From: Bacteroidota bacterium
Lineage (GTDB): Bacteria; Bacteroidota; Bacteroidia; Flavobacteriales; Flavobacteriaceae
Assembly: GCA_024279425.1 (NCBI GenBank)
Contig: JAJRRO010000020.1
Location: 62,001-126,000, forward strand
Reading direction: 5' to 3'
Length of the DNA: 64,000 nucleotides
The position numbers were made by a program, and so were the translations under genes. The notes beneath the pieces are model-generated. The model was not told where the DNA came from. It did not search any database and saw only the letters and a list, made by a program, of their open reading frames with translations. Below are positions 1-64,000 of this stretch, in pieces; position 1 is the stretch's first letter; the number at the start of each line of letters is the position of its first letter.

Positions 1-1
1 A

Positions 2-939
2 CGTGATGTTGTAATAAACAATGTCCAAAGAAGTATAGAGGGCACAGATATTGAAACTGGCTTTGTATGCATGTTCGATTGGTCGGGCGTTGAGATTTGC
101 CATCCTGATCCACAAAAAATTGGAAAACAGACCAATCCAAATGAATCTTACGTTAGACCTATTGATAATGAAATAAATTCGGAAGACTTTTACGACCTCC
201 TAACCAATAAAAAGCCAAAAGGAGGCATTAGGGATTTCCCAAATGAAAATAGGAATTCGGAAATCATATATCTGTATCCCGTAAAGAACTCAGATTGGAT
301 TATTGCCGCGCATGCGAACATTGATAAAATTGAAAAGCAAGTAGGCAAGCTTAAATTCAATTTTCTGTTGGTGTACCTATTATCTAGTGCAACAATGGTT
401 CTCTTATCACTTTTAATCGTTCGTTTTCTGGGCAGTTATTATGAAAAGACCTTGGAGTTGAAGAATGAAAAATTGGCTGAAGAATTGGTAAGCCTTTCAA
501 AATTGAATAGTGATTTAAATAATTATAGAAATAAAGTAAATAAAAAAATAGAGGAAGAAAACGATGATGAATATGTAGACCCCAGCAATCCGGTCACAAT
601 CAAAAACAGGCTCCTAACATATTCAAAGGATCAACTCATTTCAATCAAAGTTGAAGAAATCGCTTCAATCAAAACTGAGAATACAGTTACCTCGATAATC
701 TGTTTGGATGGCAGGAAATATTCAAGCAGCTCTAGTTTAGATGAGCTTTATAACAGTCTGGACCACATGCTTTTTTCAGAGCCAATAGACAGAATATTAT
801 TTCTGTAAAAGGAATCAATGAAATCTTCAAGTATGGAAACAATCAGTTAAAAATAAAGCTGAACCCCTCAACTTCTGACAGTGCCATTATAATAAGTAAA
901 AATCGGGTCTCGGAGTTTAAAAAATGGCTTAACATGTAA
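2..939 (+). pseudogene. Cache-LytTR membrane regulator, 5' end outside window, frameshifted
   Basis: The reading frame is open from base 2, so the true start lies upstream. The first part reads as the end of an extracytoplasmic Cache-type sensor domain (FDWSGVEICHPDP, then IGKQ). A transmembrane helix (about 355-430), a short charged linker and a LytTR DNA-binding domain follow. As written, the frame stops at 808 in the middle of LytTR. From 772 the next frame gives FFRANRQNIISVKGINEI and continues to a stop at 937-939, which is the expected rest of a LytTR domain. The switch lies in a T6 run at 771-776, where a seventh T would restore the frame. This is a membrane-anchored transcription regulator, either recently inactivated or hit by a homopolymer sequencing error. 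The domain calls are from motif recognition only. Confidence 0.75.
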
Positions 940-955
940 TAGGGCAAACGACATG

Positions 956-2299
956 TTAAATTTCCAGACCATTTATTTTTTTATAAAGTAATATTGCTGC
1001 GCTATCTGACATACTGGCAACATAACAACAGGTATTCAATAAAATATTGTGCAAAGGCAGTTCTGTACGCTGATAGAACATAGGCAAGGTATTAATCATA
1101 AGCCTGTCATAGTTAGACGCCATGCCTTCTTTTTTACGAACCAAAGCTGTGGAATAAACATCCAACAAGTCCGAAATGATTTTATATCCGGCGATTTCCT
1201 TTTCCAAAACCTCTGGCGCTCTATAGACCTTCTTAACACTTAATGAAATAATATCATCAATCTGTGCCTTATATTGACTCTTGTTCAAGAGCGAAGTATC
1301 AAAAGAACCATTCAAAATAGCGTTTTCGTTTTCTACAAAAACATCGATCACATCACTGATTAAAGTATTAACTGCCAATGCCCGCAAATAACTAAGCCTA
1401 TCTTCCTTGTATGCAAGGGTTCCGTATTTTTTGGTATTGATACGGTCCTTGACCAATTTAATAAGATATTCCAGAGCATAGTCTTCCGATATAAGTCCTA
1501 AATTAATCCCATCCTCAAAATCGATAATGGTATAGCAAATATCATCTGCCGCTTCTACCAAATAGGTCAACGGATGTCGGGAAAAAGAGATGTCCTTACC
1601 TTTTCGTGTTTGATTTAAACCGAGCTCTTGGGCCATATCCAAAAAGGTATTCTTTTCAGACTGGAAAAAACCGAACTTTTTATCTGCAATGTGGTTCGTT
1701 GGCTTTTTAGGCAATGATTCTTTGGGGTACTTCATAAAAGCCCCCAAGGTGGCATAACTAAGACGAAGTCCACCATCTACTCCTTCACGAGATTCGGTCA
1801 GAAATTTAAATCCATTGGCATTGCCTTCAAAATCAACAATATCCTGATATTCCTTTTCAGACAGAGCCTCTTTGTACTGTACCCCATTTCCCGTTTTAAA
1901 ATATTCGCCAATGGCTTTTTCACCACTATGTCCAAAAGGTGGATTGCCAATATCATGTGCTAGGGATGCCGCTGCTACAATCGCCCCAAAATCATTGAAT
2001 TTATATCCATGCACTTGATATAAATGTGGATGTTTTTCCAATATCTTTTTACCAGCGATCCTACCCAGACTTCTTCCTACCACAGAAACTTCCAAACTAT
2101 GTGTTAGACGGGTATGTACAAAATCGGTCTTTGAGAGTGGTATTACTTGCGTCTTATCTTGAAGACTACGAAATGCCGAAGAAAATATGATGCGGTCATA
2201 ATCGACCTCATAGCCAAGCCGGGTCTCATCCTGCTCATTTCGAATTCTTTTATAGGTATCTCCATGACGTCTTAATGAGAGAAGCTCATCCCAATTCAT
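956..2299 (-). CDS. dgt: dGTP triphosphohydrolase (dGTPase), HD family
   Basis: The 447-residue protein hydrolyses dGTP to deoxyguanosine and triphosphate, which affects dNTP pools. The HD-domain metal site is visible: RLTHSLEVSVVGRSLG near residue 65, then SLAHDIGNPPFGHSGE near residue 115, and a later TYLVEAADDICYTIIDFEDG segment typical of the family. The length is normal for bacterial dGTPase. The start is the ATG at 2297-2299 (MNWDELLSLRR), which fits homologues that begin with MNW. It is transcribed away from the phosphate island and shares the 2300-2520 intergenic region with it. I see no clear -7 element for this gene. Confidence 0.93.
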   Translation of the reverse strand: MNWDELLSLRRHGDTYKRIRNEQDETRLGYEVDYDRIIFSSAFRSLQDKTQVIPLSKTDFVHTRLTHSLEVSVVGRSLGRIAGKKILEKHPHLYQVHGYKFNDFGAIVAAASLAHDIGNPPFGHSGEKAIGEYFKTGNGVQYKEALSEKEYQDIVDFEGNANGFKFLTESREGVDGGLRLSYATLGAFMKYPKESLPKKPTNHIADKKFGFFQSEKNTFLDMAQELGLNQTRKGKDISFSRHPLTYLVEAADDICYTIIDFEDGINLGLISEDYALEYLIKLVKDRINTKKYGTLAYKEDRLSYLRALAVNTLISDVIDVFVENENAILNGSFDTSLLNKSQYKAQIDDIISLSVKKVYRAPEVLEKEIAGYKIISDLLDVYSTALVRKKEGMASNYDRLMINTLPMFYQRTELPLHNILLNTCCYVASMSDSAAILLYKKINGLEI

Positions 2300-2386
2300 T
2301 GTGCAAGTATTTGTAATGCAATATACAGTTTTAAAATCGGGAAAATCGAGTAAACCAAGACCGTTGCTTAACCTTTACTTAATATG

Positions 2387-2464
2387 ATAACAATACCATA
2401 ACCCAAAGTAAACGGATTGTTAATCTGACTGTAACCCCACTTTTACAGTGAGGTGATTTATTTG
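2387..2464 (+). promoter_or_regulatory. Pho-box-like promoter P1, lipoprotein/TonB receptor operon
   Basis: Six hexamers lie in an exact 11-bp rhythm: ATAACA at 2387, ATAACC at 2398, TAAACG at 2409, TTAATC at 2420, GTAACC at 2431 and TTTACA at 2442. The last hexamer ends 13 nt before TTTG at 2461-2464, the end of a -7-like element (TTTATTTG against TAnnTTTG). Another pair in a different phase, TTAACC at 2368 and TTAATA at 2379, lies just upstream. The 11-bp repeat resembles PhoP/PhoB boxes of other phyla. Assignment to a PhoB-type regulator is an inference from this and from the phosphate genes around it. Confidence 0.7.
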
Positions 2465-2520
2465 CAGAGTAAAAACAAAAAGAGCTGTATTAAAAAATAA
2501 AATTCAAAAAATTACTCAAA

Positions 2521-3939
2521 ATGAAAAAAATAATTTTATCCACATTGGCTTTGGTCATGTTCACCATGCCTTCATGTGAAAATGATGATGACCCAGCGGT
2601 AATAAAGCCTTTGGCCACCTGTGCTGATGGAATACAAAATCAAGGGGAGACTGAGGTTGATTGTGGAGGGCCTAATTGTCAGCCTTGTGTCACCGTAACA
2701 GCAACTTGTAATGATGGAATAATGAATGGCAATGAAACTGATATCGACTTTGGCGGATCTTGTGCCAAGGTTATAATCGTATCGGGTGAAATTATCGAAA
2801 ACACTACTTGGGAAGCAAAAAACATCTATTTGTTGACGGGTAAAGTAGTGGTGGGCGTAGACGCAACCCTAACCATTGAGCCAGGTACCATCATCAAAGG
2901 TCAAAAAGGTTCTGGGTCCTTGGCTTCGGCATTGATCGTTCAAAGAGATGCCAAGATAATGGCAGAAGGCACCGCCGAAAAACCGATCATTTTTACTTCA
3001 GAAGAAGACAATATTGTTGTAGGACAGACTGCAGGTACCAACTTGGATCAAAACCAAAGAGGACTTTGGGGTGGACTTATCGTTTTAGGGAGGGCATCAG
3101 GTTCTTTTAAGAATGATGTAACCGAGGTACAGATTGAGGGTATTCCCGCAGATGACACCTTCGGGCTATATGGCCCTGGAGACGCCTTAAATGATGCCGA
3201 TAATTCGGGTGTACTAAAATACATCTCTATTCGTCATGGGGGCACCTTAATCGGTGAGGGAAATGAAATAAACGGTCTTACCCTTGGTTCAGTCGGTTCA
3301 GGAACAATCATAGATAATATCGAAGTTGTAGCCAACGTGGACGATGGTATTGAGTTCTTTGGAGGAACTGTAAACGCGACCAACCTATTTGTATGGGCCC
3401 AGGGTGATGATGCCTTGGATATTGATCAAGCATATGCAGGTACTATTGACAATGCTGTGATAATAGCGGGAGATGTTTCTGACCACGCTTTTGAAATTGA
3501 TGGCCCAGAAGGAGCTGCAACTGGCTCTTTCACACTTAAAAATGTAAGTATTTTTGGAAGTTCTGTAGCTCCAAATGGAGAATATGCCGATTATAGAAGT
3601 GGTGCGACCGGAGCAACCGAAAATATTTATGCCATCGGTTTCCAAGCTGGTAAGGATGTAGAATTGGACAACAACGGTGTTGCCCAAAACTTCTTGGATG
3701 GTGATTTGACCTTTGCCGCTTGGGAGGTTGTCGGCTTCGACAATAGCATTTTTGTTGAAAAAGTGGCAAAAGATGATGATGGAGTAGAAATTGAAACCCC
3801 TATAATTTTGGCACCCACTTTTACCGAAAGGGCAGCGACTTGGACCTCTCAAGTTGATAATGGCAATACAATAGTAGGTGCTGATGTAACCGCCTTCGGT
3901 TGGACCTATTCCAACAACAAAGCCGGTTTAGGATTCTAA
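2521..3939 (+). CDS. Surface lipoprotein with right-handed beta-helix-like domain
   Basis: The 472-residue protein starts with a lipoprotein signal peptide (MKKIILSTLALVMFTMPSC). The acidic CENDDD after the lipidated cysteine resembles the lipoprotein export signal of Flavobacteria, so exposure on the cell surface is likely. Residues 33-85 hold two copies of a C-DGI-NG-ET-ID-GG motif; the second has DFGG where DCGG is expected. The rest is a long stretch of short beta-rich repeats (TLTIEPGTIIKG, ISIRHGG, IEVVANVDDGIEFFGG) typical of a parallel beta-helix. It lies 84 bp upstream of a TonB receptor and behind a Pho-box-like promoter, so I infer a binding partner of that receptor under phosphate stress. 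It is not SusD-like. The substrate is unknown. Confidence 0.75.
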   Translation: MKKIILSTLALVMFTMPSCENDDDPAVIKPLATCADGIQNQGETEVDCGGPNCQPCVTVTATCNDGIMNGNETDIDFGGSCAKVIIVSGEIIENTTWEAKNIYLLTGKVVVGVDATLTIEPGTIIKGQKGSGSLASALIVQRDAKIMAEGTAEKPIIFTSEEDNIVVGQTAGTNLDQNQRGLWGGLIVLGRASGSFKNDVTEVQIEGIPADDTFGLYGPGDALNDADNSGVLKYISIRHGGTLIGEGNEINGLTLGSVGSGTIIDNIEVVANVDDGIEFFGGTVNATNLFVWAQGDDALDIDQAYAGTIDNAVIIAGDVSDHAFEIDGPEGAATGSFTLKNVSIFGSSVAPNGEYADYRSGATGATENIYAIGFQAGKDVELDNNGVAQNFLDGDLTFAAWEVVGFDNSIFVEKVAKDDDGVEIETPIILAPTFTERAATWTSQVDNGNTIVGADVTAFGWTYSNNKAGLGF

Positions 3940-3971
3940 TAATTGACAAATAAATAATCCTTTGATCAATT

Positions 3972-3991
3972 GCTCGCCATCAATGGCGGGC
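3972..3991 (+). promoter_or_regulatory. Intercistronic hairpin without U-tract
   Basis: GCTCGCC (3972-3978) pairs with GGCGGGC (3985-3991), with one G-U pair, around a 6-nt loop between the lipoprotein stop and the TonB receptor start. No T-run follows, so it is not an ordinary terminator. It may protect mRNA ends or set the ratio of the two proteins. Confidence 0.4.
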
Positions 3992-4023
3992 ATTTGGTTT
4001 ATTACGAATTAACTAATACATAC

Positions 4024-6852
4024 ATGAAAATAAATTTTAGATTAACCGTTTTAACCCTATTAATCGTTCAATTTGCATTTTCGCAACAAGGAGAGGTGAC
4101 AGGGAAATTGATAGATGCCGATTTCCAAGACCCAGTAGTTTTTGCAAACATTTTAATCAAAGACACCACTAAAGGTACGACTTCAGATTTCGATGGCCGC
4201 TATACCTTTTCCTTGGATGAGGGAACCTATACATTGGTCTATTCCTTTCTAGGTTATGAGACAGTCGAAATAACCGACGTGGTCATTAAACCGGGGGAGG
4301 TGACAACAGCAAATGTCACCATGAAGACTTTGGCACAAGGTCTGGATGAGGTTGTGGTTACGGTAAGTATTAAAAAAAACACTGAAAAAGCTGTCTTAGG
4401 GATTCAAAAGAAAGCTGTGAATCTATTGGATGGACTATCGGCAGAAAGTTTCGAAAAATCTGGAGCAAGTAGCGTGGCAAGTGCTATAAAACGTGTTCCT
4501 GGAGTTTCAGTACAAGGTGGAAAATATGTTTACGTTCGTGGTTTAGGCGATCGTTATACCAAATCCATATTAAATGGCGTGGATATTCCCGGATTAGACC
4601 CGGACAGGAATACCATTCAATTGGATATTTTCCCTTCCAATATCATTGACAATGTGTTGGTTATAAAATCATCATCGGCAGGTTTACCAGCTGATTTTAC
4701 GGGGGGAATCGTGAATATTGTTACTAAAAATTACCCTTCACAGAGTGAGCAAAGCATTTCTTTAAGTGGGACTTACAATCCAGATATGCATTTTAATAGC
4801 GACTATTTAGGCTATGAAGGTAGCAAGACTGACTTTTTAGGTTTTGACAATGGTGCGAGAGATATTCCAATTAATAAAATTCAGGATATTCCCAATACCT
4901 TTGATTATGACCCAAGGCTTACAACAATAACAAAACAATTTAGTCCTGAGCTTTCCGCGTTACGCAATAACAACGGAATGGATTATAGTTTCGGTTTTAC
5001 CGCAGGAAACCAATATAGCGTGGGTGAAGGGACAAATTTAATTGGCTTTTTGGCTTCAGTATCCTACAAAAACAATACTACCTATTATACAGGTGCGGAA
5101 AACAATTTTTATAGAAGAAATTCAGATAAATCAATATTTGAATTGGAAACTGATAGAACACAAAGTGGGGATATCGGAACTAATAATGTTTTGGTAAGCG
5201 GTTTGTTGGGAACGTCATTCAAGACAGAACGTTCCAAGTATAAGCTGAATCTTTTACACTTGCAAAACGGTGAATCCAAAGCCGGTCTTTTTAGTCAGAC
5301 TTTGAACTTTTCGGATTTCATAAACTTTGCCAAGGACAATTTGGAATATACCCAGAGGTCCATAACAAATGTCCTATTAACAGGCAAACATACCAGTAAG
5401 GACGCCACATGGACTACGGAATGGGCCGTTTCGCCCACCCTTTCCAAAATTCAGGACAAGGATATAAGAACAACCTCTTTTCAGGTTGAGGATGGAGTGC
5501 TTTCAATTCCACAAAATAATCAGCCCAAAAGAATATGGCGAGATCTGGAGGAAATCAATGGTGTGGTCAAGTTAGACATTACTAAAAAATATGAGATTTC
5601 GACAAAAGATGCCAAACTTAAATTCGGAGCTTATGGGGCCTATAAGACCCGAGACTTCAGCGTTTTAAATTTTGAGGTCGAAAGCAACGACAATACTACC
5701 ATATACAATGGAGTTGCAGATAATATCCTAAAAGAGGAAAATATTTGGACGGTATTAAACAATTCAGGTTCTTTTATAGATCCCGATATTTCAATAGCAG
5801 AACCTGCGAATACCTATGAAGCGCAACAGCGGAATATTGCAGGGTATGTTTCCAATGAATTTAGGATCGGCGAGAAATTGAGGACCATTGTAGGACTACG
5901 GGTAGAGAATTTCGAATCTATTTACACCGGGGAGGACAATAGAGACATAAATGATACGCAAAAGGTAATTTATGACAAGGAAACTATTATCGATAAAATT
6001 GATTTCTTCCCTACGGTTAATCTTATTTTGGAAACGTCGGAAACCACGAACCTGCGTGGGTCATTTGCCAGAACGACGGCTCGCCCATCATTTAAAGAGG
6101 CTTCTATCGCCAAAATTTTCGACCCGCTCTCGAACAACACCTTTATTGGGAACATTGATTTGCAACCTACTTATGTCAACAATTTTGACTTCAGAGTAGA
6201 ATGGTTCGGGGAAAGTGCTGAGATGATAGCACTGAGTAGTTTCTATAAGAAATTTAAAGATCCTATTGAACTTACTTATTTTGAATCCTCGACCGATAAC
6301 TTTCAGCCGCAGAACTTAGGGGATACAAATGTAATGGGAGTAGAATTTGAGCTACGGAAAAACCTAGGCTTTCTCACCACGACATTGAATAACTTCAGTA
6401 TAAATGTGAATACTTCGGTTATTAAATCTACCCAAAAATTTAGTGAACAGGAACGAAATTTACGGGAACTGGGCCTAAGAGACGGACAAACACTTGGTGA
6501 TGACAGGGAGTTGCAGGGACAATCCCCTTTCCTTATAAATGCAGGTATCAGCTACCAAGGTGAGGAAAATGGTCTGCAAATGGGGCTTTTTTACAATGTG
6601 CAAGGAAAAACTTTGCAAGTGGTAGGCAACGGTTTTGTACCCAATGTGTATACGATGGCTTATCATAACATCAATTTCAATTTGACAAAGACCTTGGGAG
6701 GAAAAAAGAACCAACGCATTACTTTTAAAGTAGCCAATCTATTGGGAGATGATGTCGAAAGTGAATACGGGTCATTTGGAGCGAGCAATCAAACATTTTC
6801 CAAAAGGAGTCCAGGCAGGGCCTTCTCCTTGGGCTATGGCATAAAATTCTAA
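4024..6852 (+). CDS. TonB-dependent outer membrane receptor with CarboxypepD_reg domain
   Basis: The start chosen is the ATG at 4024 (MKINFRLTVLTLLIVQFAFSQ), which gives a clean signal peptide and 942 residues; the open frame reaches further up to 3970 without a plausible signal. After cleavage comes a carboxypeptidase-regulatory-like domain (about residues 24-105, SDFDGRYTFSLDEGTYTL, FLGYETVEI). The plug follows (VASAIKRVPGVSVQGGKYVYVRGLGDRY, with GGIVNIVTK at its end), then a beta-barrel ending in ...FSLGYGIKF with the terminal aromatic residue usual for outer membrane barrels. It would import a substrate across the outer membrane with TonB energy. Its place behind promoter P1 and beside phosphate transporters suggests phosphate or a phosphorus compound, but this is inferred from context alone. 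Confidence 0.9.
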   Translation: MKINFRLTVLTLLIVQFAFSQQGEVTGKLIDADFQDPVVFANILIKDTTKGTTSDFDGRYTFSLDEGTYTLVYSFLGYETVEITDVVIKPGEVTTANVTMKTLAQGLDEVVVTVSIKKNTEKAVLGIQKKAVNLLDGLSAESFEKSGASSVASAIKRVPGVSVQGGKYVYVRGLGDRYTKSILNGVDIPGLDPDRNTIQLDIFPSNIIDNVLVIKSSSAGLPADFTGGIVNIVTKNYPSQSEQSISLSGTYNPDMHFNSDYLGYEGSKTDFLGFDNGARDIPINKIQDIPNTFDYDPRLTTITKQFSPELSALRNNNGMDYSFGFTAGNQYSVGEGTNLIGFLASVSYKNNTTYYTGAENNFYRRNSDKSIFELETDRTQSGDIGTNNVLVSGLLGTSFKTERSKYKLNLLHLQNGESKAGLFSQTLNFSDFINFAKDNLEYTQRSITNVLLTGKHTSKDATWTTEWAVSPTLSKIQDKDIRTTSFQVEDGVLSIPQNNQPKRIWRDLEEINGVVKLDITKKYEISTKDAKLKFGAYGAYKTRDFSVLNFEVESNDNTTIYNGVADNILKEENIWTVLNNSGSFIDPDISIAEPANTYEAQQRNIAGYVSNEFRIGEKLRTIVGLRVENFESIYTGEDNRDINDTQKVIYDKETIIDKIDFFPTVNLILETSETTNLRGSFARTTARPSFKEASIAKIFDPLSNNTFIGNIDLQPTYVNNFDFRVEWFGESAEMIALSSFYKKFKDPIELTYFESSTDNFQPQNLGDTNVMGVEFELRKNLGFLTTTLNNFSINVNTSVIKSTQKFSEQERNLRELGLRDGQTLGDDRELQGQSPFLINAGISYQGEENGLQMGLFYNVQGKTLQVVGNGFVPNVYTMAYHNINFNLTKTLGGKKNQRITFKVANLLGDDVESEYGSFGASNQTFSKRSPGRAFSLGYGIKF

Positions 6853-6872
6853 TGAAACACGTTGCATTAAAT

Positions 6873-6910
6873 CAAAGCCTGCTTTTTGGCAGGCTTTGGT
6901 CTTTTTTGGT
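6873..6910 (+). terminator. Intrinsic terminator after TonB receptor
   Basis: CAAAGCCTGC (6873-6882) pairs perfectly with GCAGGCTTTG (6889-6898) and a T-rich run follows. It separates the receptor transcript from the next Pho-box-like promoter. Confidence 0.8.
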
Positions 6911-6980
6911 ACTTGTCAATGACATTAGAGTGCGAGGCATCGCCCTCAAGATTTATCCTTTTAGTTTTATACTATGCCTG

Positions 6981-7047
6981 TTAACAATTTTATCATTCAT
7001 TCTTAACCTATGTTTAACCCAAACTTTACAGGGCCTAACTTTCTTTG
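6981..7047 (+). promoter_or_regulatory. Pho-box-like promoter P2
   Basis: Hexamers at 11-bp spacing: TTAACA 6981, ATCATT 6992 (weak), TTAACC 7003, TTAACC 7014 and TTTACA 7025. The last ends exactly 13 nt before TTTG at 7044-7047 (-7-like TTTCTTTG). The start codon of the next gene is 18 nt downstream of TTTG. Confidence 0.72.
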
Positions 7048-7064
7048 CAATACAATTAACTCAG

Positions 7065-7466
7065 ATGAAAAAAATACTTTTTTTATTCTTTTTTTTAGTC
7101 GCAGGAAACAGTATTGCCCAACATACAGGTGCTATCAAAGGTAATATCGTCGATTTGGAAATGGGTAATGACCCCCTATTACTTGCTCAGGTCTCCATCA
7201 AAAATACCGCTTTGCATACACAGACCAATTTCCATGGCAATTTTGAAATTTCAAATATTGATTCTGGCCGTTATATCTTGACAATATGCTATTTGGGTTA
7301 TGAGACCTTGGAAATGCCCATTGTGATTAAAGAAAATGGTGTTGCGAAAATCAATGGTGGACTAGGGGCTATGCGTATCAGTTTGGACGATGTGGCAGGT
7401 TTAAATTCGGTAGCAAAAGAAGGTATTGGAACGATCTTAAGTTCAGAAAAAAGCCTTCGTCCTTAA
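7065..7466 (+). CDS. Secreted orphan carboxypeptidase-regulatory-like domain protein
   Basis: The start is the ATG at 7065 (MKKILFLFFFLVAGNSIAQ), which gives a signal peptide and 133 residues. The longer open frame from 6852 is rejected because it runs through a terminator and promoter P2. The mature protein is essentially one beta-sandwich of the CarboxypepD_reg type (AIKGNIVDLE, NFHGNFEISNIDSGRYIL, YLGYETLEMP). This is the same kind of domain that forms the N-terminus of the TonB receptor next door, and the FHGNFEI/DSGRYIL part aligns well with it. There is no plug or barrel. It may be a free periplasmic module that binds receptor or substrate, or a leftover of a duplicated receptor. The promoter suggests phosphate-stress expression. 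Confidence 0.7.
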   Translation: MKKILFLFFFLVAGNSIAQHTGAIKGNIVDLEMGNDPLLLAQVSIKNTALHTQTNFHGNFEISNIDSGRYILTICYLGYETLEMPIVIKENGVAKINGGLGAMRISLDDVAGLNSVAKEGIGTILSSEKSLRP

Positions 7467-7588
7467 TTCAGGAACTAATCCTTTATTTCATATTACCATT
7501 TTACGGTAATTCCAATTTATATCATCCTAATATTTTCAAAAAAAACACCTTCAAAAGGAGATGCACGTATTCGTCGAGTTTTCTAAAA

Positions 7589-7948
7589 CTATCTGTGATT
7601 CACTATACCTTTGGCACCTTCAATTTGTGTTACACCAGCAATCGCATTGTTACTGTATTCTACTTCCTTCAGGATTTCATCCGACCAAAAAAACCATTTC
7701 CCAGTTTTAAGTCCATTCTTATAGGACCCTTCCGAAATCTTTTCACCTGCCTCATTGAAACTGACCCATTTTCCGTGTAATTTACCATTTACTGTAAAGG
7801 TTCCCTGCTGACAGACCTGCCCATTTTCGTGGTAATAGGTAGCCTCGATCAGATTGGTATCCTCATTCAATTTTAATTCTTTATCTTTTTGGGCATACGT
7901 CACCACAGTTACCAGTAGTATGGTTACAAGAAGTATGGTTTTTTTCAT
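7589..7948 (-). CDS. Secreted MORN-repeat protein
   Basis: The start is the ATG at 7946-7948 (MKKTILLVTILLVTVVTYAQ), giving a signal peptide and 119 residues; the upstream in-frame TTG at 7975 lies in the -7 element and is rejected. The mature part has repeats of the MORN_2/YwqK kind (YYHENGQVCQQGTF, HGKWVSFNEAGEKISEGSY, GLKTGKWFFW). Such repeats are often called YwqK-like antitoxins in automatic annotation, but no toxin gene is adjacent and a signal peptide argues against a cytoplasmic antitoxin. It is convergent with the preceding gene and has its own Pho-box-like promoter (P3), so it is probably an exported member of the same regulon. Function unknown. Confidence 0.75.
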   Translation of the reverse strand: MKKTILLVTILLVTVVTYAQKDKELKLNEDTNLIEATYYHENGQVCQQGTFTVNGKLHGKWVSFNEAGEKISEGSYKNGLKTGKWFFWSDEILKEVEYSNNAIAGVTQIEGAKGIVNHR

Positions 7949-7972
7949 GATTATCAGCTTTAAAGTGCTACA

Positions 7973-8028
7973 CAAATATAATTATTTTACCTTAAAATCA
8001 CCTTTACTTAACATTAAGTTTACATTAA
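7973..8028 (-). promoter_or_regulatory. Pho-box-like promoter P3 (MORN gene)
   Basis: Read on the minus strand, hexamers TTAATG (8023-8028), TTAATG (8012-8017), TAAAGG (8001-8006) and TTAAGG (7990-7995) lie 11 bp apart. The last is followed after 13 nt by TTTG (7973-7976), part of a perfect TAnnTTTG element, TATATTTG, at 7973-7980. Transcription should begin near 7966, about 18 nt before the ATG. Confidence 0.72.
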
Positions 8029-8077
8029 AATTGTGTCTATCCGAAGTTTTATAACCGTTCGTGCTAGGCTAAAAATC

Positions 8078-8133
8078 TTAATAATTACTTAATGTTAGTA
8101 TTACAATCACGTTATTTTGAAAGTTAATCTTTG
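8078..8133 (+). promoter_or_regulatory. Pho-box-like promoter P4, no protein gene downstream
   Basis: Hexamers TTAATA 8078, TTAATG 8089, ATTACA 8100 and GTTATT 8111 are spaced by 11 bp. The last ends 13 nt before TTTG at 8130-8133 (-7-like AATCTTTG). No convincing start codon follows before the terminator at 8212-8238, so this promoter seems to drive a short non-coding transcript. Confidence 0.65.
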
Positions 8134-8139
8134 TCGTGT

Positions 8140-8238
8140 CTTGAGACTAACAATTAGTATTTTCATATAATCTATTAGTTTTTGTCGACTATATTATCAT
8201 GGATTCTAATGACTGCCTTTGGCCAAGGCAGTTTTTTT
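8140..8238 (+). ncRNA. Candidate Pho-regulated small RNA, about 100 nt
   Basis: The left end is estimated from promoter P4 (start about 7 nt after TTTG). The right end is the T-run of a strong terminator: ACTGCCTT (8212-8219), loop of 5, AAGGCAGT (8225-8232), then seven T. Near the 5' end ACTAA/TTAGT can form a small hairpin with a CAA loop. The only ATG (8200) opens a frame that runs straight through the terminator stem, so coding is unlikely. The transcript ends before the porin's own promoter (8247-8302), so it is a separate unit and not just a porin leader. Everything here is predicted from sequence; expression is unproven. Confidence 0.55.
8212..8238 (+). terminator. Intrinsic terminator of the candidate small RNA
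   Basis: The stem is 8 perfect base pairs with a 5-nt loop and is followed directly by a run of seven T. No protein gene on the plus strand ends upstream of it within 700 bp. Confidence 0.8.
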
Positions 8239-8246
8239 GTTGTTTA

Positions 8247-8302
8247 TTTATTAAAAGTTAATATTCTAAAAACATTAACTTAACATTGGGGTTGGTTATT
8301 TG
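8247..8302 (+). promoter_or_regulatory. Pho-box-like promoter P5 (porin)
   Basis: Hexamers TTTATT 8247, TTAATA 8258, AAAACA 8269 and TTAACA 8280 are spaced 11 bp apart, and the last ends 13 nt before TTTG at 8299-8302. The segment TTATTTGCAG is shared with promoter P1. The porin ATG follows at 8325. Confidence 0.7.
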
Positions 8303-8324
8303 CAGCGACAAAAACTAATACTTG

Positions 8325-9530
8325 ATGAAATTACACAGTTTGGCCTTCGGCCTACTCCTTTTCTTATCCTCAATGTCTTTTTCCCAAGAAAATAGCAATT
8401 CAAACTTTGGAAAAGGGCTTATCAATACAATTGGCAAAGACAGCGCCTGGGCTATGAAAGTTGGGCTACGCACCCAATTCTTATCAGGTGCATCATGGGA
8501 TACCGGTAATGATACTGGTTTAACAAATCCAGAGCAAAACTTCCTGATTCGCAGGGCACGATTAAAATTTGAGGGTTTCGCGTACACGCCAAAACTAAGG
8601 TATAAATTTGAACTTGGTCTATCAAATAGGGACCTCTCAGGTGCTTCTACATTCACAAGTAATGCCCCAAGGTATATTCTTGATGCTGTGGCCATGTGGA
8701 ACTTTTATGAAAATTTCGAATTATGGGTCGGTCAAACCAAATTGCCGGGCAATATAGAACGCGTAATTTCCTCTGGCAACTTACAGCAGGTAGACCGTTC
8801 ATTATTGAATAGCAGATTTACACTTGATCGTGACCAAGGCATTCAACTAAGACATCATTTTAACTTGTCTGAAAAATTCCTAGTGCGTGAAAAGTTTGCC
8901 ATATCACAAGGAGAAGGCAGGAATGTTACCAGTGGAAACTTAGGGGGCCATCAATATACATCAAGACTGGAGCTTTTGCCTTTTGGGACGTTTGAAAGTA
9001 AAGGGGATTATAGTGGTAGTGATCTTGAAAGGGAGAAAACACCCAAATTAATGCTTGCTGCGACCTACGATAGCAATCAGAACGCAGTAAAAAGCAGAAG
9101 TAACCAAGGTTCCTATATGACGAACGATATCGGTTTTTACGAAACCACAATAAACACCTTCTTTTTGGATGCCATGTTCAAATACAATGGTTTTTCCTTA
9201 ATGGCTGAATATGCCAATAGGGATGCAAAAGACCCTTTTGCAAAGAATTCAGATGGCACGTTGACAGGGGATGAGGTTCAAGTAGGTAGTGCCCTCAACC
9301 TACAAACAGGGTATTTGTTTCCAAGCAATTGGGAAGTTTCAGCAAGGTATACCCATATTAAATTGGATGAAGTAATCACTGGCAAAAATCCAGAAACCCA
9401 ATATACTTTGGGCTTATCTAAATATATTGCTGGGCATAAATTAAAGGTACAAACCGATCTAAGTTATTTGTCTGTTGAGAACGATGTTGATAGTTTAATG
9501 TATCGTTTACAATTGGAAGTTCATTTCTAG
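8325..9530 (+). CDS. OprP/OprO-like phosphate-selective porin
   Basis: The start is the ATG at 8325 (MKLHSLAFGLLLFLSSMSFSQ), giving a signal peptide and 401 residues. The barrel pattern is that of the phosphate-selective porin family: NFLIRRARLKFEGFAYTPKL, RYKFELGLSNRDL, ELWVGQTKLPGNIERVISSGN and DRDQGIQLRHHF, closing with ...YRLQLEVHF and a terminal Phe. It would let phosphate or polyphosphate cross the outer membrane, feeding the inner membrane transporters encoded downstream. Promoter P5 sits immediately upstream. The ion preference cannot be read from sequence alone; pyrophosphate or general anion passage are alternatives. Confidence 0.85.
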   Translation: MKLHSLAFGLLLFLSSMSFSQENSNSNFGKGLINTIGKDSAWAMKVGLRTQFLSGASWDTGNDTGLTNPEQNFLIRRARLKFEGFAYTPKLRYKFELGLSNRDLSGASTFTSNAPRYILDAVAMWNFYENFELWVGQTKLPGNIERVISSGNLQQVDRSLLNSRFTLDRDQGIQLRHHFNLSEKFLVREKFAISQGEGRNVTSGNLGGHQYTSRLELLPFGTFESKGDYSGSDLEREKTPKLMLAATYDSNQNAVKSRSNQGSYMTNDIGFYETTINTFFLDAMFKYNGFSLMAEYANRDAKDPFAKNSDGTLTGDEVQVGSALNLQTGYLFPSNWEVSARYTHIKLDEVITGKNPETQYTLGLSKYIAGHKLKVQTDLSYLSVENDVDSLMYRLQLEVHF

Positions 9531-9535
9531 ATGAT

Positions 9536-9580
9536 TTAAGTTATATTTTTAATCATCTTAACTGTGCAATTTTATATCTT
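9536..9580 (+). promoter_or_regulatory. Weak Pho-box-like promoter P8 (first PiT gene)
   Basis: Between porin and PiT, hexamers TTAAGT 9536, TTTTAA 9547 and TTAACT 9558 lie 11 bp apart, and 13 nt later comes TCTT (9577-9580) within TATATCTT, a poor -7 element. The geometry matches the other seven sites, so this may be a secondary promoter inside the operon. Confidence 0.45.
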
Positions 9581-9599
9581 ATACCAACCAAACTGAATT

Positions 9600-11867
9600 A
9601 TGGATAATATTTACTTTTTAATGATCGTAGCCCTTGCCGTTCTGGCCATTGCAGATCTTGTCGTAGGCGTCAGTAATGATGCAGTTAACTTTTTAAATTC
9701 CGCGTTGGGATCCAAAGCTATTTCCTTTAAAACCATTATGATAGTTGCCAGTCTGGGTATTGCATGTGGGGCTGTATTTTCCAGTGGTTTAATGGAGGTC
9801 GCTCGAAAGGGTATTTTTGTGCCGGGAGAATTTATGTTCAGTGAAATTATGATCATATTCATGGCCGTAATGATTACTGACATTTTGTTGCTCGATTTTT
9901 TCAATACATTAGGCATGCCTACTTCTACAACGGTCTCCATTGTATTTGAATTATTAGGTGCAGCGGTTGCCATGGCCTTGATTAAAATCGGGGCTGCAGG
10001 CGGTTCCTTTTCAGAAGTGGCAACCTACATCAATACTACAAAGGCAACAGAGATTATTCTAGGGATTCTGATTTCGGTCGTTGTCGCGTTCTCGATAGGG
10101 GCCGTAGTGCAGTACGTATCTCGTATTTTGCTCTCATTCAATTTTGAAAGAAAGGCGAAATGGGTAGGAGCACTATTTGGTGGTTTTGCCTTAGCCGCCA
10201 TTACCTATTTCATTTTTATAAAAGGGCTAAAGGGCACGGATTATTACGCAGAAATAAAGCCCATGATAGAAGGTAAAACAGGAATAATCATTGCAGCTAG
10301 CTTTATACTCTGGTCCTTGTTGTCTTATATTTTCGTAACCGTATTCAAAAAGAACATATATAAGCTGATCATCGCGGTGGGTACCTTCGCATTGGCCTTG
10401 GCATTCGCGGGCAATGATTTGGTGAATTTCATTGGCGTACCAATAGCTGCGTACCAATCCTATATCGCCTGGGTGGCATCAGGAATCCCAGCCACTGAAT
10501 TTGCTATGGATATATTGGGCCAAAAAGTTCAAACACCTACAATTTTTCTTCTTTCTGCCGGCTTGGTCATGGTATTGACCCTATGGTTCTCAAGCAAAGC
10601 AAAGAAAGTGGTCAAAACCTCCATCGATTTGTCTAGCCAAGGAGAGACCCAAGAACGATTTAATCCTAACTTTTTGTCCAGGAACTTGGTGCGGTTTACC
10701 ATGCTTGCATCAAAATACACGGCCACTGTGATTCCTGCGGCGATTCAAAATAAAATTGAAAGCCAGTTTAAAAAACCTATCGTAGAGCTTCCGAAAGGAA
10801 AAACCCACGAATTACCCGCCTTTGATATGGTCCGTGCCGCTGTTAACCTGATGGTCGCCAGTGTTTTGATATCCATTGCAACTTCAATGAAATTACCCCT
10901 TTCCACAACTTATGTGACTTTCATGGTTGCCATGGGTACATCATTGGCTGATAGGGCTTGGGGCAGTGAAAGTGCTGTTTATAGAGTCGCAGGGGTTCTG
11001 AATGTGATTGGTGGATGGTTCTTTACTGCAATTTGTGCATTTATTGCTGCAGGTACGGTGGCCTATTTAATACATCTTGGTGGAGGGGCCATGATAGCGG
11101 TCTTACTTTTGTTAGCCGCCCTTTTATTAATACGAAATTATGTAAATCATAAGAAAAAGACTCGAGGAGTCAAAGCTGAAGATAGCTTGAACAAAGCAGA
11201 AAGTAGCTCAATACATGGTGTTATCGAAGAAAGTGCTGATAATATTTCCAAAGCGCTTAAAAGGGTTAGTAAAATAAACCAGAATACCATAAACGGTCTG
11301 ATAAACCAAGATTTGGATGCACTTAAAAAAGCCAAGAATACGGTGGTGAAACTTGAGAATGAAATAGAAGAATTACAGAACGATATTTTCTACTTCATCA
11401 AGGACCTTGATGATTCGTATTTAGGTGCCAGTAAATTTTATATTGATGTAATCGGAAGCATCCAAGATGTGGCACAATCTTCTAGCTTAATTGCCAAAGT
11501 AAGCCATAAGCATGTGAATAATAACCACAAGGCCCTAAAGAAGAAGCAGGCTGAGGAACTATTGGAAATCAATGAAAAACTGGTACACCTATTCGGTAAA
11601 ATAAGGGGCATTTTTGATGCACGCGCCTTCCACGAAATAGTCCCGGATATAATAGAAGAAAAAAAGGCCCTTTTAAGCAGTGTACAGGAATCAATTCAAA
11701 GACAGGTTGAACGCACACGCACCGAGGAATCGAGCCCTAAAAACACCACTCTTTATTTTAGTATATTGTTGGAGACACAAGATTTGATCAAAGCGAACAT
11801 GAACATTCTGAATTTGTATTTTGAAGAGCACAACAATACTAGGATAGACAAGGAAACAGCTGAATAA
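9600..11867 (+). CDS. PiT family inorganic phosphate transporter with PhoU-like C-terminal domain (copy 1)
   Basis: The 755-residue inner membrane protein has both PiT signature segments: GVSNDAVNFLNSALGSKA near residue 25 and AGNDLVNFIGVPIAAYQ near residue 270, each in a run of membrane helices, and a third conserved block at LPLSTTYVTFMVAMGTSLADRAWG near residue 440. PiT proteins couple phosphate uptake to protons or sodium. After the last helix (about residue 515) a soluble helical region of about 220 residues resembles PhoU/DUF47 and ends in a conserved TRTEESSPKNTTLYFS block. The fusion makes it much longer than the usual 400-500 residues of PiT. It lies 69 bp after the porin and is probably co-transcribed with it. 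Copy 2 starts at 14073. Confidence 0.9.
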   Translation: MDNIYFLMIVALAVLAIADLVVGVSNDAVNFLNSALGSKAISFKTIMIVASLGIACGAVFSSGLMEVARKGIFVPGEFMFSEIMIIFMAVMITDILLLDFFNTLGMPTSTTVSIVFELLGAAVAMALIKIGAAGGSFSEVATYINTTKATEIILGILISVVVAFSIGAVVQYVSRILLSFNFERKAKWVGALFGGFALAAITYFIFIKGLKGTDYYAEIKPMIEGKTGIIIAASFILWSLLSYIFVTVFKKNIYKLIIAVGTFALALAFAGNDLVNFIGVPIAAYQSYIAWVASGIPATEFAMDILGQKVQTPTIFLLSAGLVMVLTLWFSSKAKKVVKTSIDLSSQGETQERFNPNFLSRNLVRFTMLASKYTATVIPAAIQNKIESQFKKPIVELPKGKTHELPAFDMVRAAVNLMVASVLISIATSMKLPLSTTYVTFMVAMGTSLADRAWGSESAVYRVAGVLNVIGGWFFTAICAFIAAGTVAYLIHLGGGAMIAVLLLLAALLLIRNYVNHKKKTRGVKAEDSLNKAESSSIHGVIEESADNISKALKRVSKINQNTINGLINQDLDALKKAKNTVVKLENEIEELQNDIFYFIKDLDDSYLGASKFYIDVIGSIQDVAQSSSLIAKVSHKHVNNNHKALKKKQAEELLEINEKLVHLFGKIRGIFDARAFHEIVPDIIEEKKALLSSVQESIQRQVERTRTEESSPKNTTLYFSILLETQDLIKANMNILNLYFEEHNNTRIDKETAE

Positions 11868-11876
11868 GTCTTATTT

Positions 11877-11908
11877 AAAAGGCACTTCATTGAAGTGCCT
11901 TTTTTATT
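11877..11908. terminator. Bidirectional terminator between PiT copy 1 and NptA
   Basis: AAAAGGCACTTCA (11877-11889) and TGAAGTGCCTTTT (11891-11903) form a near-perfect stem with A and T runs on either side. It can stop transcription from both converging genes. Confidence 0.8.
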
Positions 11909-13668
11909 TTATTTATCGTTTTCCGATAAAGAATCGGTCTCACCATAGAGCAGTTCGGCAACTTCAATAAGCTTTTTAATCATATTATTCACGTTAGAAT
12001 AATCATTGAATAAGGAAGAAGCCATTTCTGCAGAAATCAAATCCTTCCTTATTAATTTATCTATGGATTTATTGCTTTGCCTAATATTCTCTTTAGCTTC
12101 CTTATTTAGTCGATCTAGCTTCTCAGCATAATCCTTCGCATCATCTGCCTTCCTGAAAAGATAAATAACCCTTAAAACCTTACCCACTTTTCTCCTAAAG
12201 CTATCATAAACCCTCGATAATGGCTTATTGTCAAAATTCATGGATAAGGTAAGGTTCTTGTTCAATTGCCCTACGGCTTTCACTATTTCGACCATTTTGC
12301 GATTTGCTACCTTAATGTCTGTAATAGCATTGTTCTGTTTATTGGTAAGCTTTAAATTATTTTGTGCGGTGGTGGCATATTTAATGATTTCACCGTAAAT
12401 AGACTTTGCTTTTTTATAATATAGTTCGTCAACATCAACCTGCATATTCTTGGTCGACCTCTTTACAATTTTCTTTATTTTTTTATCGGACTTAATATCT
12501 TCTCTATGAATATTAAGGCCATGCGCCACAATCTCAAAGATTGCATTCTTATAAAGATATTTAGATTCCTCGACCAAAGCGGAAATTACAGTTCCAGGAA
12601 ATTCGAGAATTTCCCTGTTCAAGAATTTTGGCTCATCAATATCCTTATCGACTCTTTCTTTGAAAAATCTCAATAATACCTTCTCCATTTTTTTAATAAA
12701 GGGAATCATCAACAAGACTCCAAGAACATTAAAAATAGTATGGAACAATGCCAGTTTCAAGGTATAGTCTGTCTCCAAAATGCCAACAGCATCCGACAAT
12801 GTATTGACCAAATTTGTCAACGGATAAAGAAATGCCAAGGCCACGATACCTGTAACCAAATTAAAAATAAAATGTGCCCCTGCGAGTCTTTTCCCTGAAA
12901 TATTAGAACCCACGGAACCCAAAATAGCGGTGATTGTCGTACCGACATTTGCACCAATAGCAAGAGCCAAAGCATTTTCATACTCTATCTGACCAGCAGC
13001 CAAAGCCGTTAAGATTAGTGCCAGGGTGGCACTACTTGATTGTAGAATTGTAGTTATGACGATTCCAAGACCCGTATAGATAACAATACCTAGAAAACCC
13101 GGAATTGCATATCGTGTAAAATCAATATATTCTTTGAATACATCGAAACCTTCTTTCATATAGTGTATCCCCAAAAAGAAAAAGCCAAGACCTGCCAGAA
13201 CATTTCCCATGCCTTTTAGCGATGCTCTTTTCTGAAAGGAAAAAATAATACCAAAAACCAACATAGACATGGCAAAAGCCGATATCTTAATCTTTAAACC
13301 AAAACCAGCTACCAACCAAGCTGTTGCAGTTGTGCGATGTTTGCTCCGAGTATTAGGCCTAATCCCCCCGCTAAACTTATCAAACCCGCACTGATAAAGG
13401 AGATTGTAATTACCGAAACCAAGGAACTAGACTGAATCAATGCTGTTACAAAAGCTCCACCAGTTATACTCTTATAAAGTTTATCAGTGGCCTTTTTCAA
13501 AAGATTTTGTAGAGGACCTTTGGTAAAGACCTTAAAACCTTCTTCCAGCATGATCATCCCAAATAGTAAAATGGCAACCCCTGCTACAATGGTTTTGAAA
13601 TTTGGATTAAAATATAGGACAACGCAAAGAGCAACTAAAAATGTGTAGAACAATGACCTTCTGAACAT
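11909..13668 (-). pseudogene. Na/Pi cotransporter (NptA/PNaS type) with PhoU-like tail, one-base frameshift
   Basis: Two open frames together make one Na/Pi-cotransport protein of about 586 residues. The first (13668 down to 13309) ends in LGLILGANI followed by a foreign tail and a stop. The second begins with VAGFGLKIKISAF, only through a TTG codon. Inserting one base near 13334-13336 gives GANIGTTATAWLVAGF, the conserved glutamine/threonine-type repeat of this family. QSSS motifs occur in both halves (IQSSSLVSV and LQSSSATLALIL), as expected for the inverted repeats that form the ion path. The last 220 residues are a PhoU-like helical domain. The promoter is P7. There is no slippery heptamer at the break, so programmed frameshifting is unlikely; recent mutation or a base-call error fits better. 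Confidence 0.8.
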
Positions 13669-13767
13669 ATCTTAAATCTATACATAATTCATCGTATTCA
13701 TTTCAAAAAAAGGATGGCACCAACACTCTTTTTAAGCCTATCTTTTTAATCTTGGGAAGATGCTTTT

Positions 13768-13786
13768 GAATTCCAAATTGGAATTC
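13768..13786. repeat. Near-perfect palindrome in NptA leader
   Basis: A 19-bp palindrome reading GAATTCCAA, one central base, TTGGAATTC lies about 100 nt before the NptA start, within its predicted leader. It could be an operator or an RNA hairpin. Purpose unknown. Confidence 0.5.
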
Positions 13787-13788
13787 AC

Positions 13789-13855
13789 GAAATAAATCGA
13801 AGAACTTATTATTTGATGTTAACTTAAAGTAAATGTAAGGTAAAATAATAGTAAG
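13789..13855 (-). promoter_or_regulatory. Pho-box-like promoter P7 (NptA)
   Basis: On the minus strand the hexamers are CTTACT (13850-13855), TTTACC (13839-13844), TTTACT (13828-13833), TTAACA (13817-13822) and a weak TAATAA (13806-13811), all 11 bp apart. After 13 nt comes TTTC (13789-13792) in TTTATTTC, close to the TTTATTTG of P1. The three central hexamers are among the best in the window. Confidence 0.68.
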
Positions 13856-14004
13856 TAAAACCTTCACAGAACGATAATCAATGCCCAATTCTATGATTTT
13901 TATGTCCAAAATCCCAAACTCTCAATCAAACCTATTTAGCCCTAAAGCAGTAGAATAAAGTACTGTCAAATTTATTCGCAAACAAAAAACCAAATCAAAA
14001 ATTG

Positions 14005-14049
14005 ATAACGTTTACATTACATTGATTTTAAGGATTTAAAGTACGTTTG
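14005..14049 (+). promoter_or_regulatory. Pho-box-like promoter P6 (second PiT gene)
   Basis: Hexamers ATAACG 14005, ATTACA 14016 and TTTAAG 14027 are 11 bp apart, and the last ends 13 nt before TTTG at 14046-14049. The -7 element TACGTTTG (14042-14049) matches TAnnTTTG perfectly. The ATG of PiT copy 2 is 23 nt further. A second pair, TTTACA 14011 and TTGATT 14022, has the same period in another phase. Confidence 0.68.
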
Positions 14050-14072
14050 CAACGTTACTTTGAATATTGGTT

Positions 14073-16361
14073 ATGGATAACATTTACCTTCTTATGATAA
14101 TCGCTTTGACCGTCCTGGCCATTGCGGATTTAGTTGTGGGAGTCAGTAATGATGCCGTGAATTTTTTGAATTCGGCTATAGGTTCCAAAGCCATATCCTT
14201 TCGTACGATTATGATTGTAGCAAGTATTGGTATTGCTTGTGGGGCGATTTTCTCAAGTGGCATGATGGAAGTTGCAAGAAAGGGAATTTTTAATCCTGGC
14301 GAATTCATGTTTAGCGAAATCATGTTCATTTTCATGGCTGTGATGATTACTGATATTCTACTATTAGATTTTTTCAACACCTTGGGAATGCCCACCTCCA
14401 CAACGGTTTCAATTGTTTTTGAGCTATTGGGAGCAGCAGTGGCCATGTCATTGATTAAAATCGGTGTTGATGGCGGCGACTTTTCGGATGTTGTCAACTA
14501 TATAAACACTTCTAAGGCTTTTCAAATAATCATGGGAATTCTACTCTCAGTGGTTGTGGCATTTTCGATCGGTGCACTAGTTCAATGGATTTCCAGATTG
14601 CTGCTTTCATACAATTTTGAGAAAAAAGCCAAGTGGGTTGGTGCCTTGTTCGGCGGGGTGGCTTTATCGGCAATCACTTATTTTATCCTTATGAAGGGGA
14701 TAAAGGGTACCACCTATGCATCCCAAAGTTTTGAGGTCATCGGTGGAATGACCATCAAAGATTTTTTGGAAGTCAAGATATGGGCTATCATACTTATCAA
14801 TTTCTTAATGTGGTCTTTACTTTCATATGTGTTAATGATCCTAGCGAAAATCAATATTTATAAATTGATAATTGGGGTTGGCACATTTGCACTTGCCTTG
14901 GCCTTTGCCGGTAACGATTTGGTTAATTTTATAGGTGTTCCCATTGCCGCCTATCAGGCCTATGAAGCATGGTCTGCTTCTGGAATGGTCGCAACTGAAT
15001 TCAGCATGGACATTCTTGCCGAAAAAGTCCCCACCCCAACATTACTTCTTTTTATCTCTGGAATGATTATGGTCGCCACTTTATGGTTTTCAAAAAAAGC
15101 CCGATATGTCGCTGAAACCGAGATAAACCTTTCAAGGGAAGGGGAAGCCAAAGAACGTTTTCAACCCAACTTTCTCTCACGAGGTATCGTTAGATTATCA
15201 ATTGCCTTATCCAAGGCCTCTAGCCTATTACCATCTTCAATACGAAAGAATATAGATAACCAATTCCACAAACCGGTTATTACACTCTCCAAGGATAAAA
15301 CCTATAAGTTACCCGCTTTTGATATGGTAAGAGCTGCCGTTAATCTCATGGTGGCAGGTATTTTGATTTCCATAGCCACTTCCTATAAATTGCCTTTGTC
15401 AACTACCTATGTTACTTTTATGGTAGCCATGGGAACGTCATTGGCAGATCGTGCTTGGAGTGCCGAAAGTGCCGTCTATAGAGTTGCGGGGGTATTGAAC
15501 GTCATTGGAGGATGGTTTGGCACGGCCATTATAGCCTTTATCGCATCTGGAGCTATCTTAACGATAATTAGTTTCGGTAAAGGGGCGGCTATCGCCGTAT
15601 TGCTCTTCGCCGCTATTTTATTACTAGCTAGAAATTATATTTCATATAACCGGAAATCCAAGGAAATCAAGGCCGAGGATAGTTTGCGGAAAGCAGAAAG
15701 TAGCTCTATTCAAGGAGTCATTGAAGAAAGTGCCAATAACATAGCCCGCGTGGTCAAACGTGGCAATAAGATCTACACAAATACAATCAACAGTCTGGCC
15801 AGACAGGACTTGAATCAGTTGAAGAAAAATAAAAAACAAGTTTCAAAGCTGTCTGCAGAAATAGATGACCTCAGGGACAATCTTTTCTATTTTATTAAAA
15901 ATCTAGATGAGGCCAGTGTAGGTGCCAGTAATTTCTATATTAATATACTGGGTTATCTGACCGACATTACGCAATCGCTGGACTATATTACCAAAATAAG
16001 CCATAAGCATGTAGACAATAATCACAAGAAACTTAAGTACAATCAGATCAAAGAGCTCAAATTGATTAACAATGAATTGGAAGTCTTACTGAACAAGACA
16101 AAAAATGCATTTGACAACCGTTCTTTTGAAGAGATTGGCGTTTTGCTAAATAACAAGCAAATACTGTTTAAAATGGTCTCCCAAAAAATAGCGGCCCAGG
16201 TGGCTAGAACACGAACAGAGGAATCCAGTCCTAAAAACACCACCTTATATTTTTCGCTTTTATTGGAAACAAAAGATTTAATAACAGGAATTATGAATCT
16301 ACTGGAGTCCTATTACAACGAACATGATAGTTCTATAGAACCAACAAGGTTAGAAGAATAG
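14073..16361 (+). CDS. PiT family inorganic phosphate transporter with PhoU-like C-terminal domain (copy 2)
   Basis: The start is the ATG at 14073 (MDNIYLLMIIALTVLAIADL), which matches the start of copy 1; the TTG at 14067 is rejected. The 762-residue protein carries the same PiT signatures (GVSNDAVNFLNSAIGSKA, AGNDLVNFIGVPIAAYQ, LPLSTTYVTFMVAMGTSLAD) and the same PhoU-like tail with TRTEESSPKNTTLYFS. The two copies are clearly paralogues along their full length and flank the NptA gene. Copy 2 has a longer loop around residues 210-235 (GTTYASQSFEVIGGMTIKD). It has its own promoter with a perfect -7 element, which may give it a basal level that copy 1 lacks. Confidence 0.9.
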   Translation: MDNIYLLMIIALTVLAIADLVVGVSNDAVNFLNSAIGSKAISFRTIMIVASIGIACGAIFSSGMMEVARKGIFNPGEFMFSEIMFIFMAVMITDILLLDFFNTLGMPTSTTVSIVFELLGAAVAMSLIKIGVDGGDFSDVVNYINTSKAFQIIMGILLSVVVAFSIGALVQWISRLLLSYNFEKKAKWVGALFGGVALSAITYFILMKGIKGTTYASQSFEVIGGMTIKDFLEVKIWAIILINFLMWSLLSYVLMILAKINIYKLIIGVGTFALALAFAGNDLVNFIGVPIAAYQAYEAWSASGMVATEFSMDILAEKVPTPTLLLFISGMIMVATLWFSKKARYVAETEINLSREGEAKERFQPNFLSRGIVRLSIALSKASSLLPSSIRKNIDNQFHKPVITLSKDKTYKLPAFDMVRAAVNLMVAGILISIATSYKLPLSTTYVTFMVAMGTSLADRAWSAESAVYRVAGVLNVIGGWFGTAIIAFIASGAILTIISFGKGAAIAVLLFAAILLLARNYISYNRKSKEIKAEDSLRKAESSSIQGVIEESANNIARVVKRGNKIYTNTINSLARQDLNQLKKNKKQVSKLSAEIDDLRDNLFYFIKNLDEASVGASNFYINILGYLTDITQSLDYITKISHKHVDNNHKKLKYNQIKELKLINNELEVLLNKTKNAFDNRSFEEIGVLLNNKQILFKMVSQKIAAQVARTRTEESSPKNTTLYFSLLLETKDLITGIMNLLESYYNEHDSSIEPTRLEE

Positions 16362-16414
16362 CTTTTCCAAAGCCGAATAAAAAACCTATATTAGGATACA
16401 TAAATTCATTTAGT

Positions 16415-17134
16415 ATGGGAAAGTACTACTTCTTGTTGCTCATGTTGGCAGGCTTAACTAAGGGCACAGCCCAGGAATTAACAGGCGCACAATTATTGAA
16501 TAAAGCGATAGCCTATCATGACCCAAATGGTTCGTGGGATACATTTCAAGGAAAATTGTTCATAACCATGAATACTCCTGATGGTAAGGAGAGGTTAAGT
16601 AAAGTTGAGATTAACCTACCCGCACAATATTTTAAATTGACCGCATCTCAGAAGGGTACCACCATCGAACAGACGCTTGAAAAAGGAAATTGCACGCTAA
16701 AGTTAAACGGAAGCACCACAATTTCAGCCGAGGATAAAAAAACCCATCGAATAAGCTGCGAACGGGCCAGCACAATGAAAAATTATTATACCTATCTCTA
16801 TGGGCTACCTATGAAACTTAAAGATCCTGGAACACTTCTAGACCCAAAAGTTCAAACCAAGATTTTTAATGGAAAAAAGTACCAAGTACTAAAGGTAAGT
16901 TATGATGAAAAGGTAGGTAAAGATGTTTGGTATTTTTATTTCGACCCCGTGACATTTGCGATGGAGGTTTACCAATTCTTTCATGATGAATCAAAAAACG
17001 ATGGGGAATACATCATCCTAAGCGATATCGAAAGCGTTGGTAGTATAAAAATGCCCAAAACAAGGGCCTGGTATTACAATAGTGATGATACGTATCTGGG
17101 AATTGATAATTTGACGAATTCGGAACGTCTTTGA
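16415..17134 (+). CDS. Secreted DUF6503-like protein
   Basis: The 239-residue protein has a signal peptide (MGKYYFLLLMLAGLTKGTAQ). The mature part begins with LLNKAIAYHDPNGSWDTFQGKL, a pattern I associate with the DUF6503 family of Bacteroidota, and is rich in beta strands like LolA/LppX-type periplasmic lipid-binding folds. It follows PiT copy 2 after 53 bp with no terminator or clear promoter between them, so it is probably co-transcribed. Function unknown; a role in envelope maintenance under phosphate stress is a guess from position. Confidence 0.6.
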   Translation: MGKYYFLLLMLAGLTKGTAQELTGAQLLNKAIAYHDPNGSWDTFQGKLFITMNTPDGKERLSKVEINLPAQYFKLTASQKGTTIEQTLEKGNCTLKLNGSTTISAEDKKTHRISCERASTMKNYYTYLYGLPMKLKDPGTLLDPKVQTKIFNGKKYQVLKVSYDEKVGKDVWYFYFDPVTFAMEVYQFFHDESKNDGEYIILSDIESVGSIKMPKTRAWYYNSDDTYLGIDNLTNSERL

Positions 17135-17173
17135 ACCGATCTTTTTGTTAAATTTAGTTCTTGGGAGTTCCTA

Positions 17174-17190
17174 CTATAATTAAATTATAG
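17174..17190. repeat. Palindrome upstream of sialidase-like gene
   Basis: CTATAATT and AATTATAG flank one central base 39 bp before the next start codon. It could be an operator for a dimeric regulator. Confidence 0.35.
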
Positions 17191-17228
17191 ACCTAAGTAC
17201 GATGTCCTAAATAAATAGCCTCAAGACC

Positions 17229-18389
17229 ATGTTGAAATACCAATTTCGTTCAATAATCATATTCCTATTCCTTGGATTGCCAATTTCTTGCATTTCCCAA
17301 AAAAGTGTAGATATTTCGCAAGATTCCAGTCATGTGTCAACTCCTTTTTACTCTGGATTGAATGGCTATTATTCCTATCGAATTCCAACTCTTATAAAAT
17401 CAAAACGCACAGTAATCGCTTTTGCTGAGGGAAGAAAAAACTCAACAAGCGATTTTGGTGATATAGATTTGGTGTATCGTAGGTCAACCAATAATGGAAA
17501 AACATGGGAGCCTATACAAATTCTTTATGATAGGGATACTTTGGCCGTTCAGAACCCTGTGCCTATTTATGTCAAATCAGAAAACAAGATCGTGCTTTTA
17601 TTTAACATAACATCTCAAAGCGAGCATGATATCCTGAATAAGGATTATAATCCCGACGAGCAAAGAAAGGCTTTTGTTGCCCACTCTTTGGATGACGGAC
17701 TCACATGGTCGGCACCCAAGGAAATTACAGCAGATGTTAAGCTTCCGAATTGGAGATGGCATGCTATGGGACCCGTTCATGGCATAACGTTAAAGCAGGA
17801 GCCATTCAAGGGCAGGTTATTGGCGCCAGTGGCCATAAGCCTTGAAAAAGGTAATAAAGCCTATTGTATGGCCCTTATCTATTCTAACGACAAGGGTGAG
17901 AATTGGCATATTGGAGCGGTTGACGCCGATTTGTCCGATGCAGTGCAATGCAACGAGACTACCATTGTTGAATTGACCAATGGGCACATCTACGTAAATA
18001 CCCGAGACCATTTGGGAGGTTCCCTTGAAAAAAATAGAGGAGAGACCTATAGCGCGGATGGTGGACTCACTTTTATCGAGCCTATTGTGGAGTCGCATAA
18101 ATTTCCTAGTCCAATTGTTCAATCATCTCTTTTGCGATGGGACACAAAGAAGGAGGGCAAAAAAAATATGATTCTATTCTCCACCCCCTCATCCTTGAAT
18201 AAAAGGGAAAATCTTGTGCTAATGGCAAGCTATGACGAATCTAAAACATGGGAACCCCTATTTAAGGTTCATCATGGATTTTCGGCATACTCGGATATGG
18301 TCAAACTGAATAAAAAGTCCATTGGTGTCATCTATGAGACAGACAATTATAGGAAAATAAAGTATAAATTGATAAAAATGCCGAAATAA
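17229..18389 (+). CDS. Exo-alpha-sialidase-like BNR-repeat protein
   Basis: The 386-residue protein has an N-terminal signal with a possible lipobox (LGLPISC). GYYSYRIPTLIKS carries the YRIP motif of GH33-type sialidases, whose Arg belongs to the carboxylate-binding triad. Asp-box repeats follow along the six-bladed propeller: STNNGKTW, SLDDGLTW, SNDKGENW, SADGGLTF and SYDESKTW. FAEGRKNSTSDFGDIDL carries the region of the catalytic Asp. The family removes terminal sialic acid or Kdn, but many marine homologues act on other sugars. It stands alone between the phosphate island and the nadD operon. Confidence 0.8.
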   Translation: MLKYQFRSIIIFLFLGLPISCISQKSVDISQDSSHVSTPFYSGLNGYYSYRIPTLIKSKRTVIAFAEGRKNSTSDFGDIDLVYRRSTNNGKTWEPIQILYDRDTLAVQNPVPIYVKSENKIVLLFNITSQSEHDILNKDYNPDEQRKAFVAHSLDDGLTWSAPKEITADVKLPNWRWHAMGPVHGITLKQEPFKGRLLAPVAISLEKGNKAYCMALIYSNDKGENWHIGAVDADLSDAVQCNETTIVELTNGHIYVNTRDHLGGSLEKNRGETYSADGGLTFIEPIVESHKFPSPIVQSSLLRWDTKKEGKKNMILFSTPSSLNKRENLVLMASYDESKTWEPLFKVHHGFSAYSDMVKLNKKSIGVIYETDNYRKIKYKLIKMPK

Positions 18390-18393
18390 GGAT

Positions 18394-18978
18394 TTATCTA
18401 TAAAAGTTCATTTCGTCCAAATACCGCCATACTGCATCTGGTAATAAGGGTTTTATGTTTTTTCCGTTCTTATGGTTATTTCTGATAAATGTAGATGAGA
18501 TTTGCATGATGGGAGCATCTACATAATGTATTTTTAGGTGGTCTTTGAATTGATGCTCAATTTTTTCTTCCGTTATCCTAGGATATACATAGATGGTATG
18601 GTTTTCCAAAATAACCTGGCAATTTTTCCATTTATGAAATCCCTTTAGGTTGTCCTCTCCCATTATCAAGGAAAATTCATATTCCTTTTCAAACTGATCC
18701 TCCAAATAGGCCAAGGTGTCCGCTGTATAATTAGGTTGGGGCAAATCAAACTCGATCTTACTAACTTTCAATTTTGGATAATCCTTTGTGGCCTCGTAGA
18801 CCATTTGATAACGATGGTTATTGTCCAATAATGTCTTTTTGGTCTTAAAGGGACTCATTGGGGTAATCACAAACCAAACCTCATCCAAATCAGAGAATTC
18901 GACCATGTGGTTGGCTATTACCAAATGGCCTACATGAATAGGGTTAAAAGTGCCAAAGTATAATCCAACTTTTTTCAT
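18394..18978 (-). CDS. nadD: Nicotinate-nucleotide adenylyltransferase
   Basis: The 194-residue enzyme makes deamido-NAD from nicotinate mononucleotide and ATP in NAD synthesis. The nucleotidyltransferase motif GTFNPIHVGHLVIANH is at the N-terminus and the ISSTFIRNN motif near the C-terminus. I chose the ATG at 18976-18978 (MKKVGLYFG) over the TTG two codons earlier. It is the last gene of the yicC-gmk-nadD operon and starts just after the gmk stop. Confidence 0.93.
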   Translation of the reverse strand: MKKVGLYFGTFNPIHVGHLVIANHMVEFSDLDEVWFVITPMSPFKTKKTLLDNNHRYQMVYEATKDYPKLKVSKIEFDLPQPNYTADTLAYLEDQFEKEYEFSLIMGEDNLKGFHKWKNCQVILENHTIYVYPRITEEKIEHQFKDHLKIHYVDAPIMQISSTFIRNNHKNGKNIKPLLPDAVWRYLDEMNFYR

Positions 18979-18980
18979 AG

Positions 18981-19574
18981 TCAATCTTCCTTTTTGGAAG
19001 CTGACACCTCCACAAAATCGGCCACTAATTTATGTGCTTCCTCAAGTGCCGTATCCAAATCGTAATTTTTAATAACTTTATCAAACTGTGGAGCGGTTGC
19101 CAATTCTACTGATGCCTTGGCAATGCGCATATTGATTTTATCCTCACTTTCGGTACTTCGCTTTTTTAACCTGATCTTCAACTCATCAACACTAGGGGGC
19201 TTTACAAAAACTGCCAAGGTTTCTTTCGGAAATTTTTTTTTAATTCGAAGCCCTCCGACAACGTCAATATCAAAAATCACATTCTTACCTTCTGCCCAAA
19301 GACGTTCTACTTCTCTTTTTAATGTCCCGTAGAAGTTATCTCGATATACTTCTTCCCATTCCAGAAAATCATCTTGTTTGATGTGGTTTTTGAACTCTGA
19401 AACATTCATGAAATAATAATGCTGGCCTTCTTTTTCCTTGCCTCTTCTTGCTCTTGAAGCAGCTGAAACGGAAAAAGCCAAATTCAATTCAGGTTGTTTA
19501 AGCAGATAGCGAACAATGGTTGTTTTGCCACTGCCCGAAGGTGCAGAAAAAATAATGAGTTTACCGCCCTTCAT
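18981..19574 (-). CDS. gmk: Guanylate kinase
   Basis: The 197-residue enzyme phosphorylates GMP to GDP. The P-loop SAPSGSGKTTI is at residues 9-19, followed by the GMP-binding region SRARRGKEKEGQHYYF and the segment IDVVGGLRIKKKF. The length is normal. Its ATG overlaps the yicC stop by one base (TAATG), so the two are translationally coupled. Confidence 0.95.
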   Translation of the reverse strand: MKGGKLIIFSAPSGSGKTTIVRYLLKQPELNLAFSVSAASRARRGKEKEGQHYYFMNVSEFKNHIKQDDFLEWEEVYRDNFYGTLKREVERLWAEGKNVIFDIDVVGGLRIKKKFPKETLAVFVKPPSVDELKIRLKKRSTESEDKINMRIAKASVELATAPQFDKVIKNYDLDTALEEAHKLVADFVEVSASKKED

Positions 19575-20431
19575 TACAATACGTTAAGCATTTGTTCTTT
19601 GATTTTCTCGAGTTCATCTTTCATCTGAACAACCAATTGCTGCATAGGAGCATGATTGGCCTTGGAACCAATGGTATTAATTTCCCTGCCTATTTCCTGA
19701 CAAATGAACCCCAGCTTCTTACCATTACTATCTGTAGAATCCAATGTTTGGGTAAAATAATCGAGATGATTGGCGAGTCTTACCTTCTCTTCGGTAATAT
19801 CGTATTTCTCCAAATAATAAATAAGCTCTTGCTCAAATCTATTTTGGTCGACCTCTGTTTTTATTTCGGCAACCGCTTTTTCCAGACGTTCTCGAATTGT
19901 CCCTTGGCGATCGGGATCCATTTGTTTAATGTCTTCGAGTAACCCCTCAAGATTTTGGATTCGATGTGTGAACTCTCCCTCTAATACCTGGCCTTCTGCT
20001 GAACGATATTTATTTATTTCCAGAAGTGCCTCCTCAAGGGCACTACGAATTATTAGATACTCTTCTTCGTCAATATCCTCGCGTTCAGTCTTCATTGCAT
20101 CTGGCAATCGTAAGGCCATTTCCAATAATCGAAACTCATCACCATTGGCAATGGCATTCAGTTGTTTCATATATTGCCTTACGATAGTCTCATTGACTAC
20201 TGCAGAAGTCTCTTCCCCTGTTAACTCAATGTACAACGAAAAATCTATCTTTCCCCTAATCAGCGAACTGGCGATTATCTTTCGCAAGTCGTGTTCTTTT
20301 TCCCTGTACGCGGAAGACATTCTAGCGTTGAGATCAAGGCTTTTGCTATTCAGGGATTTTATTTCAACAGTGACTTTTTTGGTCGGAAGTTGAATGATAT
20401 GCTTCCCAAAACCGGTCATGGATTGAATCAT
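19574..20431 (-). CDS. yicC: YicC family endoribonuclease-like protein
   Basis: The 285-residue protein begins MIQSMTGFGKHIIQLPTKKV and ends IKEQMLNVL, both characteristic of the YicC/YloC family, with EIKSLNSKSLDLNARM near residue 24 and GFICQEIGREINTIGSKA near residue 240. In E. coli the family is linked to RNA turnover. It is first in an operon with gmk and nadD, an arrangement common in Bacteroidota. Confidence 0.92.
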   Translation of the reverse strand: MIQSMTGFGKHIIQLPTKKVTVEIKSLNSKSLDLNARMSSAYREKEHDLRKIIASSLIRGKIDFSLYIELTGEETSAVVNETIVRQYMKQLNAIANGDEFRLLEMALRLPDAMKTEREDIDEEEYLIIRSALEEALLEINKYRSAEGQVLEGEFTHRIQNLEGLLEDIKQMDPDRQGTIRERLEKAVAEIKTEVDQNRFEQELIYYLEKYDITEEKVRLANHLDYFTQTLDSTDSNGKKLGFICQEIGREINTIGSKANHAPMQQLVVQMKDELEKIKEQMLNVL

Positions 20432-20451
20432 AGGGCTAACTTATTTTGACG

Positions 20452-20483
20452 CAAAGGTAGACAATTGTATTGGCAGTGAACAA
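20452..20483 (-). promoter_or_regulatory. Promoter of yicC-gmk-nadD
   Basis: On the minus strand TACCTTTG (20452-20459) is a perfect Bacteroidota -7 element, with TTG (20481-20483) 21 bp upstream as the -33 element. Transcription should start near 20445, shortly before the ATG. Confidence 0.65.
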
Positions 20484-20627
20484 GGCTATCTACAACTCCC
20501 TTACCCAGATGTTTCTATAACTAACCCTGCTATTATCCTGATTGTCCTGTAGCTTTAAAGGTCCTTTACTTCATTCTTACACGAAAAGATCATTGCCACA
20601 ATAGCCAATAAACAAAAATGCCTCATG

Positions 20628-21386
20628 CTACAATTCCCTTATTTTGATATTTCTATATGCAACAACATCCCCGTGATCTTGCAGTCCTATTTTTCCAGTA
20701 GTGAATTTGCCAAATTCTCCCCATTGTTTAAATTTTGAATCTGCGATCATCTCATCCCATGCATTGCCATTTACCGGGAATTTGACTATTTCTTCACCAT
20801 TCAAAACGACCTTGCCTTTGTTACTCTTGTGGTCAATGGTAATTTCGATTATGTTCCACTCCCCAATCAGCTTGGTCACATCTTTTGAAGGGGCTATCAA
20901 ATCATACAAGGCCCCCGCCTGATGGGTTGTCCCATTTTTTGCATCTGGGTGCTTTTCGTTATCCAAGACTTGAATTTCCGGTCCGGTATGATAGGGTTTT
21001 TCAAATTTTGGATCCTCTTGGATTCCCCAAAATATACCGCTATTACCTCCTTCTGAAATCTTCCATTCCAATGAGAGTACAAAATTTGTATATGCATCAA
21101 CCGTATTGATATCGTAATTCTCATTTTTCTTACGGCTCTCAGGTGGATAGAATACCATCGCACCATCCTCTACCTTCCAAGCGTCACCAACGGTGTCCGC
21201 TAAATACCCTTTCCAGCCGGCAAAAGAGGTTCCATCGAAGAGGACCTTCCATTCTTCCTTGGTATTTTCATCATCACTTACCTCTGCTACCACTTCCACA
21301 GTACTTTCCTCCGAAGCTTTTTCCGTTTTGCCCTTACAAGCAATCATCGCAATGGCAATACCGATAACTATTAGTGTTTTTTTCAT
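20628..21386 (-). CDS. DUF1080 (3-keto-disaccharide hydrolase family) lipoprotein
   Basis: The start is the ATG at 21384-21386 (MKKTLIVIGIAIAMIAC), a lipoprotein signal, giving 252 residues. The mature protein has the DUF1080 concanavalin-like fold: EEWKVLFDGTSFAGWKGY, then SLEWKISEGGNSGIFWGIQED, then TGPEIQVLDNEKHPDA, and GKIGLQDHGDVVAYRNIKIREL at the end. Members of this family have been shown to cleave 3-keto-glycosides. It follows a sugar isomerase/epimerase gene after 14 bp and lies beside a GMC oxidoreductase gene, so hydrolysis of sugars oxidised at C3 is the likely role. Confidence 0.88.
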   Translation of the reverse strand: MKKTLIVIGIAIAMIACKGKTEKASEESTVEVVAEVSDDENTKEEWKVLFDGTSFAGWKGYLADTVGDAWKVEDGAMVFYPPESRKKNENYDINTVDAYTNFVLSLEWKISEGGNSGIFWGIQEDPKFEKPYHTGPEIQVLDNEKHPDAKNGTTHQAGALYDLIAPSKDVTKLIGEWNIIEITIDHKSNKGKVVLNGEEIVKFPVNGNAWDEMIADSKFKQWGEFGKFTTGKIGLQDHGDVVAYRNIKIREL

Positions 21387-21400
21387 TTTCAATCTTCATA

Positions 21401-22453
21401 TTAAGTTCCCAATATTTTTTTCAGTACATTTTTATCAATTGCGGAACCCGCAAAATCATCAAATGTTTTTTCGGTTGCCTCAATAATATGGTCTTGGATA
21501 AAAATTGCGCCTTCCCTTGCGCCTTGCTCAGGACTCTTTATACAACATTCCCATTCCATTACGGCCCAAACATCGCAACCGTATTGGGTAAGTTTGGAAA
21601 AAATTGTTTTGAAGTCTATTTGACCGTCCCCTAATGAGCGGTACCTACCCGCACGATCTCCCCAATCGTTATACCCGCCAAATGCACCTTTTTTACCAGT
21701 TGGGTTGAACTCTGAATCCTTTACGTGAAACGATTTAATAAATTCATGGTAATGATCTATGTAGGTTATATAATCTAATTGCTGAAGTACAAAATGACTT
21801 GGGTCATACAAAATATTAACTCTTTTATGATTTCCTGTAGCTTCTAAAAAGCGTTCAAAGGTATCCCCATCATGTAAATCCTCACCAGGATGAATTTCAT
21901 AACAAACATCAACTCCTTCCTCATCAAAATGGTTTAAGATGGGCATCCATCGTTTTGCCAATTCCTCAAAACCCATTTCGACCAAACCTGCTGGCCTTTG
22001 CGGCCAAGGATGCCATGTATGCCAAAGCAAAGCACCTGAAAAAGTGGCATGGGTCGAAATTCCTAATCTTCGACTAGCTGTCGCCGCTTTTTTCACCACC
22101 TCAATAGCCCATTCTGTTCTAGCCTTGGGATTGTTTTTAACACTGTCGGGGGCAAAATTATCGAACATAAGGTCATAGGCAGGATGTACAGCCACCAGTT
22201 GACCTTGAAGGTGGGTAGATAGTTCTGTGATTTCCAATCCATAGGAGTTGACCTTTCCTTTAAGTTCATCACAATACGTTTGGCTTTCAGCCGCCTTGTC
22301 CAAATCTATTAAAAAACTTTCCCAGGTCGGTATCTGTATTCCTTTATAGCCCAAATCCGAGGCCCATTTACACATTCCGTCCAGAGTATTGAACGGTGCC
22401 TTACTATCTACAAATTGTGCCAAAAAAACGGCTGGTCCTTTAATTGTCTTCAT
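21401..22453 (-). CDS. Sugar phosphate isomerase/epimerase (TIM barrel)
   Basis: The 350-residue cytoplasmic protein has the xylose isomerase-like TIM-barrel pattern: LGYKGIQIPTWE, the metal-binding segments CYEIHPGEDLHDG and NILYDPSHFVLQ, then HVKDSEF and WAVMEWECC near the end, supplying the Glu/Asp/His ligands. No signal peptide is visible. It is the first gene of an operon with the DUF1080 protein. The substrate is unknown; keto-sugar epimerisation fits the neighbourhood. Confidence 0.85.
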   Translation of the reverse strand: MKTIKGPAVFLAQFVDSKAPFNTLDGMCKWASDLGYKGIQIPTWESFLIDLDKAAESQTYCDELKGKVNSYGLEITELSTHLQGQLVAVHPAYDLMFDNFAPDSVKNNPKARTEWAIEVVKKAATASRRLGISTHATFSGALLWHTWHPWPQRPAGLVEMGFEELAKRWMPILNHFDEEGVDVCYEIHPGEDLHDGDTFERFLEATGNHKRVNILYDPSHFVLQQLDYITYIDHYHEFIKSFHVKDSEFNPTGKKGAFGGYNDWGDRAGRYRSLGDGQIDFKTIFSKLTQYGCDVWAVMEWECCIKSPEQGAREGAIFIQDHIIEATEKTFDDFAGSAIDKNVLKKILGT

Positions 22454-22697
22454 TTTTAATTTTTTGATGTGATTATTTATGGTGAAAATTCGATCGGAAT
22501 TGTTTTAAGAATAAACCCTATATTTAAACACTAAAATACCGTTCCTTATTCAAATTGCCTGAATTTATAAAGATAGGAAATACATCAGAATTAAAATAGG
22601 ATTATCAGCTGAAACAAAAGGATTGAATAAGACTGTTTTTTGGTTCTAAAACAATAATCAAGCACTAAAGTAAGAGCTTTTTCGTTTAATAAATTGG

Positions 22698-22725
22698 ATT
22701 GACCCTAAAACATTAGGGAATCAAT
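22698..22725. repeat. Inverted repeat in divergent promoter region
   Basis: CCCTAA (22703-22708) pairs with TTAGGG (22713-22718), extended outside by ATTGA and TCAAT with a two-base bulge. It lies 28 bp before the ASCH gene start within a 299-bp divergent region, so an operator is possible; no other clear feature is visible in that region. Confidence 0.4.
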
Positions 22726-22752
22726 TGGTCAAAACAAAAACACAAAACAACT

Positions 22753-23211
22753 ATGGATAATGCCTCGGCCAGAAATATGTGGGGAGACTATTTAGATGCC
22801 CACCTTGAAGACGCCTTTGCGGAGGCTCCAAAGACAATTCATTTTTACGACAATGAAAAAGATGCAAATGAGAGCGCCAATTTGGTAAGAAAAGGTTTAA
22901 AAAAGGCAGCATCATACTCTCTTTTGGGTATGCAATGCCGCAATGAGGCCTTACCTAAAATTGATGATTTTATGGTAATTACAGATTGGAAAGGCAAAGC
23001 CCAATGCGTTGTTAGAACGACTTCTGTTAAATTTAAACCCTATTTCAGTGTTGATGAATCCTATGCCAAACTTGAGGGTGAAGGTGACAAAAGTCTGAGC
23101 CATTGGAAAAAAACACACTGGGAGTACTACATCCGGGAGTTGGAACCTTTTAATAAAGTGCCCCGCGAAAGTATGATTATTGTATTCCAGACCTTTGAGA
23201 AAGTATTTTAA
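22753..23211 (+). CDS. ASCH domain protein (YhfF-like)
   Basis: The 152-residue protein reads as a YhfF-type ASCH domain: MWGDYLDAH at the start, HFYDNEKDANESANLVRKGLKKA, then DDFMVITDWKGKAQCVVRTT and LEGEGDKSLSHWKKTHWEYY. ASCH domains are beta-barrels related to PUA that bind RNA or nucleosides; some hydrolyse N4-acetylcytidine. The gene ends 6 bp before the GMC oxidoreductase gene, so they look co-transcribed, though no functional link is obvious. Confidence 0.85.
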   Translation: MDNASARNMWGDYLDAHLEDAFAEAPKTIHFYDNEKDANESANLVRKGLKKAASYSLLGMQCRNEALPKIDDFMVITDWKGKAQCVVRTTSVKFKPYFSVDESYAKLEGEGDKSLSHWKKTHWEYYIRELEPFNKVPRESMIIVFQTFEKVF

Positions 23212-23217
23212 TCTTCC

Positions 23218-24921
23218 ATGGATAAACAAATAGTGTATGATGCTATTGTAGTGGGCACCGGTATAACTGGTGGATGGGCCACTAAAGAACTTTGCGAACA
23301 AGGATTAAAAACTTTGGTCCTTGATCGGGGGAGAATGGTAAGGCATATAGAGGATTACAAGACCATGAATGACGACTCCTGGGATTATCCTTTTCGTGGA
23401 GAGCTTTCCCGGATGGAAAAAGAAAAATTTAATAGGCAAAATAAATCTGGATGGGGGCCTTCTGAGAACGTAAAACACTTTTTTGCGAATTCACTGGATT
23501 ATCCTTATTTGGAAACCAAGCCTTTCTCCTGGGTTCGTGGCTATCATGTAGGCGGGCGTTCCCTAACCTAGGGTCGACAGAGCTACCGTTGGAGCAATAT
23601 CGACTTTGAAGCCAATCTAAAGGAAGGTATAGCCATCGATTGGCCTGTGCGCTATGAAGACATTGCGCCTTGGTACGATAAAGTGGAGCGTTATATTGGG
23701 GTAAGTGGTGAAAATTTGGGTTTAAAACAATTACCTGATGGCAAGTTCCAACCTCCCATGACTCTCAACTGTGTTGAGGAAGAGCTTAAGAAAGCCATGG
23801 TCCTTAAGTTTACCGATAATCACTTACTTACCATTGGACGGGCAGCACATATCACAGAAAATACCACTGATTTTATAGGTCGTGGATCATGTCAGTATAG
23901 AAACAGGTGTAGCCGAGGTTGTCCGTTTGGCGGTTATTTTAGTAGCAATTCCTCTACTTTACCTGCAGCGGAGCGTACTGGAAATATGACGTTACGCCCT
24001 AATTCCATAGTTTATGAGGTAATCTATGATGACGCTACGAAAAGAGCAACAGGGGTAAAGGTAATAGACAGGGGAACAAAGGAAAAAATGGAGTTTAAAG
24101 GCAAGCTGGTTTTTCTTTGTGCATCTGCCATGGCGTCCGTAGGGATTCTTAAGCAATCGCAATCTAAACGTTTTCCAAATGGCATGGGCAATGACTCAGG
24201 CGAATTGGGCAGAAATATTATGGATCATCATCTTGGACTAGGTGCATCGGCCAAAGTGGATGGCCATTTGGATAAGTATTACAAAGGACGGCGGCCCAAC
24301 GGATTTTATATTCCACGTTTTGTTAATATTGGAGGAAAAACCAAGAAAAAAGAATATCTGAGAGGTTATGGTTTTCAGGGTGGGGCCAGCAGGCAAAACT
24401 GGTCAGATTCCATAGCGGAAATGGGCTATGGAAAAAACCTGAAAGAAGTTATATTAAAGCCTGGTTCCTGGCAAATTGGTATGAGTGGCTTTGGAGAAAT
24501 GCTCCCTTATCGCGAAAACCAGGTTACTATGAGCAAGAACAAAAAAGACCAATGGGGGTTACCATTATTGGACTTTCAGGTTGAATTTAAGGAAAACGAG
24601 CATAGAATGAGGGAAGACATTAAGAAAGAGGCCGTAGCGATCTTCAAAGCTGCCGGTTTTAAAAATGTGCAACCGTATGATAGATCTCCGGAACCTGGTT
24701 GGGCCATACATGAAATGGGCGGGGCAAGAATGGGAAGAGATCCAAAAACATCAGTAACCAATAGAAACAATCAAATTCATAATGTGCCCAACGTGTATGT
24801 TACCGATGGTGCTTTCATGACCTCATCCAGTTGTGTAAACCCTTCTTTGACTTATATGGCCTTTACCGCTAGAGCCGCCAAACATGAGGCCCAACAGTTC
24901 AAGATGGGCAAGTTTAATTAA
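23218..24921 (+). pseudogene. GMC oxidoreductase with in-frame TAG stop (copy 1)
   Basis: The gene would encode about 567 residues of a glucose-methanol-choline family flavoprotein. The FAD-binding GTGITGG motif is near residue 19 and the catalytic HEMGGARMGRDP and CVNPSLTYMAF segments are near the end. Codon 118 (23569-23571) is TAG. The intact paralogue at 29033 has Trp there, within the motif GGRSLQWGRHSYRW; here the sequence is GGRSLT-stop-GRQSYRW. The frame is the same on both sides and no other stop or frameshift is present, so a single TGG-to-TAG change explains it. The product would be a short non-functional fragment unless the stop is read through or is a sequencing error. Confidence 0.82.
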
Positions 24922-24934
24922 ACAATATGACACA

Positions 24935-24964
24935 AAAAACGGCTCTCAAATGGGAGCCGTTTTT
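24935..24964. terminator. Bidirectional terminator between GMC copy 1 and Gfo/Idh gene
   Basis: AAAAACGGCTC and GAGCCGTTTTT pair around a short loop, with A and T runs outside, between two converging genes. Confidence 0.82.
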
Positions 24965-24987
24965 CATTTTCCAATGCATTGGAAATA

Positions 24988-26127
24988 TCATGAATCCAAT
25001 GCTATCCATACATTACCTTCTTTGTGGGACTGCACAGAAGCTTCGATAAAATTAAGACCTCGAACCCCATCCATCATGGTTGGGAATTCACCATCGTTAT
25101 ATGCTTCACCGCGAATGGCCCTTGCCACACCAAGGTATATATTGGCCATAGAATCGAAAATTCCTTCTGGGTGTCCAGGAGGTAATTTTGTGCCATCGAG
25201 CGACAAATCAGAATTATAGGCATGCCCTGGTTTGTACACCTGCATGGGTTTATCATCACTCATTACATATAGGTAATTGGGATTTTCCTGCTCCCATCTA
25301 AATCCGCCTTTATCGCCATATATAGTAATTGCCAATCCATTTTCCTCGCCAGTAGCCACTTGACTACTACGAACTATTCCTTTGGCATTGTTGCCAAATC
25401 TTAAAAGTGCAGTTCCATCAATGTCCATTTGATTGTCTTCATACAGATAATTCAAATCAGCCAAAATGGATTTTACTGGCATTCCCGTTGTAAATTCGAC
25501 CATATTAAAAGCATGTACCCCAATATCTCCCATACAACAACTGACACCTGATTTCTTAGGATCCAAACGCCAAGTAGAGGAACGTTTTTTCTTTTCATGG
25601 ATTACTGGATTCAACCATCCTTGGTAATATCTCGCATCAACCTTATGGATATTGCCCAAGGCGCCTTCTTTGATCATCTCACGCATTTGACGTACCATTG
25701 GGTATCCCGTATACGTATGGGTCACGGCAAAAACCGTCCCTGCTTTTTCCAAAGTTTCCTGTAAAATTTTCGCTTCTTCGTAAGTTGTGGTCATTGGTTT
25801 TTCACAAATGACATTAAACCCATTTTCCAATAATTTTTTTGCCATGGGAAAATGAAGGAAATTAGGCGTCAACACTGAACATACCTGTATACGCTCATCT
25901 TCTGGAAGTTTCATTTCTTCCACGATCATAGTCTCAAAATCAATATAAATTCTGTCGGTAGGTATATCAATTTCCTCGGCAAATCCAATATTTTCCTCCA
26001 TTACAGGATTAAAGACCGCTCCCATTATTTGATAATTATCGTTAATATGTGATGCAACACGGTGCAATACACCTATGAGTGAATCTCCCCCTCCTCCAAG
26101 GATTCCTAATCTAATTTTTTTTGGCAT
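24988..26127 (-). CDS. Gfo/Idh/MocA family oxidoreductase
   Basis: The 379-residue cytoplasmic protein begins with a Rossmann motif variant, IRLGILGGGGDSLIGVLHR, and carries ICEKPMTTTYEEAKIL, the family's EKP motif whose Lys helps catalysis, at about residue 95. VSCCMGDIGVHAFNMVEF holds the region of the catalytic His. It is the last gene of a four-gene operon with an MFS permease, a DinB-like protein and a secreted TIM-barrel protein. Reduction or oxidation of sugar C3 with NAD(P) fits the neighbourhood. Confidence 0.88.
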   Translation of the reverse strand: MPKKIRLGILGGGGDSLIGVLHRVASHINDNYQIMGAVFNPVMEENIGFAEEIDIPTDRIYIDFETMIVEEMKLPEDERIQVCSVLTPNFLHFPMAKKLLENGFNVICEKPMTTTYEEAKILQETLEKAGTVFAVTHTYTGYPMVRQMREMIKEGALGNIHKVDARYYQGWLNPVIHEKKKRSSTWRLDPKKSGVSCCMGDIGVHAFNMVEFTTGMPVKSILADLNYLYEDNQMDIDGTALLRFGNNAKGIVRSSQVATGEENGLAITIYGDKGGFRWEQENPNYLYVMSDDKPMQVYKPGHAYNSDLSLDGTKLPPGHPEGIFDSMANIYLGVARAIRGEAYNDGEFPTMMDGVRGLNFIEASVQSHKEGNVWIALDS

Positions 26128-26208
26128 AAATTCAATCTATTTAATTTGTTCAAACTATTTAATGGCATTCCTGCCCCCGCATTAGGGGGCTTAAATTATA
26201 TAAAATAT

Positions 26209-27438
26209 CTAAGATTTATAGGCAATTTTTTCGTTTTTGAAAAAAAGTACAAAGAAAATAAAAACAATGATTGCAAAGCCAGCAGGATATACCCAGATAG
26301 TCTCCCATACATGCGAACCATTTTCCAAAAGATAAATATCCGTTATCTGCCCGGCTATCCAAAAACCGATTAACATTCCAATGCCATAGGTCGCCAAAGT
26401 TATAAGTCCTTGTGCAGCATTTTTATATTTTTCCCCAGCCTTTATATCTGTATAAATCTGGCCAGATACAAAGAAAAAGTCATAACAAATCCCATGAAGT
26501 GCGATTCCCAAGATTAGCATAAAGCTAAGCTCCCCAACATTACCATAGGCAAACAATACATAACGTGCCGCCCAGGCCAACATGGCAATTAAAATGGTTT
26601 TTTTAAATCCAAATTTTTTAAAGAAATAGGGTAATAGCAGCATAAACAATATTTCTGAGATTTGGCCTATGGTCATCTTTCCTGCCGGGTTTGACATTCC
26701 TATTTCTCCCAAAAACTGACCCGCATGCTGATAATAAAAGGCCAAGGGGATGCATATAAGGACAGAGGCTACAAAAAAGATCAAAAAGTTACGATCCTTC
26801 AGAAGTTTTAACGCGTCCAATCCTAATATTTCCCGAAGAGACACCTTATTGGATCTATCTACACTTGGTGGGTTACGGGGCAGTGTAAAACTAAAGACCC
26901 CAAGAATTAACGAGACCATCGCCGACATTAAAAAAGTATGCTTTAAAAATCCGTTGGCCACACCTTCCTCGGAATCCCAATGAAAAATGTAGCTAATTAC
27001 CAATCCAGCAATTATCCATCCTAAGGTGCCAAAGACACGCACAAAAGCGAATTGTTTTGCCGGGTCGTTCATCTGATTAAAAGAGACTGAATTTACCAAG
27101 GCCAACGTGGGCATATACAGTATCATATATCCAAGCAGATAGGGATAAAAGACCTCAAAGTTCGAAGCATTCGACAATTGATACATTAAAACAGCCCCTA
27201 TAAGGTGCAATACCCCTAGAATTCTTTCTGCGTTAAAATAACGATCTGCAATTAACCCTATCACAAAAGGAGCTACTATAGCCCCCCATGATTGCGTGGA
27301 ATATGCCATTGCAATCTCTGCACCACCACTTTTTAAAGTATTGGGCAAATAGATTCCCATGGTAACGTACCAACTACCCCAAATAAAGAATTCCAAGAAC
27401 ATCATCACAGAAAGCTGTGCCTGTATTTTCACTTTCAT
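26209..27438 (-). CDS. MFS permease, NupG-like nucleoside/sugar symporter
   Basis: The 409-residue protein has about 12 hydrophobic segments. MMFLEFFIWGSWYVTMGIYLP, near the N-terminus, is typical of the nucleoside:H+ symporter branch of the MFS (NupG/XapB), as are GLIADRYFNAERILG and QFAFVRVFGTLGWIIAGL. In Bacteroidota such proteins are often found in sugar-oxidation clusters, so the transported compound may be a keto-sugar or glycoside and not a nucleoside. It sits 11 bp after the DinB-like gene and 81 bp before the Gfo/Idh gene. Confidence 0.85.
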   Translation of the reverse strand: MKVKIQAQLSVMMFLEFFIWGSWYVTMGIYLPNTLKSGGAEIAMAYSTQSWGAIVAPFVIGLIADRYFNAERILGVLHLIGAVLMYQLSNASNFEVFYPYLLGYMILYMPTLALVNSVSFNQMNDPAKQFAFVRVFGTLGWIIAGLVISYIFHWDSEEGVANGFLKHTFLMSAMVSLILGVFSFTLPRNPPSVDRSNKVSLREILGLDALKLLKDRNFLIFFVASVLICIPLAFYYQHAGQFLGEIGMSNPAGKMTIGQISEILFMLLLPYFFKKFGFKKTILIAMLAWAARYVLFAYGNVGELSFMLILGIALHGICYDFFFVSGQIYTDIKAGEKYKNAAQGLITLATYGIGMLIGFWIAGQITDIYLLENGSHVWETIWVYPAGFAIIVFIFFVLFFKNEKIAYKS

Positions 27439-27449
27439 AAGCTTATCCG

Positions 27450-27893
27450 TTATCTTTTATAAAATGCATAATCCATACTGGTAGGCTCCAAACCGTTATC
27501 TCTAAAATCAACCGATATCTGTGCCCTATGATGGGTTGAATGATTTATAATATGGAATAATATGTCCTGTAGGGTATTTGTAAATACCCTCCCTTGGGAG
27601 TTTTCGTAATCTATTCGTTTTTCAAAATCACTTGTATTCTGTGTAATCTCAAAAGAACTTTTTTGGTTTTCATAATGTATATCTTCCCACGATTTAACGG
27701 AATGTAATTGCCAAACATCATACGTTATGGGTTTGGTAAGAATTCTCGAATTCCAGATATGATGGGCATTGAGTATATGACTAAAAAGTCTTATGCTCTT
27801 TTCGGGTACAGTGTTCGACCTTTTACATTCTTCAATCAGTTTTTTATTGCAATAAAAATTGTAATCAAACAATTGATTGAAAAAAACCTTCAT
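27450..27893 (-). CDS. DinB-like four-helix metal protein
   Basis: The 147-residue protein matches DinB/YfiT-type four-helix bundles: FFNQLFDYNFYCNKKLI at the start, LFSHILNAHHIWNSRI in the middle and HIINHSTHHRAQI near the end, which supply the three metal-binding His residues. The DinB fold includes thiol-dependent transferases. It is wedged between the secreted TIM-barrel gene (13 bp) and the permease gene (11 bp), so it is in the sugar operon although its role there is unclear. Confidence 0.83.
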   Translation of the reverse strand: MKVFFNQLFDYNFYCNKKLIEECKRSNTVPEKSIRLFSHILNAHHIWNSRILTKPITYDVWQLHSVKSWEDIHYENQKSSFEITQNTSDFEKRIDYENSQGRVFTNTLQDILFHIINHSTHHRAQISVDFRDNGLEPTSMDYAFYKR

Positions 27894-27906
27894 ACGTTCT
27901 TCTTTA

Positions 27907-28896
27907 TTATTTTACCAATTTTGCAGCTTTGATCAACAGATCGCGAGTAGCGATAATTCCATCTTCCTCACTCAATACATTACCTTCATATTCTACTCCA
28001 ATAAATCCGGTATAGCCCGCATCTTTGACAGTTTGTAAAATCTTCACATAATCAATACCCGTTTCATTGCCCTCTACATCAAAATTGTTTGATTTGGCAC
28101 TTACTGCCTTGGCATGGGGCATTAGTTCTTTCACGCCCTTGTATTTGTCATATTCCTCTGCACAACCGGTCTCAGAACGCGTGATACAGAAATTACCAAA
28201 ATCAGGAAGTGATCCGCAATTATCCATATTTACTTTAGCCATAACCTCTGCATGTAGTGCTCCGTTTGAAGAAAGCCCACCGTGGTTTTCTACAAGGATA
28301 TTGATGTTCTTCTCTTTTGCATAGGTAGCTAATTTTGTAAGCCCATCTATAGAATTGGCCTTCCATTCTTCAGGGTCACTACTGCCATTAAGATTAACTC
28401 GGATCGAATGGCAACCCATTGCTGCTGCAGCATCAACCCATTTCTTATGATTTTCAACTGTGGCATTTCTTTCATTCTCATCACTAACCGCCAAATTTCC
28501 CTGACCATCAATCATGATAAGAACATTTTTAAGGCCGTGTTTTTTAGCCAAGGCATTCGATTTTTCAACAAAAGCTGCCATTGCCTCCTTAGAGTAATTG
28601 GCGTCGGACAATTCGGGATTATAAAGTTGACTTACATACTCCAAGCCTGTAAAACCCCAGTTTTTGGCTTTCTCAGCAAAAGAGTAGGGGTCCACATTAT
28701 CTTCCCTAATCATTTTATGTATAGACCATTGGGCCAATGATAATTCAAAAAATGGTTCGGCAGCTTCGGCTTTTACTTCTGTAGCTTCCATTTTTTCGGC
28801 ATCTTCTTTTTTGGCTTCCTTACAGGAAAAAAGAGTTGCCATTGCTAAAGTCAATGCGAATAAAGAGCCTGTTCGGAATACATTATTTCTTCTCAT
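27907..28896 (-). CDS. Lipoprotein sugar isomerase/epimerase (TIM barrel)
   Basis: The 329-residue protein has a lipoprotein signal (ALTLAMATLFSC near residues 14-25) and then a xylose isomerase-like barrel: LAQWSIHKMIRE, GFTGLEYVSQLY, INILVENHGGLSSNG (metal-binding Glu/His), NCGSLPDFGNF and FIGVEYEGN. An exported epimerase suggests that part of the pathway works in the periplasm or at the membrane, beside the DUF1080 lipoprotein. It is the first gene of the operon that runs to 24988 and diverges from the GMC copy 2 gene. Confidence 0.85.
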   Translation of the reverse strand: MRRNNVFRTGSLFALTLAMATLFSCKEAKKEDAEKMEATEVKAEAAEPFFELSLAQWSIHKMIREDNVDPYSFAEKAKNWGFTGLEYVSQLYNPELSDANYSKEAMAAFVEKSNALAKKHGLKNVLIMIDGQGNLAVSDENERNATVENHKKWVDAAAAMGCHSIRVNLNGSSDPEEWKANSIDGLTKLATYAKEKNINILVENHGGLSSNGALHAEVMAKVNMDNCGSLPDFGNFCITRSETGCAEEYDKYKGVKELMPHAKAVSAKSNNFDVEGNETGIDYVKILQTVKDAGYTGFIGVEYEGNVLSEEDGIIATRDLLIKAAKLVK

Positions 28897-29032
28897 TTTT
28901 TGATTCTGTGTTAATTTTTTAGTTTACGATTTTACTATAACGTTTTCGTTGGTCTTTCCAAGAAACTATGATTTTTAAATGTAGAAAATTAATTTAATAT
29001 TTAATACATTTAGAGGGTAAACAATTTTATAT

Positions 29033-30745
29033 ATGGGTAAGTTTTATTACAACGACGAACAGGATTCGTACGATGCGATTGTTGTTGGTACTGGTATCAG
29101 TGGCGGATGGGCTGCAAAGGAATTATGTGAGAATGGGTTAAAAACCTTGGTTCTTGAACGTGGAAAAATGATTGAACATGTCAAAGACTATACCACTGCG
29201 ACTAAAGATCCATGGGACTTTCCCAATGGTGGTAGGCCTACCAAGGAAATGATTGCCAAACAAGAAAAGCAGAATAGAACAGGGTACACAACCAATGCAG
29301 CAAGCGCCCAATGGTTCGTGAACGATTTGGAACATCCTTACAACGAAACAAAGCGCTTTGATTGGATGCGCGGGTACCATGTTGGAGGCCGATCTTTGCA
29401 ATGGGGGAGGCACAGTTATAGATGGAGCGATATTGACTTCAAGGCAAATTCGAACGATGGGATTGCGGTAGATTGGCCAGTAAGGTATAAGGATATTGCC
29501 CCTTGGTACGACAAGATCGAGTCATACATTGGTGTTACCGGTGAAAAATTAGGATTGGCCCAATTACCTGATGGGCAGTTTGAACCTATGATGGAATTGA
29601 ACTGTGTTGAACAACATGTACGGGAAAAGGTCGGCGAAAATTTTGATGATCGGGTAATGACCGTAGGTCGAATTGCCCATATAAATAGTGAAAAAGATTT
29701 TGAGGGCAGAACCAGATGTCAATTTAGAAACCGCTGCATAAGAGGTTGTCCTTTTGGCGCATATTTTAGTAGCCTTTCTTCTACTTTGCCTGCTGCGGAA
29801 CGTACGGGCAACATGACTTTACGGCCAGATTCTATAGTACATGAGGTAATATATGACCCAGAAACCAAAAGAGCTACTGGAGTCAAAGTAATTGATAGGG
29901 TCACAAAAGAAACGTTTGAGTTTAAAGCAAAGGTCATTTTCTTATGTGCTTCTGCGATTTCATCGACCTCGATTCTAATGCAATCCAAATCAGACCGTTT
30001 TCCTAATGGATTAGGTAATGATTCTGATCAACTGGGTCGCAATATTATGGATCATCACCTAGGTGTTGGTGCATCAGGCAAGTTCGATGGCTTTCAGGAC
30101 AAATATTACAAAGGCCGAAGACCAGGTGGTATTTATCTACCTCGCTTTAGAAATTTGGGAGGCACATCCAATCGAAAGGAATACAAACGCGGCTTTGGTT
30201 ATCAAGGTGGGGCAGGAAGAGGCAATTGGGATGAAAGCATTGCCGAAATGACTTTTGGAAAAGATCTTAAGGAAGCTATTCTTAAACCGGGAGGTTGGAC
30301 CTTCGGTATGGGAGGTTTTGGCGAAGTATTGCCCTACGAAGACAATAGAATGACGTTGGATTATGATAAACTGGATGGCTGGGGATTACCAACTGTTACT
30401 TTTAATGCTGAATTCAAGGAAAATGAATGGGAAATGCGGAAAGACATGAAGAATTCGGCCGTGGAAATGCTTGAAAAAGCAGGATTACGGGATGTAGAAG
30501 CTTTCGACAGACCTGGGGCATTGGGCTTGGGAATACATGAAATGGGTACGGCACGCATGGGAAGGAATCGTAAAACTTCGGTACTAAATGGCAACAATCA
30601 AGTTCATGATGTACCCAACGTTTATGTTACCGATGGCTCCTTTATGACATCCGCCAGTTGCGTAAACCCATCGTTAACATATATGGCATTCACTGCCAGA
30701 GCTGCCAGTCATGCGGCCCAAGAACTTAAAAAAGGAAATATATAA
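29033..30745 (+). CDS. GMC family oxidoreductase (copy 2, intact)
   Basis: The 570-residue flavoprotein has the FAD dinucleotide-binding motif VVGTGISGGWAAKEL at residues 17-31, the GYHVGGRSLQWGRHSYRW block (Trp124), a Cys-rich segment RCQFRNRCIRGCPFGAYF and the C-terminal catalytic HEMGTARMGRN and CVNPSLTYMAF segments. It forms a pair with the next gene, whose ATG overlaps its stop codon. Together they resemble two-component glucoside 3-dehydrogenase or gluconate 2-dehydrogenase complexes, which oxidise sugars in the periplasm and pass electrons to the membrane. Oxidation at C3 is inferred from the DUF1080 and epimerase neighbours. Confidence 0.9.
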   Translation: MGKFYYNDEQDSYDAIVVGTGISGGWAAKELCENGLKTLVLERGKMIEHVKDYTTATKDPWDFPNGGRPTKEMIAKQEKQNRTGYTTNAASAQWFVNDLEHPYNETKRFDWMRGYHVGGRSLQWGRHSYRWSDIDFKANSNDGIAVDWPVRYKDIAPWYDKIESYIGVTGEKLGLAQLPDGQFEPMMELNCVEQHVREKVGENFDDRVMTVGRIAHINSEKDFEGRTRCQFRNRCIRGCPFGAYFSSLSSTLPAAERTGNMTLRPDSIVHEVIYDPETKRATGVKVIDRVTKETFEFKAKVIFLCASAISSTSILMQSKSDRFPNGLGNDSDQLGRNIMDHHLGVGASGKFDGFQDKYYKGRRPGGIYLPRFRNLGGTSNRKEYKRGFGYQGGAGRGNWDESIAEMTFGKDLKEAILKPGGWTFGMGGFGEVLPYEDNRMTLDYDKLDGWGLPTVTFNAEFKENEWEMRKDMKNSAVEMLEKAGLRDVEAFDRPGALGLGIHEMGTARMGRNRKTSVLNGNNQVHDVPNVYVTDGSFMTSASCVNPSLTYMAFTARAASHAAQELKKGNI

Positions 30746-31392
30746 TGGACAGAAGAAAAGCACTCAAAAATATGGGGATGTCACTGGGTTATGTAGTGGC
30801 AACTCCCACCTTGATCAGCATAGTTCAAAGTTGTAAAACAGAAAATGTGTTGGAATGGACACCCGATTTCTTTTCGAAGGAAGGTGGTTCTGTCATCACC
30901 AATTTGGTCGATATTATTCTTCCGAAAACCGACACCCCATCTGCAACTGAAGTTCAAGTGAATCTATTCATAGATCGTTTTGCCGATCAAGTCATGCAAA
31001 AAGAACAGCAAGATTTCCTTAAAATGGCCATGGGTAAGTTTACAGATAAGGCATTGGCCGATTCCAACAAAGAAAATGTAGCCGATTTAACCCCTGACGA
31101 CTTGGAGGCTGTTTTGGAAAGCACCCTTAAAATACCGAAAGAAACGCAGGAAACCAACGAGAAGGCGGTTCATGAATTCATGGCAGCAGTTGCAGAAGGC
31201 AAGGACACCAAACTTGATGATGAAGTGGCCAGATTTGCCTTTGCCAATAATTTAAGGGGGCTCACTATCTGGGGATATAAGACTTCGGAATATGTGGGTG
31301 AAAAGGTATTGGCCTATTTGCCTGTTCCTGGTGAATATATTCCCTGTGGAAATACTGAAGAATTAACAGGAGGCAAAGCTTGGTCTCTATAA
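30745..31392 (+). CDS. Gluconate 2-dehydrogenase subunit 3 family protein
   Basis: The 215-residue protein starts MDRRKALKNMGMSLGYVVAT, a twin-arginine-like signal followed by a Cys (VQSC) that may be lipidated. Blocks ITNLVDIILPKTDTPSATEV and FANNLRGLTIWGYKTSEY are typical of the small subunit of gluconate 2-dehydrogenase-like complexes. Its ATG overlaps the GMC stop by one base, so the two are made together. The small subunit probably helps export and stabilise the flavoprotein. Confidence 0.88.
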   Translation: MDRRKALKNMGMSLGYVVATPTLISIVQSCKTENVLEWTPDFFSKEGGSVITNLVDIILPKTDTPSATEVQVNLFIDRFADQVMQKEQQDFLKMAMGKFTDKALADSNKENVADLTPDDLEAVLESTLKIPKETQETNEKAVHEFMAAVAEGKDTKLDDEVARFAFANNLRGLTIWGYKTSEYVGEKVLAYLPVPGEYIPCGNTEELTGGKAWSL

Positions 31393-31401
31393 ACCACTAT
31401 T

Positions 31402-32316
31402 ATGAAAAGAAGAAACTTTATTCAAAAAACAGCTATGACCGGTGGAGCAATATCACTAGGAAGCACCTTTGCATATGCAAAACAAACCAAAACTCATTTG
31501 AAACATTCCTTCAACCTAAAGTATGCCCCACATTTGGGCATGTTCAAAAATCATGCTGGAGAGGATCCAATTGACCAGATTAATTTTATGGCCGACCAAG
31601 GGTTTACCGCTTTTGAGGACAATGGCATGATGAGACGGGATTCTACAATGCAAACCAAAATGGGGGAAACTCTTGCCCGTCATAATATGACAATGGGAGT
31701 TTTTGTGGTGGATAAAGGAGGTAATATGGCAAATACCTTGGCGGCGGGTAAGTCTGAATATGTGGATATATTTTTAGATGGTTGTAGACGAGCCGTTGAA
31801 GTTGCCAAACGGGTCAATGCCAAATGGATGACGGTTGTTCCTGGAGGATTTGAGAGAAAGTTACCTATTGGCATTCAAAATGCCAATGTAATTGAAGCCC
31901 TACGTAGAGGAGCCGAGATATTAGAGCCTCACGGATTGGTAATGGTATTGGAGCCCCTTTCAGACTCGCCAAATCTTCATTTGCGAACCTCGGAACAGAC
32001 TTACTTAATTTGTAAAGGGGTAAATAGTCCTTCGTGTAAAATTTTGTATGACATCTACCATATGCAGAAAAATGAAGGACATATAATTCACAATATGGAT
32101 CTTACCTGGGATGAAATCGCCTATATACAGATTGGTGACAACCCAGGGCGAAAAGAACCGACCACTGGCGAGATTAATTACAAGAATGTATTTAAATGGA
32201 TTCACGAAAAAGGCTTTGATGGCGTGCTTGGAATGGAGCATGGCAATTCAAAACCTGACAAAGTGGGTGAGCTGGCCGTAATTTATGCATATAAGGAGGT
32301 TGATAAATTCCTTTAG
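31402..32316 (+). CDS. Tat-exported hydroxypyruvate isomerase-like TIM-barrel protein
   Basis: The 304-residue protein has a twin-arginine signal (MKRRNFIQKTAMTGGAISLG) with an AYA-like cleavage site. The barrel shows KYAPHLGMFKNHAG, DQGFTAFEDNGMM, GLVMVLEPLSDSPN, CKILYDIYHMQKNEGH (Asp and His metal ligands), IAYIQIGDNPGRKEP and GFDGVLGMEHGNS, as in hydroxypyruvate isomerases. It is the last gene of the GMC copy 2 operon and is followed by a strong terminator. With the two other TIM-barrel genes it makes three epimerase/isomerase proteins in this cluster, two of them exported. Confidence 0.86.
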   Translation: MKRRNFIQKTAMTGGAISLGSTFAYAKQTKTHLKHSFNLKYAPHLGMFKNHAGEDPIDQINFMADQGFTAFEDNGMMRRDSTMQTKMGETLARHNMTMGVFVVDKGGNMANTLAAGKSEYVDIFLDGCRRAVEVAKRVNAKWMTVVPGGFERKLPIGIQNANVIEALRRGAEILEPHGLVMVLEPLSDSPNLHLRTSEQTYLICKGVNSPSCKILYDIYHMQKNEGHIIHNMDLTWDEIAYIQIGDNPGRKEPTTGEINYKNVFKWIHEKGFDGVLGMEHGNSKPDKVGELAVIYAYKEVDKFL

Positions 32317-32331
32317 GACTAACCTTTCACT

Positions 32332-32371
32332 AACAGAGGAGCCTCAATATTGAGGCTCCTCTGTTTTTTTA
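32332..32371 (+). terminator. Strong intrinsic terminator after sugar-oxidation operon
   Basis: A perfect 34-bp palindrome (arms 32332-32348 and 32349-32365, starting AACAGAGGAGCC) is followed by a run of T. Confidence 0.85.
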
Positions 32372-33186
32372 TTTCTTCTTAGTTAAATTCATGTTTTAGA
32401 ATATTGCCTACTAAATAACCATCAAAAATCTCTATGTCAGAATTACAATGACCCTAAAAATCAAATAATATGGCTTTGATACTACTACTTAATTCTTTCA
32501 ATAGTCCTTGGACTTGGAAATGGAGAATTTTTTAAATCTTTATACCGTTCATCGAAAAAATGTAATCTTTTACCTGCTTTTTCGTTCAAGTGTTCTATGA
32601 CCCCATATTTAATTACACTTACCTTTTATGCAGTATTGCTTTTGCTCTCAAAAGTCTCCTATCGTTTCTATTACAGACATATTTTGAAACGCTGAACTGC
32701 GTATTGCAATATTTAACTTTCCGTTTAGAAAGCTTTCAGTACCGGAGGCCGTCTAAATATTTGGAATGGGAAAATATCTATACATACTGGGGTTATATTG
32801 CCTACTTTATATTTCCGTAAGGTTCATTTACTATAGATATTTTAAAAATTGATTGTTCCTGAAATTTCAAATAAATCAAAATAGTAGTTTTTTAACATGT
32901 ATTTTGTAATTTTAGTAAACCTTTGGGCATCTTTTTGCCCTTTTGCTGCGTATATCTATATATAGATTATTATCTGGGGCATGGACAATTATATTATATT
33001 ACTGTTTATTTACATCACGGCATACCTATTCTCTGTCGCTATAAAGCCATATTATTTTAGAAACTAAATGGTTGAAAATAATAAAAACCCCATTCCATAC
33101 TGGTTTGAGGCCTTTTATATTTAAAATTTTCGCCCAAAGTCATTCGGGGCTTTCCATTGAGTAGCGTACACCATATTTATACTATA
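32372..33186. other. Intergenic region, no supported gene
   Basis: About 800 bp without a convincing gene. A 76-codon frame at 32590-32820 has no start context or recognisable pattern. A small hairpin (GGGC, 8-base loop, GCCC, TTTT) lies near 32921-32943, and a 28-codon frame at 32981-33067 would encode a hydrophobic peptide (MDNYIILLFIYITAYLF). Neither can be called a gene from sequence alone. Confidence 0.4.
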
Positions 33187-33213
33187 AAAAACCCAACAAA
33201 TTGTTGGGTTTTT
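33187..33213 (-). terminator. Intrinsic terminator after nrdA
   Basis: CCCAACAA and TTGTTGGG flank one base, with A and T runs outside, 23 bp after the nrdA stop on the minus strand. Confidence 0.8.
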
Positions 33214-33235
33214 CATTTTAATAAACACTATCACA

Positions 33236-35728
33236 CTATGATCCACACATTAAGCAATCATCATCTGCTTGACCTTCTTTGGCCCGTGCGATCATTTCTT
33301 TCATCTCTTCCGGGGTCATAGGCTGTATGTCCAATTCTTCTTTTTGTGGTGCCATTGGAGTTGGCTCTACCTCTATTGCCTTAGCCGCTTCGTGTACAGG
33401 TACAGTTGCCATTGCAACCTCCGTTTCAGCGCTGATACTTATAGGTATTTCCTTTTTCTTGCTATTATCCAATGTAAACTTAATGGCATCAACTGCTGCC
33501 TTGGTCCTTAAATAATACATTCCTGTCTTCAATCCACTTTTCCATGCATAAAAATGCATGGATGTTAATTTGGAATAATTGGCATTTTCCATAAAAAGGT
33601 TTAAAGACTGGCTTTGATCTATAAAATATCCCCGATGACGACTCATATCAATGATATCTTTCATGCTAAGCTCCCAAACGGTTTTGTAAAGTTCCTTGAT
33701 GTTTTGGGGAATAACATCTATATGTTGCACAGATCCATTGGCTCGCATTAATTCCTGTTTCAAGTTTTCATTCCAAAGACCCAAGCTCACCAAATCCTCC
33801 AACAAATGTTTGTTCACAACTATGAACTCACCTGAAAGTACCCTTCGCGTATATATATTGGATGTATAGGGTTCAAAACATTCATTGTTGCCCAAAATCT
33901 GTGAAGTGGAAGCGGTTGGCATTGGTGCAACCAGCAATGAATTTCGAACTCCGTTTTCCTTTACTGCTCTGCGTAATTTTTCCCAGTCCCATCTTCCCGA
34001 AAGTTCTTCATCTTTTATGCCCCAAAGATTATACTGAAACTCTCCTTTTGAAATGGGTGAACCTTCATATGAAGAATATGCACCTTCTTCTTTGGCCGCT
34101 TCCATTGATGCGGTTACCGCAGCAAAATAAAGTGTTTCAAAGATTTCTTGATTCAACTTTTTGGCCTCATCACTTGTAAAGGGAAGGCGTAGCATGATAA
34201 AGGTATCTGCGAGACCTTGAACGCCAAGTCCAATTGGTCTATGTCGCATATTGGAATTTTCCGCCTCTTTAACCGGATAATAATTTCTATCTATAACACG
34301 GTTCAAGTTTTTAGTCACCCTTTTGGTTACCCCAAAGAGCTCTTTATGGTCAAACTCACCATTTTTAACGAACATGGGCAAGGCAATAGAAGCCAAATTA
34401 CAGACTGCCACTTCATCAGGGGAAGTGTACTCCATAATCTCAGTACATAGATTCGATGAACGAATAGTTCCCAAGTTCTTTTGATTACTCTTACGGTTAG
34501 CCGCATCTTTATAGAGCATATAAGGGGTACCTGTTTCAATTTGGGATTCCAATATTTTTTCCCAAAGTTCACGGGCGCGTACCGTTTTACGACCTTTACC
34601 TTCTGCTTCATACTTTAGATATAGTTTTTCAAACTCCTCGCTATGGTTGGTGAAAAGTCCAGGGCATTCATTGGGACACATCAATGTCCAATCCTCATTG
34701 GCCTCTACCCTTTTCATGAACAAATCAGAGATCCACATTGCATAGAATAGGTCGCGCGCGCGCATTTCTTCTTTTCCATGGTTCTTTTTAAGATCTAAAA
34801 ACTCATAGATATCGGCATGCCAGGGCTCCATATAAATAGCAAAACTACCCTTGCGTTTACCGCCCCCTTGGTCTACATATCTTGCGGTATCATTGAACAC
34901 TTGAAGCATAGGCACTATCCCATTGGAAGTGCCATTTGTCCCTGCAATATAAGATCCGGTGGCTCTAACGTTATGAATTGACAATCCGATACCACCTGCC
35001 GATTGTGATATTTTGGCAGTTTGTTTTAAGGTATCATAAATCCCATCTATGCTATCGTCTTTCATTACCAACAAGAAACATGAAGACATTTGAGGTTTTG
35101 GCGTGCCTGAATTAAAAAGAGTTGGTGTAGCGTGCGTAAAATACTTTTTGGACATCAACTCGTAGGTTTCTTTTGCCGCATCCAGATCATCCAAATGAAT
35201 ACCAATAGAAACACGCATCAACATGTGTTGGGGACGTTCGGCGATCTTACCGTTCAATTTTAAAAGATAAGAACGCTCCAGTGTTTTAAATCCGAAGTAA
35301 TCGTAGCCAAAATCTCGGTTATAAATAATGGTGGAATCCAACATCTCGGCATTTTCAGAAATTACCTTATAGACCTCATCAGACAATAAAGGGGCTTTCT
35401 TAGCTGTTCTTGGATTTACGTATAAATATAAATCCTTCATTGTTTCGGAGAAGGACTTTTTAGTGTTTTTATGCAAGTTAGAAACAGAAATACGGGCTGC
35501 TAATTTTGCATAGTCCGGGTGAGTAGTTGTCATTGTCGCGGCTATTTCAGCAGCTAGATTGTCCAATTCAGAGGTTGTTACACCGTCATACAAACCTTCA
35601 ATGACACGCATGGCTACTTTTAGTGGGTCTACAAGACCGTTAAGTCCATAGCATAATTTTCGTACTCTAGCTGTGATCTTATCGAACATTATCAGCTCTT
35701 TTCTTCCGTCTCTTTTTATTACATACAT
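33236..35728 (-). CDS. nrdA: Ribonucleoside-diphosphate reductase, large subunit (class Ia)
   Basis: The 830-residue protein reduces ribonucleotides to deoxyribonucleotides. The N-terminal ATP-cone begins [33 protein letters not shown] carries the active-site N-x-C-x-[18 protein letters not shown] carries the other redox Cys, and the C-terminus ends CLMCGS, the thiol pair that re-reduces the site. An extended tail (about residues 760-815, rich in Pro, Glu and Met) lies between the catalytic core and the CxxC. nrdB lies directly upstream on the same strand after 141 bp. Confidence 0.96.
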
Positions 35729-35869
35729 GCGGCTACAATTGTTTTAATGAATTATGGTTGGTCAATCAATCATCCCATAAGGTTAAATACCCATTGGGTT
35801 TGTGGTGTAAGCTAATTTTTATTGGAGTTAAACCTAAATGGCCTGGGAACCACATAGATTTAAAAATCT

Positions 35870-36856
35870 CTAAAAGTCAGCGTCGAAGCTGATTTTTTGT
35901 GCATCCTCATCCTTGTCCTTGTTCAGAACTCCTGCTTTTTGATATTCAGATACTCTTTTCTCAAAGAAGTTAGTTTTCCCTTGAAGGGAAATCATATCCA
36001 TAAAATCAAACGGATTGGAAGAATTGTATACCTTTTCACATTCAAGTTCTACCAATAACCTATCCGAAACAAACTCAAGATATTGGGTCATTAACTTTGA
36101 ATTCATACCGATAAGGCTGGCTGGCAATGACTCTGTTATAAACTCTCTTTCAATATTCAAGGCATCAACAATTATTTCTGTTATGCGTGCTTTGGATACC
36201 TTGTTCACGATATGGTTCTTATGCAAATGAACCGCGTAATCGCAATGCATACCTTCATCTCGTGAAATCAACTCGTTTGAAAATGTCAAACCAGGCATCA
36301 AACCTCTTTTCTTTAACCAAAAAATTGAACAGAAAGAACCAGAAAAGAAAATTCCTTCAACAGCCGCAAATGCTATCAAACGTTCTGCAAAACTGGGGGA
36401 TTCAATCCAACGCAAAGCCCAATCAGCCTTCTTTTTGATGGCTGGAAAATTTTCAATGGCATTGAAAAGTATGCTTTTTTCTTGTTCGTCTTTCACATAG
36501 GTGTCAATCAACAAGGAATACGTTTCTGAATGTATGTTTTCCATCATTATCTGAAAACCATAGAAAAATTTAGCTTCTGAATATTGCACCTCGTTCACAA
36601 AATTCTCGGCCAAATTCTCGTTCACAATCCCATCGGATGCGGCAAAAAAGGCCAATATATGTTTAATGAAATATTTTTCATCATCATTTAGTCTGTTGTT
36701 CCAGTCAGACAGGTCCTCTTGCAAATCTATCTCCTCTGCAGTCCAGATACAGGCCTGTTGCTTTTTGTACCATTCCCACAAGTCATGATGTTGAATGGGG
36801 AATATAACAAAGCGGTCTTTATTTTCCTGTAAAATGGGCTCTACGGCAGTGGACAT
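35870..36856 (-). CDS. nrdB: Ribonucleoside-diphosphate reductase, small subunit (class Ia)
   Basis: The 328-residue protein holds the di-iron centre and the tyrosyl radical. Iron ligands are visible in [27 protein letters not shown] (the Tyr after SET is the likely radical site) and [16 protein letters not shown]. The C-terminus, [10 protein letters not shown], is the type of tail that docks to NrdA. The order is nrdB before nrdA. A possible -7 element, CATCTTTG on the minus strand, lies at 36917-36924. Confidence 0.96.
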
Positions 36857-37578
36857 GATTCTATTTGTTTAAAAGTTAATTGATTGGGGTGATAATTACC
36901 CTACTGTTGAGTCTAACAAAGATGGAAAAATACCACCGATTTCTAAGGCCTGTTTTTAGATTTCACTCACAAAGTTTTTAACACAATATGTTGAAATGTG
37001 GCTTCACTTACTGTATTTATTGCCTTTTTTTAAAGTCACAATTCTGTATAAACATTCCTTCCAAAAAATAAACCAAAAAGTATCAAGTACAATACTTATC
37101 GGTTTAATATCTGCTCCAAACGAATAGAATCTACTACTTAAATACCTAGATTATTGATATACAAAGCAATTCAAGGTGTTTTAAATAGACATCGTGTTGT
37201 TTGTGAAAGGGGAAAAACCAAAAATCCGAGATAGGGAAATTATTAGTAGAAAATGAATAAACTGCCAAACTGTACGGCTCCCTGACAAACCAAAATAAAT
37301 TGGCGTTACATTTTGCTGATCCAGGTAGTTCCCCCGAAACCTTTAACCAAGCAAGACAGTACCCAATAACATGTGCACATGCCAGTATGTAACTTTTTAT
37401 CAGATCGGCTGTTGCTAGAACAGTGGCACGCTTTTTTTAGCATGTTTTCCATTGAGCCGTACCTTTTTGATTGGCAATTATTCTATATACAATCCAATAT
37501 TAATCCTTTTCGAACAGTGGATTGCTATCCTATTTAGTTGAGCGGGGGAATAGGATAAAAATACGCAATTATAAATAA
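36857..37578. other. Intergenic region upstream of nrdB, no supported gene
   Basis: About 720 bp. The left part holds the nrdB promoter (-7-like CATCTTTG, minus strand, 36917-36924). A short open stretch at 37261-37392 on the plus strand (containing LYGSLTNQNKLALHFADPGS) looks somewhat protein-like but has no start and no recognisable family; it may be a decayed remnant or chance. I see nothing else. Confidence 0.35.
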
Positions 37579-38145
37579 CTAATAAAAACCACATCGACCT
37601 TGTCTTACAGCATGAAAACCCCCCATCAAATAAATTGCGTCACGCTCCATAGATACAAAGGATACGCTAACATAGCCCCTTAAAGCTTTATCCGACATTT
37701 GGGTAATCACAATTTTGCCCTTATCAGTGAAGAAAGGTTTTTCTCCCAACATCCTTACATTGGCAAATCCAAAAACCCCATCAAAATCATCCAAAAGCCC
37801 ATCAATATTTTCTGATATTTCATATTTCCCTATAGAAATCAAATGTTGTGCGTTTTGCTTTGATATCAGAAACTCCAAGGAGTGTTCATTATGAAGGTCG
37901 TTATTGGCAAATTTTAATGATAGGTTTGAGAACGCAACTTCCTGATTTGTAGATTCCAACGTGGTTTAAAAATGTACAGATTCCAAGAATCGTTCATTAA
38001 CGGCCCCCGTAACCAGAAGGTCATAGCTCCCCTCAAAATTGTCTGACACCCAAAATTTAGAATCAATTCCGGTGTTTGAAACAAGAAAAAAAGGCAATAA
38101 AATCCAAAAACCAAATTTTAAGGATTTAAGAGTATCGTGTAACAT
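37579..38145 (-). pseudogene. Secreted hypothetical protein with in-frame TAA
   Basis: From the ATG at 38143-38145 the frame reads a signal peptide-like segment (FGFWILLPFFLVSNTG), then SKFWVSDNFEGSYDLLVTGAVNERF, and hits TAA at 37966-37968. The same frame continues without another stop to 37579 (VAFSNLSLKFANNDLHNEHS ... GKIVITQMSDKALRGYVSVSF). The downstream piece has no ATG start and reads as the natural continuation of a beta-rich domain. A single base change (for example from CAA or AAA) would explain the stop. I do not recognise the family. It could also be two overlapping small genes, which I think less likely. Confidence 0.55.
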
Positions 38146-38182
38146 GGTCAGTGATTTAGTATTAGACAATGAATCATTGCAT

Positions 38183-38338
38183 TTATTTCAATCGATCTTG
38201 TTCCAATAACGCATTTTCAATATTGTTCTCACCTAGAAGAAGGCTGTCTCTCAGAACAATTTCGTTTTCATTTTCCATGAAGATTGCCAGCAGTAATGCT
38301 AGTACAAGTAAAACAAACATTAATATACATTTTTTCAT
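38183..38338 (-). CDS. Small membrane-anchored peptide, 51 residues
   Basis: The frame runs from ATG (38336-38338) to TAA and encodes MKKCILMFVLLVLALLLAIF, a membrane or signal segment, followed by a short acidic tail (MENENEIVLRDSLLLGENN). It lies 38 bp upstream of the interrupted secreted gene on the same strand and may be co-transcribed with it. No family is recognised. The clean signal-like start and fitting codons favour a real gene, but its short length leaves doubt. Confidence 0.5.
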   Translation of the reverse strand: MKKCILMFVLLVLALLLAIFMENENEIVLRDSLLLGENNIENALLEQDRLK

Positions 38339-38645
38339 GAGCACGTTTTTTATTTCTATCAGTTATACGTAAGAATGACATATGGATGAAACAAAAACAA
38401 TTTTTTACAGACCCAATTTATTTCAACTAATTTTAGGGCTAATCTGTTAATGTGTAAATGGTTAAAAAATATGTATAATCGGTATTAGGTAGTTTTAGAA
38501 GAATCCCATACATTTTATTTGTAAGTATTTACGCTCTACGTTATAGGTTTTATTTCCTATTTCCGTTTTTATGGAATTAAAGACCAATCATACCTAAATC
38601 ATCCCCATTGACACAAATTATCGCGAATACTCAATACATAAATTA

Positions 38646-38653
38646 TAAATTTG
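38646..38653 (+). promoter_or_regulatory. -7 element of response regulator gene
   Basis: TAAATTTG is a perfect match to TAnnTTTG, 26 bp before the start codon. No -33 TTG is seen at the usual spacing. The rest of the 38339-38679 intergenic region shows no other feature. Confidence 0.5.
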
Positions 38654-38679
38654 ACTAACTTACTATAGTACAGGAAAAT

Positions 38680-39414
38680 ATGTTAGAAGCCGTAATAGTT
38701 GATGATGAAATAAAAGCACTCCAAAGCTTATCTTGGGAACTTACCAATTTCAGTAATGAGATTAAAGTCAATGCTTCATTTACCGATCCATTTGAAGCTT
38801 TAACCTATTTGGGAAAAAACACTCCAGATTGCCTTTTTTTGGATATTGAAATGCCAACTATGGATGGATTTCAGTTTATTCAAAAATTGACCAACAAGAA
38901 TTTCCCGGTTGTCATAACAACGGCCTACAATCAGTATGCTATTAAAGCCCTTAAAAATGAGGCCATTGATTATCTTTTAAAACCCATAGATACAGATGAT
39001 TTAAAAGAGACGATCGTAAAAATCAAAAAGTACAATTCAAGGAATTATACTTCGGAGCGGTTGGAAAAAATCCTTTTGAACTTTAATGCGAACACACATC
39101 ATAAAAAAATCACATTCAATACCGATGGTAAATTGCTTTTTTTGGAAAGTGATGAAATACTCTATGCCGAATCAGATGGGAATTATAGCACTATTCACCT
39201 TACCGATGGACAAAAGATAGTACTCACCAAAAAATTAAAGGAAGTGAATGAATTGTTGCCCGAAGATTCTTTTTTTAGAATTCACAATTCATATATCATA
39301 AACCTTCATAAAATCAAAGAGTTTTTAAAGACCGATGGCTATGTAGTACTAAGTTCCAATCATAAAATTCCCGTATCCAGGCAAAAGAAGTCTGATTTTT
39401 TGGATATGATATAA
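38680..39414 (+). CDS. LytTR response regulator
   Basis: The 244-residue protein has a receiver domain (VDDEIKALQSL at the start, phospho-acceptor Asp in DCLFLDIEMPTMDGF, TTAYNQYAIKALKNEAIDYLLKPID) and a LytTR DNA-binding domain (LLFLESDEILYAESDGNYST, DSFFRIHNSYIINLHKI, VPVS-like KIPVSRQKK). Such regulators are phosphorylated by His_kinase-family sensors like the one encoded 56 bp downstream, so the two form a two-component pair. Its target genes are not evident. Confidence 0.92.
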   Translation: MLEAVIVDDEIKALQSLSWELTNFSNEIKVNASFTDPFEALTYLGKNTPDCLFLDIEMPTMDGFQFIQKLTNKNFPVVITTAYNQYAIKALKNEAIDYLLKPIDTDDLKETIVKIKKYNSRNYTSERLEKILLNFNANTHHKKITFNTDGKLLFLESDEILYAESDGNYSTIHLTDGQKIVLTKKLKEVNELLPEDSFFRIHNSYIINLHKIKEFLKTDGYVVLSSNHKIPVSRQKKSDFLDMI

Positions 39415-39470
39415 TATCTTTAATGCTACCTCCGATCTTCATCAATACAGGTATTATAAAATTGCACTCC

Positions 39471-41399
39471 ATGAGTTTTTGGAAACACGGATTTTTCATA
39501 TTGCTTTTTTTTGTTCTAATGAAAGGGTCGTCGCAAACGATTCCTGACGAATTCAAACGCACCGTAGATAGCCTTATCAAAACTGCTCCAAAGACCTTTA
39601 CCGGAATACATGACAATTTAGGCCCCAACAGAAATGACACTGTTCTAATGCGTTATTTTGGGGATGTTTCTGCCAAACATGGCTATTTGGCCGGACAGGC
39701 ATATGCACTGAATGAGCTGGGGAGAAAATACCGGAATACTTCACAATATATCAAGGCTGTAGCACTTCATCTACAGGCGTTTGATATAGCAGACAAAGCC
39801 AATAACTTAGAATTCAAGGTGTCCACCCTAAATAATCTAGGGGTAGTCTATAGAAGAATATCTTCCATACGTACTGCAATGGATTATAACCAAAAGGCCT
39901 TGAAATTGGCCGAAACCGTTGAAAACCCGCCCGTAGGAATAAAAGAAAGTATCAATGTGTCTTTGAATTGCATTGGTAATCTGTATCAGACCTTAAAGCA
40001 ATATGAGTTGGCCATAGAACATTTCGAAAAATCTTTGAAGTTAGAAGCGGAACTTGATAATGAACTTGGACAGGCTGTCAATTACCAAAACATCGGGGAA
40101 TGCCAAGAAGCGCAAGGTCATTTGGATAAGGCCTTGAAAAACTACCAAATATCCTTAGCATTCAACGAGGGAATAGATAACAATATGGGTAGGGTTATCT
40201 GCAAGACCAGTATTGCACAAATTTATATTAAACAAGGGAAGCCAAAAGATGCCTTAAATCTTCTTGAGCCCAGCCTGTTGTTGGCAAAAACATTGGGAGA
40301 TGGTTTTCTTACCTCTCCCGCATATATTAATCTGGGTTGGGCGCAGTTATTGACTGGGCAGAAGAAAAGGGCAGAAGAAAATATGCTTCAAGGATTACAA
40401 ATAGCGGAAAAATATAATTTGCGTGAATTAACTGCACGGGGGAGCCATCTATTATCTCAACTCTTCGAAAAAACCGGAAATTTCAAACAAGCTTTAGCCT
40501 ATACTATTAAAGCCGGACAATTAGATGAAGAGATTTTGAACGAAAGTACAGTACGTTATGTCAACGATGTGATTTTCAGATATGACTCCGAAAAAAAGAG
40601 CAATAAAATTGAAGTTTTGGCCAAGGAAAATGAAATTGTCAAGTTAAAACTTCGTAAAAATAACACTTCCTTGTTAATTGGTGGATTTGCTTTGGCTTTG
40701 TTGGCCGGTATTTTTTATATACTTTACAGACAATATCAACTCAAAAACGATAAAAAATTATTGACCTTGGAACAAACGATGCTCCGCAGTCAAATGAATC
40801 CGCATTTTTTGTTCAATTCATTAAATTCAATCAAGCTTTATATTATAAACAATGAGAAAAAAAATGCAGTCCATTATTTGAATAAATTTTCAAAATTAGT
40901 GCGGAAAATATTGGAAGCATCTTCCTTAAAAGAAATACCTCTTGCCGAAGAATTGGAAACGGTGGAACTGTATATGAACATCGAAAACATACGTTTCTCA
41001 AATGAGATAAATTTTAATATCTCGATAGATGAAGGTATAGACGTGCATACCATAAAAATTCCTTCTTTAATTTTGCAGCCTTTTTTGGAAAATGCCCTTT
41101 GGCATGGTCTCTCGTCAAAAGAAGGAAAAAAAAACATAGACCTTGATGTAAGCAAGGGGAAAAACAATTTCATCAACATCAGCATAAGCGACAATGGCGT
41201 TGGCAGGGCAGCGGCAGAAATAATAAAGGAAAATAAGATATTAAAACGAAAATCTGTTGGAATCGCGATTACCAAAGAACGTTTGGCAAACTTCTCAAGG
41301 GATTACCAAAATACCTTTGACTTCACCATAATTGATCTCTACGATGAAAAGGAGAACGCAACAGGCACAAAGGTAGTTTTACACATACCTACTATTTAG
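39471..41399 (+). CDS. TPR-containing sensor histidine kinase (LytS/His_kinase family)
   Basis: The start is the ATG at 39471 (MSFWKHGFFILLFFVLMKGSSQ), a signal peptide, giving 642 residues. Periplasmic tetratricopeptide repeats follow (for example TLNNLGVVYRRISSIRTAM, NCIGNLYQTLKQYELAIEHF, VNYQNIGECQEAQGHLDKAL). A transmembrane helix (SLLIGGFALALLAGIFYIL) is followed by the His_kinase domain with MLRSQMNPHFLFNSLNSIKL (phospho-acceptor His) and an ATPase end (ISDNGVGRAA, VGIAITKERL). It pairs with the LytTR regulator upstream. The last 8 bases overlap the convergent DUF3109 gene. Confidence 0.92.
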   Translation: MSFWKHGFFILLFFVLMKGSSQTIPDEFKRTVDSLIKTAPKTFTGIHDNLGPNRNDTVLMRYFGDVSAKHGYLAGQAYALNELGRKYRNTSQYIKAVALHLQAFDIADKANNLEFKVSTLNNLGVVYRRISSIRTAMDYNQKALKLAETVENPPVGIKESINVSLNCIGNLYQTLKQYELAIEHFEKSLKLEAELDNELGQAVNYQNIGECQEAQGHLDKALKNYQISLAFNEGIDNNMGRVICKTSIAQIYIKQGKPKDALNLLEPSLLLAKTLGDGFLTSPAYINLGWAQLLTGQKKRAEENMLQGLQIAEKYNLRELTARGSHLLSQLFEKTGNFKQALAYTIKAGQLDEEILNESTVRYVNDVIFRYDSEKKSNKIEVLAKENEIVKLKLRKNNTSLLIGGFALALLAGIFYILYRQYQLKNDKKLLTLEQTMLRSQMNPHFLFNSLNSIKLYIINNEKKNAVHYLNKFSKLVRKILEASSLKEIPLAEELETVELYMNIENIRFSNEINFNISIDEGIDVHTIKIPSLILQPFLENALWHGLSSKEGKKNIDLDVSKGKNNFINISISDNGVGRAAAEIIKENKILKRKSVGIAITKERLANFSRDYQNTFDFTIIDLYDEKENATGTKVVLHIPTI

Positions 41400-41961
41400 A
41401 ATGCTCCAAAGCGATTTTCTCCAATTCCGAATACCAGGTTTCTCCAAATTTTCGGATCAATGCTTCTTTTACAAACTTATAAACAGGCACTTTAAGTTCT
41501 TCCCCCAAGACACAGGCAGGATCACAAATTTGCCACTTATGATAGTTCACTGCTGTTAATTCGGTATACTCCCGAACCCGTATGGGGTACAAGTGACAAG
41601 AAACGGGCTTTTTCCATGAAATCGCCCCTTGGTTATATGCTTCTTCAATTCCGCATTTCGCTGTATTGTTTTCCGAATAAACTACATAAGCACATTCACT
41701 ACTGTTAATCAAAGTTGTTTCCCACTCACCATCTTCTCCCTTAACAAAAGCACCTTGCTCTTCGATTGCAGCAATTCCTTCCGGGCGGAGAAAGGGTTTA
41801 ACGTCACTATAAATATCCACTAAAATCTCTGTTTCATGGTCTTCCAAGGGCGCACCCGAGTCGCCATCAACACAACAGGCACCTTTGCATGCGCTAAGAT
41901 TACAAACAAAATCGTTTTCAATAATCTCTTCAGACACAATAGTCTTATCCAATTGAAACAT
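41392..41961 (-). CDS. DUF3109 family cysteine-rich protein
   Basis: The 189-residue protein has the DUF3109 pattern: FVCNLSACKGACCVDGDSG near the start, then SSECAYVVYSENNTAKCGIE, KPVSCHLYPIRV and WQICDPACVLGEEL. Eight or more conserved Cys suggest an iron-sulphur cluster or zinc site. It is widespread in Bacteroidota and of unknown function. It converges with the histidine kinase gene, with a short overlap. Confidence 0.88.
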   Translation of the reverse strand: MFQLDKTIVSEEIIENDFVCNLSACKGACCVDGDSGAPLEDHETEILVDIYSDVKPFLRPEGIAAIEEQGAFVKGEDGEWETTLINSSECAYVVYSENNTAKCGIEEAYNQGAISWKKPVSCHLYPIRVREYTELTAVNYHKWQICDPACVLGEELKVPVYKFVKEALIRKFGETWYSELEKIALEHSK

Positions 41962-42077
41962 CTCCCTTATTTAAGGAGCCAAAGATAGGGTTTCCGAATT
42001 ACTTTCAAATCTATTTATTTTCCCAGATGAGATCCAAAAGCCATTGTTATAACGTAGATTTGCCAAAATTTAATACC

Positions 42078-42662
42078 ATGTCTTTGCATCTAAATTTTGA
42101 TACTAAGGAAATTGCAACATCAGGAATGGTGCTTTTTGCTGTTATCGATATTATTGGAAATGTCCCCGTTATCATAGGACTACGAAACAAGGTAGGGCAC
42201 ATACAGTCTGGAAAAGCCTCTCTTGTTGCTGCCTGTATTATGATAGCCTTTCTTTTTATTGGGGAAGAAATATTAAAGCTCATTGGGATTGATGTCTATT
42301 CTTTTGCTGTGGCGGGCGCATTTATTCTTTTCTTTTTGGCTTTAGAAATGATTTTAGGCATTTCGCTTTATAAAGATGATGCTCCCGAAAGTGCTTCTAT
42401 TGTCCCAATAGCATTCCCCTTAATTGCAGGCGCTGGTACAATGACCTCCTTATTGTCATTGCGAGCCGAATTTCATGTTGAAAATATTATAGTGGCCATT
42501 CTTGTAAATATTATCTTTGTTTACCTTGTTTTGAAATCTTCAAGACAAATTGAAAAAATACTGGGCAAAAATGGCATAGGTATTATCAGGAAGGTATTTG
42601 GTGTTATCTTATTGGCAATAGCAGTAAAGCTATTTACAGCCAATATTAATGCCTTGTTTTAA
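42078..42662 (+). CDS. MarC family integral membrane protein
   Basis: The start is the ATG at 42078 (MSLHLNFDTKEIATSGMVLF), giving 194 residues; the open frame reaches to 42027 but the extra part is hydrophilic and unlikely. Six hydrophobic segments match the MarC/UPF0056 family, with LFAVIDIIGNVPVIIGL near the start and the conserved PIAFPLIAGAGTMTSLL in the middle. Transport role unproven. A small membrane protein gene follows after 15 bp. Confidence 0.9.
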   Translation: MSLHLNFDTKEIATSGMVLFAVIDIIGNVPVIIGLRNKVGHIQSGKASLVAACIMIAFLFIGEEILKLIGIDVYSFAVAGAFILFFLALEMILGISLYKDDAPESASIVPIAFPLIAGAGTMTSLLSLRAEFHVENIIVAILVNIIFVYLVLKSSRQIEKILGKNGIGIIRKVFGVILLAIAVKLFTANINALF

Positions 42663-42677
42663 AATATTAATTGACAA

Positions 42678-42950
42678 ATGAGTAAGACCCTAACTATTAT
42701 TTTGATTGTATTGGCACTAATCCTAATTGCCTATAATACAACCTTGGTAGATTTCAATAATCCATTGGAAGGCAATAGTACCATTGCACTTATTGGCATT
42801 GTCGCCGCATTATGTGCTATAGTGTTACTTTTGATTTTCTTGGCATCAAAAAAATACAGGAGAAAATTAACGAGGATTAGTTTTTTACCTCAATGGCTTC
42901 CGCTTTACCTTGTTGAACCAGAGGACGGTCCAATTCCAATACCTGCTTGA
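42678..42950 (+). CDS. Small two-helix membrane protein
   Basis: The 90-residue protein has two hydrophobic segments (TLTIILIVLALILIAYNTTL and IALIGIVAALCAIVLLLIFL) separated by a short loop with DFNNPLEGNS, then a basic stretch KKYRRKLTRIS. The last 24 residues (FLPQWLPLYLVEPEDG...) overlap the 3' end of the convergent protease gene by 74 bp and are probably not conserved. It follows MarC closely and may be co-expressed. No family name recognised. Confidence 0.65.
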   Translation: MSKTLTIILIVLALILIAYNTTLVDFNNPLEGNSTIALIGIVAALCAIVLLLIFLASKKYRRKLTRISFLPQWLPLYLVEPEDGPIPIPA

Positions 42951-44502
42951 GCATGGCATCCGCAGAACTTTTTATCTTGGCATGTACATTTGCCCCATAC
43001 AATTGCTCGGCCAAAGCTGCTTTTAAATACAACTTTATTTGTGTCTCAAAATGGTAAAAGTCGATTTTAAATTTTCTAGAAATAAGATAATCTACAAACT
43101 GTTCAAATAAAATATCATCAACTATGAAGTTACGTGTAAACTCCTCTGGTAAAATATCGTTATAGCGTTGTCTATCTGCGTCCAAATGTTCAAAAATGAA
43201 AAATGAAAACCAACCGTTACTGTCAATGGCTTTGATAGCTTCCTCTTCATTTGTGCCAATAGGTACAAATACATCAGGAATTATACCCCCACCACCATAT
43301 ACAACTCTGCCTTTGGGGGTTATGAATTTTAATGAATCAGCCACTTTGATGCTATCGACCGAGACCAATTCACCACTATGGTATCTGTTCGTAAATTCTT
43401 TATAATAATCCTTGCTGCCATTTTTATAGGTTCTTTGTATACTGCGCCCTGTAGGGGTATAATATCTTGAGACCGTTAATCGAACCGCAGAGCCGTCCCC
43501 AAGTTCCATTTCACGCTGCACAAGGCCTTTACCAAAGGAACGACGGCCCACTATAGTGCCTATGTCATTATCCTGTAGGGCGCCCGCAATTATTTCACTG
43601 GCCGACGCTGAACGTTCATTGATCAAAACATAAATGGGTTTATCTTCAAAACTCCCTTTTTCAGTAGCATAAATATTGTCTATTTTTCCTTTTTTGTTCT
43701 TTGTAAAAAGAATGAGCTTGCCATCTTCCAAAAATTCATCGGCCATCTGCTCTGCAATACCCAGATAGCCCCCAGGGTTATCCCGTAGATCCAGTGTAAG
43801 TTTCTCTGCTCCTTGTTTTCGCAAGGCCTTAAGTGCAGCTTTGAACTCTCTAAACGTGGATTCAGCAAAACGATTCACCTTTATATAGCCCATACTTGGT
43901 GTCATCATAAAAAAAGCCTCAACACTTTTTATGGGAACTACATCGCGTTTTATATTAACTTTAAAGGTCCTATCCTCACTTCGTCGATATACTGTTAATT
44001 CTACAGAAGTCCCTTTTTGCCCTTTTAGTTTATCTACAATAGCAGCACTGGGCAGCTTTTTACCAAAAAGGGTGTCATTGTCAGCCATGAGGATACGATC
44101 TCCTGGCAAGATTCCTTTTAAAAAACTTGGCCCTTCATCTACGGTTCGTATTACGGAAATGGTGTCTTTATAAGGATAAAAATTAATGCCAATGCCCACA
44201 AAATCCCCTTTCATGTTTTCTGCTACCTCATCCATCTCCCGTTTGGGAATGTAGACGGAATGGGGGTCTAGCTTCTCCAAGATATTATTTACTGTGACAT
44301 CGATTATACTATCGGTATTAATATCATCAACATATTCAAAGTCAATGTAGTCTATTAACCTATTCAACTTATCTTTTTTGGAATTGGTGGTGAAAAGCTT
44401 TTCTGGCGAATCGTTAAAATGAAGTTTCCCCCCAATAAAGACTCCCACTCCAAGAGCAGCAGCAATGATTGTTGGCCATATGTAATTGTACTTTCCTTTC
44501 AT
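42877..44502 (-). CDS. S41 family C-terminal processing peptidase with PDZ domain
   Basis: The start chosen is the ATG at 44500-44502 (MKGKYNYIWPTIIAAALGVG), which gives an N-terminal membrane anchor and 541 residues. A PDZ domain (about residues 85-165, GIGINFYPYKDTISVIRTVDEG) precedes the peptidase core. The catalytic pair is visible as INERSASASEIIAGAL (Ser) and GRRSFGKGLVQ (Lys), with TLDLRDNPGGYLGIAEQ before them. Such proteases trim or degrade periplasmic proteins. The gene follows the dCMP deaminase gene with a 10-bp gap on the same strand. Confidence 0.92.
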   Translation of the reverse strand: MKGKYNYIWPTIIAAALGVGVFIGGKLHFNDSPEKLFTTNSKKDKLNRLIDYIDFEYVDDINTDSIIDVTVNNILEKLDPHSVYIPKREMDEVAENMKGDFVGIGINFYPYKDTISVIRTVDEGPSFLKGILPGDRILMADNDTLFGKKLPSAAIVDKLKGQKGTSVELTVYRRSEDRTFKVNIKRDVVPIKSVEAFFMMTPSMGYIKVNRFAESTFREFKAALKALRKQGAEKLTLDLRDNPGGYLGIAEQMADEFLEDGKLILFTKNKKGKIDNIYATEKGSFEDKPIYVLINERSASASEIIAGALQDNDIGTIVGRRSFGKGLVQREMELGDGSAVRLTVSRYYTPTGRSIQRTYKNGSKDYYKEFTNRYHSGELVSVDSIKVADSLKFITPKGRVVYGGGGIIPDVFVPIGTNEEEAIKAIDSNGWFSFFIFEHLDADRQRYNDILPEEFTRNFIVDDILFEQFVDYLISRKFKIDFYHFETQIKLYLKAALAEQLYGANVHAKIKSSADAMLKQVLELDRPLVQQGKAEAIEVKN

Positions 44503-44512
44503 TCTTGTCAGA

Positions 44513-44953
44513 TTAAGCGACCTTTTCTTCAATTTTGGGCATATGCACCAGCTCTACACCGGCCTTGTTCAGAAATTTTAATCCTGAATCATCTTTATAT
44601 GCAATTTGATATACCACACGTTTTATGCCAGATTGGTGAATCAATTTGCTGCATTCTCTACAGGGCGAAAGCGTTATGTACAACGTGGCTCCTTCACAGG
44701 ATTGCGTTGATGAGGCAACTTTGGATATGGCATTGGCCTCAGCATGCAATACGTACCATTTTGTATACCCATCTTCATCTTCACAAATGTTCTCAAAACC
44801 GGTCGGTGTGCCATTATACCCATCCGATATGATCATCCTATCTTTAACGATAATTGCCCCAACCTGTTTACGTTCACAAAAGGACAATTTACCCCATTCC
44901 TGGGCCATTCTCAAATATGCCTTATCGTATTTCTCTTGTTTGGTTTTCTTCAT
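44513..44953 (-). CDS. dCMP deaminase
   Basis: The 146-residue enzyme converts dCMP to dUMP, the precursor of dTMP. The zinc site is visible as LHAEANAISK (His and catalytic Glu) and LSPCRECSKLI (two Cys). CERKQVGAIIVKDRMIISDGYNGTP is the usual N-terminal block of the family. The size is normal. It is the first gene of the pair with the S41 protease. Confidence 0.93.
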   Translation of the reverse strand: MKKTKQEKYDKAYLRMAQEWGKLSFCERKQVGAIIVKDRMIISDGYNGTPTGFENICEDEDGYTKWYVLHAEANAISKVASSTQSCEGATLYITLSPCRECSKLIHQSGIKRVVYQIAYKDDSGLKFLNKAGVELVHMPKIEEKVA

Positions 44954-45043
44954 TAGACCAAAAACAATTTTTTTTTGCCAGAAGACTAAGATACCTGCTT
45001 TAAAAAACCCCTACAACCCTAAAAGGTTAATTTTAACATTAGT

Positions 45044-45628
45044 CTACCAAGGGAACGTATCAATTAACATTGGTATTGTAATTATTACAATTAAAATGGA
45101 CGCAATTGCGATAAAATGCAGATGTCTTATCTTAAATAAAGATTGAACAATGTAAGTCAATGCAAGAACCATAAAGACAATCAATACTTGAGACAGTTCA
45201 ATCCCCGTAGCAAAACCCAATAGTGGAGAAAATTGCTCATCTTCTCCCGACATAAGCATTTTAAAGTAATTGCTGAACCCAAAACCATGGATAAGCCCAA
45301 AAAAAGCAGTTGCGAGTGTATGTAGCACCATACTCCTTTCTTTGGATAAGGTTTTTACATACAACAGGTTAAAAACCGCTGTCAACAAAATGGTTACTGG
45401 AATTAAGAACTCAATTAACCCGCCATCTATCAAAACGATATCATAAACAGAAAGTAGCAACGAAAGGCAATGGGTTGTTGTGAATACCGTTGCCAAAAGC
45501 AATACTTTCTTCCAACTACTAAAGGTGAACGGAAGGCTCATCGCCGCTAAGAACAAAATATGATCATACGCCGCAAAGTCCAAAACATGATTAAGGCCAA
45601 GTTCAACATAAAAAAAGAAATCTTGCAT
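45044..45628 (-). CDS. HupE/UreJ-like membrane protein
   Basis: The 194-residue protein has about six hydrophobic segments. GLNHVLDFAAYDHILFLAAM near the start and TTTHCLSLLLSVYDI carry the conserved His residues of HupE/UreJ proteins, and FFGLIHGFGFSNYF is the second His-rich block. The family contains nickel or cobalt permeases, but no hydrogenase or urease gene is near, so the role here is unknown. Confidence 0.85.
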   Translation of the reverse strand: MQDFFFYVELGLNHVLDFAAYDHILFLAAMSLPFTFSSWKKVLLLATVFTTTHCLSLLLSVYDIVLIDGGLIEFLIPVTILLTAVFNLLYVKTLSKERSMVLHTLATAFFGLIHGFGFSNYFKMLMSGEDEQFSPLLGFATGIELSQVLIVFMVLALTYIVQSLFKIRHLHFIAIASILIVIITIPMLIDTFPW

Positions 45629-45780
45629 GCTATTTAGTTATAAGTGAGCCGTTTTTAGGTTTTAAGTATTAGTAACCGGACATTCACTCTATGTTTTTAC
45701 CGCTTCGTTCAGAATTATACCTTACACCCCAAATTCATCTTATCCTGCTTTGTAATTAATTAATTCAACTGTCAACTAAA

Positions 45781-46512
45781 TTACCCCATTCCCCGCTCTT
45801 TTTGAATATCTTCATAGGCTCTTTGCACTTCCTTGAATTTTTCTTCAGCTCCTTTTTTGATTGCTTCGTTTTGGGTATTCACCCTATCCGGATGGTATTT
45901 TTTGGCCATAGTACGATAGGCTTTTTTAAGCTCATCGTTTGTGGCGGATTTATCAATTTCCAAAATCTTATACGCATTATCAGCAGATTTAATGAACATC
46001 GCCATAATGCTCTCAAAATCCCGAATGGCCACTCTTAAATATCCGGCTATCTCCCTTATTTTATTTATTTCCGGCTTGCTTACCGAACCATCTGCCTGGG
46101 CAATTCCAAACAAAAAGTGAAGCAATTGCAATCGCACCTCATATCGGGTTCTTTGGTTTAAAATAGTGCATATTCGTTGAGCGGAAATCTCGTGTTTTTT
46201 ATTTATTTCATTAAACTTTCTAAAAATGGCGTTTGCCTTTTCCTTTCCGTATGCCCCCACGAAATATTGTCGCACATAATCCAGTTCGCGCTGACTTACG
46301 GTTCCATCGGCCTTAATAACGAGTGAGCATAAGGAAAGAAGATGCAGTTCAAAATCCGCTGGTGAAACCTGTTGACGTGTAAAATCACTGAAGACCGTTT
46401 TTGAACCTCCACTACCGAAATTATCAATAAAGCTTCCAAGAAAGAAACCCAAAATCGCTCCGGAAAATCCTCGTATCGCAAAACCCACGATGGCCGCTAA
46501 CCATTTAATCAT
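45781..46512 (-). CDS. DjlA-like protein (TerB plus J domain)
   Basis: The 243-residue protein has an N-terminal hydrophobic anchor ([20 protein letters not shown]), a TerB-like helical domain ([20 protein letters not shown], then [20 protein letters not shown]) and a C-terminal J domain with the HPD motif in KKYHPDRV. DjlA-type proteins are membrane-bound DnaK cochaperones. Length and order match the family. It diverges from the bacilliredoxin gene. Confidence 0.9.
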
Positions 46513-46606
46513 ACTTTTATCAAATTTTCGCCAAAGATATGATATTAGCTTGCATTACAAGTAATAATGAAAAGTTAAGTAAACCATAGAACTGCGACAA
46601 AATGGT

Positions 46607-46614
46607 TATCTTTG
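46607..46614 (+). promoter_or_regulatory. -7 element of bacilliredoxin gene
   Basis: TATCTTTG fits TAnnTTTG exactly, 32 bp before the start codon. No -33 TTG was found at the usual spacing. Confidence 0.5.
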
Positions 46615-46646
46615 AAAACTTATTATGAATTGATAAAAATAAAATT

Positions 46647-47057
46647 ATGTATCCTGCTGAATTGGTAAAACCTATGAGAGATGACTTAGCTTCTGCTGGG
46701 TTTGAAGAATTACATACGGCCGAAGCGGTCGAAAGTGCTATTGGCAAAAAAGGCACAACACTGGTTGTTGTAAACTCTGTTTGTGGATGCGCTGCGGCTA
46801 ATGCCCGCCCTGCTGCGAAAATGAGCCTAATGAACGACAAGAAACCGGACCATACCGTAACGGTTTTTGCGGGAGTCGATACAGAAGCTGTAAATGCTGC
46901 GCGTAATCTGATGATTCCGTTTCCGCCTTCTTCGCCAAGTATGGCCTTATTTAAGGATGGGGAATTGGTGCACATGATCGAGCGTCACCATATTGAAGGA
47001 AGACCTGCAGAAATTATTGCGGAAAACCTAACGGAGGCCTATAACGAGTTCTGTTAA
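46647..47057 (+). CDS. Bacilliredoxin (BrxA/BrxB, YphP/YqiW family)
   Basis: The 136-residue protein has the VVNSVCGCAAANARPAA motif, whose CGC is the redox site of bacilliredoxins, and ends with the block VHMIERHHIEGRPAEII. In Firmicutes the family removes bacillithiol from proteins under oxidative stress. The size is normal and the gene stands alone. Confidence 0.92.
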   Translation: MYPAELVKPMRDDLASAGFEELHTAEAVESAIGKKGTTLVVVNSVCGCAAANARPAAKMSLMNDKKPDHTVTVFAGVDTEAVNAARNLMIPFPPSSPSMALFKDGELVHMIERHHIEGRPAEIIAENLTEAYNEFC

Positions 47058-47122
47058 GGTTTCTTTCTCAAGAAACTTTTTGTTATTGCTTATAAAAAGC
47101 AAAAATCCTAGAATTTTATAGA

Positions 47123-47157
47123 AAGACCTGCCAGGTTTTGAAAACGTGGCAGGTCTT
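47123..47157. repeat. Long inverted repeat, possible terminator
   Basis: AAGACCTGCCAGGTTTT and AAAACGTGGCAGGTCTT pair with one mismatch across a one-base centre. I recall very similar palindromes scattered in many Bacteroidota genomes. It lies after the bacilliredoxin gene and could end its transcript. Confidence 0.7.
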
Positions 47158-47171
47158 GTTATTTTAGTGCC

Positions 47172-47906
47172 ATGCAAAAGATATTGGCCTATCCGCTTAC
47201 CTCAATTTATTTTCTTTTTTTTGGACTGGTTCTTTTGGTGTTCCATCCGATACAGTGGATCAGCTTCAATTTTTTTGGGTATAGTACCCATAAAAAGAGT
47301 GTTGCCCTTCTTAATCTTTGTTTGGTTCGGTGCACACATCTTCTAGGAACCACTTATACATTCAACAATCCGCATGAATTACCCACAGACCGCCCTTTGA
47401 TCCTAGTTTTGAACCATCAAAGCATGAACGACATTCCTCCTATTATCTGGTTTATGCGGGCACATCACCCCAAATTTGTAAGTAAGATCGAACTGGGCAA
47501 GGGTATCCCCAGTGTTTCCTATAATCTGAGACATGGGGGCTCAGTTTTAATAGACAGAAAAGATAGTAAACAAGCATTGGTAGAAATAGCTAAACTGGGA
47601 AAATACATTGAAAAGCACAATCGAAGTGCAGTTATTTTTCCCGAGGGAACGCGAAGTCAAACAGGACATCCCAAAAAATTTCAACCCACAGGACTTAAGT
47701 TACTGTTGAAAAATGCTCCTTCTGCCTTAATCGTGCCCATTAGCATTAACAATTCATGGAAAATGTTGCCCTATGGCAAGTTTCCCTATGGAATTGGAAA
47801 CCACCTCACTTTTGATGTGCACGAGCCCATTGAAAATGGTAAGAATCTGGATGAATTGATCGCAATAACCGAAGAGCGCGTAACCTCAGGAATAATCATA
47901 CCCTAA
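47172..47906 (+). CDS. plsC: 1-acyl-sn-glycerol-3-phosphate acyltransferase family protein
   Basis: The 244-residue membrane enzyme makes phosphatidic acid. The catalytic NHQSMNDIPP (pattern NHxxxxD) is near residue 80 and the substrate-binding FPEGTRSQTG near residue 150. A hydrophobic N-terminal segment anchors it (SIYFLFFGLVLLVF). The next gene follows after one base, so they are coupled. Other lysophospholipid acyltransferases share these motifs. Confidence 0.9.
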   Translation: MQKILAYPLTSIYFLFFGLVLLVFHPIQWISFNFFGYSTHKKSVALLNLCLVRCTHLLGTTYTFNNPHELPTDRPLILVLNHQSMNDIPPIIWFMRAHHPKFVSKIELGKGIPSVSYNLRHGGSVLIDRKDSKQALVEIAKLGKYIEKHNRSAVIFPEGTRSQTGHPKKFQPTGLKLLLKNAPSALIVPISINNSWKMLPYGKFPYGIGNHLTFDVHEPIENGKNLDELIAITEERVTSGIIIP

Positions 47907-47907
47907 A

Positions 47908-48570
47908 ATGACGGATTCTGAAACTGTAAAAAAGACAATTATTTTTGTCCAGGAGACCTTAAAAGACGCTGAAGGAGGTCATGATTGGTTTCATACCGAA
48001 CGCGTGCTCAAGAATGCAAGACGTATTGCAAAGGGAGAAAATGTTGATGAATTAATTATTTCCCTAGGCGCCTTATTACATGATATTGCCGATGCCAAGT
48101 TCAACGATGGGGACGAAAGTCTCGGGCCAAAAATTGCGAAAAAGTTCCTTTCCTCCTTACAACTCAATCAAAAAGTAATTGATCAAGTAGTTAACATCAT
48201 TACCCATATTTCATTCAAAAATAGCTTACCCACCTATAATCGATCCAAGTACAATTCGAAGGAATTGCAGATTGTACAGGATGCGGATCGGTTAGATGCC
48301 ATTGGTGCCATTGGGATTGCCCGTGCCTTTAATTATGGTGGATTTAAAAATAGAGAGCTTTACAACCCCGCCATTTCTCCCGATCCAAACTTGACCAAGG
48401 AAGCGTATAAAAAATCTACCGCCCCCACCATCAACCACTTTCATGAAAAACTACTTCTATTAAAGGATAAAATGAATACCCGAACAGGTAAAAAACTGGC
48501 CGAGGAAAGGCACAATTATATGCGCAATTACCTTGATCGATTTTATAGTGAATGGAATGGCGATTCCTAG
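47908..48570 (+). CDS. HD-domain phosphohydrolase (YedJ-like)
   Basis: The 220-residue protein has GGHDWFHTERVLKNA (first His), SLGALLHDIADAKF (the HD pair) and IVQDADRLDAIGAIGIARAF (last Asp), the metal site of HD phosphohydrolases. The pattern matches the YedJ/YpgQ group, which hydrolyse nucleotides. Its start follows the plsC stop by one base. Confidence 0.88.
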   Translation: MTDSETVKKTIIFVQETLKDAEGGHDWFHTERVLKNARRIAKGENVDELIISLGALLHDIADAKFNDGDESLGPKIAKKFLSSLQLNQKVIDQVVNIITHISFKNSLPTYNRSKYNSKELQIVQDADRLDAIGAIGIARAFNYGGFKNRELYNPAISPDPNLTKEAYKKSTAPTINHFHEKLLLLKDKMNTRTGKKLAEERHNYMRNYLDRFYSEWNGDS

Positions 48571-48637
48571 TTTGGGATAGCTTTTGTTCTTGCCTTTTTT
48601 CGTATCTTCAAGCATTAATCTCCAACCATTTAATACG

Positions 48638-50047
48638 ATGCAAAGAAGAAAATTTATCAAAAACGTAACGGCTTCCTCGGCGGCCTTTTCAATTGTTCCC
48701 AGCCATGTCCTTGGAAAAACACATATTCCACCCAGTGACACCCTCTATATAGCTGCTTTTGGAGTTGGTGGCAGAGGTCGCGGAGTAATTCGAGGCCTTG
48801 ATGAAACCCAAAAAGTAAAATTCGTTACGTTGTGTGATGTTGACGATAGAAGAGCTGCAGAAACGCACAAAAAATACCCGAAGGCAAAGCGCTACAAAGA
48901 TTTTAGAAAGGTATTTGATAAACACCTGAAAGATATCGATGCCATTATGGTGGCAACCCCTGATCATATGCATGCATCCATTGCCTTGCCTTTTATGAGG
49001 GAGAAGAAACATGCTTATGTAGAAAAACCACTGACTCATAATATTAATGAAGCGCGATTAATGACCACTATTGCCAAGGAGAATGGCATAGTCACCCAAA
49101 TGGGCAACCAAGGAGCCTCCAGTGATGGCAGTCGAGAAGCCAAGGAATGGATACAATCTGGGGTAATTGGAAAAGTATATAAAGTAGATTGTTGGACCAA
49201 CCGTCCCGTTTGGCCGCAAGGAGTTCCCCTACCTAAAGGTAAGGACCCAATCCCCAAAGGACTGGATTGGGATTTATGGCTAGGGGCCGCAGCAATGCGC
49301 GATTATAACGATGCCTACCTTCCCTTTAAGTGGCGTGGGTTTTGGGATTTTGGCACTGGCGCCCTAGGAGATATGGGCTGCCACATCATGGAAACTCCTT
49401 TCGGTGTTTTAGATTTGGGATATCCTACTGAGGCCGAAGCGAGCTGTACCACCAATTGGGTTGGGGATTTCGCGGAGGCAGATTACAGCCACTCATGCCC
49501 TTCTTCCTCTATTGTCCGTTTAAAGTTCAACACTGCTGAACATGGTGATATTGCCTTGAACTGGTACGATGGTGGTATTATGCCAGACCTGCCGGATGAA
49601 CTGAAAGATGGTGAAACCATTGGCGATGGTGGTGGCGGAAGTGTGTTGTACGGAACCCGTGGAATCTTGGTCTGCGACACGTATTCGAGAAATGCAAGAC
49701 TTTTGCCTTCCGATACTATGAAACTCCTAAATCCGCCTAAACCTTATTTGAAACGAATTGAAGGAGATACAGGCGGTCATCAAAAGAACTTTGTTGAGGG
49801 CTGCTTGAATGGTACTGAAACATCATCCGATTTTAAACGCTCAGGGCCTTTGACCGAAGCTGTGCTTATGGGGAATTTGGCTATAAAGGCATTCCAATAT
49901 AAGGAGAAGAGAGAAAATGGACGTGGGTTCAATTATCCTGGAAGAAGAAAGATATTATGGGATGGGGAGAATATGAATGTAACCAATTATGAGAAGGCCA
50001 ACGAATGGGTAAGAGGTATTTACCGTAAAGGTTGGGAGCTTTCTTAA
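48638..50047 (+). CDS. Tat-exported Gfo/Idh/MocA family oxidoreductase
   Basis: The start is the ATG at 48638 (MQRRKFIKNVTASSAAFSIV), a twin-arginine signal, giving 469 residues. The Rossmann motif is AAFGVGGRGRGVIRGL; VEKPLTHNINEARLM carries the EKP motif. The long second domain with WRGFWDFGTGALGDMGCHIME and GTRGILVCDTYSRNARLL is typical of the large exported group in Bacteroidota, including glycosidase-like members. It would act on sugars or glycosides in the periplasm. It is not adjacent to the sugar cluster at 20.6-32.3 kb, but belongs to the same kind of metabolism. Confidence 0.88.
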   Translation: MQRRKFIKNVTASSAAFSIVPSHVLGKTHIPPSDTLYIAAFGVGGRGRGVIRGLDETQKVKFVTLCDVDDRRAAETHKKYPKAKRYKDFRKVFDKHLKDIDAIMVATPDHMHASIALPFMREKKHAYVEKPLTHNINEARLMTTIAKENGIVTQMGNQGASSDGSREAKEWIQSGVIGKVYKVDCWTNRPVWPQGVPLPKGKDPIPKGLDWDLWLGAAAMRDYNDAYLPFKWRGFWDFGTGALGDMGCHIMETPFGVLDLGYPTEAEASCTTNWVGDFAEADYSHSCPSSSIVRLKFNTAEHGDIALNWYDGGIMPDLPDELKDGETIGDGGGGSVLYGTRGILVCDTYSRNARLLPSDTMKLLNPPKPYLKRIEGDTGGHQKNFVEGCLNGTETSSDFKRSGPLTEAVLMGNLAIKAFQYKEKRENGRGFNYPGRRKILWDGENMNVTNYEKANEWVRGIYRKGWELS

Positions 50048-50066
50048 AAACCCATAATACCCAATC

Positions 50067-50106
50067 AAATGCCCGATGCTTTTTTGTATTGGGCATTTCG
50101 TTTTTT
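50067..50106. terminator. Terminator between convergent genes
   Basis: AAATGCCC (50067-50074) pairs with GGGCATTT (50091-50098), followed by a T-run; the loop also holds a T-run. Confidence 0.7.
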
Positions 50107-50146
50107 GAAAACTATATTTCTGCATTAGATACGCCTCCTATCCAAC

Positions 50147-51400
50147 TTACCTGTTCAGCTGTATTAATTTTTTTTCCAAATGCTTTTGCTCCAATTCATT
50201 TTTGGTCTGTGCAATAGCGTTTCTTAGAGCTTCTTTTGCTTCAATGGGCACTTTTAAATCAATCAGAAGTTCTGCTCTTATGGCGTGAAAGAGCGCATTT
50301 TGAACACAATAAGGGCTTTTTTCAAATTCGTGGAGTTCCTGTAGTGCAGCTTTGGCACCGTAAACTTTGTAATAAGGTACAATCCTATTCAATTGGACTA
50401 TAGGAGAATATTGTCTTTGAAGCTGAAGGTCATAGAGATGCAAAATACTTGGCCAATCCGTTTTTTCAAAAGATTGGGCTATACAATGATAATAAGACAC
50501 CGCAGCTTCCATATGGTAACTAGACGGTGATTGAACGGCTATTGATGCTTTTTCCAAATGCTGAATACCAATAAAGATGAGGTCTCTATCGAACTTTTCA
50601 CGATTTTGACGCTCAAGGTCAACCAGTTCCTGATTTTCATCAACACGAGCCTCGAATCGCGAAGTATGAAAACACATTAAAGCAATTAGGGCATGAACGT
50701 TGGGATGGTCACAATATTTGTTTTCGCATAGTAACAAGGCAAGTCGTATCGCCTCCAAACAAATATCTTTTTTGATGATACTAGCCCCCGAGTTGGGGGA
50801 ATATCCTTCCGAAAACAATAAATAGATGACCTTCAATACCACTGCCAATCTGGATTGGAGGCCAATTTCCAAAGGAATATCCAAGGTTGAAATCTTACGT
50901 TTAAGCTGTTTTTTCGCCCTAGTAAACGACTTGGCCACGGTTTCTTCCTTCTTTAGCATAGCTGCAGCTATTTCACTATTCCCAAATCCCCCTATTAATT
51001 TAAGGCTCAAAGTAATTTGGTAATCCTTTGACAACGATGGATGACAACAGGCAAATATCATTTTTAGCTGACTGTCAGAGATTGTATTTGAAAGGGAAAT
51101 TTCTTTTTGCAATTCTTTTCTGCTCGTTATTAAATTAGAATCCGCTCCCTCCAAAACAACTTTATGATCCCGTCTTAGTCTATCTATAAGACCATTGCTG
51201 GCAACCCTCAATAACCAGGCTGTGGGATTATCGGGCAATTTCTTATACCCCCATACCTGCATGGCCTTGAGCAGGGCATCTTGAACGGCATCCTCTATAT
51301 GTTCTAAATGGGAGGGGCCAAATTTATTCAAAAGAACGGCAACCATTTTTCCGTATTCAGTTCTGAAGAGGTTTTCTATGATGTTCTTTTGGTCAAGCAT
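50147..51400 (-). CDS. ECF sigma factor with C-terminal helical extension (ECF42-like)
   Basis: The 417-residue protein has sigma region 2 near the start (VQDALLKAMQVWGYKKLPDN, AWLLRVASNGLIDRLRRD) and region 4 (LKLIGGFGNSEIAAAMLKKE, ETVAKSFTRAKKQLKRK). A 230-residue extension, DUF6596-like and TPR-like, follows (VIYLLFSEGYSPNSGAS is its hallmark start). No anti-sigma factor gene is present. In the ECF42 group the partner is a DGPF/YCII protein, and one is encoded 59 bp upstream on the same strand. The extension probably controls activity. Confidence 0.88.
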   Translation of the reverse strand: MLDQKNIIENLFRTEYGKMVAVLLNKFGPSHLEHIEDAVQDALLKAMQVWGYKKLPDNPTAWLLRVASNGLIDRLRRDHKVVLEGADSNLITSRKELQKEISLSNTISDSQLKMIFACCHPSLSKDYQITLSLKLIGGFGNSEIAAAMLKKEETVAKSFTRAKKQLKRKISTLDIPLEIGLQSRLAVVLKVIYLLFSEGYSPNSGASIIKKDICLEAIRLALLLCENKYCDHPNVHALIALMCFHTSRFEARVDENQELVDLERQNREKFDRDLIFIGIQHLEKASIAVQSPSSYHMEAAVSYYHCIAQSFEKTDWPSILHLYDLQLQRQYSPIVQLNRIVPYYKVYGAKAALQELHEFEKSPYCVQNALFHAIRAELLIDLKVPIEAKEALRNAIAQTKNELEQKHLEKKLIQLNR

Positions 51401-51459
51401 ATCCTAAAAATAAAAAGTCCGAATGAAACATCGGACTTTACCAGTACATTTATGATCGA

Positions 51460-51807
51460 TTACATATTCATGGACATGATCTCACGAACCTCAACATTGC
51501 CACCATGCTCAAATATTGGGCATCCTTTTGAAATTTCGACGGCTCCTGACTGGTCATCAGCGGTTACTATCAAGTATCCTCCCACTACCTCCGAGCCTTC
51601 GGCGAATGGACCATCCGTAATAACCTCCCCTGCTTGGTGAACAACCTTACCTTCTTTGGCCAAAGGCAGACCATCGACCAATTGTCCTTTTTCCTTTAAA
51701 CCGCCCATCCAAGCCCCCCATTTTTGCATATGCTCCTGCATTTCTTCCGGAGTTTGATTTGTTCTTGCCGCGTCTCCTCCTCTAAATAAAAATAAAAAAT
51801 TGCTCAT
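51460..51807 (-). CDS. YCII-related DGPF-domain protein
   Basis: The 115-residue protein has the DGPF motif in VITDGPFAEGSEVVGGYLIV, with GAWMGGLKEKGQLVDGLPL before it. This family is the usual genomic partner of ECF42 sigma factors. The gene is the first of the pair with the sigma factor and is probably co-transcribed or a target of it. Confidence 0.9.
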   Translation of the reverse strand: MSNFLFLFRGGDAARTNQTPEEMQEHMQKWGAWMGGLKEKGQLVDGLPLAKEGKVVHQAGEVITDGPFAEGSEVVGGYLIVTADDQSGAVEISKGCPIFEHGGNVEVREIMSMNM

Positions 51808-52029
51808 AATCTATAAAATTTAAGTTATTAAAATTGTTTTTACTTTTTAAAGACGAACAAGCATTTTATAATTGGACAGAAACATGAACTTTATTTAAAA
51901 TAACGATGATTGGATTCTCAAGTTCGAAATGACCAAAATCTAACATATTTTATTGCCGTTGAGCAGTCAAACAAGTATCTTCAACAACCTCAGTACTATT
52001 TAGAAAAGCAAAAAGTTAACTGAACCCCT

Positions 52030-53514
52030 ATGATAATTGCAACTAAAACCAAGTTCCCGAAACTTTTCCCGATAATTTTGGTCAGTGCACTCTTGGTCTT
52101 CTCCTGCACTTCCAGGAATAAGGGCGAGACTGAAGGCCTGACCATGCAAACAAACGACCCAGAACTCCTAACAAGCTTTGAATGGGCTAAAAAACAAGCT
52201 CTTTTTTATACCCATGATGGCAATGACACTGTTGGGAAGTGGTATGAGGCGGCACTACCAGATAGGGAGGCATTTTGCATGCGCGATGTAGCCCATCAAA
52301 CTGGGGGAGCCAATGCACTCCAACTTCAAGAGCATAACAAAAATATGTTATATAAATTTGCCGCCAACATTTCTGAATCAAAAGACTGGTGTACTTATTG
52401 GGAGATAAATCGATATGATAAACCAGCTCCCGTTGACTACACCAACGATAAGGAGTTTTGGTACAACCTTCCTGCCAATTTTGATGTGTTGAATGCCTGT
52501 TATCGTCAGTACCTCTGGACAGGTGATACCGATTATATAGATGATTCCGTTTTTCTCAACTTTTATGATAAAACAGTGAATGAATATGTTGAACGATGGC
52601 AACTGGGGCTTGATGAAATACTAACCCGTGATCGATTTATGCATACGGTCAAACCAATGGACAGCACTAACTCTTTTCATGTCTGCCGTGGGCTTCCAGG
52701 GTATGACGAAAGCAACCCTACTAGTCTTTACATGGGAGCGGATATGTTCGGAATCATGTATTTGGCGTTCAATGATTATGCTTCTATACAGGAGTTGAGA
52801 GGAAATAGTGCCGAAGCGGAAAAGTTTAGACTAAAAGCCCAACGGATTTACAATTTTTTCAATCAAAAATGGTGGAATGGCGATGAGCAAAAATACTACC
52901 TTAAAATGCTCGTTGACGGTACTATGCTAACCGCTAATGGTATAGGTTTATTGCGAACGGGAATTGCAAAATACCAAGATCGCTTCAAAAAATCCCTAGA
53001 TGGGTTGAATATAAGAGAAGGAAATGTTGAAGGGGGATCCTATCTGCCAAAATTATTATATGATTTTGATAGAAATGAAGTGGCCTATGAGGCCATGATG
53101 AATATTTCGGCAGAAGATAAAAGCAGGCGAGAGTATCCAGAAGTGTCCTATGGTGTTATCGAAGGGATGGTAAATGGAATGCTTGGTTTATATGCAGATG
53201 CCTCTAAAAATAGTATTGAGACCATGCCACACCTAACAAATAAAACTGAATGGGTCCAAATCAATAATATCCCCATACTTCAATCAAAAATTACCGTCAA
53301 GCATCTTGGCAATACAGCAACTACCTTTACCCATCTGGATGGAAAAACCTTCAAATGGAAGGCTGGCTTTCCAGGGTTGCACCAAGAGCTTATAGTGGAT
53401 GGCAAATCAACAATAGCAACCACCGGAGAAACCCTATCCGGAGTTGCCTATTCTTGGGTTATTGTTCCAATAGAGAAAGGAAAATCCATAACCATACAGA
53501 CGAAACAACCATAG
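52030..53514 (+). CDS. Six-hairpin glycosidase-like lipoprotein
   Basis: The 494-residue protein has a lipoprotein signal (FPIILVSALLVFSC near residues 13-26). FCMRDVAHQTGGANAL, FHVCRGLPGYDESNPTSLYM, and GIGLLRTGIAKY with SYLPKLLYDFDRNE look like an (alpha/alpha)6 barrel of glycoside hydrolases such as GH78/GH95-like enzymes, followed by a short beta domain (TAT...LSGVAYSWVIVP). I cannot assign the family number or substrate. It stands alone, opposite to its right neighbour. Confidence 0.6.
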   Translation: MIIATKTKFPKLFPIILVSALLVFSCTSRNKGETEGLTMQTNDPELLTSFEWAKKQALFYTHDGNDTVGKWYEAALPDREAFCMRDVAHQTGGANALQLQEHNKNMLYKFAANISESKDWCTYWEINRYDKPAPVDYTNDKEFWYNLPANFDVLNACYRQYLWTGDTDYIDDSVFLNFYDKTVNEYVERWQLGLDEILTRDRFMHTVKPMDSTNSFHVCRGLPGYDESNPTSLYMGADMFGIMYLAFNDYASIQELRGNSAEAEKFRLKAQRIYNFFNQKWWNGDEQKYYLKMLVDGTMLTANGIGLLRTGIAKYQDRFKKSLDGLNIREGNVEGGSYLPKLLYDFDRNEVAYEAMMNISAEDKSRREYPEVSYGVIEGMVNGMLGLYADASKNSIETMPHLTNKTEWVQINNIPILQSKITVKHLGNTATTFTHLDGKTFKWKAGFPGLHQELIVDGKSTIATTGETLSGVAYSWVIVPIEKGKSITIQTKQP

Positions 53515-53539
53515 GGTTGTTCCAATGTCCAAGAAAATT

Positions 53540-54613
53540 CTAAAACAATTTCATTTGGCCATTCTTATATTGTTCATGAAGCTCATTATTTAGCTTAGGG
53601 AAAATTTTATCCTTAAAGTAAGTGTGCTTTGCCAAACGGACCATTTCATGTATATGTCCGGCTATTTTGCCCTCGCCAACTCCCCTTATTCCGAAACGAC
53701 TGTCATTTAAAGACCCTCCATGACATTCCTTGATCTGATGCAATACCTTATCTGCTCGATCCGGCATCGCCTTTTTAATCCAATCTGTAAAAATACCGCC
53801 GATAGCCCCATTTAGCCTAACCATGGTAAAGGCAAATGATAATGCTCCATTGTCAGCAACGGCTTTGGCAAGTTTCATGATTTCATGACTATTTATTCCT
53901 GGGATAATCGGTGCCAACATAGCGTTGACAGGAATTCTATTTTTTGAAAGCAAGCGTATGGTCTCAAGGCGTTTTTTTATGGTCGTTGTCCTAGGTTCCA
54001 ATATACGCCTTGTGTCCTCGGATAGTGAGGTTATGGAAACATTCACTCCCACCAACCTATCTTTTGCCAACTCCTTTAAAATATCAAGGTCCCTAAGGAT
54101 TAAGGCGTTTTTGGTAATGATGCCAACGGGATGCCTGTATTTCAAAAACACTTCCAGACAGGCACGGGTAATTTTGACTTTTTTTTCAACGGGTTGATAA
54201 CAATCCGTATTCCCTGAAAGCACAATGGTTTCTGCTTTCCAGTTTTTATGTTTAAGTTTGGCCTCCAACAAATCTGGGGCGTCCTTTTTAATCAGTATCC
54301 TTCGTTCAAAATCAAGTCCCGCGCTATATCCCCAAAATTCATGTGTATTGCGTGCATAACAGTAGATACAACCGTGTTCGCAGCCCTGATATGGGTTCAT
54401 GGAATACGTCATCCCCACATCAGGACTTGTAACCTTGTTCACTATCGTTTTAGGGGAAATTGGAATATATTGGGTATGATTATTATCTGATTCTTCCCCT
54501 TCTAAACGACAAAATTCCAGGAAATCTTCTTCCATTTCGTGAAAATGTTCCAGAAACTTGTTAGGAGTGTTTTGTTGCGCGCCTCTACCTTTTGTAAAAT
54601 GATTGGTTTTCAT
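53540..54613 (-). CDS. PA0069-family radical SAM protein
   Basis: The 357-residue protein has the radical SAM cluster motif CEHGCIYCYARNTHEFWG near residue 80, preceded by DVGMTYSMNPYQG, and starts MKTNHFTKGRGAQQN, as in the PA0069/SplB-like group. GNTDCYQPVEKKVKITRACL and MLAPIIPGINSHEIMKLA are further family blocks. The reaction is unknown. It lies alone between the glycosidase-like gene and a palindromic repeat. Confidence 0.9.
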   Translation of the reverse strand: MKTNHFTKGRGAQQNTPNKFLEHFHEMEEDFLEFCRLEGEESDNNHTQYIPISPKTIVNKVTSPDVGMTYSMNPYQGCEHGCIYCYARNTHEFWGYSAGLDFERRILIKKDAPDLLEAKLKHKNWKAETIVLSGNTDCYQPVEKKVKITRACLEVFLKYRHPVGIITKNALILRDLDILKELAKDRLVGVNVSITSLSEDTRRILEPRTTTIKKRLETIRLLSKNRIPVNAMLAPIIPGINSHEIMKLAKAVADNGALSFAFTMVRLNGAIGGIFTDWIKKAMPDRADKVLHQIKECHGGSLNDSRFGIRGVGEGKIAGHIHEMVRLAKHTYFKDKIFPKLNNELHEQYKNGQMKLF

Positions 54614-54696
54614 ATTATGGATTTATTCCAAAAATATGGTGTATTTCCTATTATTTCATTTTCTCAATTGTTAAATAAAGTAAGGATTGGTAAAAT

Positions 54697-54796
54697 TGTC
54701 ATTTCGAGTGAGCAGGATGAACGAGAAATCACATTACAATAGGAGATAATTGTCTGAAAAATGAGGATGAGATTTCTCCTTCTGGTCGAAATGACA
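54697..54796. repeat. REP-like palindromic element, 100 bp
   Basis: TGTCATTTCGA (54697-54707) and TCGAAATGACA (54786-54796) are perfect outer arms; GAGAAATC (54723-54730) and GATTTCTC (54771-54778) are inner arms. This kind of palindrome is dispersed between genes in many Bacteroidota. It lies between two genes on the same strand. Confidence 0.75.
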
Positions 54797-54849
54797 TAGA
54801 AAATTTAAAAAAGTCAAAACCGATTTAGGACTGAAGCCCAAAGAAATAA

Positions 54850-56406
54850 TCAATTAAGCGAAACCCTGACCAATTGCTTTTTGCTTCCTCTTTTTGCATA
54901 AAAAAGAATATTGTTCTCCTTTACATTGAAGAGCGGGGTCGAAACCATTAAGGGCAATCGAGCGTTTTTGTCATCTATGATCTTTTTGTAACTGATATGA
55001 CCTTCAGCATCAAGTTTGATAGCAAAGACATTTCGGTTTCTACTCAACCCTTGTTTAAAAAGTAATCTATCCCCAGGTAACAATTGTGGGTTTTCGGCGG
55101 CTGAACTTATAAAAAAATAGGTGTCTCCATCTTTTGAAAAAGAACTGTAGGAAGCGTAGGCCCCATCCCCTTGGGTTACTTCGGACTTATTAATATTCCT
55201 GGCCCAAGCCATATCACCAGCGGAACTTAATTTGGCACTAACAATATCATTGTAGTGATACCGCGTAACCTTAAGCCTTCCCCCACTTGAATTCGACTGT
55301 ACGCTTGAGGTTACAAAATACTCCTCCGCATTGAATAAAATGCTCCCGTCCTCAGACACTTCTACATTCTTAAAGACCAAGTTCTTTATCACCTTGTCCT
55401 CTTCCCGTCCAAATTTGTCCATCATGAATTGCTCAGAAAATGAACTGTATTTCTTAGACTCGATAGTCAACGTATTGGTGTTTAACCTAAAATAAGCCAA
55501 ACCATTATACCGATTGTCCTTTCTATTGGCAAAGAATCCAACACATAACAACTTATTTCCCTTAATAATCGGCATTAATGCCTCTGAAAACTTACCTGGA
55601 TCATCAAAAGACTGTGTTCTGGCTCCGCTCTTTGAAACCTTTATCAATTCATATTCAAATTTTCTTTCGTTTGCTGCAAAACGTTTTTTTTTGAAATAGG
55701 CCTTCCCTACTATATATGCCTCACTTAAATCTTTCGAAAATGCAACGTTTTCAAAAGCATAGTTCTTTTCCTCAACCTCAGCCGAAAAATCGTGTTCAAC
55801 CACTTTTTTTAGGCTCGAATTAAATAGGTAAATGAAATGCTTATTAAGCTTTCCCTTTTTAAAATGTGTGCTAATGACGAAAGCATTTTTTGTATCATTG
55901 AACAACACCGATGTAGTAAACCCAGAAGAAAAGTTACGATTGTAATAATTTTTGTCCAACGGATTTAGAACCTCTTTGGATGAAATAGACAATAACGGTT
56001 CCTTTGTAAAATTAATGCCCGAAAGCGGACTGCGATGTACCGAATACTCGTAAGCAAACTTCTCGTAATTGTAGTCTAGAAACAAAAGGTAAATTTGCCC
56101 GTTGGCAACATATCCGTCCACTAAATTAGCATTCTTTAATTTGTAATTGTATTCGTTTACCAATTGCATATTGGCATCATAATGCTCAATAAAATACCCC
56201 TTGGGCCTTAGTACAATTCCCGTGTAATAGGACCGTACAAGGAAAGTGCCCCCAGTGCCATCCTCTGAAATAGTCAATAGGTTCGAATATTTATACCTGT
56301 CGTTATATTTTTCGCCTATAGTATGCGTAATAGGTATTTCCTGTGCTCCCAAAGCACAACAAATCATTAGAAAAAGAAGTGTTGCAACACTTTTTTGCAA
56401 ATTCAT
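54850..56406 (-). CDS. Secreted hypothetical protein, 518 residues
   Basis: The protein has a signal peptide (MNLQKSVATLLFLMICCALG, then AQ) and a long beta-rich mature part with repeats of the kind NAFVISTHFKKGKLNKHFIY, AYIVGKAYFKKKRF, GSILFNAEEYF and GDTYFFISSAAENP, suggesting a beta-propeller-like fold. There are no catalytic motifs that I recognise. It is the last gene of a possible operon with the crotonase (21 bp) and the sensor kinase. Confidence 0.7.
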   Translation of the reverse strand: MNLQKSVATLLFLMICCALGAQEIPITHTIGEKYNDRYKYSNLLTISEDGTGGTFLVRSYYTGIVLRPKGYFIEHYDANMQLVNEYNYKLKNANLVDGYVANGQIYLLFLDYNYEKFAYEYSVHRSPLSGINFTKEPLLSISSKEVLNPLDKNYYNRNFSSGFTTSVLFNDTKNAFVISTHFKKGKLNKHFIYLFNSSLKKVVEHDFSAEVEEKNYAFENVAFSKDLSEAYIVGKAYFKKKRFAANERKFEYELIKVSKSGARTQSFDDPGKFSEALMPIIKGNKLLCVGFFANRKDNRYNGLAYFRLNTNTLTIESKKYSSFSEQFMMDKFGREEDKVIKNLVFKNVEVSEDGSILFNAEEYFVTSSVQSNSSGGRLKVTRYHYNDIVSAKLSSAGDMAWARNINKSEVTQGDGAYASYSSFSKDGDTYFFISSAAENPQLLPGDRLLFKQGLSRNRNVFAIKLDAEGHISYKKIIDDKNARLPLMVSTPLFNVKENNILFYAKRGSKKQLVRVSLN

Positions 56407-56427
56407 GCGTAGGGTTTTGGGATGTTT

Positions 56428-57210
56428 TTATTTACCTGGGAAAACGGCTTTTCGCTTCTCCATAAAAGCAGTGGTTCCTTCTTTAAAATCAGCAGTTCCA
56501 AAGCATGTTCCGAAAGCATCGATCTCAGAGGCATATCCGTTAATACTAGTGTTAAAACAATCATTTACCGCTTTTATTGCGTAACCAATGGCAACAGACG
56601 AATTATTGGATATCCTACTTGCCAATTTCTGGCATAGCTCTAAAAGCTCTTCTTGGGGAGCCACATGGTTTACAAGTCCAAAGTCAAGTGCCATTTTTGC
56701 GTCGATCATTCCTGCAGTCATAATCATTTCCATGGCCCTGCCCTTACCTACCAATTGGGGCAGGCGTTGGGTGCCACCATATCCGGGAATTACCCCCAAT
56801 GACACTTCAGGCAAGCCCATTTTTGCATTCTCACTTGCCACCCTAAAATGACAGGCCATGGCCAATTCTAGTCCGCCACCTAATGCAAATCCATTGACCG
56901 CAGCTATTACAGGTTTTGATAGGTTTTCAATTAAATCGAACAACAGTTCCTGCCCTTCGGCTGCCAATTTTTTTCCTTCTTTCACCGAGAAATCCGCGAA
57001 TTCAGAAATATCCGCCCCAGCAACAAAAGCCTTTTCCCCACTTCCCGTAATGACAATCACATGGACACTTTTATCTCTTTCGAGCTTTGAAAATACCTTG
57101 TTCAATTCTTTGATAGTGTCCCTGTTTAGGGCATTTAATTTATTGGGTCTATTAATGGTAATCGTTGCCAGTTTGTCTTGCGTATCTACTAAAATATTTT
57201 GATATCCCAT
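56428..57210 (-). CDS. Enoyl-CoA hydratase/isomerase family protein
   Basis: The 260-residue crotonase has the oxyanion-hole segments AFVAGADISEFADF near residue 62 and GGGLELAMACHFRVASENA near residue 107, with PEVSLGVIPGYGGTQRLPQ carrying the catalytic Glu. It would hydrate trans-2-enoyl-CoA in fatty acid breakdown. It follows the sensor kinase gene after 12 bp. Confidence 0.92.
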   Translation of the reverse strand: MGYQNILVDTQDKLATITINRPNKLNALNRDTIKELNKVFSKLERDKSVHVIVITGSGEKAFVAGADISEFADFSVKEGKKLAAEGQELLFDLIENLSKPVIAAVNGFALGGGLELAMACHFRVASENAKMGLPEVSLGVIPGYGGTQRLPQLVGKGRAMEMIMTAGMIDAKMALDFGLVNHVAPQEELLELCQKLASRISNNSSVAIGYAIKAVNDCFNTSINGYASEIDAFGTCFGTADFKEGTTAFMEKRKAVFPGK

Positions 57211-57222
57211 GGTATGTCAGTT

Positions 57223-58713
57223 CTATTTTTTTGGTTGTTCTTTTGGGAAATTAACTGTAAAGACAGTTCCCTTTCCCGGTTGTGAGGTAAAGTCAATACT
57301 ACCGTTATACGTTTCAACAATATTCTTTACCATGCCCAAGCCCAAACCCATGCCACTTGATTTGGTAGTGAATTTAGGTTCGAAAATCTTATCTGTAAAA
57401 TCATCGGCTATTCCTATTCCGTTATCCGCCACCAAAATCTTAACATTATTCCCTTCTGATGCAACCGAAACCAATATTCTGGGCGATTTCACTTCAGGCA
57501 CGGCCTGTATGGCATTCTTTACCAAGTTGGTGATGACTCGGATAAGCTGGGTCCTATCCAGTTTCGCAATTATCTCCTCCTCTTCCGAGATAAAATGGAT
57601 GTACTTTTCATTAAAAATGTCCACTGCCAATTTTACGATATTGACAACGTTCAAGGTCTCGTTCTGTTGCGCCGGCATTTCGGCGAAATTCGAAAAGGCG
57701 GACGCAATACTACTCATGGTATCAATCTGTTGAATAAGTGTCTTTGAATATTCAGCTACCTTGGTATCAATATTTGGGTCTTGGGAATCAAATTTGCGTT
57801 CAAAACTTTGAACGGTCAATCTCATAGGCGTTAAAGGATTTTTTATTTCATGGGCCACTTGCTTCGCCATTTCTCGCCAAGCTTGCTCCCTTTCACTTCG
57901 GGCCAACTTTGCGGCACTTTGCTCCAATTCATCAATCATAGCATTATAGGATTCAACCATTTTGCCAATTTCTGAACTAGAATCTTCCAAAATTATCTTT
58001 TTATTACGCTTGGTCAGATTGGTCTGCCCCAACATTTCAGTAACTGAATCCAAGGAACGTGTTATATATTTAGATATAAAATAGGCCAGCCCAATTGCAA
58101 TCAATAACATGAGCAGATATACCCCTCCCAATCGCGTCAAGAACTCCTTTAATTCCATATCATTGAAAGTGGGGTCTTCATAATAGGGTAAATTTAAAAT
58201 ACCGATAGGTTTAAACTTGATGTCGTTGATATAGGTATAGGAAGCTTGGTATTTGTCACCAGCAGCGGAGTTCTCTTCTACATACCTTTTTAATGGACTA
58301 GTATTAAGTTTATTAAGCACTTTCGCATCCAAACAATTGGAGATCGAATCTTCTTCGAATCGGGGCCTTGAGCTCTTAATGAGCTCACCCTCCAAATCAT
58401 AAATATTGAAATTTACATTTTGAACATCGGCGATTTGGTATATTTCATGCATGAAAATGAATCCCAAATTTTCTGTAGTGACCGGATAAGTCGTTTCCTG
58501 AAGGGTATAACTTATGCTTTGCTTTATTTGATTTTCTTTACGTTCAAGCCGATTTTCATGATATTCTTTGGTTTGCTCCCGATACTGATAAACTGTGATT
58601 CCCGCAATTAACACGGATGCTATAAGCACCAACAATATCATGGCAGCGAATATTCTTGAACGAAGAGATGATTTTTTGAACAAGTATTTGAAATTTGAAG
58701 TTAAAGATAGCAA
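57223..58713 (-). CDS. Membrane sensor histidine kinase
   Basis: The protein has an N-terminal helix (RIFAAMILLVLIASVLIAG), a periplasmic sensor of about 150 residues, a second helix (GGVYLLMLLIAIGLAYFI), a HAMP-like linker and a HisKA domain with VAHEIKNPLTPMRL (phospho-acceptor His). The ATPase domain has NLVKNAIQAVPE, VADNGIGIADDF and GMGLGLGMVKNIVE. No ATG suits the start: TTG at 58711-58713 gives 496 residues, and a second TTG at 58681-58683 gives the LFKKSSLRSRIF start seen in relatives. The partner regulator is not encoded nearby. Confidence 0.9.
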   Translation of the reverse strand: MLSLTSNFKYLFKKSSLRSRIFAAMILLVLIASVLIAGITVYQYREQTKEYHENRLERKENQIKQSISYTLQETTYPVTTENLGFIFMHEIYQIADVQNVNFNIYDLEGELIKSSRPRFEEDSISNCLDAKVLNKLNTSPLKRYVEENSAAGDKYQASYTYINDIKFKPIGILNLPYYEDPTFNDMELKEFLTRLGGVYLLMLLIAIGLAYFISKYITRSLDSVTEMLGQTNLTKRNKKIILEDSSSEIGKMVESYNAMIDELEQSAAKLARSEREQAWREMAKQVAHEIKNPLTPMRLTVQSFERKFDSQDPNIDTKVAEYSKTLIQQIDTMSSIASAFSNFAEMPAQQNETLNVVNIVKLAVDIFNEKYIHFISEEEEIIAKLDRTQLIRVITNLVKNAIQAVPEVKSPRILVSVASEGNNVKILVADNGIGIADDFTDKIFEPKFTTKSSGMGLGLGMVKNIVETYNGSIDFTSQPGKGTVFTVNFPKEQPKK

Positions 58714-58938
58714 TAATGGCTACGCCATAAAACTTCAAAAATCAAATCCCAATCCTTCGACTCCGCTCAGTATAGATGGTGAAAAAAGGGACTGTAATGA
58801 AATCACAATGGCAGTTTGATTTAGTTAACAATTATCGGGCCATAAAAGGCCGTTTTCAAATTCTAAATTTCAAAACCCAAATTCCAAAGTTGGATTAAAC
58901 CAATCTTAAAATTTAGAATTTATTATTTGGGCTTTCAA

Positions 58939-59487
58939 TTATGCCTCAGGGTTTTTCTTCTGTATTCGTTTATAAAGCCGAATCCCCAGCATCAACAAGA
59001 TACCAAGGACGATTATCCCAACCACACCAAATATCCAATTGAAAGTACTTTTTAAAACCACCAAAAATATGACCGCAAAAAGAATCAGGGTGGCACCTTC
59101 ATTCCAAATACGCATGAATCTGGAAGTATATTTGACCTCATCCCGTTGCAACTGTTTGTACATCTGGTGATTTTTTAAATGATACAAGATCAATAGTACA
59201 ATAAAGCCCAATTTAATCAGCATCCATGGCTCTTCCAGCAAAATAGGTCTAAGAACCAACAACCAAATGGCAAAAAGGGTACACAAAATAAAGGAGGGCC
59301 ATGTAATGATCTTCCACAATCGTTTAGTCATCAACTTTAATTGGGAGGTTAGGATTTCTTTATCCGGAGATGGTTTTTCAGAGGCTTCAATATGGTAGAT
59401 AAACAGTCTCGGAATGTAGAACAAACCTGCGAACCAGGTAACCACAAAAATCAAGTGTAAGGCCTTTATGTAATTATAATATTGCAT
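58939..59487 (-). CDS. hemJ: Protoporphyrinogen oxidase HemJ
   Basis: The 182-residue membrane protein has four or five helices. KALHLIFVVTWFAGLFYIPR (conserved His) and LFIYHIEA near the start, LMTKRLWKIITWPSF in the middle and GFIVLLILYHLKNHQMY are the HemJ family blocks. It oxidises protoporphyrinogen IX in haem synthesis. It is separated by 4 bp from the sulfatase gene upstream on the same strand; the link is probably only transcriptional. Confidence 0.9.
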   Translation of the reverse strand: MQYYNYIKALHLIFVVTWFAGLFYIPRLFIYHIEASEKPSPDKEILTSQLKLMTKRLWKIITWPSFILCTLFAIWLLVLRPILLEEPWMLIKLGFIVLLILYHLKNHQMYKQLQRDEVKYTSRFMRIWNEGATLILFAVIFLVVLKSTFNWIFGVVGIIVLGILLMLGIRLYKRIQKKNPEA

Positions 59488-59491
59488 TTTT

Positions 59492-61269
59492 CTAATTAGG
59501 TCTAAATGATTGATTTATCTTTTCAATTTCAACCCAAAAGGGGAATATTCTTTTATTTCCCTGCATGTAAAAAGGGATCAAATCGCAATCCATTGCAGGC
59601 AGGTAAATATTTTTCATTTCTATGATATCCGTGTCGTCAATTTCGTTTTTCTTTTGATTAATCCTAGTGGCAGTTTCAACAAACATCCTACCCCCCTTTT
59701 TTACCCGTTTTATAAATTTGAACCTGAGATTATAATGACCTTCGTTAACTGACACCTTCCAATTGCCAAATACATCTTCCCCTGCCCAGATTCCTCGTTC
59801 GCCTCCGGCATCATTTCTATTTAGAAATATAGGGTTTTCATGTTCACTTCCTATTTGTATGCGAGGTGGATCTAACAAGTTGGCCGATTGGATCAATTCT
59901 TTGTAGTAATTGTCCATCTCTGATTTAAGTGATTTTGCGCCATCCTTTCTTTGTTCTACAAGATTGAGTTGCTCATAAGGATCATATGTTAGGTTGAACA
60001 GTTCAAAATTTCCAATAGGCGCATCATAATCAGTATGGGCCACCAGTTTGTAAGGCCCTTTTTGTAATGCCATATTGTTGTATCGTTCGGGATACCGTCG
60101 GGTCCAGTAAAAAAATAGAGAGCGGTCTTCCCAATCTACCCTTTTCTTGTTCAAAAGCGGTACTAAATTCTTCCCATCTATTTTTCTATCTGTTGGAATC
60201 GAAGCATTACAGATTTCGGCAAGTGTAGGTAACATATCGATATGTGCTGTGGTGGTCTCAATATCTCGGTTCCCTTTCCATTTTGAAGGGTATCTTAGGT
60301 AAAACGGAACCCGAACACCTCCTCTGTATACACTGCCTTTTCTTCCCCTCATCCCGGCAACATAACGGGTCTGCTGTGGGCCATTGTCTGTCATAAAAAC
60401 AACCAAGGTGTTCTTTGCAATCTTTAGATCATCTAGTTTCTTCAACAGTTTTCCGACATTATCATCGATATTACTAACCATGGCATACACCTTTCGTGCA
60501 TCCTCCTTGTTCTTTTCGCTCATTTCGACAAAGGGCCTTGAATCGTCCTCAAAACCAGTTGAAGGGTCAATATCCTTATACATCTGGTAGTATTTGTCAG
60601 GTACTTGCAAGGGCGTATGGGGAGCATTGAATGATAGGTAACAGAAAAAAGGTTTTTCGTGGTTCTTTTCAATAAAGTCAATGGCCCTATCCGCAAAAAT
60701 ATCGCTGCAATAGCCTTCATAGGCCTCTTGTTCCCCATTATGCCAAAGTACGGGGTCAAAGTAACTACGATCTCCTTCAAAATAGGTGGTGAAATCACCC
60801 ACTTGACCCATCCCTCCAGATAGATGAATGACCGATTCGTCAAAACCTTGATCATTGGGTCGAGAGGGAAAATTATCTCCCAAATGCCATTTGCCAAAAC
60901 ACCTGTTTTATAATTGGCCTGTTTCAACATTTCGGCAATGGTGACCTCATTGGAGGCCATTATGGCCCCTCCATTGTAGGTATCCCTTATTCCTGTCCGG
61001 AGCGAATATCTTCCCGTCATTAAACTTGCCCGGGTTGGAGCGCATACTGGGGATACATAAAAGTTGTTGAACCGAATACTTTTCTTGGCGAAAGCATCCA
61101 AATTAGGTGTTTTTACATGTGGATTTCCTGTATATCCCAAATCCCCATACCCTTGGTCATCGGTTATGATAATTATGACGTTGGGTCTTTCCTTTGTCTG
61201 AGCTAGTAAATGGGTCTTTGAAATTAGAATTCCAACTATGCCAAGAATTAATATTTTAATTTTTATCAT
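59492..61269 (-). pseudogene. Family S1 sulfatase, one-base frameshift
   Basis: Two overlapping frames form one arylsulfatase of about 592 residues. The first half has a signal peptide ([19 protein letters not shown]), metal ligands in [12 protein letters not shown] and the formylglycine motif [16 protein letters not shown] with Cys76. It breaks at [10 protein letters not shown], where one more T in the T4 run (A4 at 60896-60899 on the plus strand) gives [15 protein letters not shown], the expected family motif. The second half then reads to 59492 ([24 protein letters not shown]). As written, the gene is broken. Marine Bacteroidota use such enzymes on sulfated polysaccharides. Confidence 0.85.
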
Positions 61270-61322
61270 TGCTCTAAATATTGAATAAATCGTTCATTTT
61301 CATTAGTCTTAATAGGCAAAAT

Positions 61323-61380
61323 CCCCCCCCCCTCTAACGCTTCGACTGCGCTCAGCGTGACATTCCCAAGGGGGGGGGGG
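61323..61380. repeat. C10/G11 tract palindrome with REP-like core
   Basis: A run of ten C (61323-61332) and a run of eleven G (61370-61380) flank a core with CTTCGACTGCGCTCAG (61340-61355). A near copy of the core, CTTCGACTCCGCTCAG, is at 58755-58770. It lies between the 3' end of the sortilin-type gene and the start of the sulfatase gene. Such long G/C runs are prone to length change. Confidence 0.75.
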
Positions 61381-61408
61381 TAGGTCTAAATTTTCAAAAG
61401 CCCGCACA

Positions 61409-64000
61409 TCACTCTTCCACAAACAGGTAATTTAATTTTAATTCGTTGAATGCCTCATTGAATGCCTTTAACTCTTTGGTGATGACGGCATCAAAAGCTT
61501 TAAGCTGATTATTTATTTTTCCTGTAAGTTCATTTTTTACATCGATATCCTGCTCGGTAGGTGGGAAATCGTCGATAGCTACCAAACTGTTCAGATGCCC
61601 CAATTTATTATTCAAACGTATGGGGAAATTCAAGGGGTCCTGACCACTTCTGTTTTTGGTTTGGTATAATGCCTTTTCGACCTTGCCCAAATCCTCCTTC
61701 ATCTTTTTGGCCTTTTCCACCAAATCCTTGGTTAGTTCATTATCCTCATACTGCTTTGTAAAAGCATCGAGTTGTTTGGTGATATTCCGTATTTTTTCGA
61801 TGGATTTATGCGCCTTTTCTATTGTGGTATTGATGTCGGTAATAAAATCGAATTGCTTTTGCATATCAGCCACTGAAACCTCAGTTCTTGGGTCCGGAAT
61901 GATTTTAAAAATCTCTGAAGATAAATCCTCATTCACGTTCAAATGCACCTCATATTGCCCTGGAACGGCTTTGGCACCTTCCAAACTGGCCCACCAAAGA
62001 ATCATACCTTCCAATTTTTTGGCACCCTTTCCGCGCGTATCCCAGACAAATGTATTGCCACCTTTTTTCACTTTAAGTTTTTTATCCTTCTCTTTCGCCG
62101 TATTGCTATATCTGGCCAGCGTATCACCAGACATTGATGTAAAGGTCAGGCTAACACTATCCTTCTCAGCCAAGTTCTTTAAATAAAAATGGGTTATCAC
62201 TCCATTAGGGTGATTGGCCCCAGCGGTTTTGGAAGGTTTGCTGGCAGCACTGCCCTTAGTTCTATAGGAGTCCTTCGGTTGATATAAAATTGCGGAAGCA
62301 CTTTTTTTACTGGCATCCAATTGATGTAAAACGGTAAGGTCATCAATAATCCATACGCTACGACCTTGGGTCGCTACGATAAGGTTATTGTCTTTTATCG
62401 TCAAATCGGTAATGGGTACTATGGGTAAATTCATTTGAAAGGGATTCCAATTGGCCCCATCATCAAAGGAGATATACATTCCGGTCTCCGTCCCTGCATA
62501 CAACAATCCCTTGACTTCAGGGTCTTCCCGAACCACCCGTGTAAAATGCTGGTTATTTATACCGTTCGTTATTTTTATCCAAGTTTGACCATAATCCGTA
62601 GTCTTGTATACATACGGTTGAAAGTCCCCCGACTTATATCTCGTCGCGGCTACATAACAAGTGCCTTCATCGAAGGCCGAAGGTTCTATGCTGTTGATCA
62701 TGTTCCATTCTGGCATATGGGTAGGAGTAACATTATCCCAATTGGCCCCGCCGTCCTTAGATACATGAATTAATCCGTCATCACTACCTACCCAGAGCAA
62801 TCCTTCCTTTAAAGGGCTTTCGTTGGCGGCAAATATGGTACAATAATATTCCACACTCGTATTATCCTGGGTAATGGGTCCTCCACTGGAAACCAATTTT
62901 GTAGAATCATTCCGGGTCAAATCTCCGCTCAATAACTTCCAACTTTGTCCCTCATTTTCCGAGAGATGTACATGGTTTGAAAATGTATACAGTTTTTTTG
63001 GATCGTGCTTGCTGAAAATAATGGGGAAATTCCATTGAAATCTATATTTCATGTCTTCCGCCCCATGGCCCATGGGATTATCGGGCCAAACATTGATACC
63101 CCGTACTGTTCCTTTGTCGTGATTCATCCTTGTTAAGAAACCATCATAACTCCCCCCATAAACAATGTCGTTATTTAAAGGGTCCACTGCAATATGTGCA
63201 GATTCTCCTCCCGCCGTTGTCTCCCAATCATCTTCATCAATTGAATTGCCATCGCTACGATGCTTTATCCTTACGGTGGAATTGTCCTGTTGCGCCACAT
63301 AAATGCGGTAAGGGAAGGCATTATCCGTGGTTACCCTATAAAATTGGGCTGTGGGTTGATTGTAATAGGTACTCCAAGTCTCTCCACCATCGTAGGACAC
63401 CTGTGCCCCTCCGTCATCACCAATAATCATGCGTTTCGGATTTTCAGGGGAAATCCAAAGGTCGTGATGATCGCCGTGGGGCGCATTGAAGGTATTAAAG
63501 CTTTTACCTCCATCAGTCGACTTATGATAACGTACATTCAGAACATAAACCACATCCTCGTCCTCGGTATCCGCATAAATACGGGTATAGTACCACGCCC
63601 GCTGGCGTAATTTACGTTCACTGTTTACTTGGGTCCATTTCTTTCCACCGTCGTCCGAACGGTAGAGTCCCCCTTTTTCCTTATTCTCCACGATGGCCCA
63701 GACGCGTTCCGAATTTTTAGGAGAAACGGTTACTCCTATAATTCCCAGGGTATCTTTTGGAAAACCTTCATTCTTGGAAATCTCCTTCCAGGTCTCCCCG
63801 CTATCTGTACTTTTCCACAGCGCAGAACCATCTCCACCACTACTGAGACTAAAGGGCGTTCGTTGGGCCCGCCAAGTCGAGGCATACACTATTCTGGGGT
63901 TGTTGGGGTCCAAGACCAAATCAACAGCCCCAGATCGGTCATTTACAAATAGTTTCTTTTGCCACGTTTTTCCCTCATCAATACTCTTATAAATACCCCG
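61409..64000 (-). CDS. Sortilin/VPS10-type BNR-repeat exported protein, partial
   Basis: The frame is open to the window edge, so the N-terminus is missing; at least 863 residues remain. Repeats with Asp-box motifs are clear: SIDEGKTW, STDSGETW, SDDGGKKW, SYDGGETW, SENEGQSW, SKDGGANW, TDYGQTW and SFDDGANW, as in the two ten-bladed propellers of sortilin-like glycosyl hydrolases common in Bacteroidota. WIIDDLTVLHQLD marks the propeller end. A helical C-terminal region of about 180 residues follows (DMQKQFDFITDINTTIEKAH). The usual size is about 1,000 residues. Function is not established; protein or glycan binding is possible. Confidence 0.85.
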   Translation of the reverse strand, partial: RGIYKSIDEGKTWQKKLFVNDRSGAVDLVLDPNNPRIVYASTWRAQRTPFSLSSGGDGSALWKSTDSGETWKEISKNEGFPKDTLGIIGVTVSPKNSERVWAIVENKEKGGLYRSDDGGKKWTQVNSERKLRQRAWYYTRIYADTEDEDVVYVLNVRYHKSTDGGKSFNTFNAPHGDHHDLWISPENPKRMIIGDDGGAQVSYDGGETWSTYYNQPTAQFYRVTTDNAFPYRIYVAQQDNSTVRIKHRSDGNSIDEDDWETTAGGESAHIAVDPLNNDIVYGGSYDGFLTRMNHDKGTVRGINVWPDNPMGHGAEDMKYRFQWNFPIIFSKHDPKKLYTFSNHVHLSENEGQSWKLLSGDLTRNDSTKLVSSGGPITQDNTSVEYYCTIFAANESPLKEGLLWVGSDDGLIHVSKDGGANWDNVTPTHMPEWNMINSIEPSAFDEGTCYVAATRYKSGDFQPYVYKTTDYGQTWIKITNGINNQHFTRVVREDPEVKGLLYAGTETGMYISFDDGANWNPFQMNLPIVPITDLTIKDNNLIVATQGRSVWIIDDLTVLHQLDASKKSASAILYQPKDSYRTKGSAASKPSKTAGANHPNGVITHFYLKNLAEKDSVSLTFTSMSGDTLARYSNTAKEKDKKLKVKKGGNTFVWDTRGKGAKKLEGMILWWASLEGAKAVPGQYEVHLNVNEDLSSEIFKIIPDPRTEVSVADMQKQFDFITDINTTIEKAHKSIEKIRNITKQLDAFTKQYEDNELTKDLVEKAKKMKEDLGKVEKALYQTKNRSGQDPLNFPIRLNNKLGHLNSLVAIDDFPPTEQDIDVKNELTGKINNQLKAFDAVITKELKAFNEAFNELKLNYLFVEE

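Follow-up and report, generated by a model that had tools for sequence, protein, structure and literature searches.

In Escherichia coli, PHO boxes replace the −35 element, and in Bacillus subtilis the corresponding repeats read TTAACA. The regulators, PhoB and PhoP, respectively, are OmpR-family proteins that bind head-to-tail on 11-nt direct repeats, as described in the accessible text of two studies (PMC4415409, PMC3978041). Among Bacteroidota, the phoBR cluster of Flavobacterium johnsoniae includes an OprP gene together with lipoproteins and a TonB receptor that are induced, and OprP itself showed no significant change, according to the accessible part of the source (PMC8115612); PhoB of Bacteroides fragilis binds the pstC promoter (PMC3547664, accessible part). 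Literature searches surfaced no published operator consensus for the phosphate response of the abundant marine group considered here. With respect to small RNAs, the enterobacterial porin-silencing sRNAs MicF, MicC and RybB each have complementarity to an outer-membrane porin mRNA, in its 5′ leader. Bacteroidota are a phylum without Shine-Dalgarno sequences, in which sRNA mechanisms are, to our knowledge, poorly known. One flavobacterial sRNA, Rfp18 of Flavobacterium psychrophilum, targets metalloproteases and an adhesin via its third stem-loop (PMC9723704, accessible part).

We analyzed a 64,000-nt stretch of a Flavobacteriaceae genome (hereafter, the window) containing an island of phosphate genes, for which the initial annotation had described eight promoters with TTAACA-like hexamers repeated every 11 bp and one rigid architecture. 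The most interesting part of the island is a predicted small RNA with a loop complementary to the porin mRNA leader, which is more novel than the arrays. The relevant features are the following.

2398–2464, plus strand: PHO array of the lipoprotein/TonB operon (hexamers at 2398, 2409, 2420, 2431 and 2442; TTTG at 2461–2464)
2521–6852, plus strand: lipoprotein CDS (2521–3939; no Pfam family) and TonB-dependent receptor CDS (4027–6852)
7003–7047, plus strand: PHO array (TTAACC, TTAACC, TTTACA) and TTTG of the CarbopepD_reg gene
7065–7466, plus strand: CarbopepD_reg-like gene
7589–7948, minus strand: MORN_2 gene
7973–8026, minus strand: MORN promoter (TTTG at 7976–7973; inverted array, best 30 nt at 7997–8026 on the plus strand)
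8078–8133, plus strand: sRNA PHO array (TTAATA 8078, TTAATG 8089, ATTACA 8100, degenerate GTTATT 8111; TTTG at 8130–8133)
8138–8235 (end approximate), plus strand: predicted small RNA (putative +1 at 8138; hairpin of the terminator at 8211–8233)
8175–8187, plus strand: sRNA antisense loop TTAGTTTTTGTCG, with core GTTTTTGTC at 8178–8186
8258–8302, plus strand: porin PHO array (TTAATA 8258, AAAACA 8269, TTAACA 8280; TTTG at 8299–8302)
8307–8324, plus strand: predicted porin mRNA leader, with the sRNA target GACAAAAACTAA at 8307–8318
8325–9530, plus strand: porin (Porin_O_P) CDS
9600–11867, plus strand: PiT1 (PHO4) CDS, with no supported array of its own
11909–13668, minus strand: Na_Pi_cotrans (NptA) gene, split over two frames (13668–13309 and 13315–11909)
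13789–13844, minus strand: NptA PHO array (TTTACC, TTTACT, TTAACA ending at 13817, degenerate TAATAA; TTTC at 13792–13789)
14005–14049, plus strand: PiT2 PHO array (ATAACG, ATTACA, degenerate TTTAAG; TTTG at 14046–14049)
14073–16361, plus strand: PiT2 (PHO4) CDS

All eight coordinate pairs were re-read as originally given, with 13 nt from the named hexamer to TTTG, TCTT or TTTC in each. The arrays and the spacing are borne out; the single shared architecture is not, as three arrangements were identified: direct repeats, the last one 13 nt from TTTG; direct repeats, of which the strong ones end 24 nt from TTTG; and the inverted array at MORN. The last repeat is degenerate in the sRNA, PiT2 and NptA promoters. 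A profile of 69 porin promoters shows C at positions −37, −26 and −15 from TTTG, i.e. 11-bp direct repeats. Among 283 non-porin arrays, detected without using TTTG, 50 have this motif at 13 nt and 49 have it at 24 nt (13 + 11), whereas about 2 would be expected at any one offset; the 184 arrays with TTTG at neither 13, 24 nor 2 nt count against the rule. These 11-bp direct repeats upstream of phosphate genes, in fixed placement relative to the promoter, have the hallmarks of PHO boxes, and the sequence evidence supports arrays that behave as PhoB/PhoP-type operators standing where the −33 element would be. Their position and rigid distance to the −7 TTTG fit the earlier proposal that they replace the −33 element, the replacement itself being read from position.

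When both strands of the window were scanned with a matrix trained on the 69 porin promoters of other genomes, five matches scored at least 8, including the porin site 8299, compared to 0.13 expected from 30 Markov copies. Nine of the ten top places in the window are inside the island, the remaining one being at 36646. Site 8299, orthologous to the promoters used for training, scored 41.7. The other sites scored 11.2 (7044, rank 4), 8.4 (7976, minus strand, rank 5), 6.0 (14046, rank 7), 5.2 (8130, rank 8), 2.4 (2461, rank 10), −1.0 (13792, minus strand, rank 14) and −21.2 (9577, rank 516). Elsewhere in the genome, matches of 24.0, 20.7 and 19.7 lie upstream of paralogous island genes on contig C97, and 19 other stretches picked blind (380 kb) contained only 3 full-matrix matches scoring at least 4, the best at 6.3. 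Arrays of TTAACA-like hexamers with an 11-bp period do exist and cluster at the phosphate genes. A stricter whole-genome pattern, designed on the window's own sites, was informative only at one mismatch or fewer, with 5 matches: three in the window, one on C97 and one at C34:4519; at up to 3 mismatches, it equals the reversed control genome-wide (49 vs. 45). The C34:4519 match ends in TTTT rather than TTTG, its downstream gene is phosphoglycerate mutase-like by eye, and we treated it as chance. Site 7044 has no mismatches to this pattern and site 2461 has one, despite the low porin-matrix score of the latter, the pattern having been designed on these very sites.

At the sequence level, sites 2461, 7044 and 8299 are confirmed as first described, and 8130 and 14046 are confirmed as a second class, with strong repeats one step upstream and a degenerate last hexamer; the PiT2 array has orthologous sites in three loci (L095, L110 and L124). 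The PiT1 site (9558/9577) looks like chance and was not confirmed as a member; the initial annotation had cautioned that it may be over-fitted. For NptA (13806), the array is real one repeat upstream (11.3 at register 13803); the −7 element is TTTC and support from relatives is thin, with one NptA and one NptN match scoring at least 10 among 80 loci. The MORN site (7990–7995) had been misread in gene orientation: the array is on the opposite strand (27.6 inverted vs. 2.8), and it is inverted in all 41 orthologous upstream regions as well as on C97.

Beyond the island, the expectation that matrix matches would lie near phosphate genes held for pstS, the TonB operon, CarbopepD, the sRNA and, in part, PiT2, was mixed for PhoX and failed for PhoA. 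The array architecture is present upstream of 6 of 9 tested pstS-type genes (shuffle p ≤ 0.013); shuffles are the better control here, and the 20 weak PBP_like_2 matches make a poor one, as coding sequence often fills the 300 nt examined ahead of the domain. Arrays scoring at least 6 precede PhoX in 5 of 17 upstream regions. PhoA-type phosphatases were not supported as regulon members (array in 1 of 30). An array with TTTG was found at 1 of 15 lipoprotein starts and in 4 of 78 PiT1 upstream regions. Overall, the original observation holds for the most part and its interpretation is supported in part: the reading as PhoB/PhoP-type operators marking phosphate genes is supported, the uniform design and the membership of PiT1 are not.

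A candidate regulator is suggested by Aquimarina: in three loci, of which two do not differ across the compared porin stretch, a PhoB/PhoR-like pair lies directly behind porin-PiT. Its orthologue in this genome is on contig C124 (G000:C124:13219; 77–79% for the response regulator and 65–68% for the histidine kinase). The encoded protein combines Response_reg (PF00072) with Trans_reg_C (PF00486), i.e. a receiver and a winged-helix output as in OmpR/PhoB-type regulators, and the adjoining gene encodes the partner histidine kinase (HisKA and HATPase_c). The regulator scores below the cut-off of the PhoB equivalog TIGR02154 (212.3 vs. 296.2 bits), and an array is absent from the regulator's own locus (no matrix match of −2 or higher). 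Most likely, judging by gene context, the arrays are operators of this flavobacterial PhoB-type response regulator.

The putative small RNA had been listed merely as one more target, and it indeed has a PHO array. The region 8138 to ~8235 is a conserved ~98-nt RNA with a covarying terminator, predicted to be transcribed from the start given by the TTTG+8 rule (PMC9723704, accessible part). The terminator covaries in 8 of 9 pairs, and a perfect 6-bp hairpin followed by TTT is found in 57 of 62 loci, as predicted for an independent RNA with an intrinsic terminator. The structure was taken from a later 42-row alignment; a first RNAalifold run on 17 sequences showed almost none because the terminators were misaligned. 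A covariance model gave strong matches in 17 of 60 relatives, and an order-wide draw added nine further genomes (E ≤ 3.3 × 10−7), all with the leader motif just downstream; the four weakest matches of that draw are without it. Among the inspected part of the weak matches (E from 10−3 to 10−2), the core was absent in 6 of 7, that of G016 being right. No reading frame shared by the homologues was seen by eye, and Rfam 15 gave no match above the gathering threshold in the window and 13 homologous loci. Membership in RNAI (RF00106) was rejected, with 22.7 bits over the sRNA, far below the gathering score of 47.

In the sRNA, the loop GUUUUUGUC reads antisense to GACAAAAAC, with which the porin mRNA is predicted to begin; this match is retained in many related genera. 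Here, the complementarity ends 9 nt before the porin start codon; across loci, the distance from duplex end to ATG has a median of 10 nt (7–16). Of the porin genomes, 16 of 16 that have the sRNA also contain the mRNA site, compared with 2 of 11 that lack the sRNA, although the PHO array is kept in 9 of those 11. G001 and G004 keep the motif with the sRNA undetected, and both assemblies are fragmented. Compensatory changes between loop and leader were observed in several lineages, and the flanking positions −1, −3, −4 and −6 pair above shuffled partners (70 distinct pairs, kinship ignored). Such conserved complementarity with compensatory changes is characteristic of base-pairing sRNAs. In predicted folds, the core is displayed as a loop (mean unpaired 0.88–0.92 at six of nine core positions). 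The cognate duplex averages only ~2 kcal/mol better than non-cognate ones and is no better in rows L044, L101 and L164. In G023, the sRNA precedes PiT, and no target was seen in the ~700 nt inspected downstream.

The arrays with their spacing, the terminator, the complementarity with its compensatory changes and the co-occurrence, all read directly in the sequence, are probably best explained as a whole by PhoB-type operators combined with an sRNA antisense to the porin leader, in which the regulator, the phosphate response, the transcript ends, the action in trans and the repression are predicted parts. When phosphate is limiting, head-to-tail binding of the regulator to the 11-bp repeats would substitute for the −33 element and assist sigma-A RNA polymerase at a −7 element that is poor (for the porin, GTTMTTTG); such a mechanism would account for a spacing fixed at 13 nt (or 13 + 11). 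The island regulon would comprise the TonB/lipoprotein operon, the CarbopepD gene, the porin, PiT2, probably NptA, and the ~98-nt sRNA. The sRNA loop would most likely pair in trans at the 5′ end of the porin transcript and hinder ribosome access; if so, one regulator would drive the porin together with a brake on it, in an incoherent feed-forward loop by which the coinduced antisense sRNA would tune the porin.

With regard to the arrays, there is next to no probability that they are chance AT-rich matches found by reading. A loose hexamer pattern was not enriched genome-wide (30 matches vs. 68 for the reversed control), was uninformative and was replaced by the matrix, and site 9558 does look like chance; for the group, however, the porin profile, the window and C97 scans, pstS and the TTTG offsets refute this reading, which stands for 9558. 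That a different OmpR-family regulator reads the arrays is unlikely: the genome has 34 receiver-domain matches, four of them full-length to TIGR02154, but the C124 orthologue alone adjoins porin-PiT, in the three Aquimarina loci.

As for the sRNA, it might pair with the porin mRNA 5′ end and protect it from degradation or keep it open, in a coherent feed-forward arrangement. The pairing is predicted at the very 5′ terminus, a place in which a duplex might give protection as well, and PHO arrays on both genes likewise agree with this; the duplex ends, however, a median of 10 nt before the ATG, a stretch within reach of the starting ribosome, which favours blocking and makes protection somewhat unlikely. 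The closeness of the two complementary stretches on one strand, 104–156 nt apart in most loci, is compatible with action in cis, whereby read-through from the sRNA promoter would form a long-range leader hairpin hiding the porin start; we consider this improbable given the strong covarying terminator and full porin promoter between them and distances of 198–348 nt in some genomes (L097, L098, L100, L115 and L137). The leader motif is A-rich and lies at a fixed place after TTTG (+8 in 50 of 69 and +9 in 18 of 69), as would befit a DNA or promoter-proximal element or a translation enhancer, with the complementarity a by-product of a repeated site. Against this already disfavoured reading, which appears very improbable, are the loss of the motif in 9 of the 11 sRNA-free genomes although 9 of the 11 retain the PHO array, the compensatory changes and the loop display within the sRNA.

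We tentatively suggest, at slightly less than even confidence, a dedicated phosphate-starvation sRNA family of marine Flavobacteriaceae that pairs with the phosphate-porin mRNA at its first nucleotides, with three fixed operator geometries setting strength or sign: the sRNA and PiT2 would have late or weaker promoters and the inverted MORN array might serve low-phosphate repression. The analysis yields a predicted operator rule for how an abundant marine group responds to phosphate, in which TTAACATTNNN repeats stand 13 or 24 nt from TTTG, and names a regulator candidate for that response. It also presents a predicted sRNA of Bacteroidota for which one target site, backed by evolution, lies at the very 5′ end of a message.

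The arrays resemble the boxes of E. coli PhoB and B. subtilis PhoP in their 11-nt direct repeats and differ in being joined, over 13 or 24 nt, to a −7 element of the Bacteroidota type that ends in TTTG, in having at least three repeats and in the inverted MORN form, the operators here being predicted. The F. johnsoniae and B. fragilis regulons share the Bacteroidota PhoB/PhoR; the accessible text on them gives no operator consensus, spacing or sRNA, and "pho box" and "promoter" occur 0 times in that of PMC8115612. Antisense RNAs of the RNAI type follow a similar antisense loop logic, and Rfp18, set side by side by description alone, is likewise a conserved flavobacterial sRNA with hairpins. 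With MicF, MicC and RybB, the sRNA shares complementarity to a porin mRNA 5′ leader; unlike these, it would act on the initial nucleotides of a leader that is very short and has no Shine-Dalgarno sequence, and its gene adjoins that of its target, under a proposed common regulator.

The eight pairs of hexamer and −7 tetramer listed in the initial annotation reread as claimed, every hexamer being separated from its tetramer by 13 nt. A search for porin orthologues found a match in 36 of 60 relatives, and 80 loci from named genomes were retained with flanks of at most 8 kb. A promoter profile was built from the 69 of these 80 loci where both TTTG and the leader motif, i.e. the complement of the predicted small RNA (sRNA) at the predicted 5′ end of the porin mRNA, could be anchored, the remaining 11 being excluded. 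Counting from TTTG, C stands at −37, −26 and −15, TT at −24/−23 and T at −13/−12 of the profile, which gives three copies of the repeat unit TTAACATTNNN. In these promoters, the −7 element is GTT[A/C]TTTG, not TAnnTTTG (G at −4 in 67/69, T at −3 in 68/69), as expected of activator-dependent promoters. In a scan of the whole window with the resulting matrix, nine of the ten best places fell inside the island of phosphate genes, among them five sites outside the training set (TTTG starts 7044, 7976 on the minus strand, 14046, 8130 and 2461); the PiT1 site at 9577 ranked 516, and its listing as an array promoter is not supported. Across 380 kb in 19 other stretches of the genome, three places reach a score of 4 (best, 6.3).

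The genome comprises 5.27 Mb in 140 contigs. Pfam matches in the island are a TonB receptor, CarbopepD_reg, MORN_2, Porin_O_P, two PHO4 and Na_Pi_cotrans; the lipoprotein matched no Pfam family. The Na_Pi_cotrans match extends over two reading frames and is a frameshift, which may be real or an assembly error:

11909-13668, minus strand: Na/Pi cotransporter, Na_Pi_cotrans over two overlapping reading frames (119 + 468 aa)

A second copy of the island, partial and partly decayed, lies at about 3485-10800 of a 17-kb stretch (L229) of another contig, C97. It holds a dGTPase-like fragment, TonB receptor and lipoprotein, the CarbopepD gene, the MORN gene, the sRNA with PHO arrays and then a truncated porin, whose array-to-TTTG spacer has been shortened by about 7 bp. 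Matrix scores of 24.0, 20.7 and 19.7 were obtained here upstream of the CarbopepD gene, the sRNA copy and the TonB operon, respectively.

For the spacing, no distance was presupposed: only the array part was scanned, over C97 and the 80 loci, and hits at porin promoters as well as exact repeats were removed. Among 283 arrays scoring at least 8 (a count inflated by related genomes, which leaves the choice of offset unaffected), 50 have TTTG 13 nt after the last repeat and 49 have it 24 nt after; offsets 30 (10 arrays) and 15 (9 arrays) come next, against an expectation from shuffled spacers of about 2 per offset, and in 184/283 TTTG is found at neither 13, 24 nor 2 nt. Thus, the 13-nt spacing is strongly over-represented, but it is not the single rigid one initially proposed: direct arrays come in two geometries that differ by one repeat. 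The consensus of the sRNA promoter class has strong repeats one step upstream and a degenerate last repeat, a form also seen at the sRNA and PiT2 sites of the window.

Loci with an array and TTTG at 13 or 24 nt (gene labels by homology; related genes cross-match)
Porin: 72/80
sRNA: 28/62
TonB: 19/39
CarbopepD: 17/38
PiT2: 20/78
PiT1: 4/78
Lipoprotein: 1/15
MORN: 1/41
Others: 8

The MORN gene had been credited with an array in its own orientation, whereas the window scores 27.6 for the inverted array vs 2.8 for the gene-oriented one:

7986-8026 (window; also in the named loci L094-L173), opposite to the gene: inverted PHO-like array at MORN, from the array scan

An array scoring at least 8 opposite to the gene is present in 41/41 orthologous upstream regions (two of which, L165 and L167, are copies of one another), as well as in the window and C97; 11/41 additionally carry a gene-oriented array. 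Past the inverted array, TTTG occurs at a distance of 23 nt in 16/43. Because 10/41 loci have no sRNA core within 450 nt on the array's other side, the inverted array seems to belong to MORN. In B. subtilis, PhoP sites on the other strand are associated with repression, and MORN is possibly repressed at low phosphate.

The expectation that matrix hits would lie upstream of phosphate genes was borne out for pstS-type genes, with mixed results for PhoX (array of at least 6 in 5/17 upstream regions), but not for PhoA-family phosphatases (1/30). A PF12849 search of 60 relatives gave ten strong matches (E ≤ 1 × 10−19) and weaker ones. Nine of the ten were scanned with a generic hexamer model, and in six (L230, L232, L234-L237) an array in register with TTTG was found about 110-125 nt ahead of the domain (p from 0 to 0.013 in shuffles); the model found none in L233, L238 and L239, although in L233 repeats are visible by eye, with TTGTG. 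The tenth, L231, stands directly behind the porin and shares its promoter (score 42.0); pstS is also directly behind the porin in L230 and L232, there with its own PHO array. None of 20 weak matches passed the array test, a poor control given that the tested stretch is often coding. Homologues of dGTPase are also preceded by PHO-like arrays (scores 10-18; L124, L129, L130, L155 and L157, about 2000-3000, minus strand). In the genome holding the window, PhoU had no match at E ≤ 0.001 and PBP_like_2 a single weak one (E = 6.4 × 10−10) while PHO arrays are present, so that phosphate sensing may be independent of Pst-PhoU.

The best of 34 TIGR02154 matches in this genome, at position 13219 of contig C124, scores 212 bits, below the cut-off of 296. 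It carries Response_reg and Trans_reg_C, adjoins a gene with HisKA and HATPase_c, and its DNA-binding domain matches OmpR-family structures including E. coli PhoB (1gxp, E = 4.6 × 10−14). In three Aquimarina loci, two of them identical over the 2 kb compared, porin and PiT are immediately followed by orthologues of the pair (77-79% and 65-68% identity). By context, not by family cut-off, this regulator is likely PhoB.

No Rfam 15 family reached its gathering score in the window, which holds the sRNA (predicted to span 8138 to about 8235), or in 13 homologous loci. In 62/80 named loci, the 700 nt preceding the porin match (just 83 nt in L142) contain the sRNA core, GTTTTTGTC, followed in 57/62 by a perfect 6-bp hairpin and TTT. 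In a 42-row alignment, the terminator stem shows both-sided changes in 8/9 pairs, with 96.8% of cells paired (0/500 shuffles as good). A covariance model matched strongly (E ≤ 3 × 10−5) in 17 of 60 relatives and at E ≤ 0.01 in 29; six of seven weak matches inspected lack the core and one, upstream of a porin (G016), is genuine. Several Maribacter genomes in this search have no detectable copy, and the sRNA is therefore probably dispensable. In an order-wide draw, 14 of 296 genomes matched at E ≤ 1 × 10−4; the leader motif lies just downstream in 9/9 with E ≤ 3.3 × 10−7 besides the genome under study (two resemble L134 and L135, already in use) and was not found downstream of four weaker matches. 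One relative (G012) has sRNA and leader upstream of a different porin-like gene. A PiT gene follows the sRNA at about 0.5 kb in L272 (G023:C1:707503), where no nearby leader complementary to the sRNA was seen.

The F. psychrophilum −7 box is placed at −12 to −5 (PMC9723704); counted from the initial T of TTTG, +1 thus lies eight nt downstream. GACAAAA starts there in 50/69 porin promoters and one nt later in 18/69; the sRNA core is thus antisense to the predicted first nucleotides of the porin mRNA. The predicted leader measures 16-25 nt (median 19), with a median of 10 nt from motif end to ATG (9 in the window). Among 76 sRNA/leader pairs (70 distinct), all nine core pairs are kept, partly by selection because rows were found via the core. 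Pairing exceeds that of shuffled partners at flanking positions −1, −3 and −4 (equalled in 0/1000 shuffles) and −6 (0.003), kinship ignored; both-sided flank changes are seen in L053, L102/L108 and L137, and complementarity is longer in L134/L135. The mean advantage of cognate over non-cognate duplexes is 2.0 kcal/mol (mean rank 0.29), and in L102, L108, L135 and L053 the cognate duplex surpasses all 69 others; in L044, L101 and L164 it is not outstanding.

Across the 27 genomes whose porin is at least 45% identical (nine beyond this limit excluded; G016 scored present by position), GACAAAAA precedes the porin in 16/16 with the sRNA vs 2/11 without (Fisher p = 1.2 × 10−5, kinship ignored). Since an array of at least 12 is retained in 9/11 genomes without the sRNA, the motif tracks the sRNA, not the promoter. 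In the genome under study, CGACAAAAACTA and its reversed control have three occurrences each; those of CGACAAAAACTA are in the porin leader, the sRNA and the C97 sRNA copy, and only these places, not the count, are informative.

A PhoB-type regulator would activate both porin and sRNA, and the sRNA loop would meet the very start of the porin mRNA. If the two pair, we consider it reasonably probable that the sRNA acts as a brake on porin translation. Protection of the porin mRNA by the sRNA is our second choice, and action in cis after read-through the least favoured reading.

The open-licence literature, with subscription papers mostly outside it and hence weak evidence of absence, yielded neither a Bacteroidota operator consensus or spacing nor a phosphate-controlled porin sRNA of Bacteroidota. 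Putative Pho boxes are described at plcP clusters of marine isolates, the flavobacterium of that study not evidently among them in its accessible part (PMC4796936). PHO boxes of 11-nt direct repeats are established (PMC4415409, PMC3978041), and for F. johnsoniae and B. fragilis, PhoB and a phosphate regulon have been described (PMC8115612, PMC3547664).
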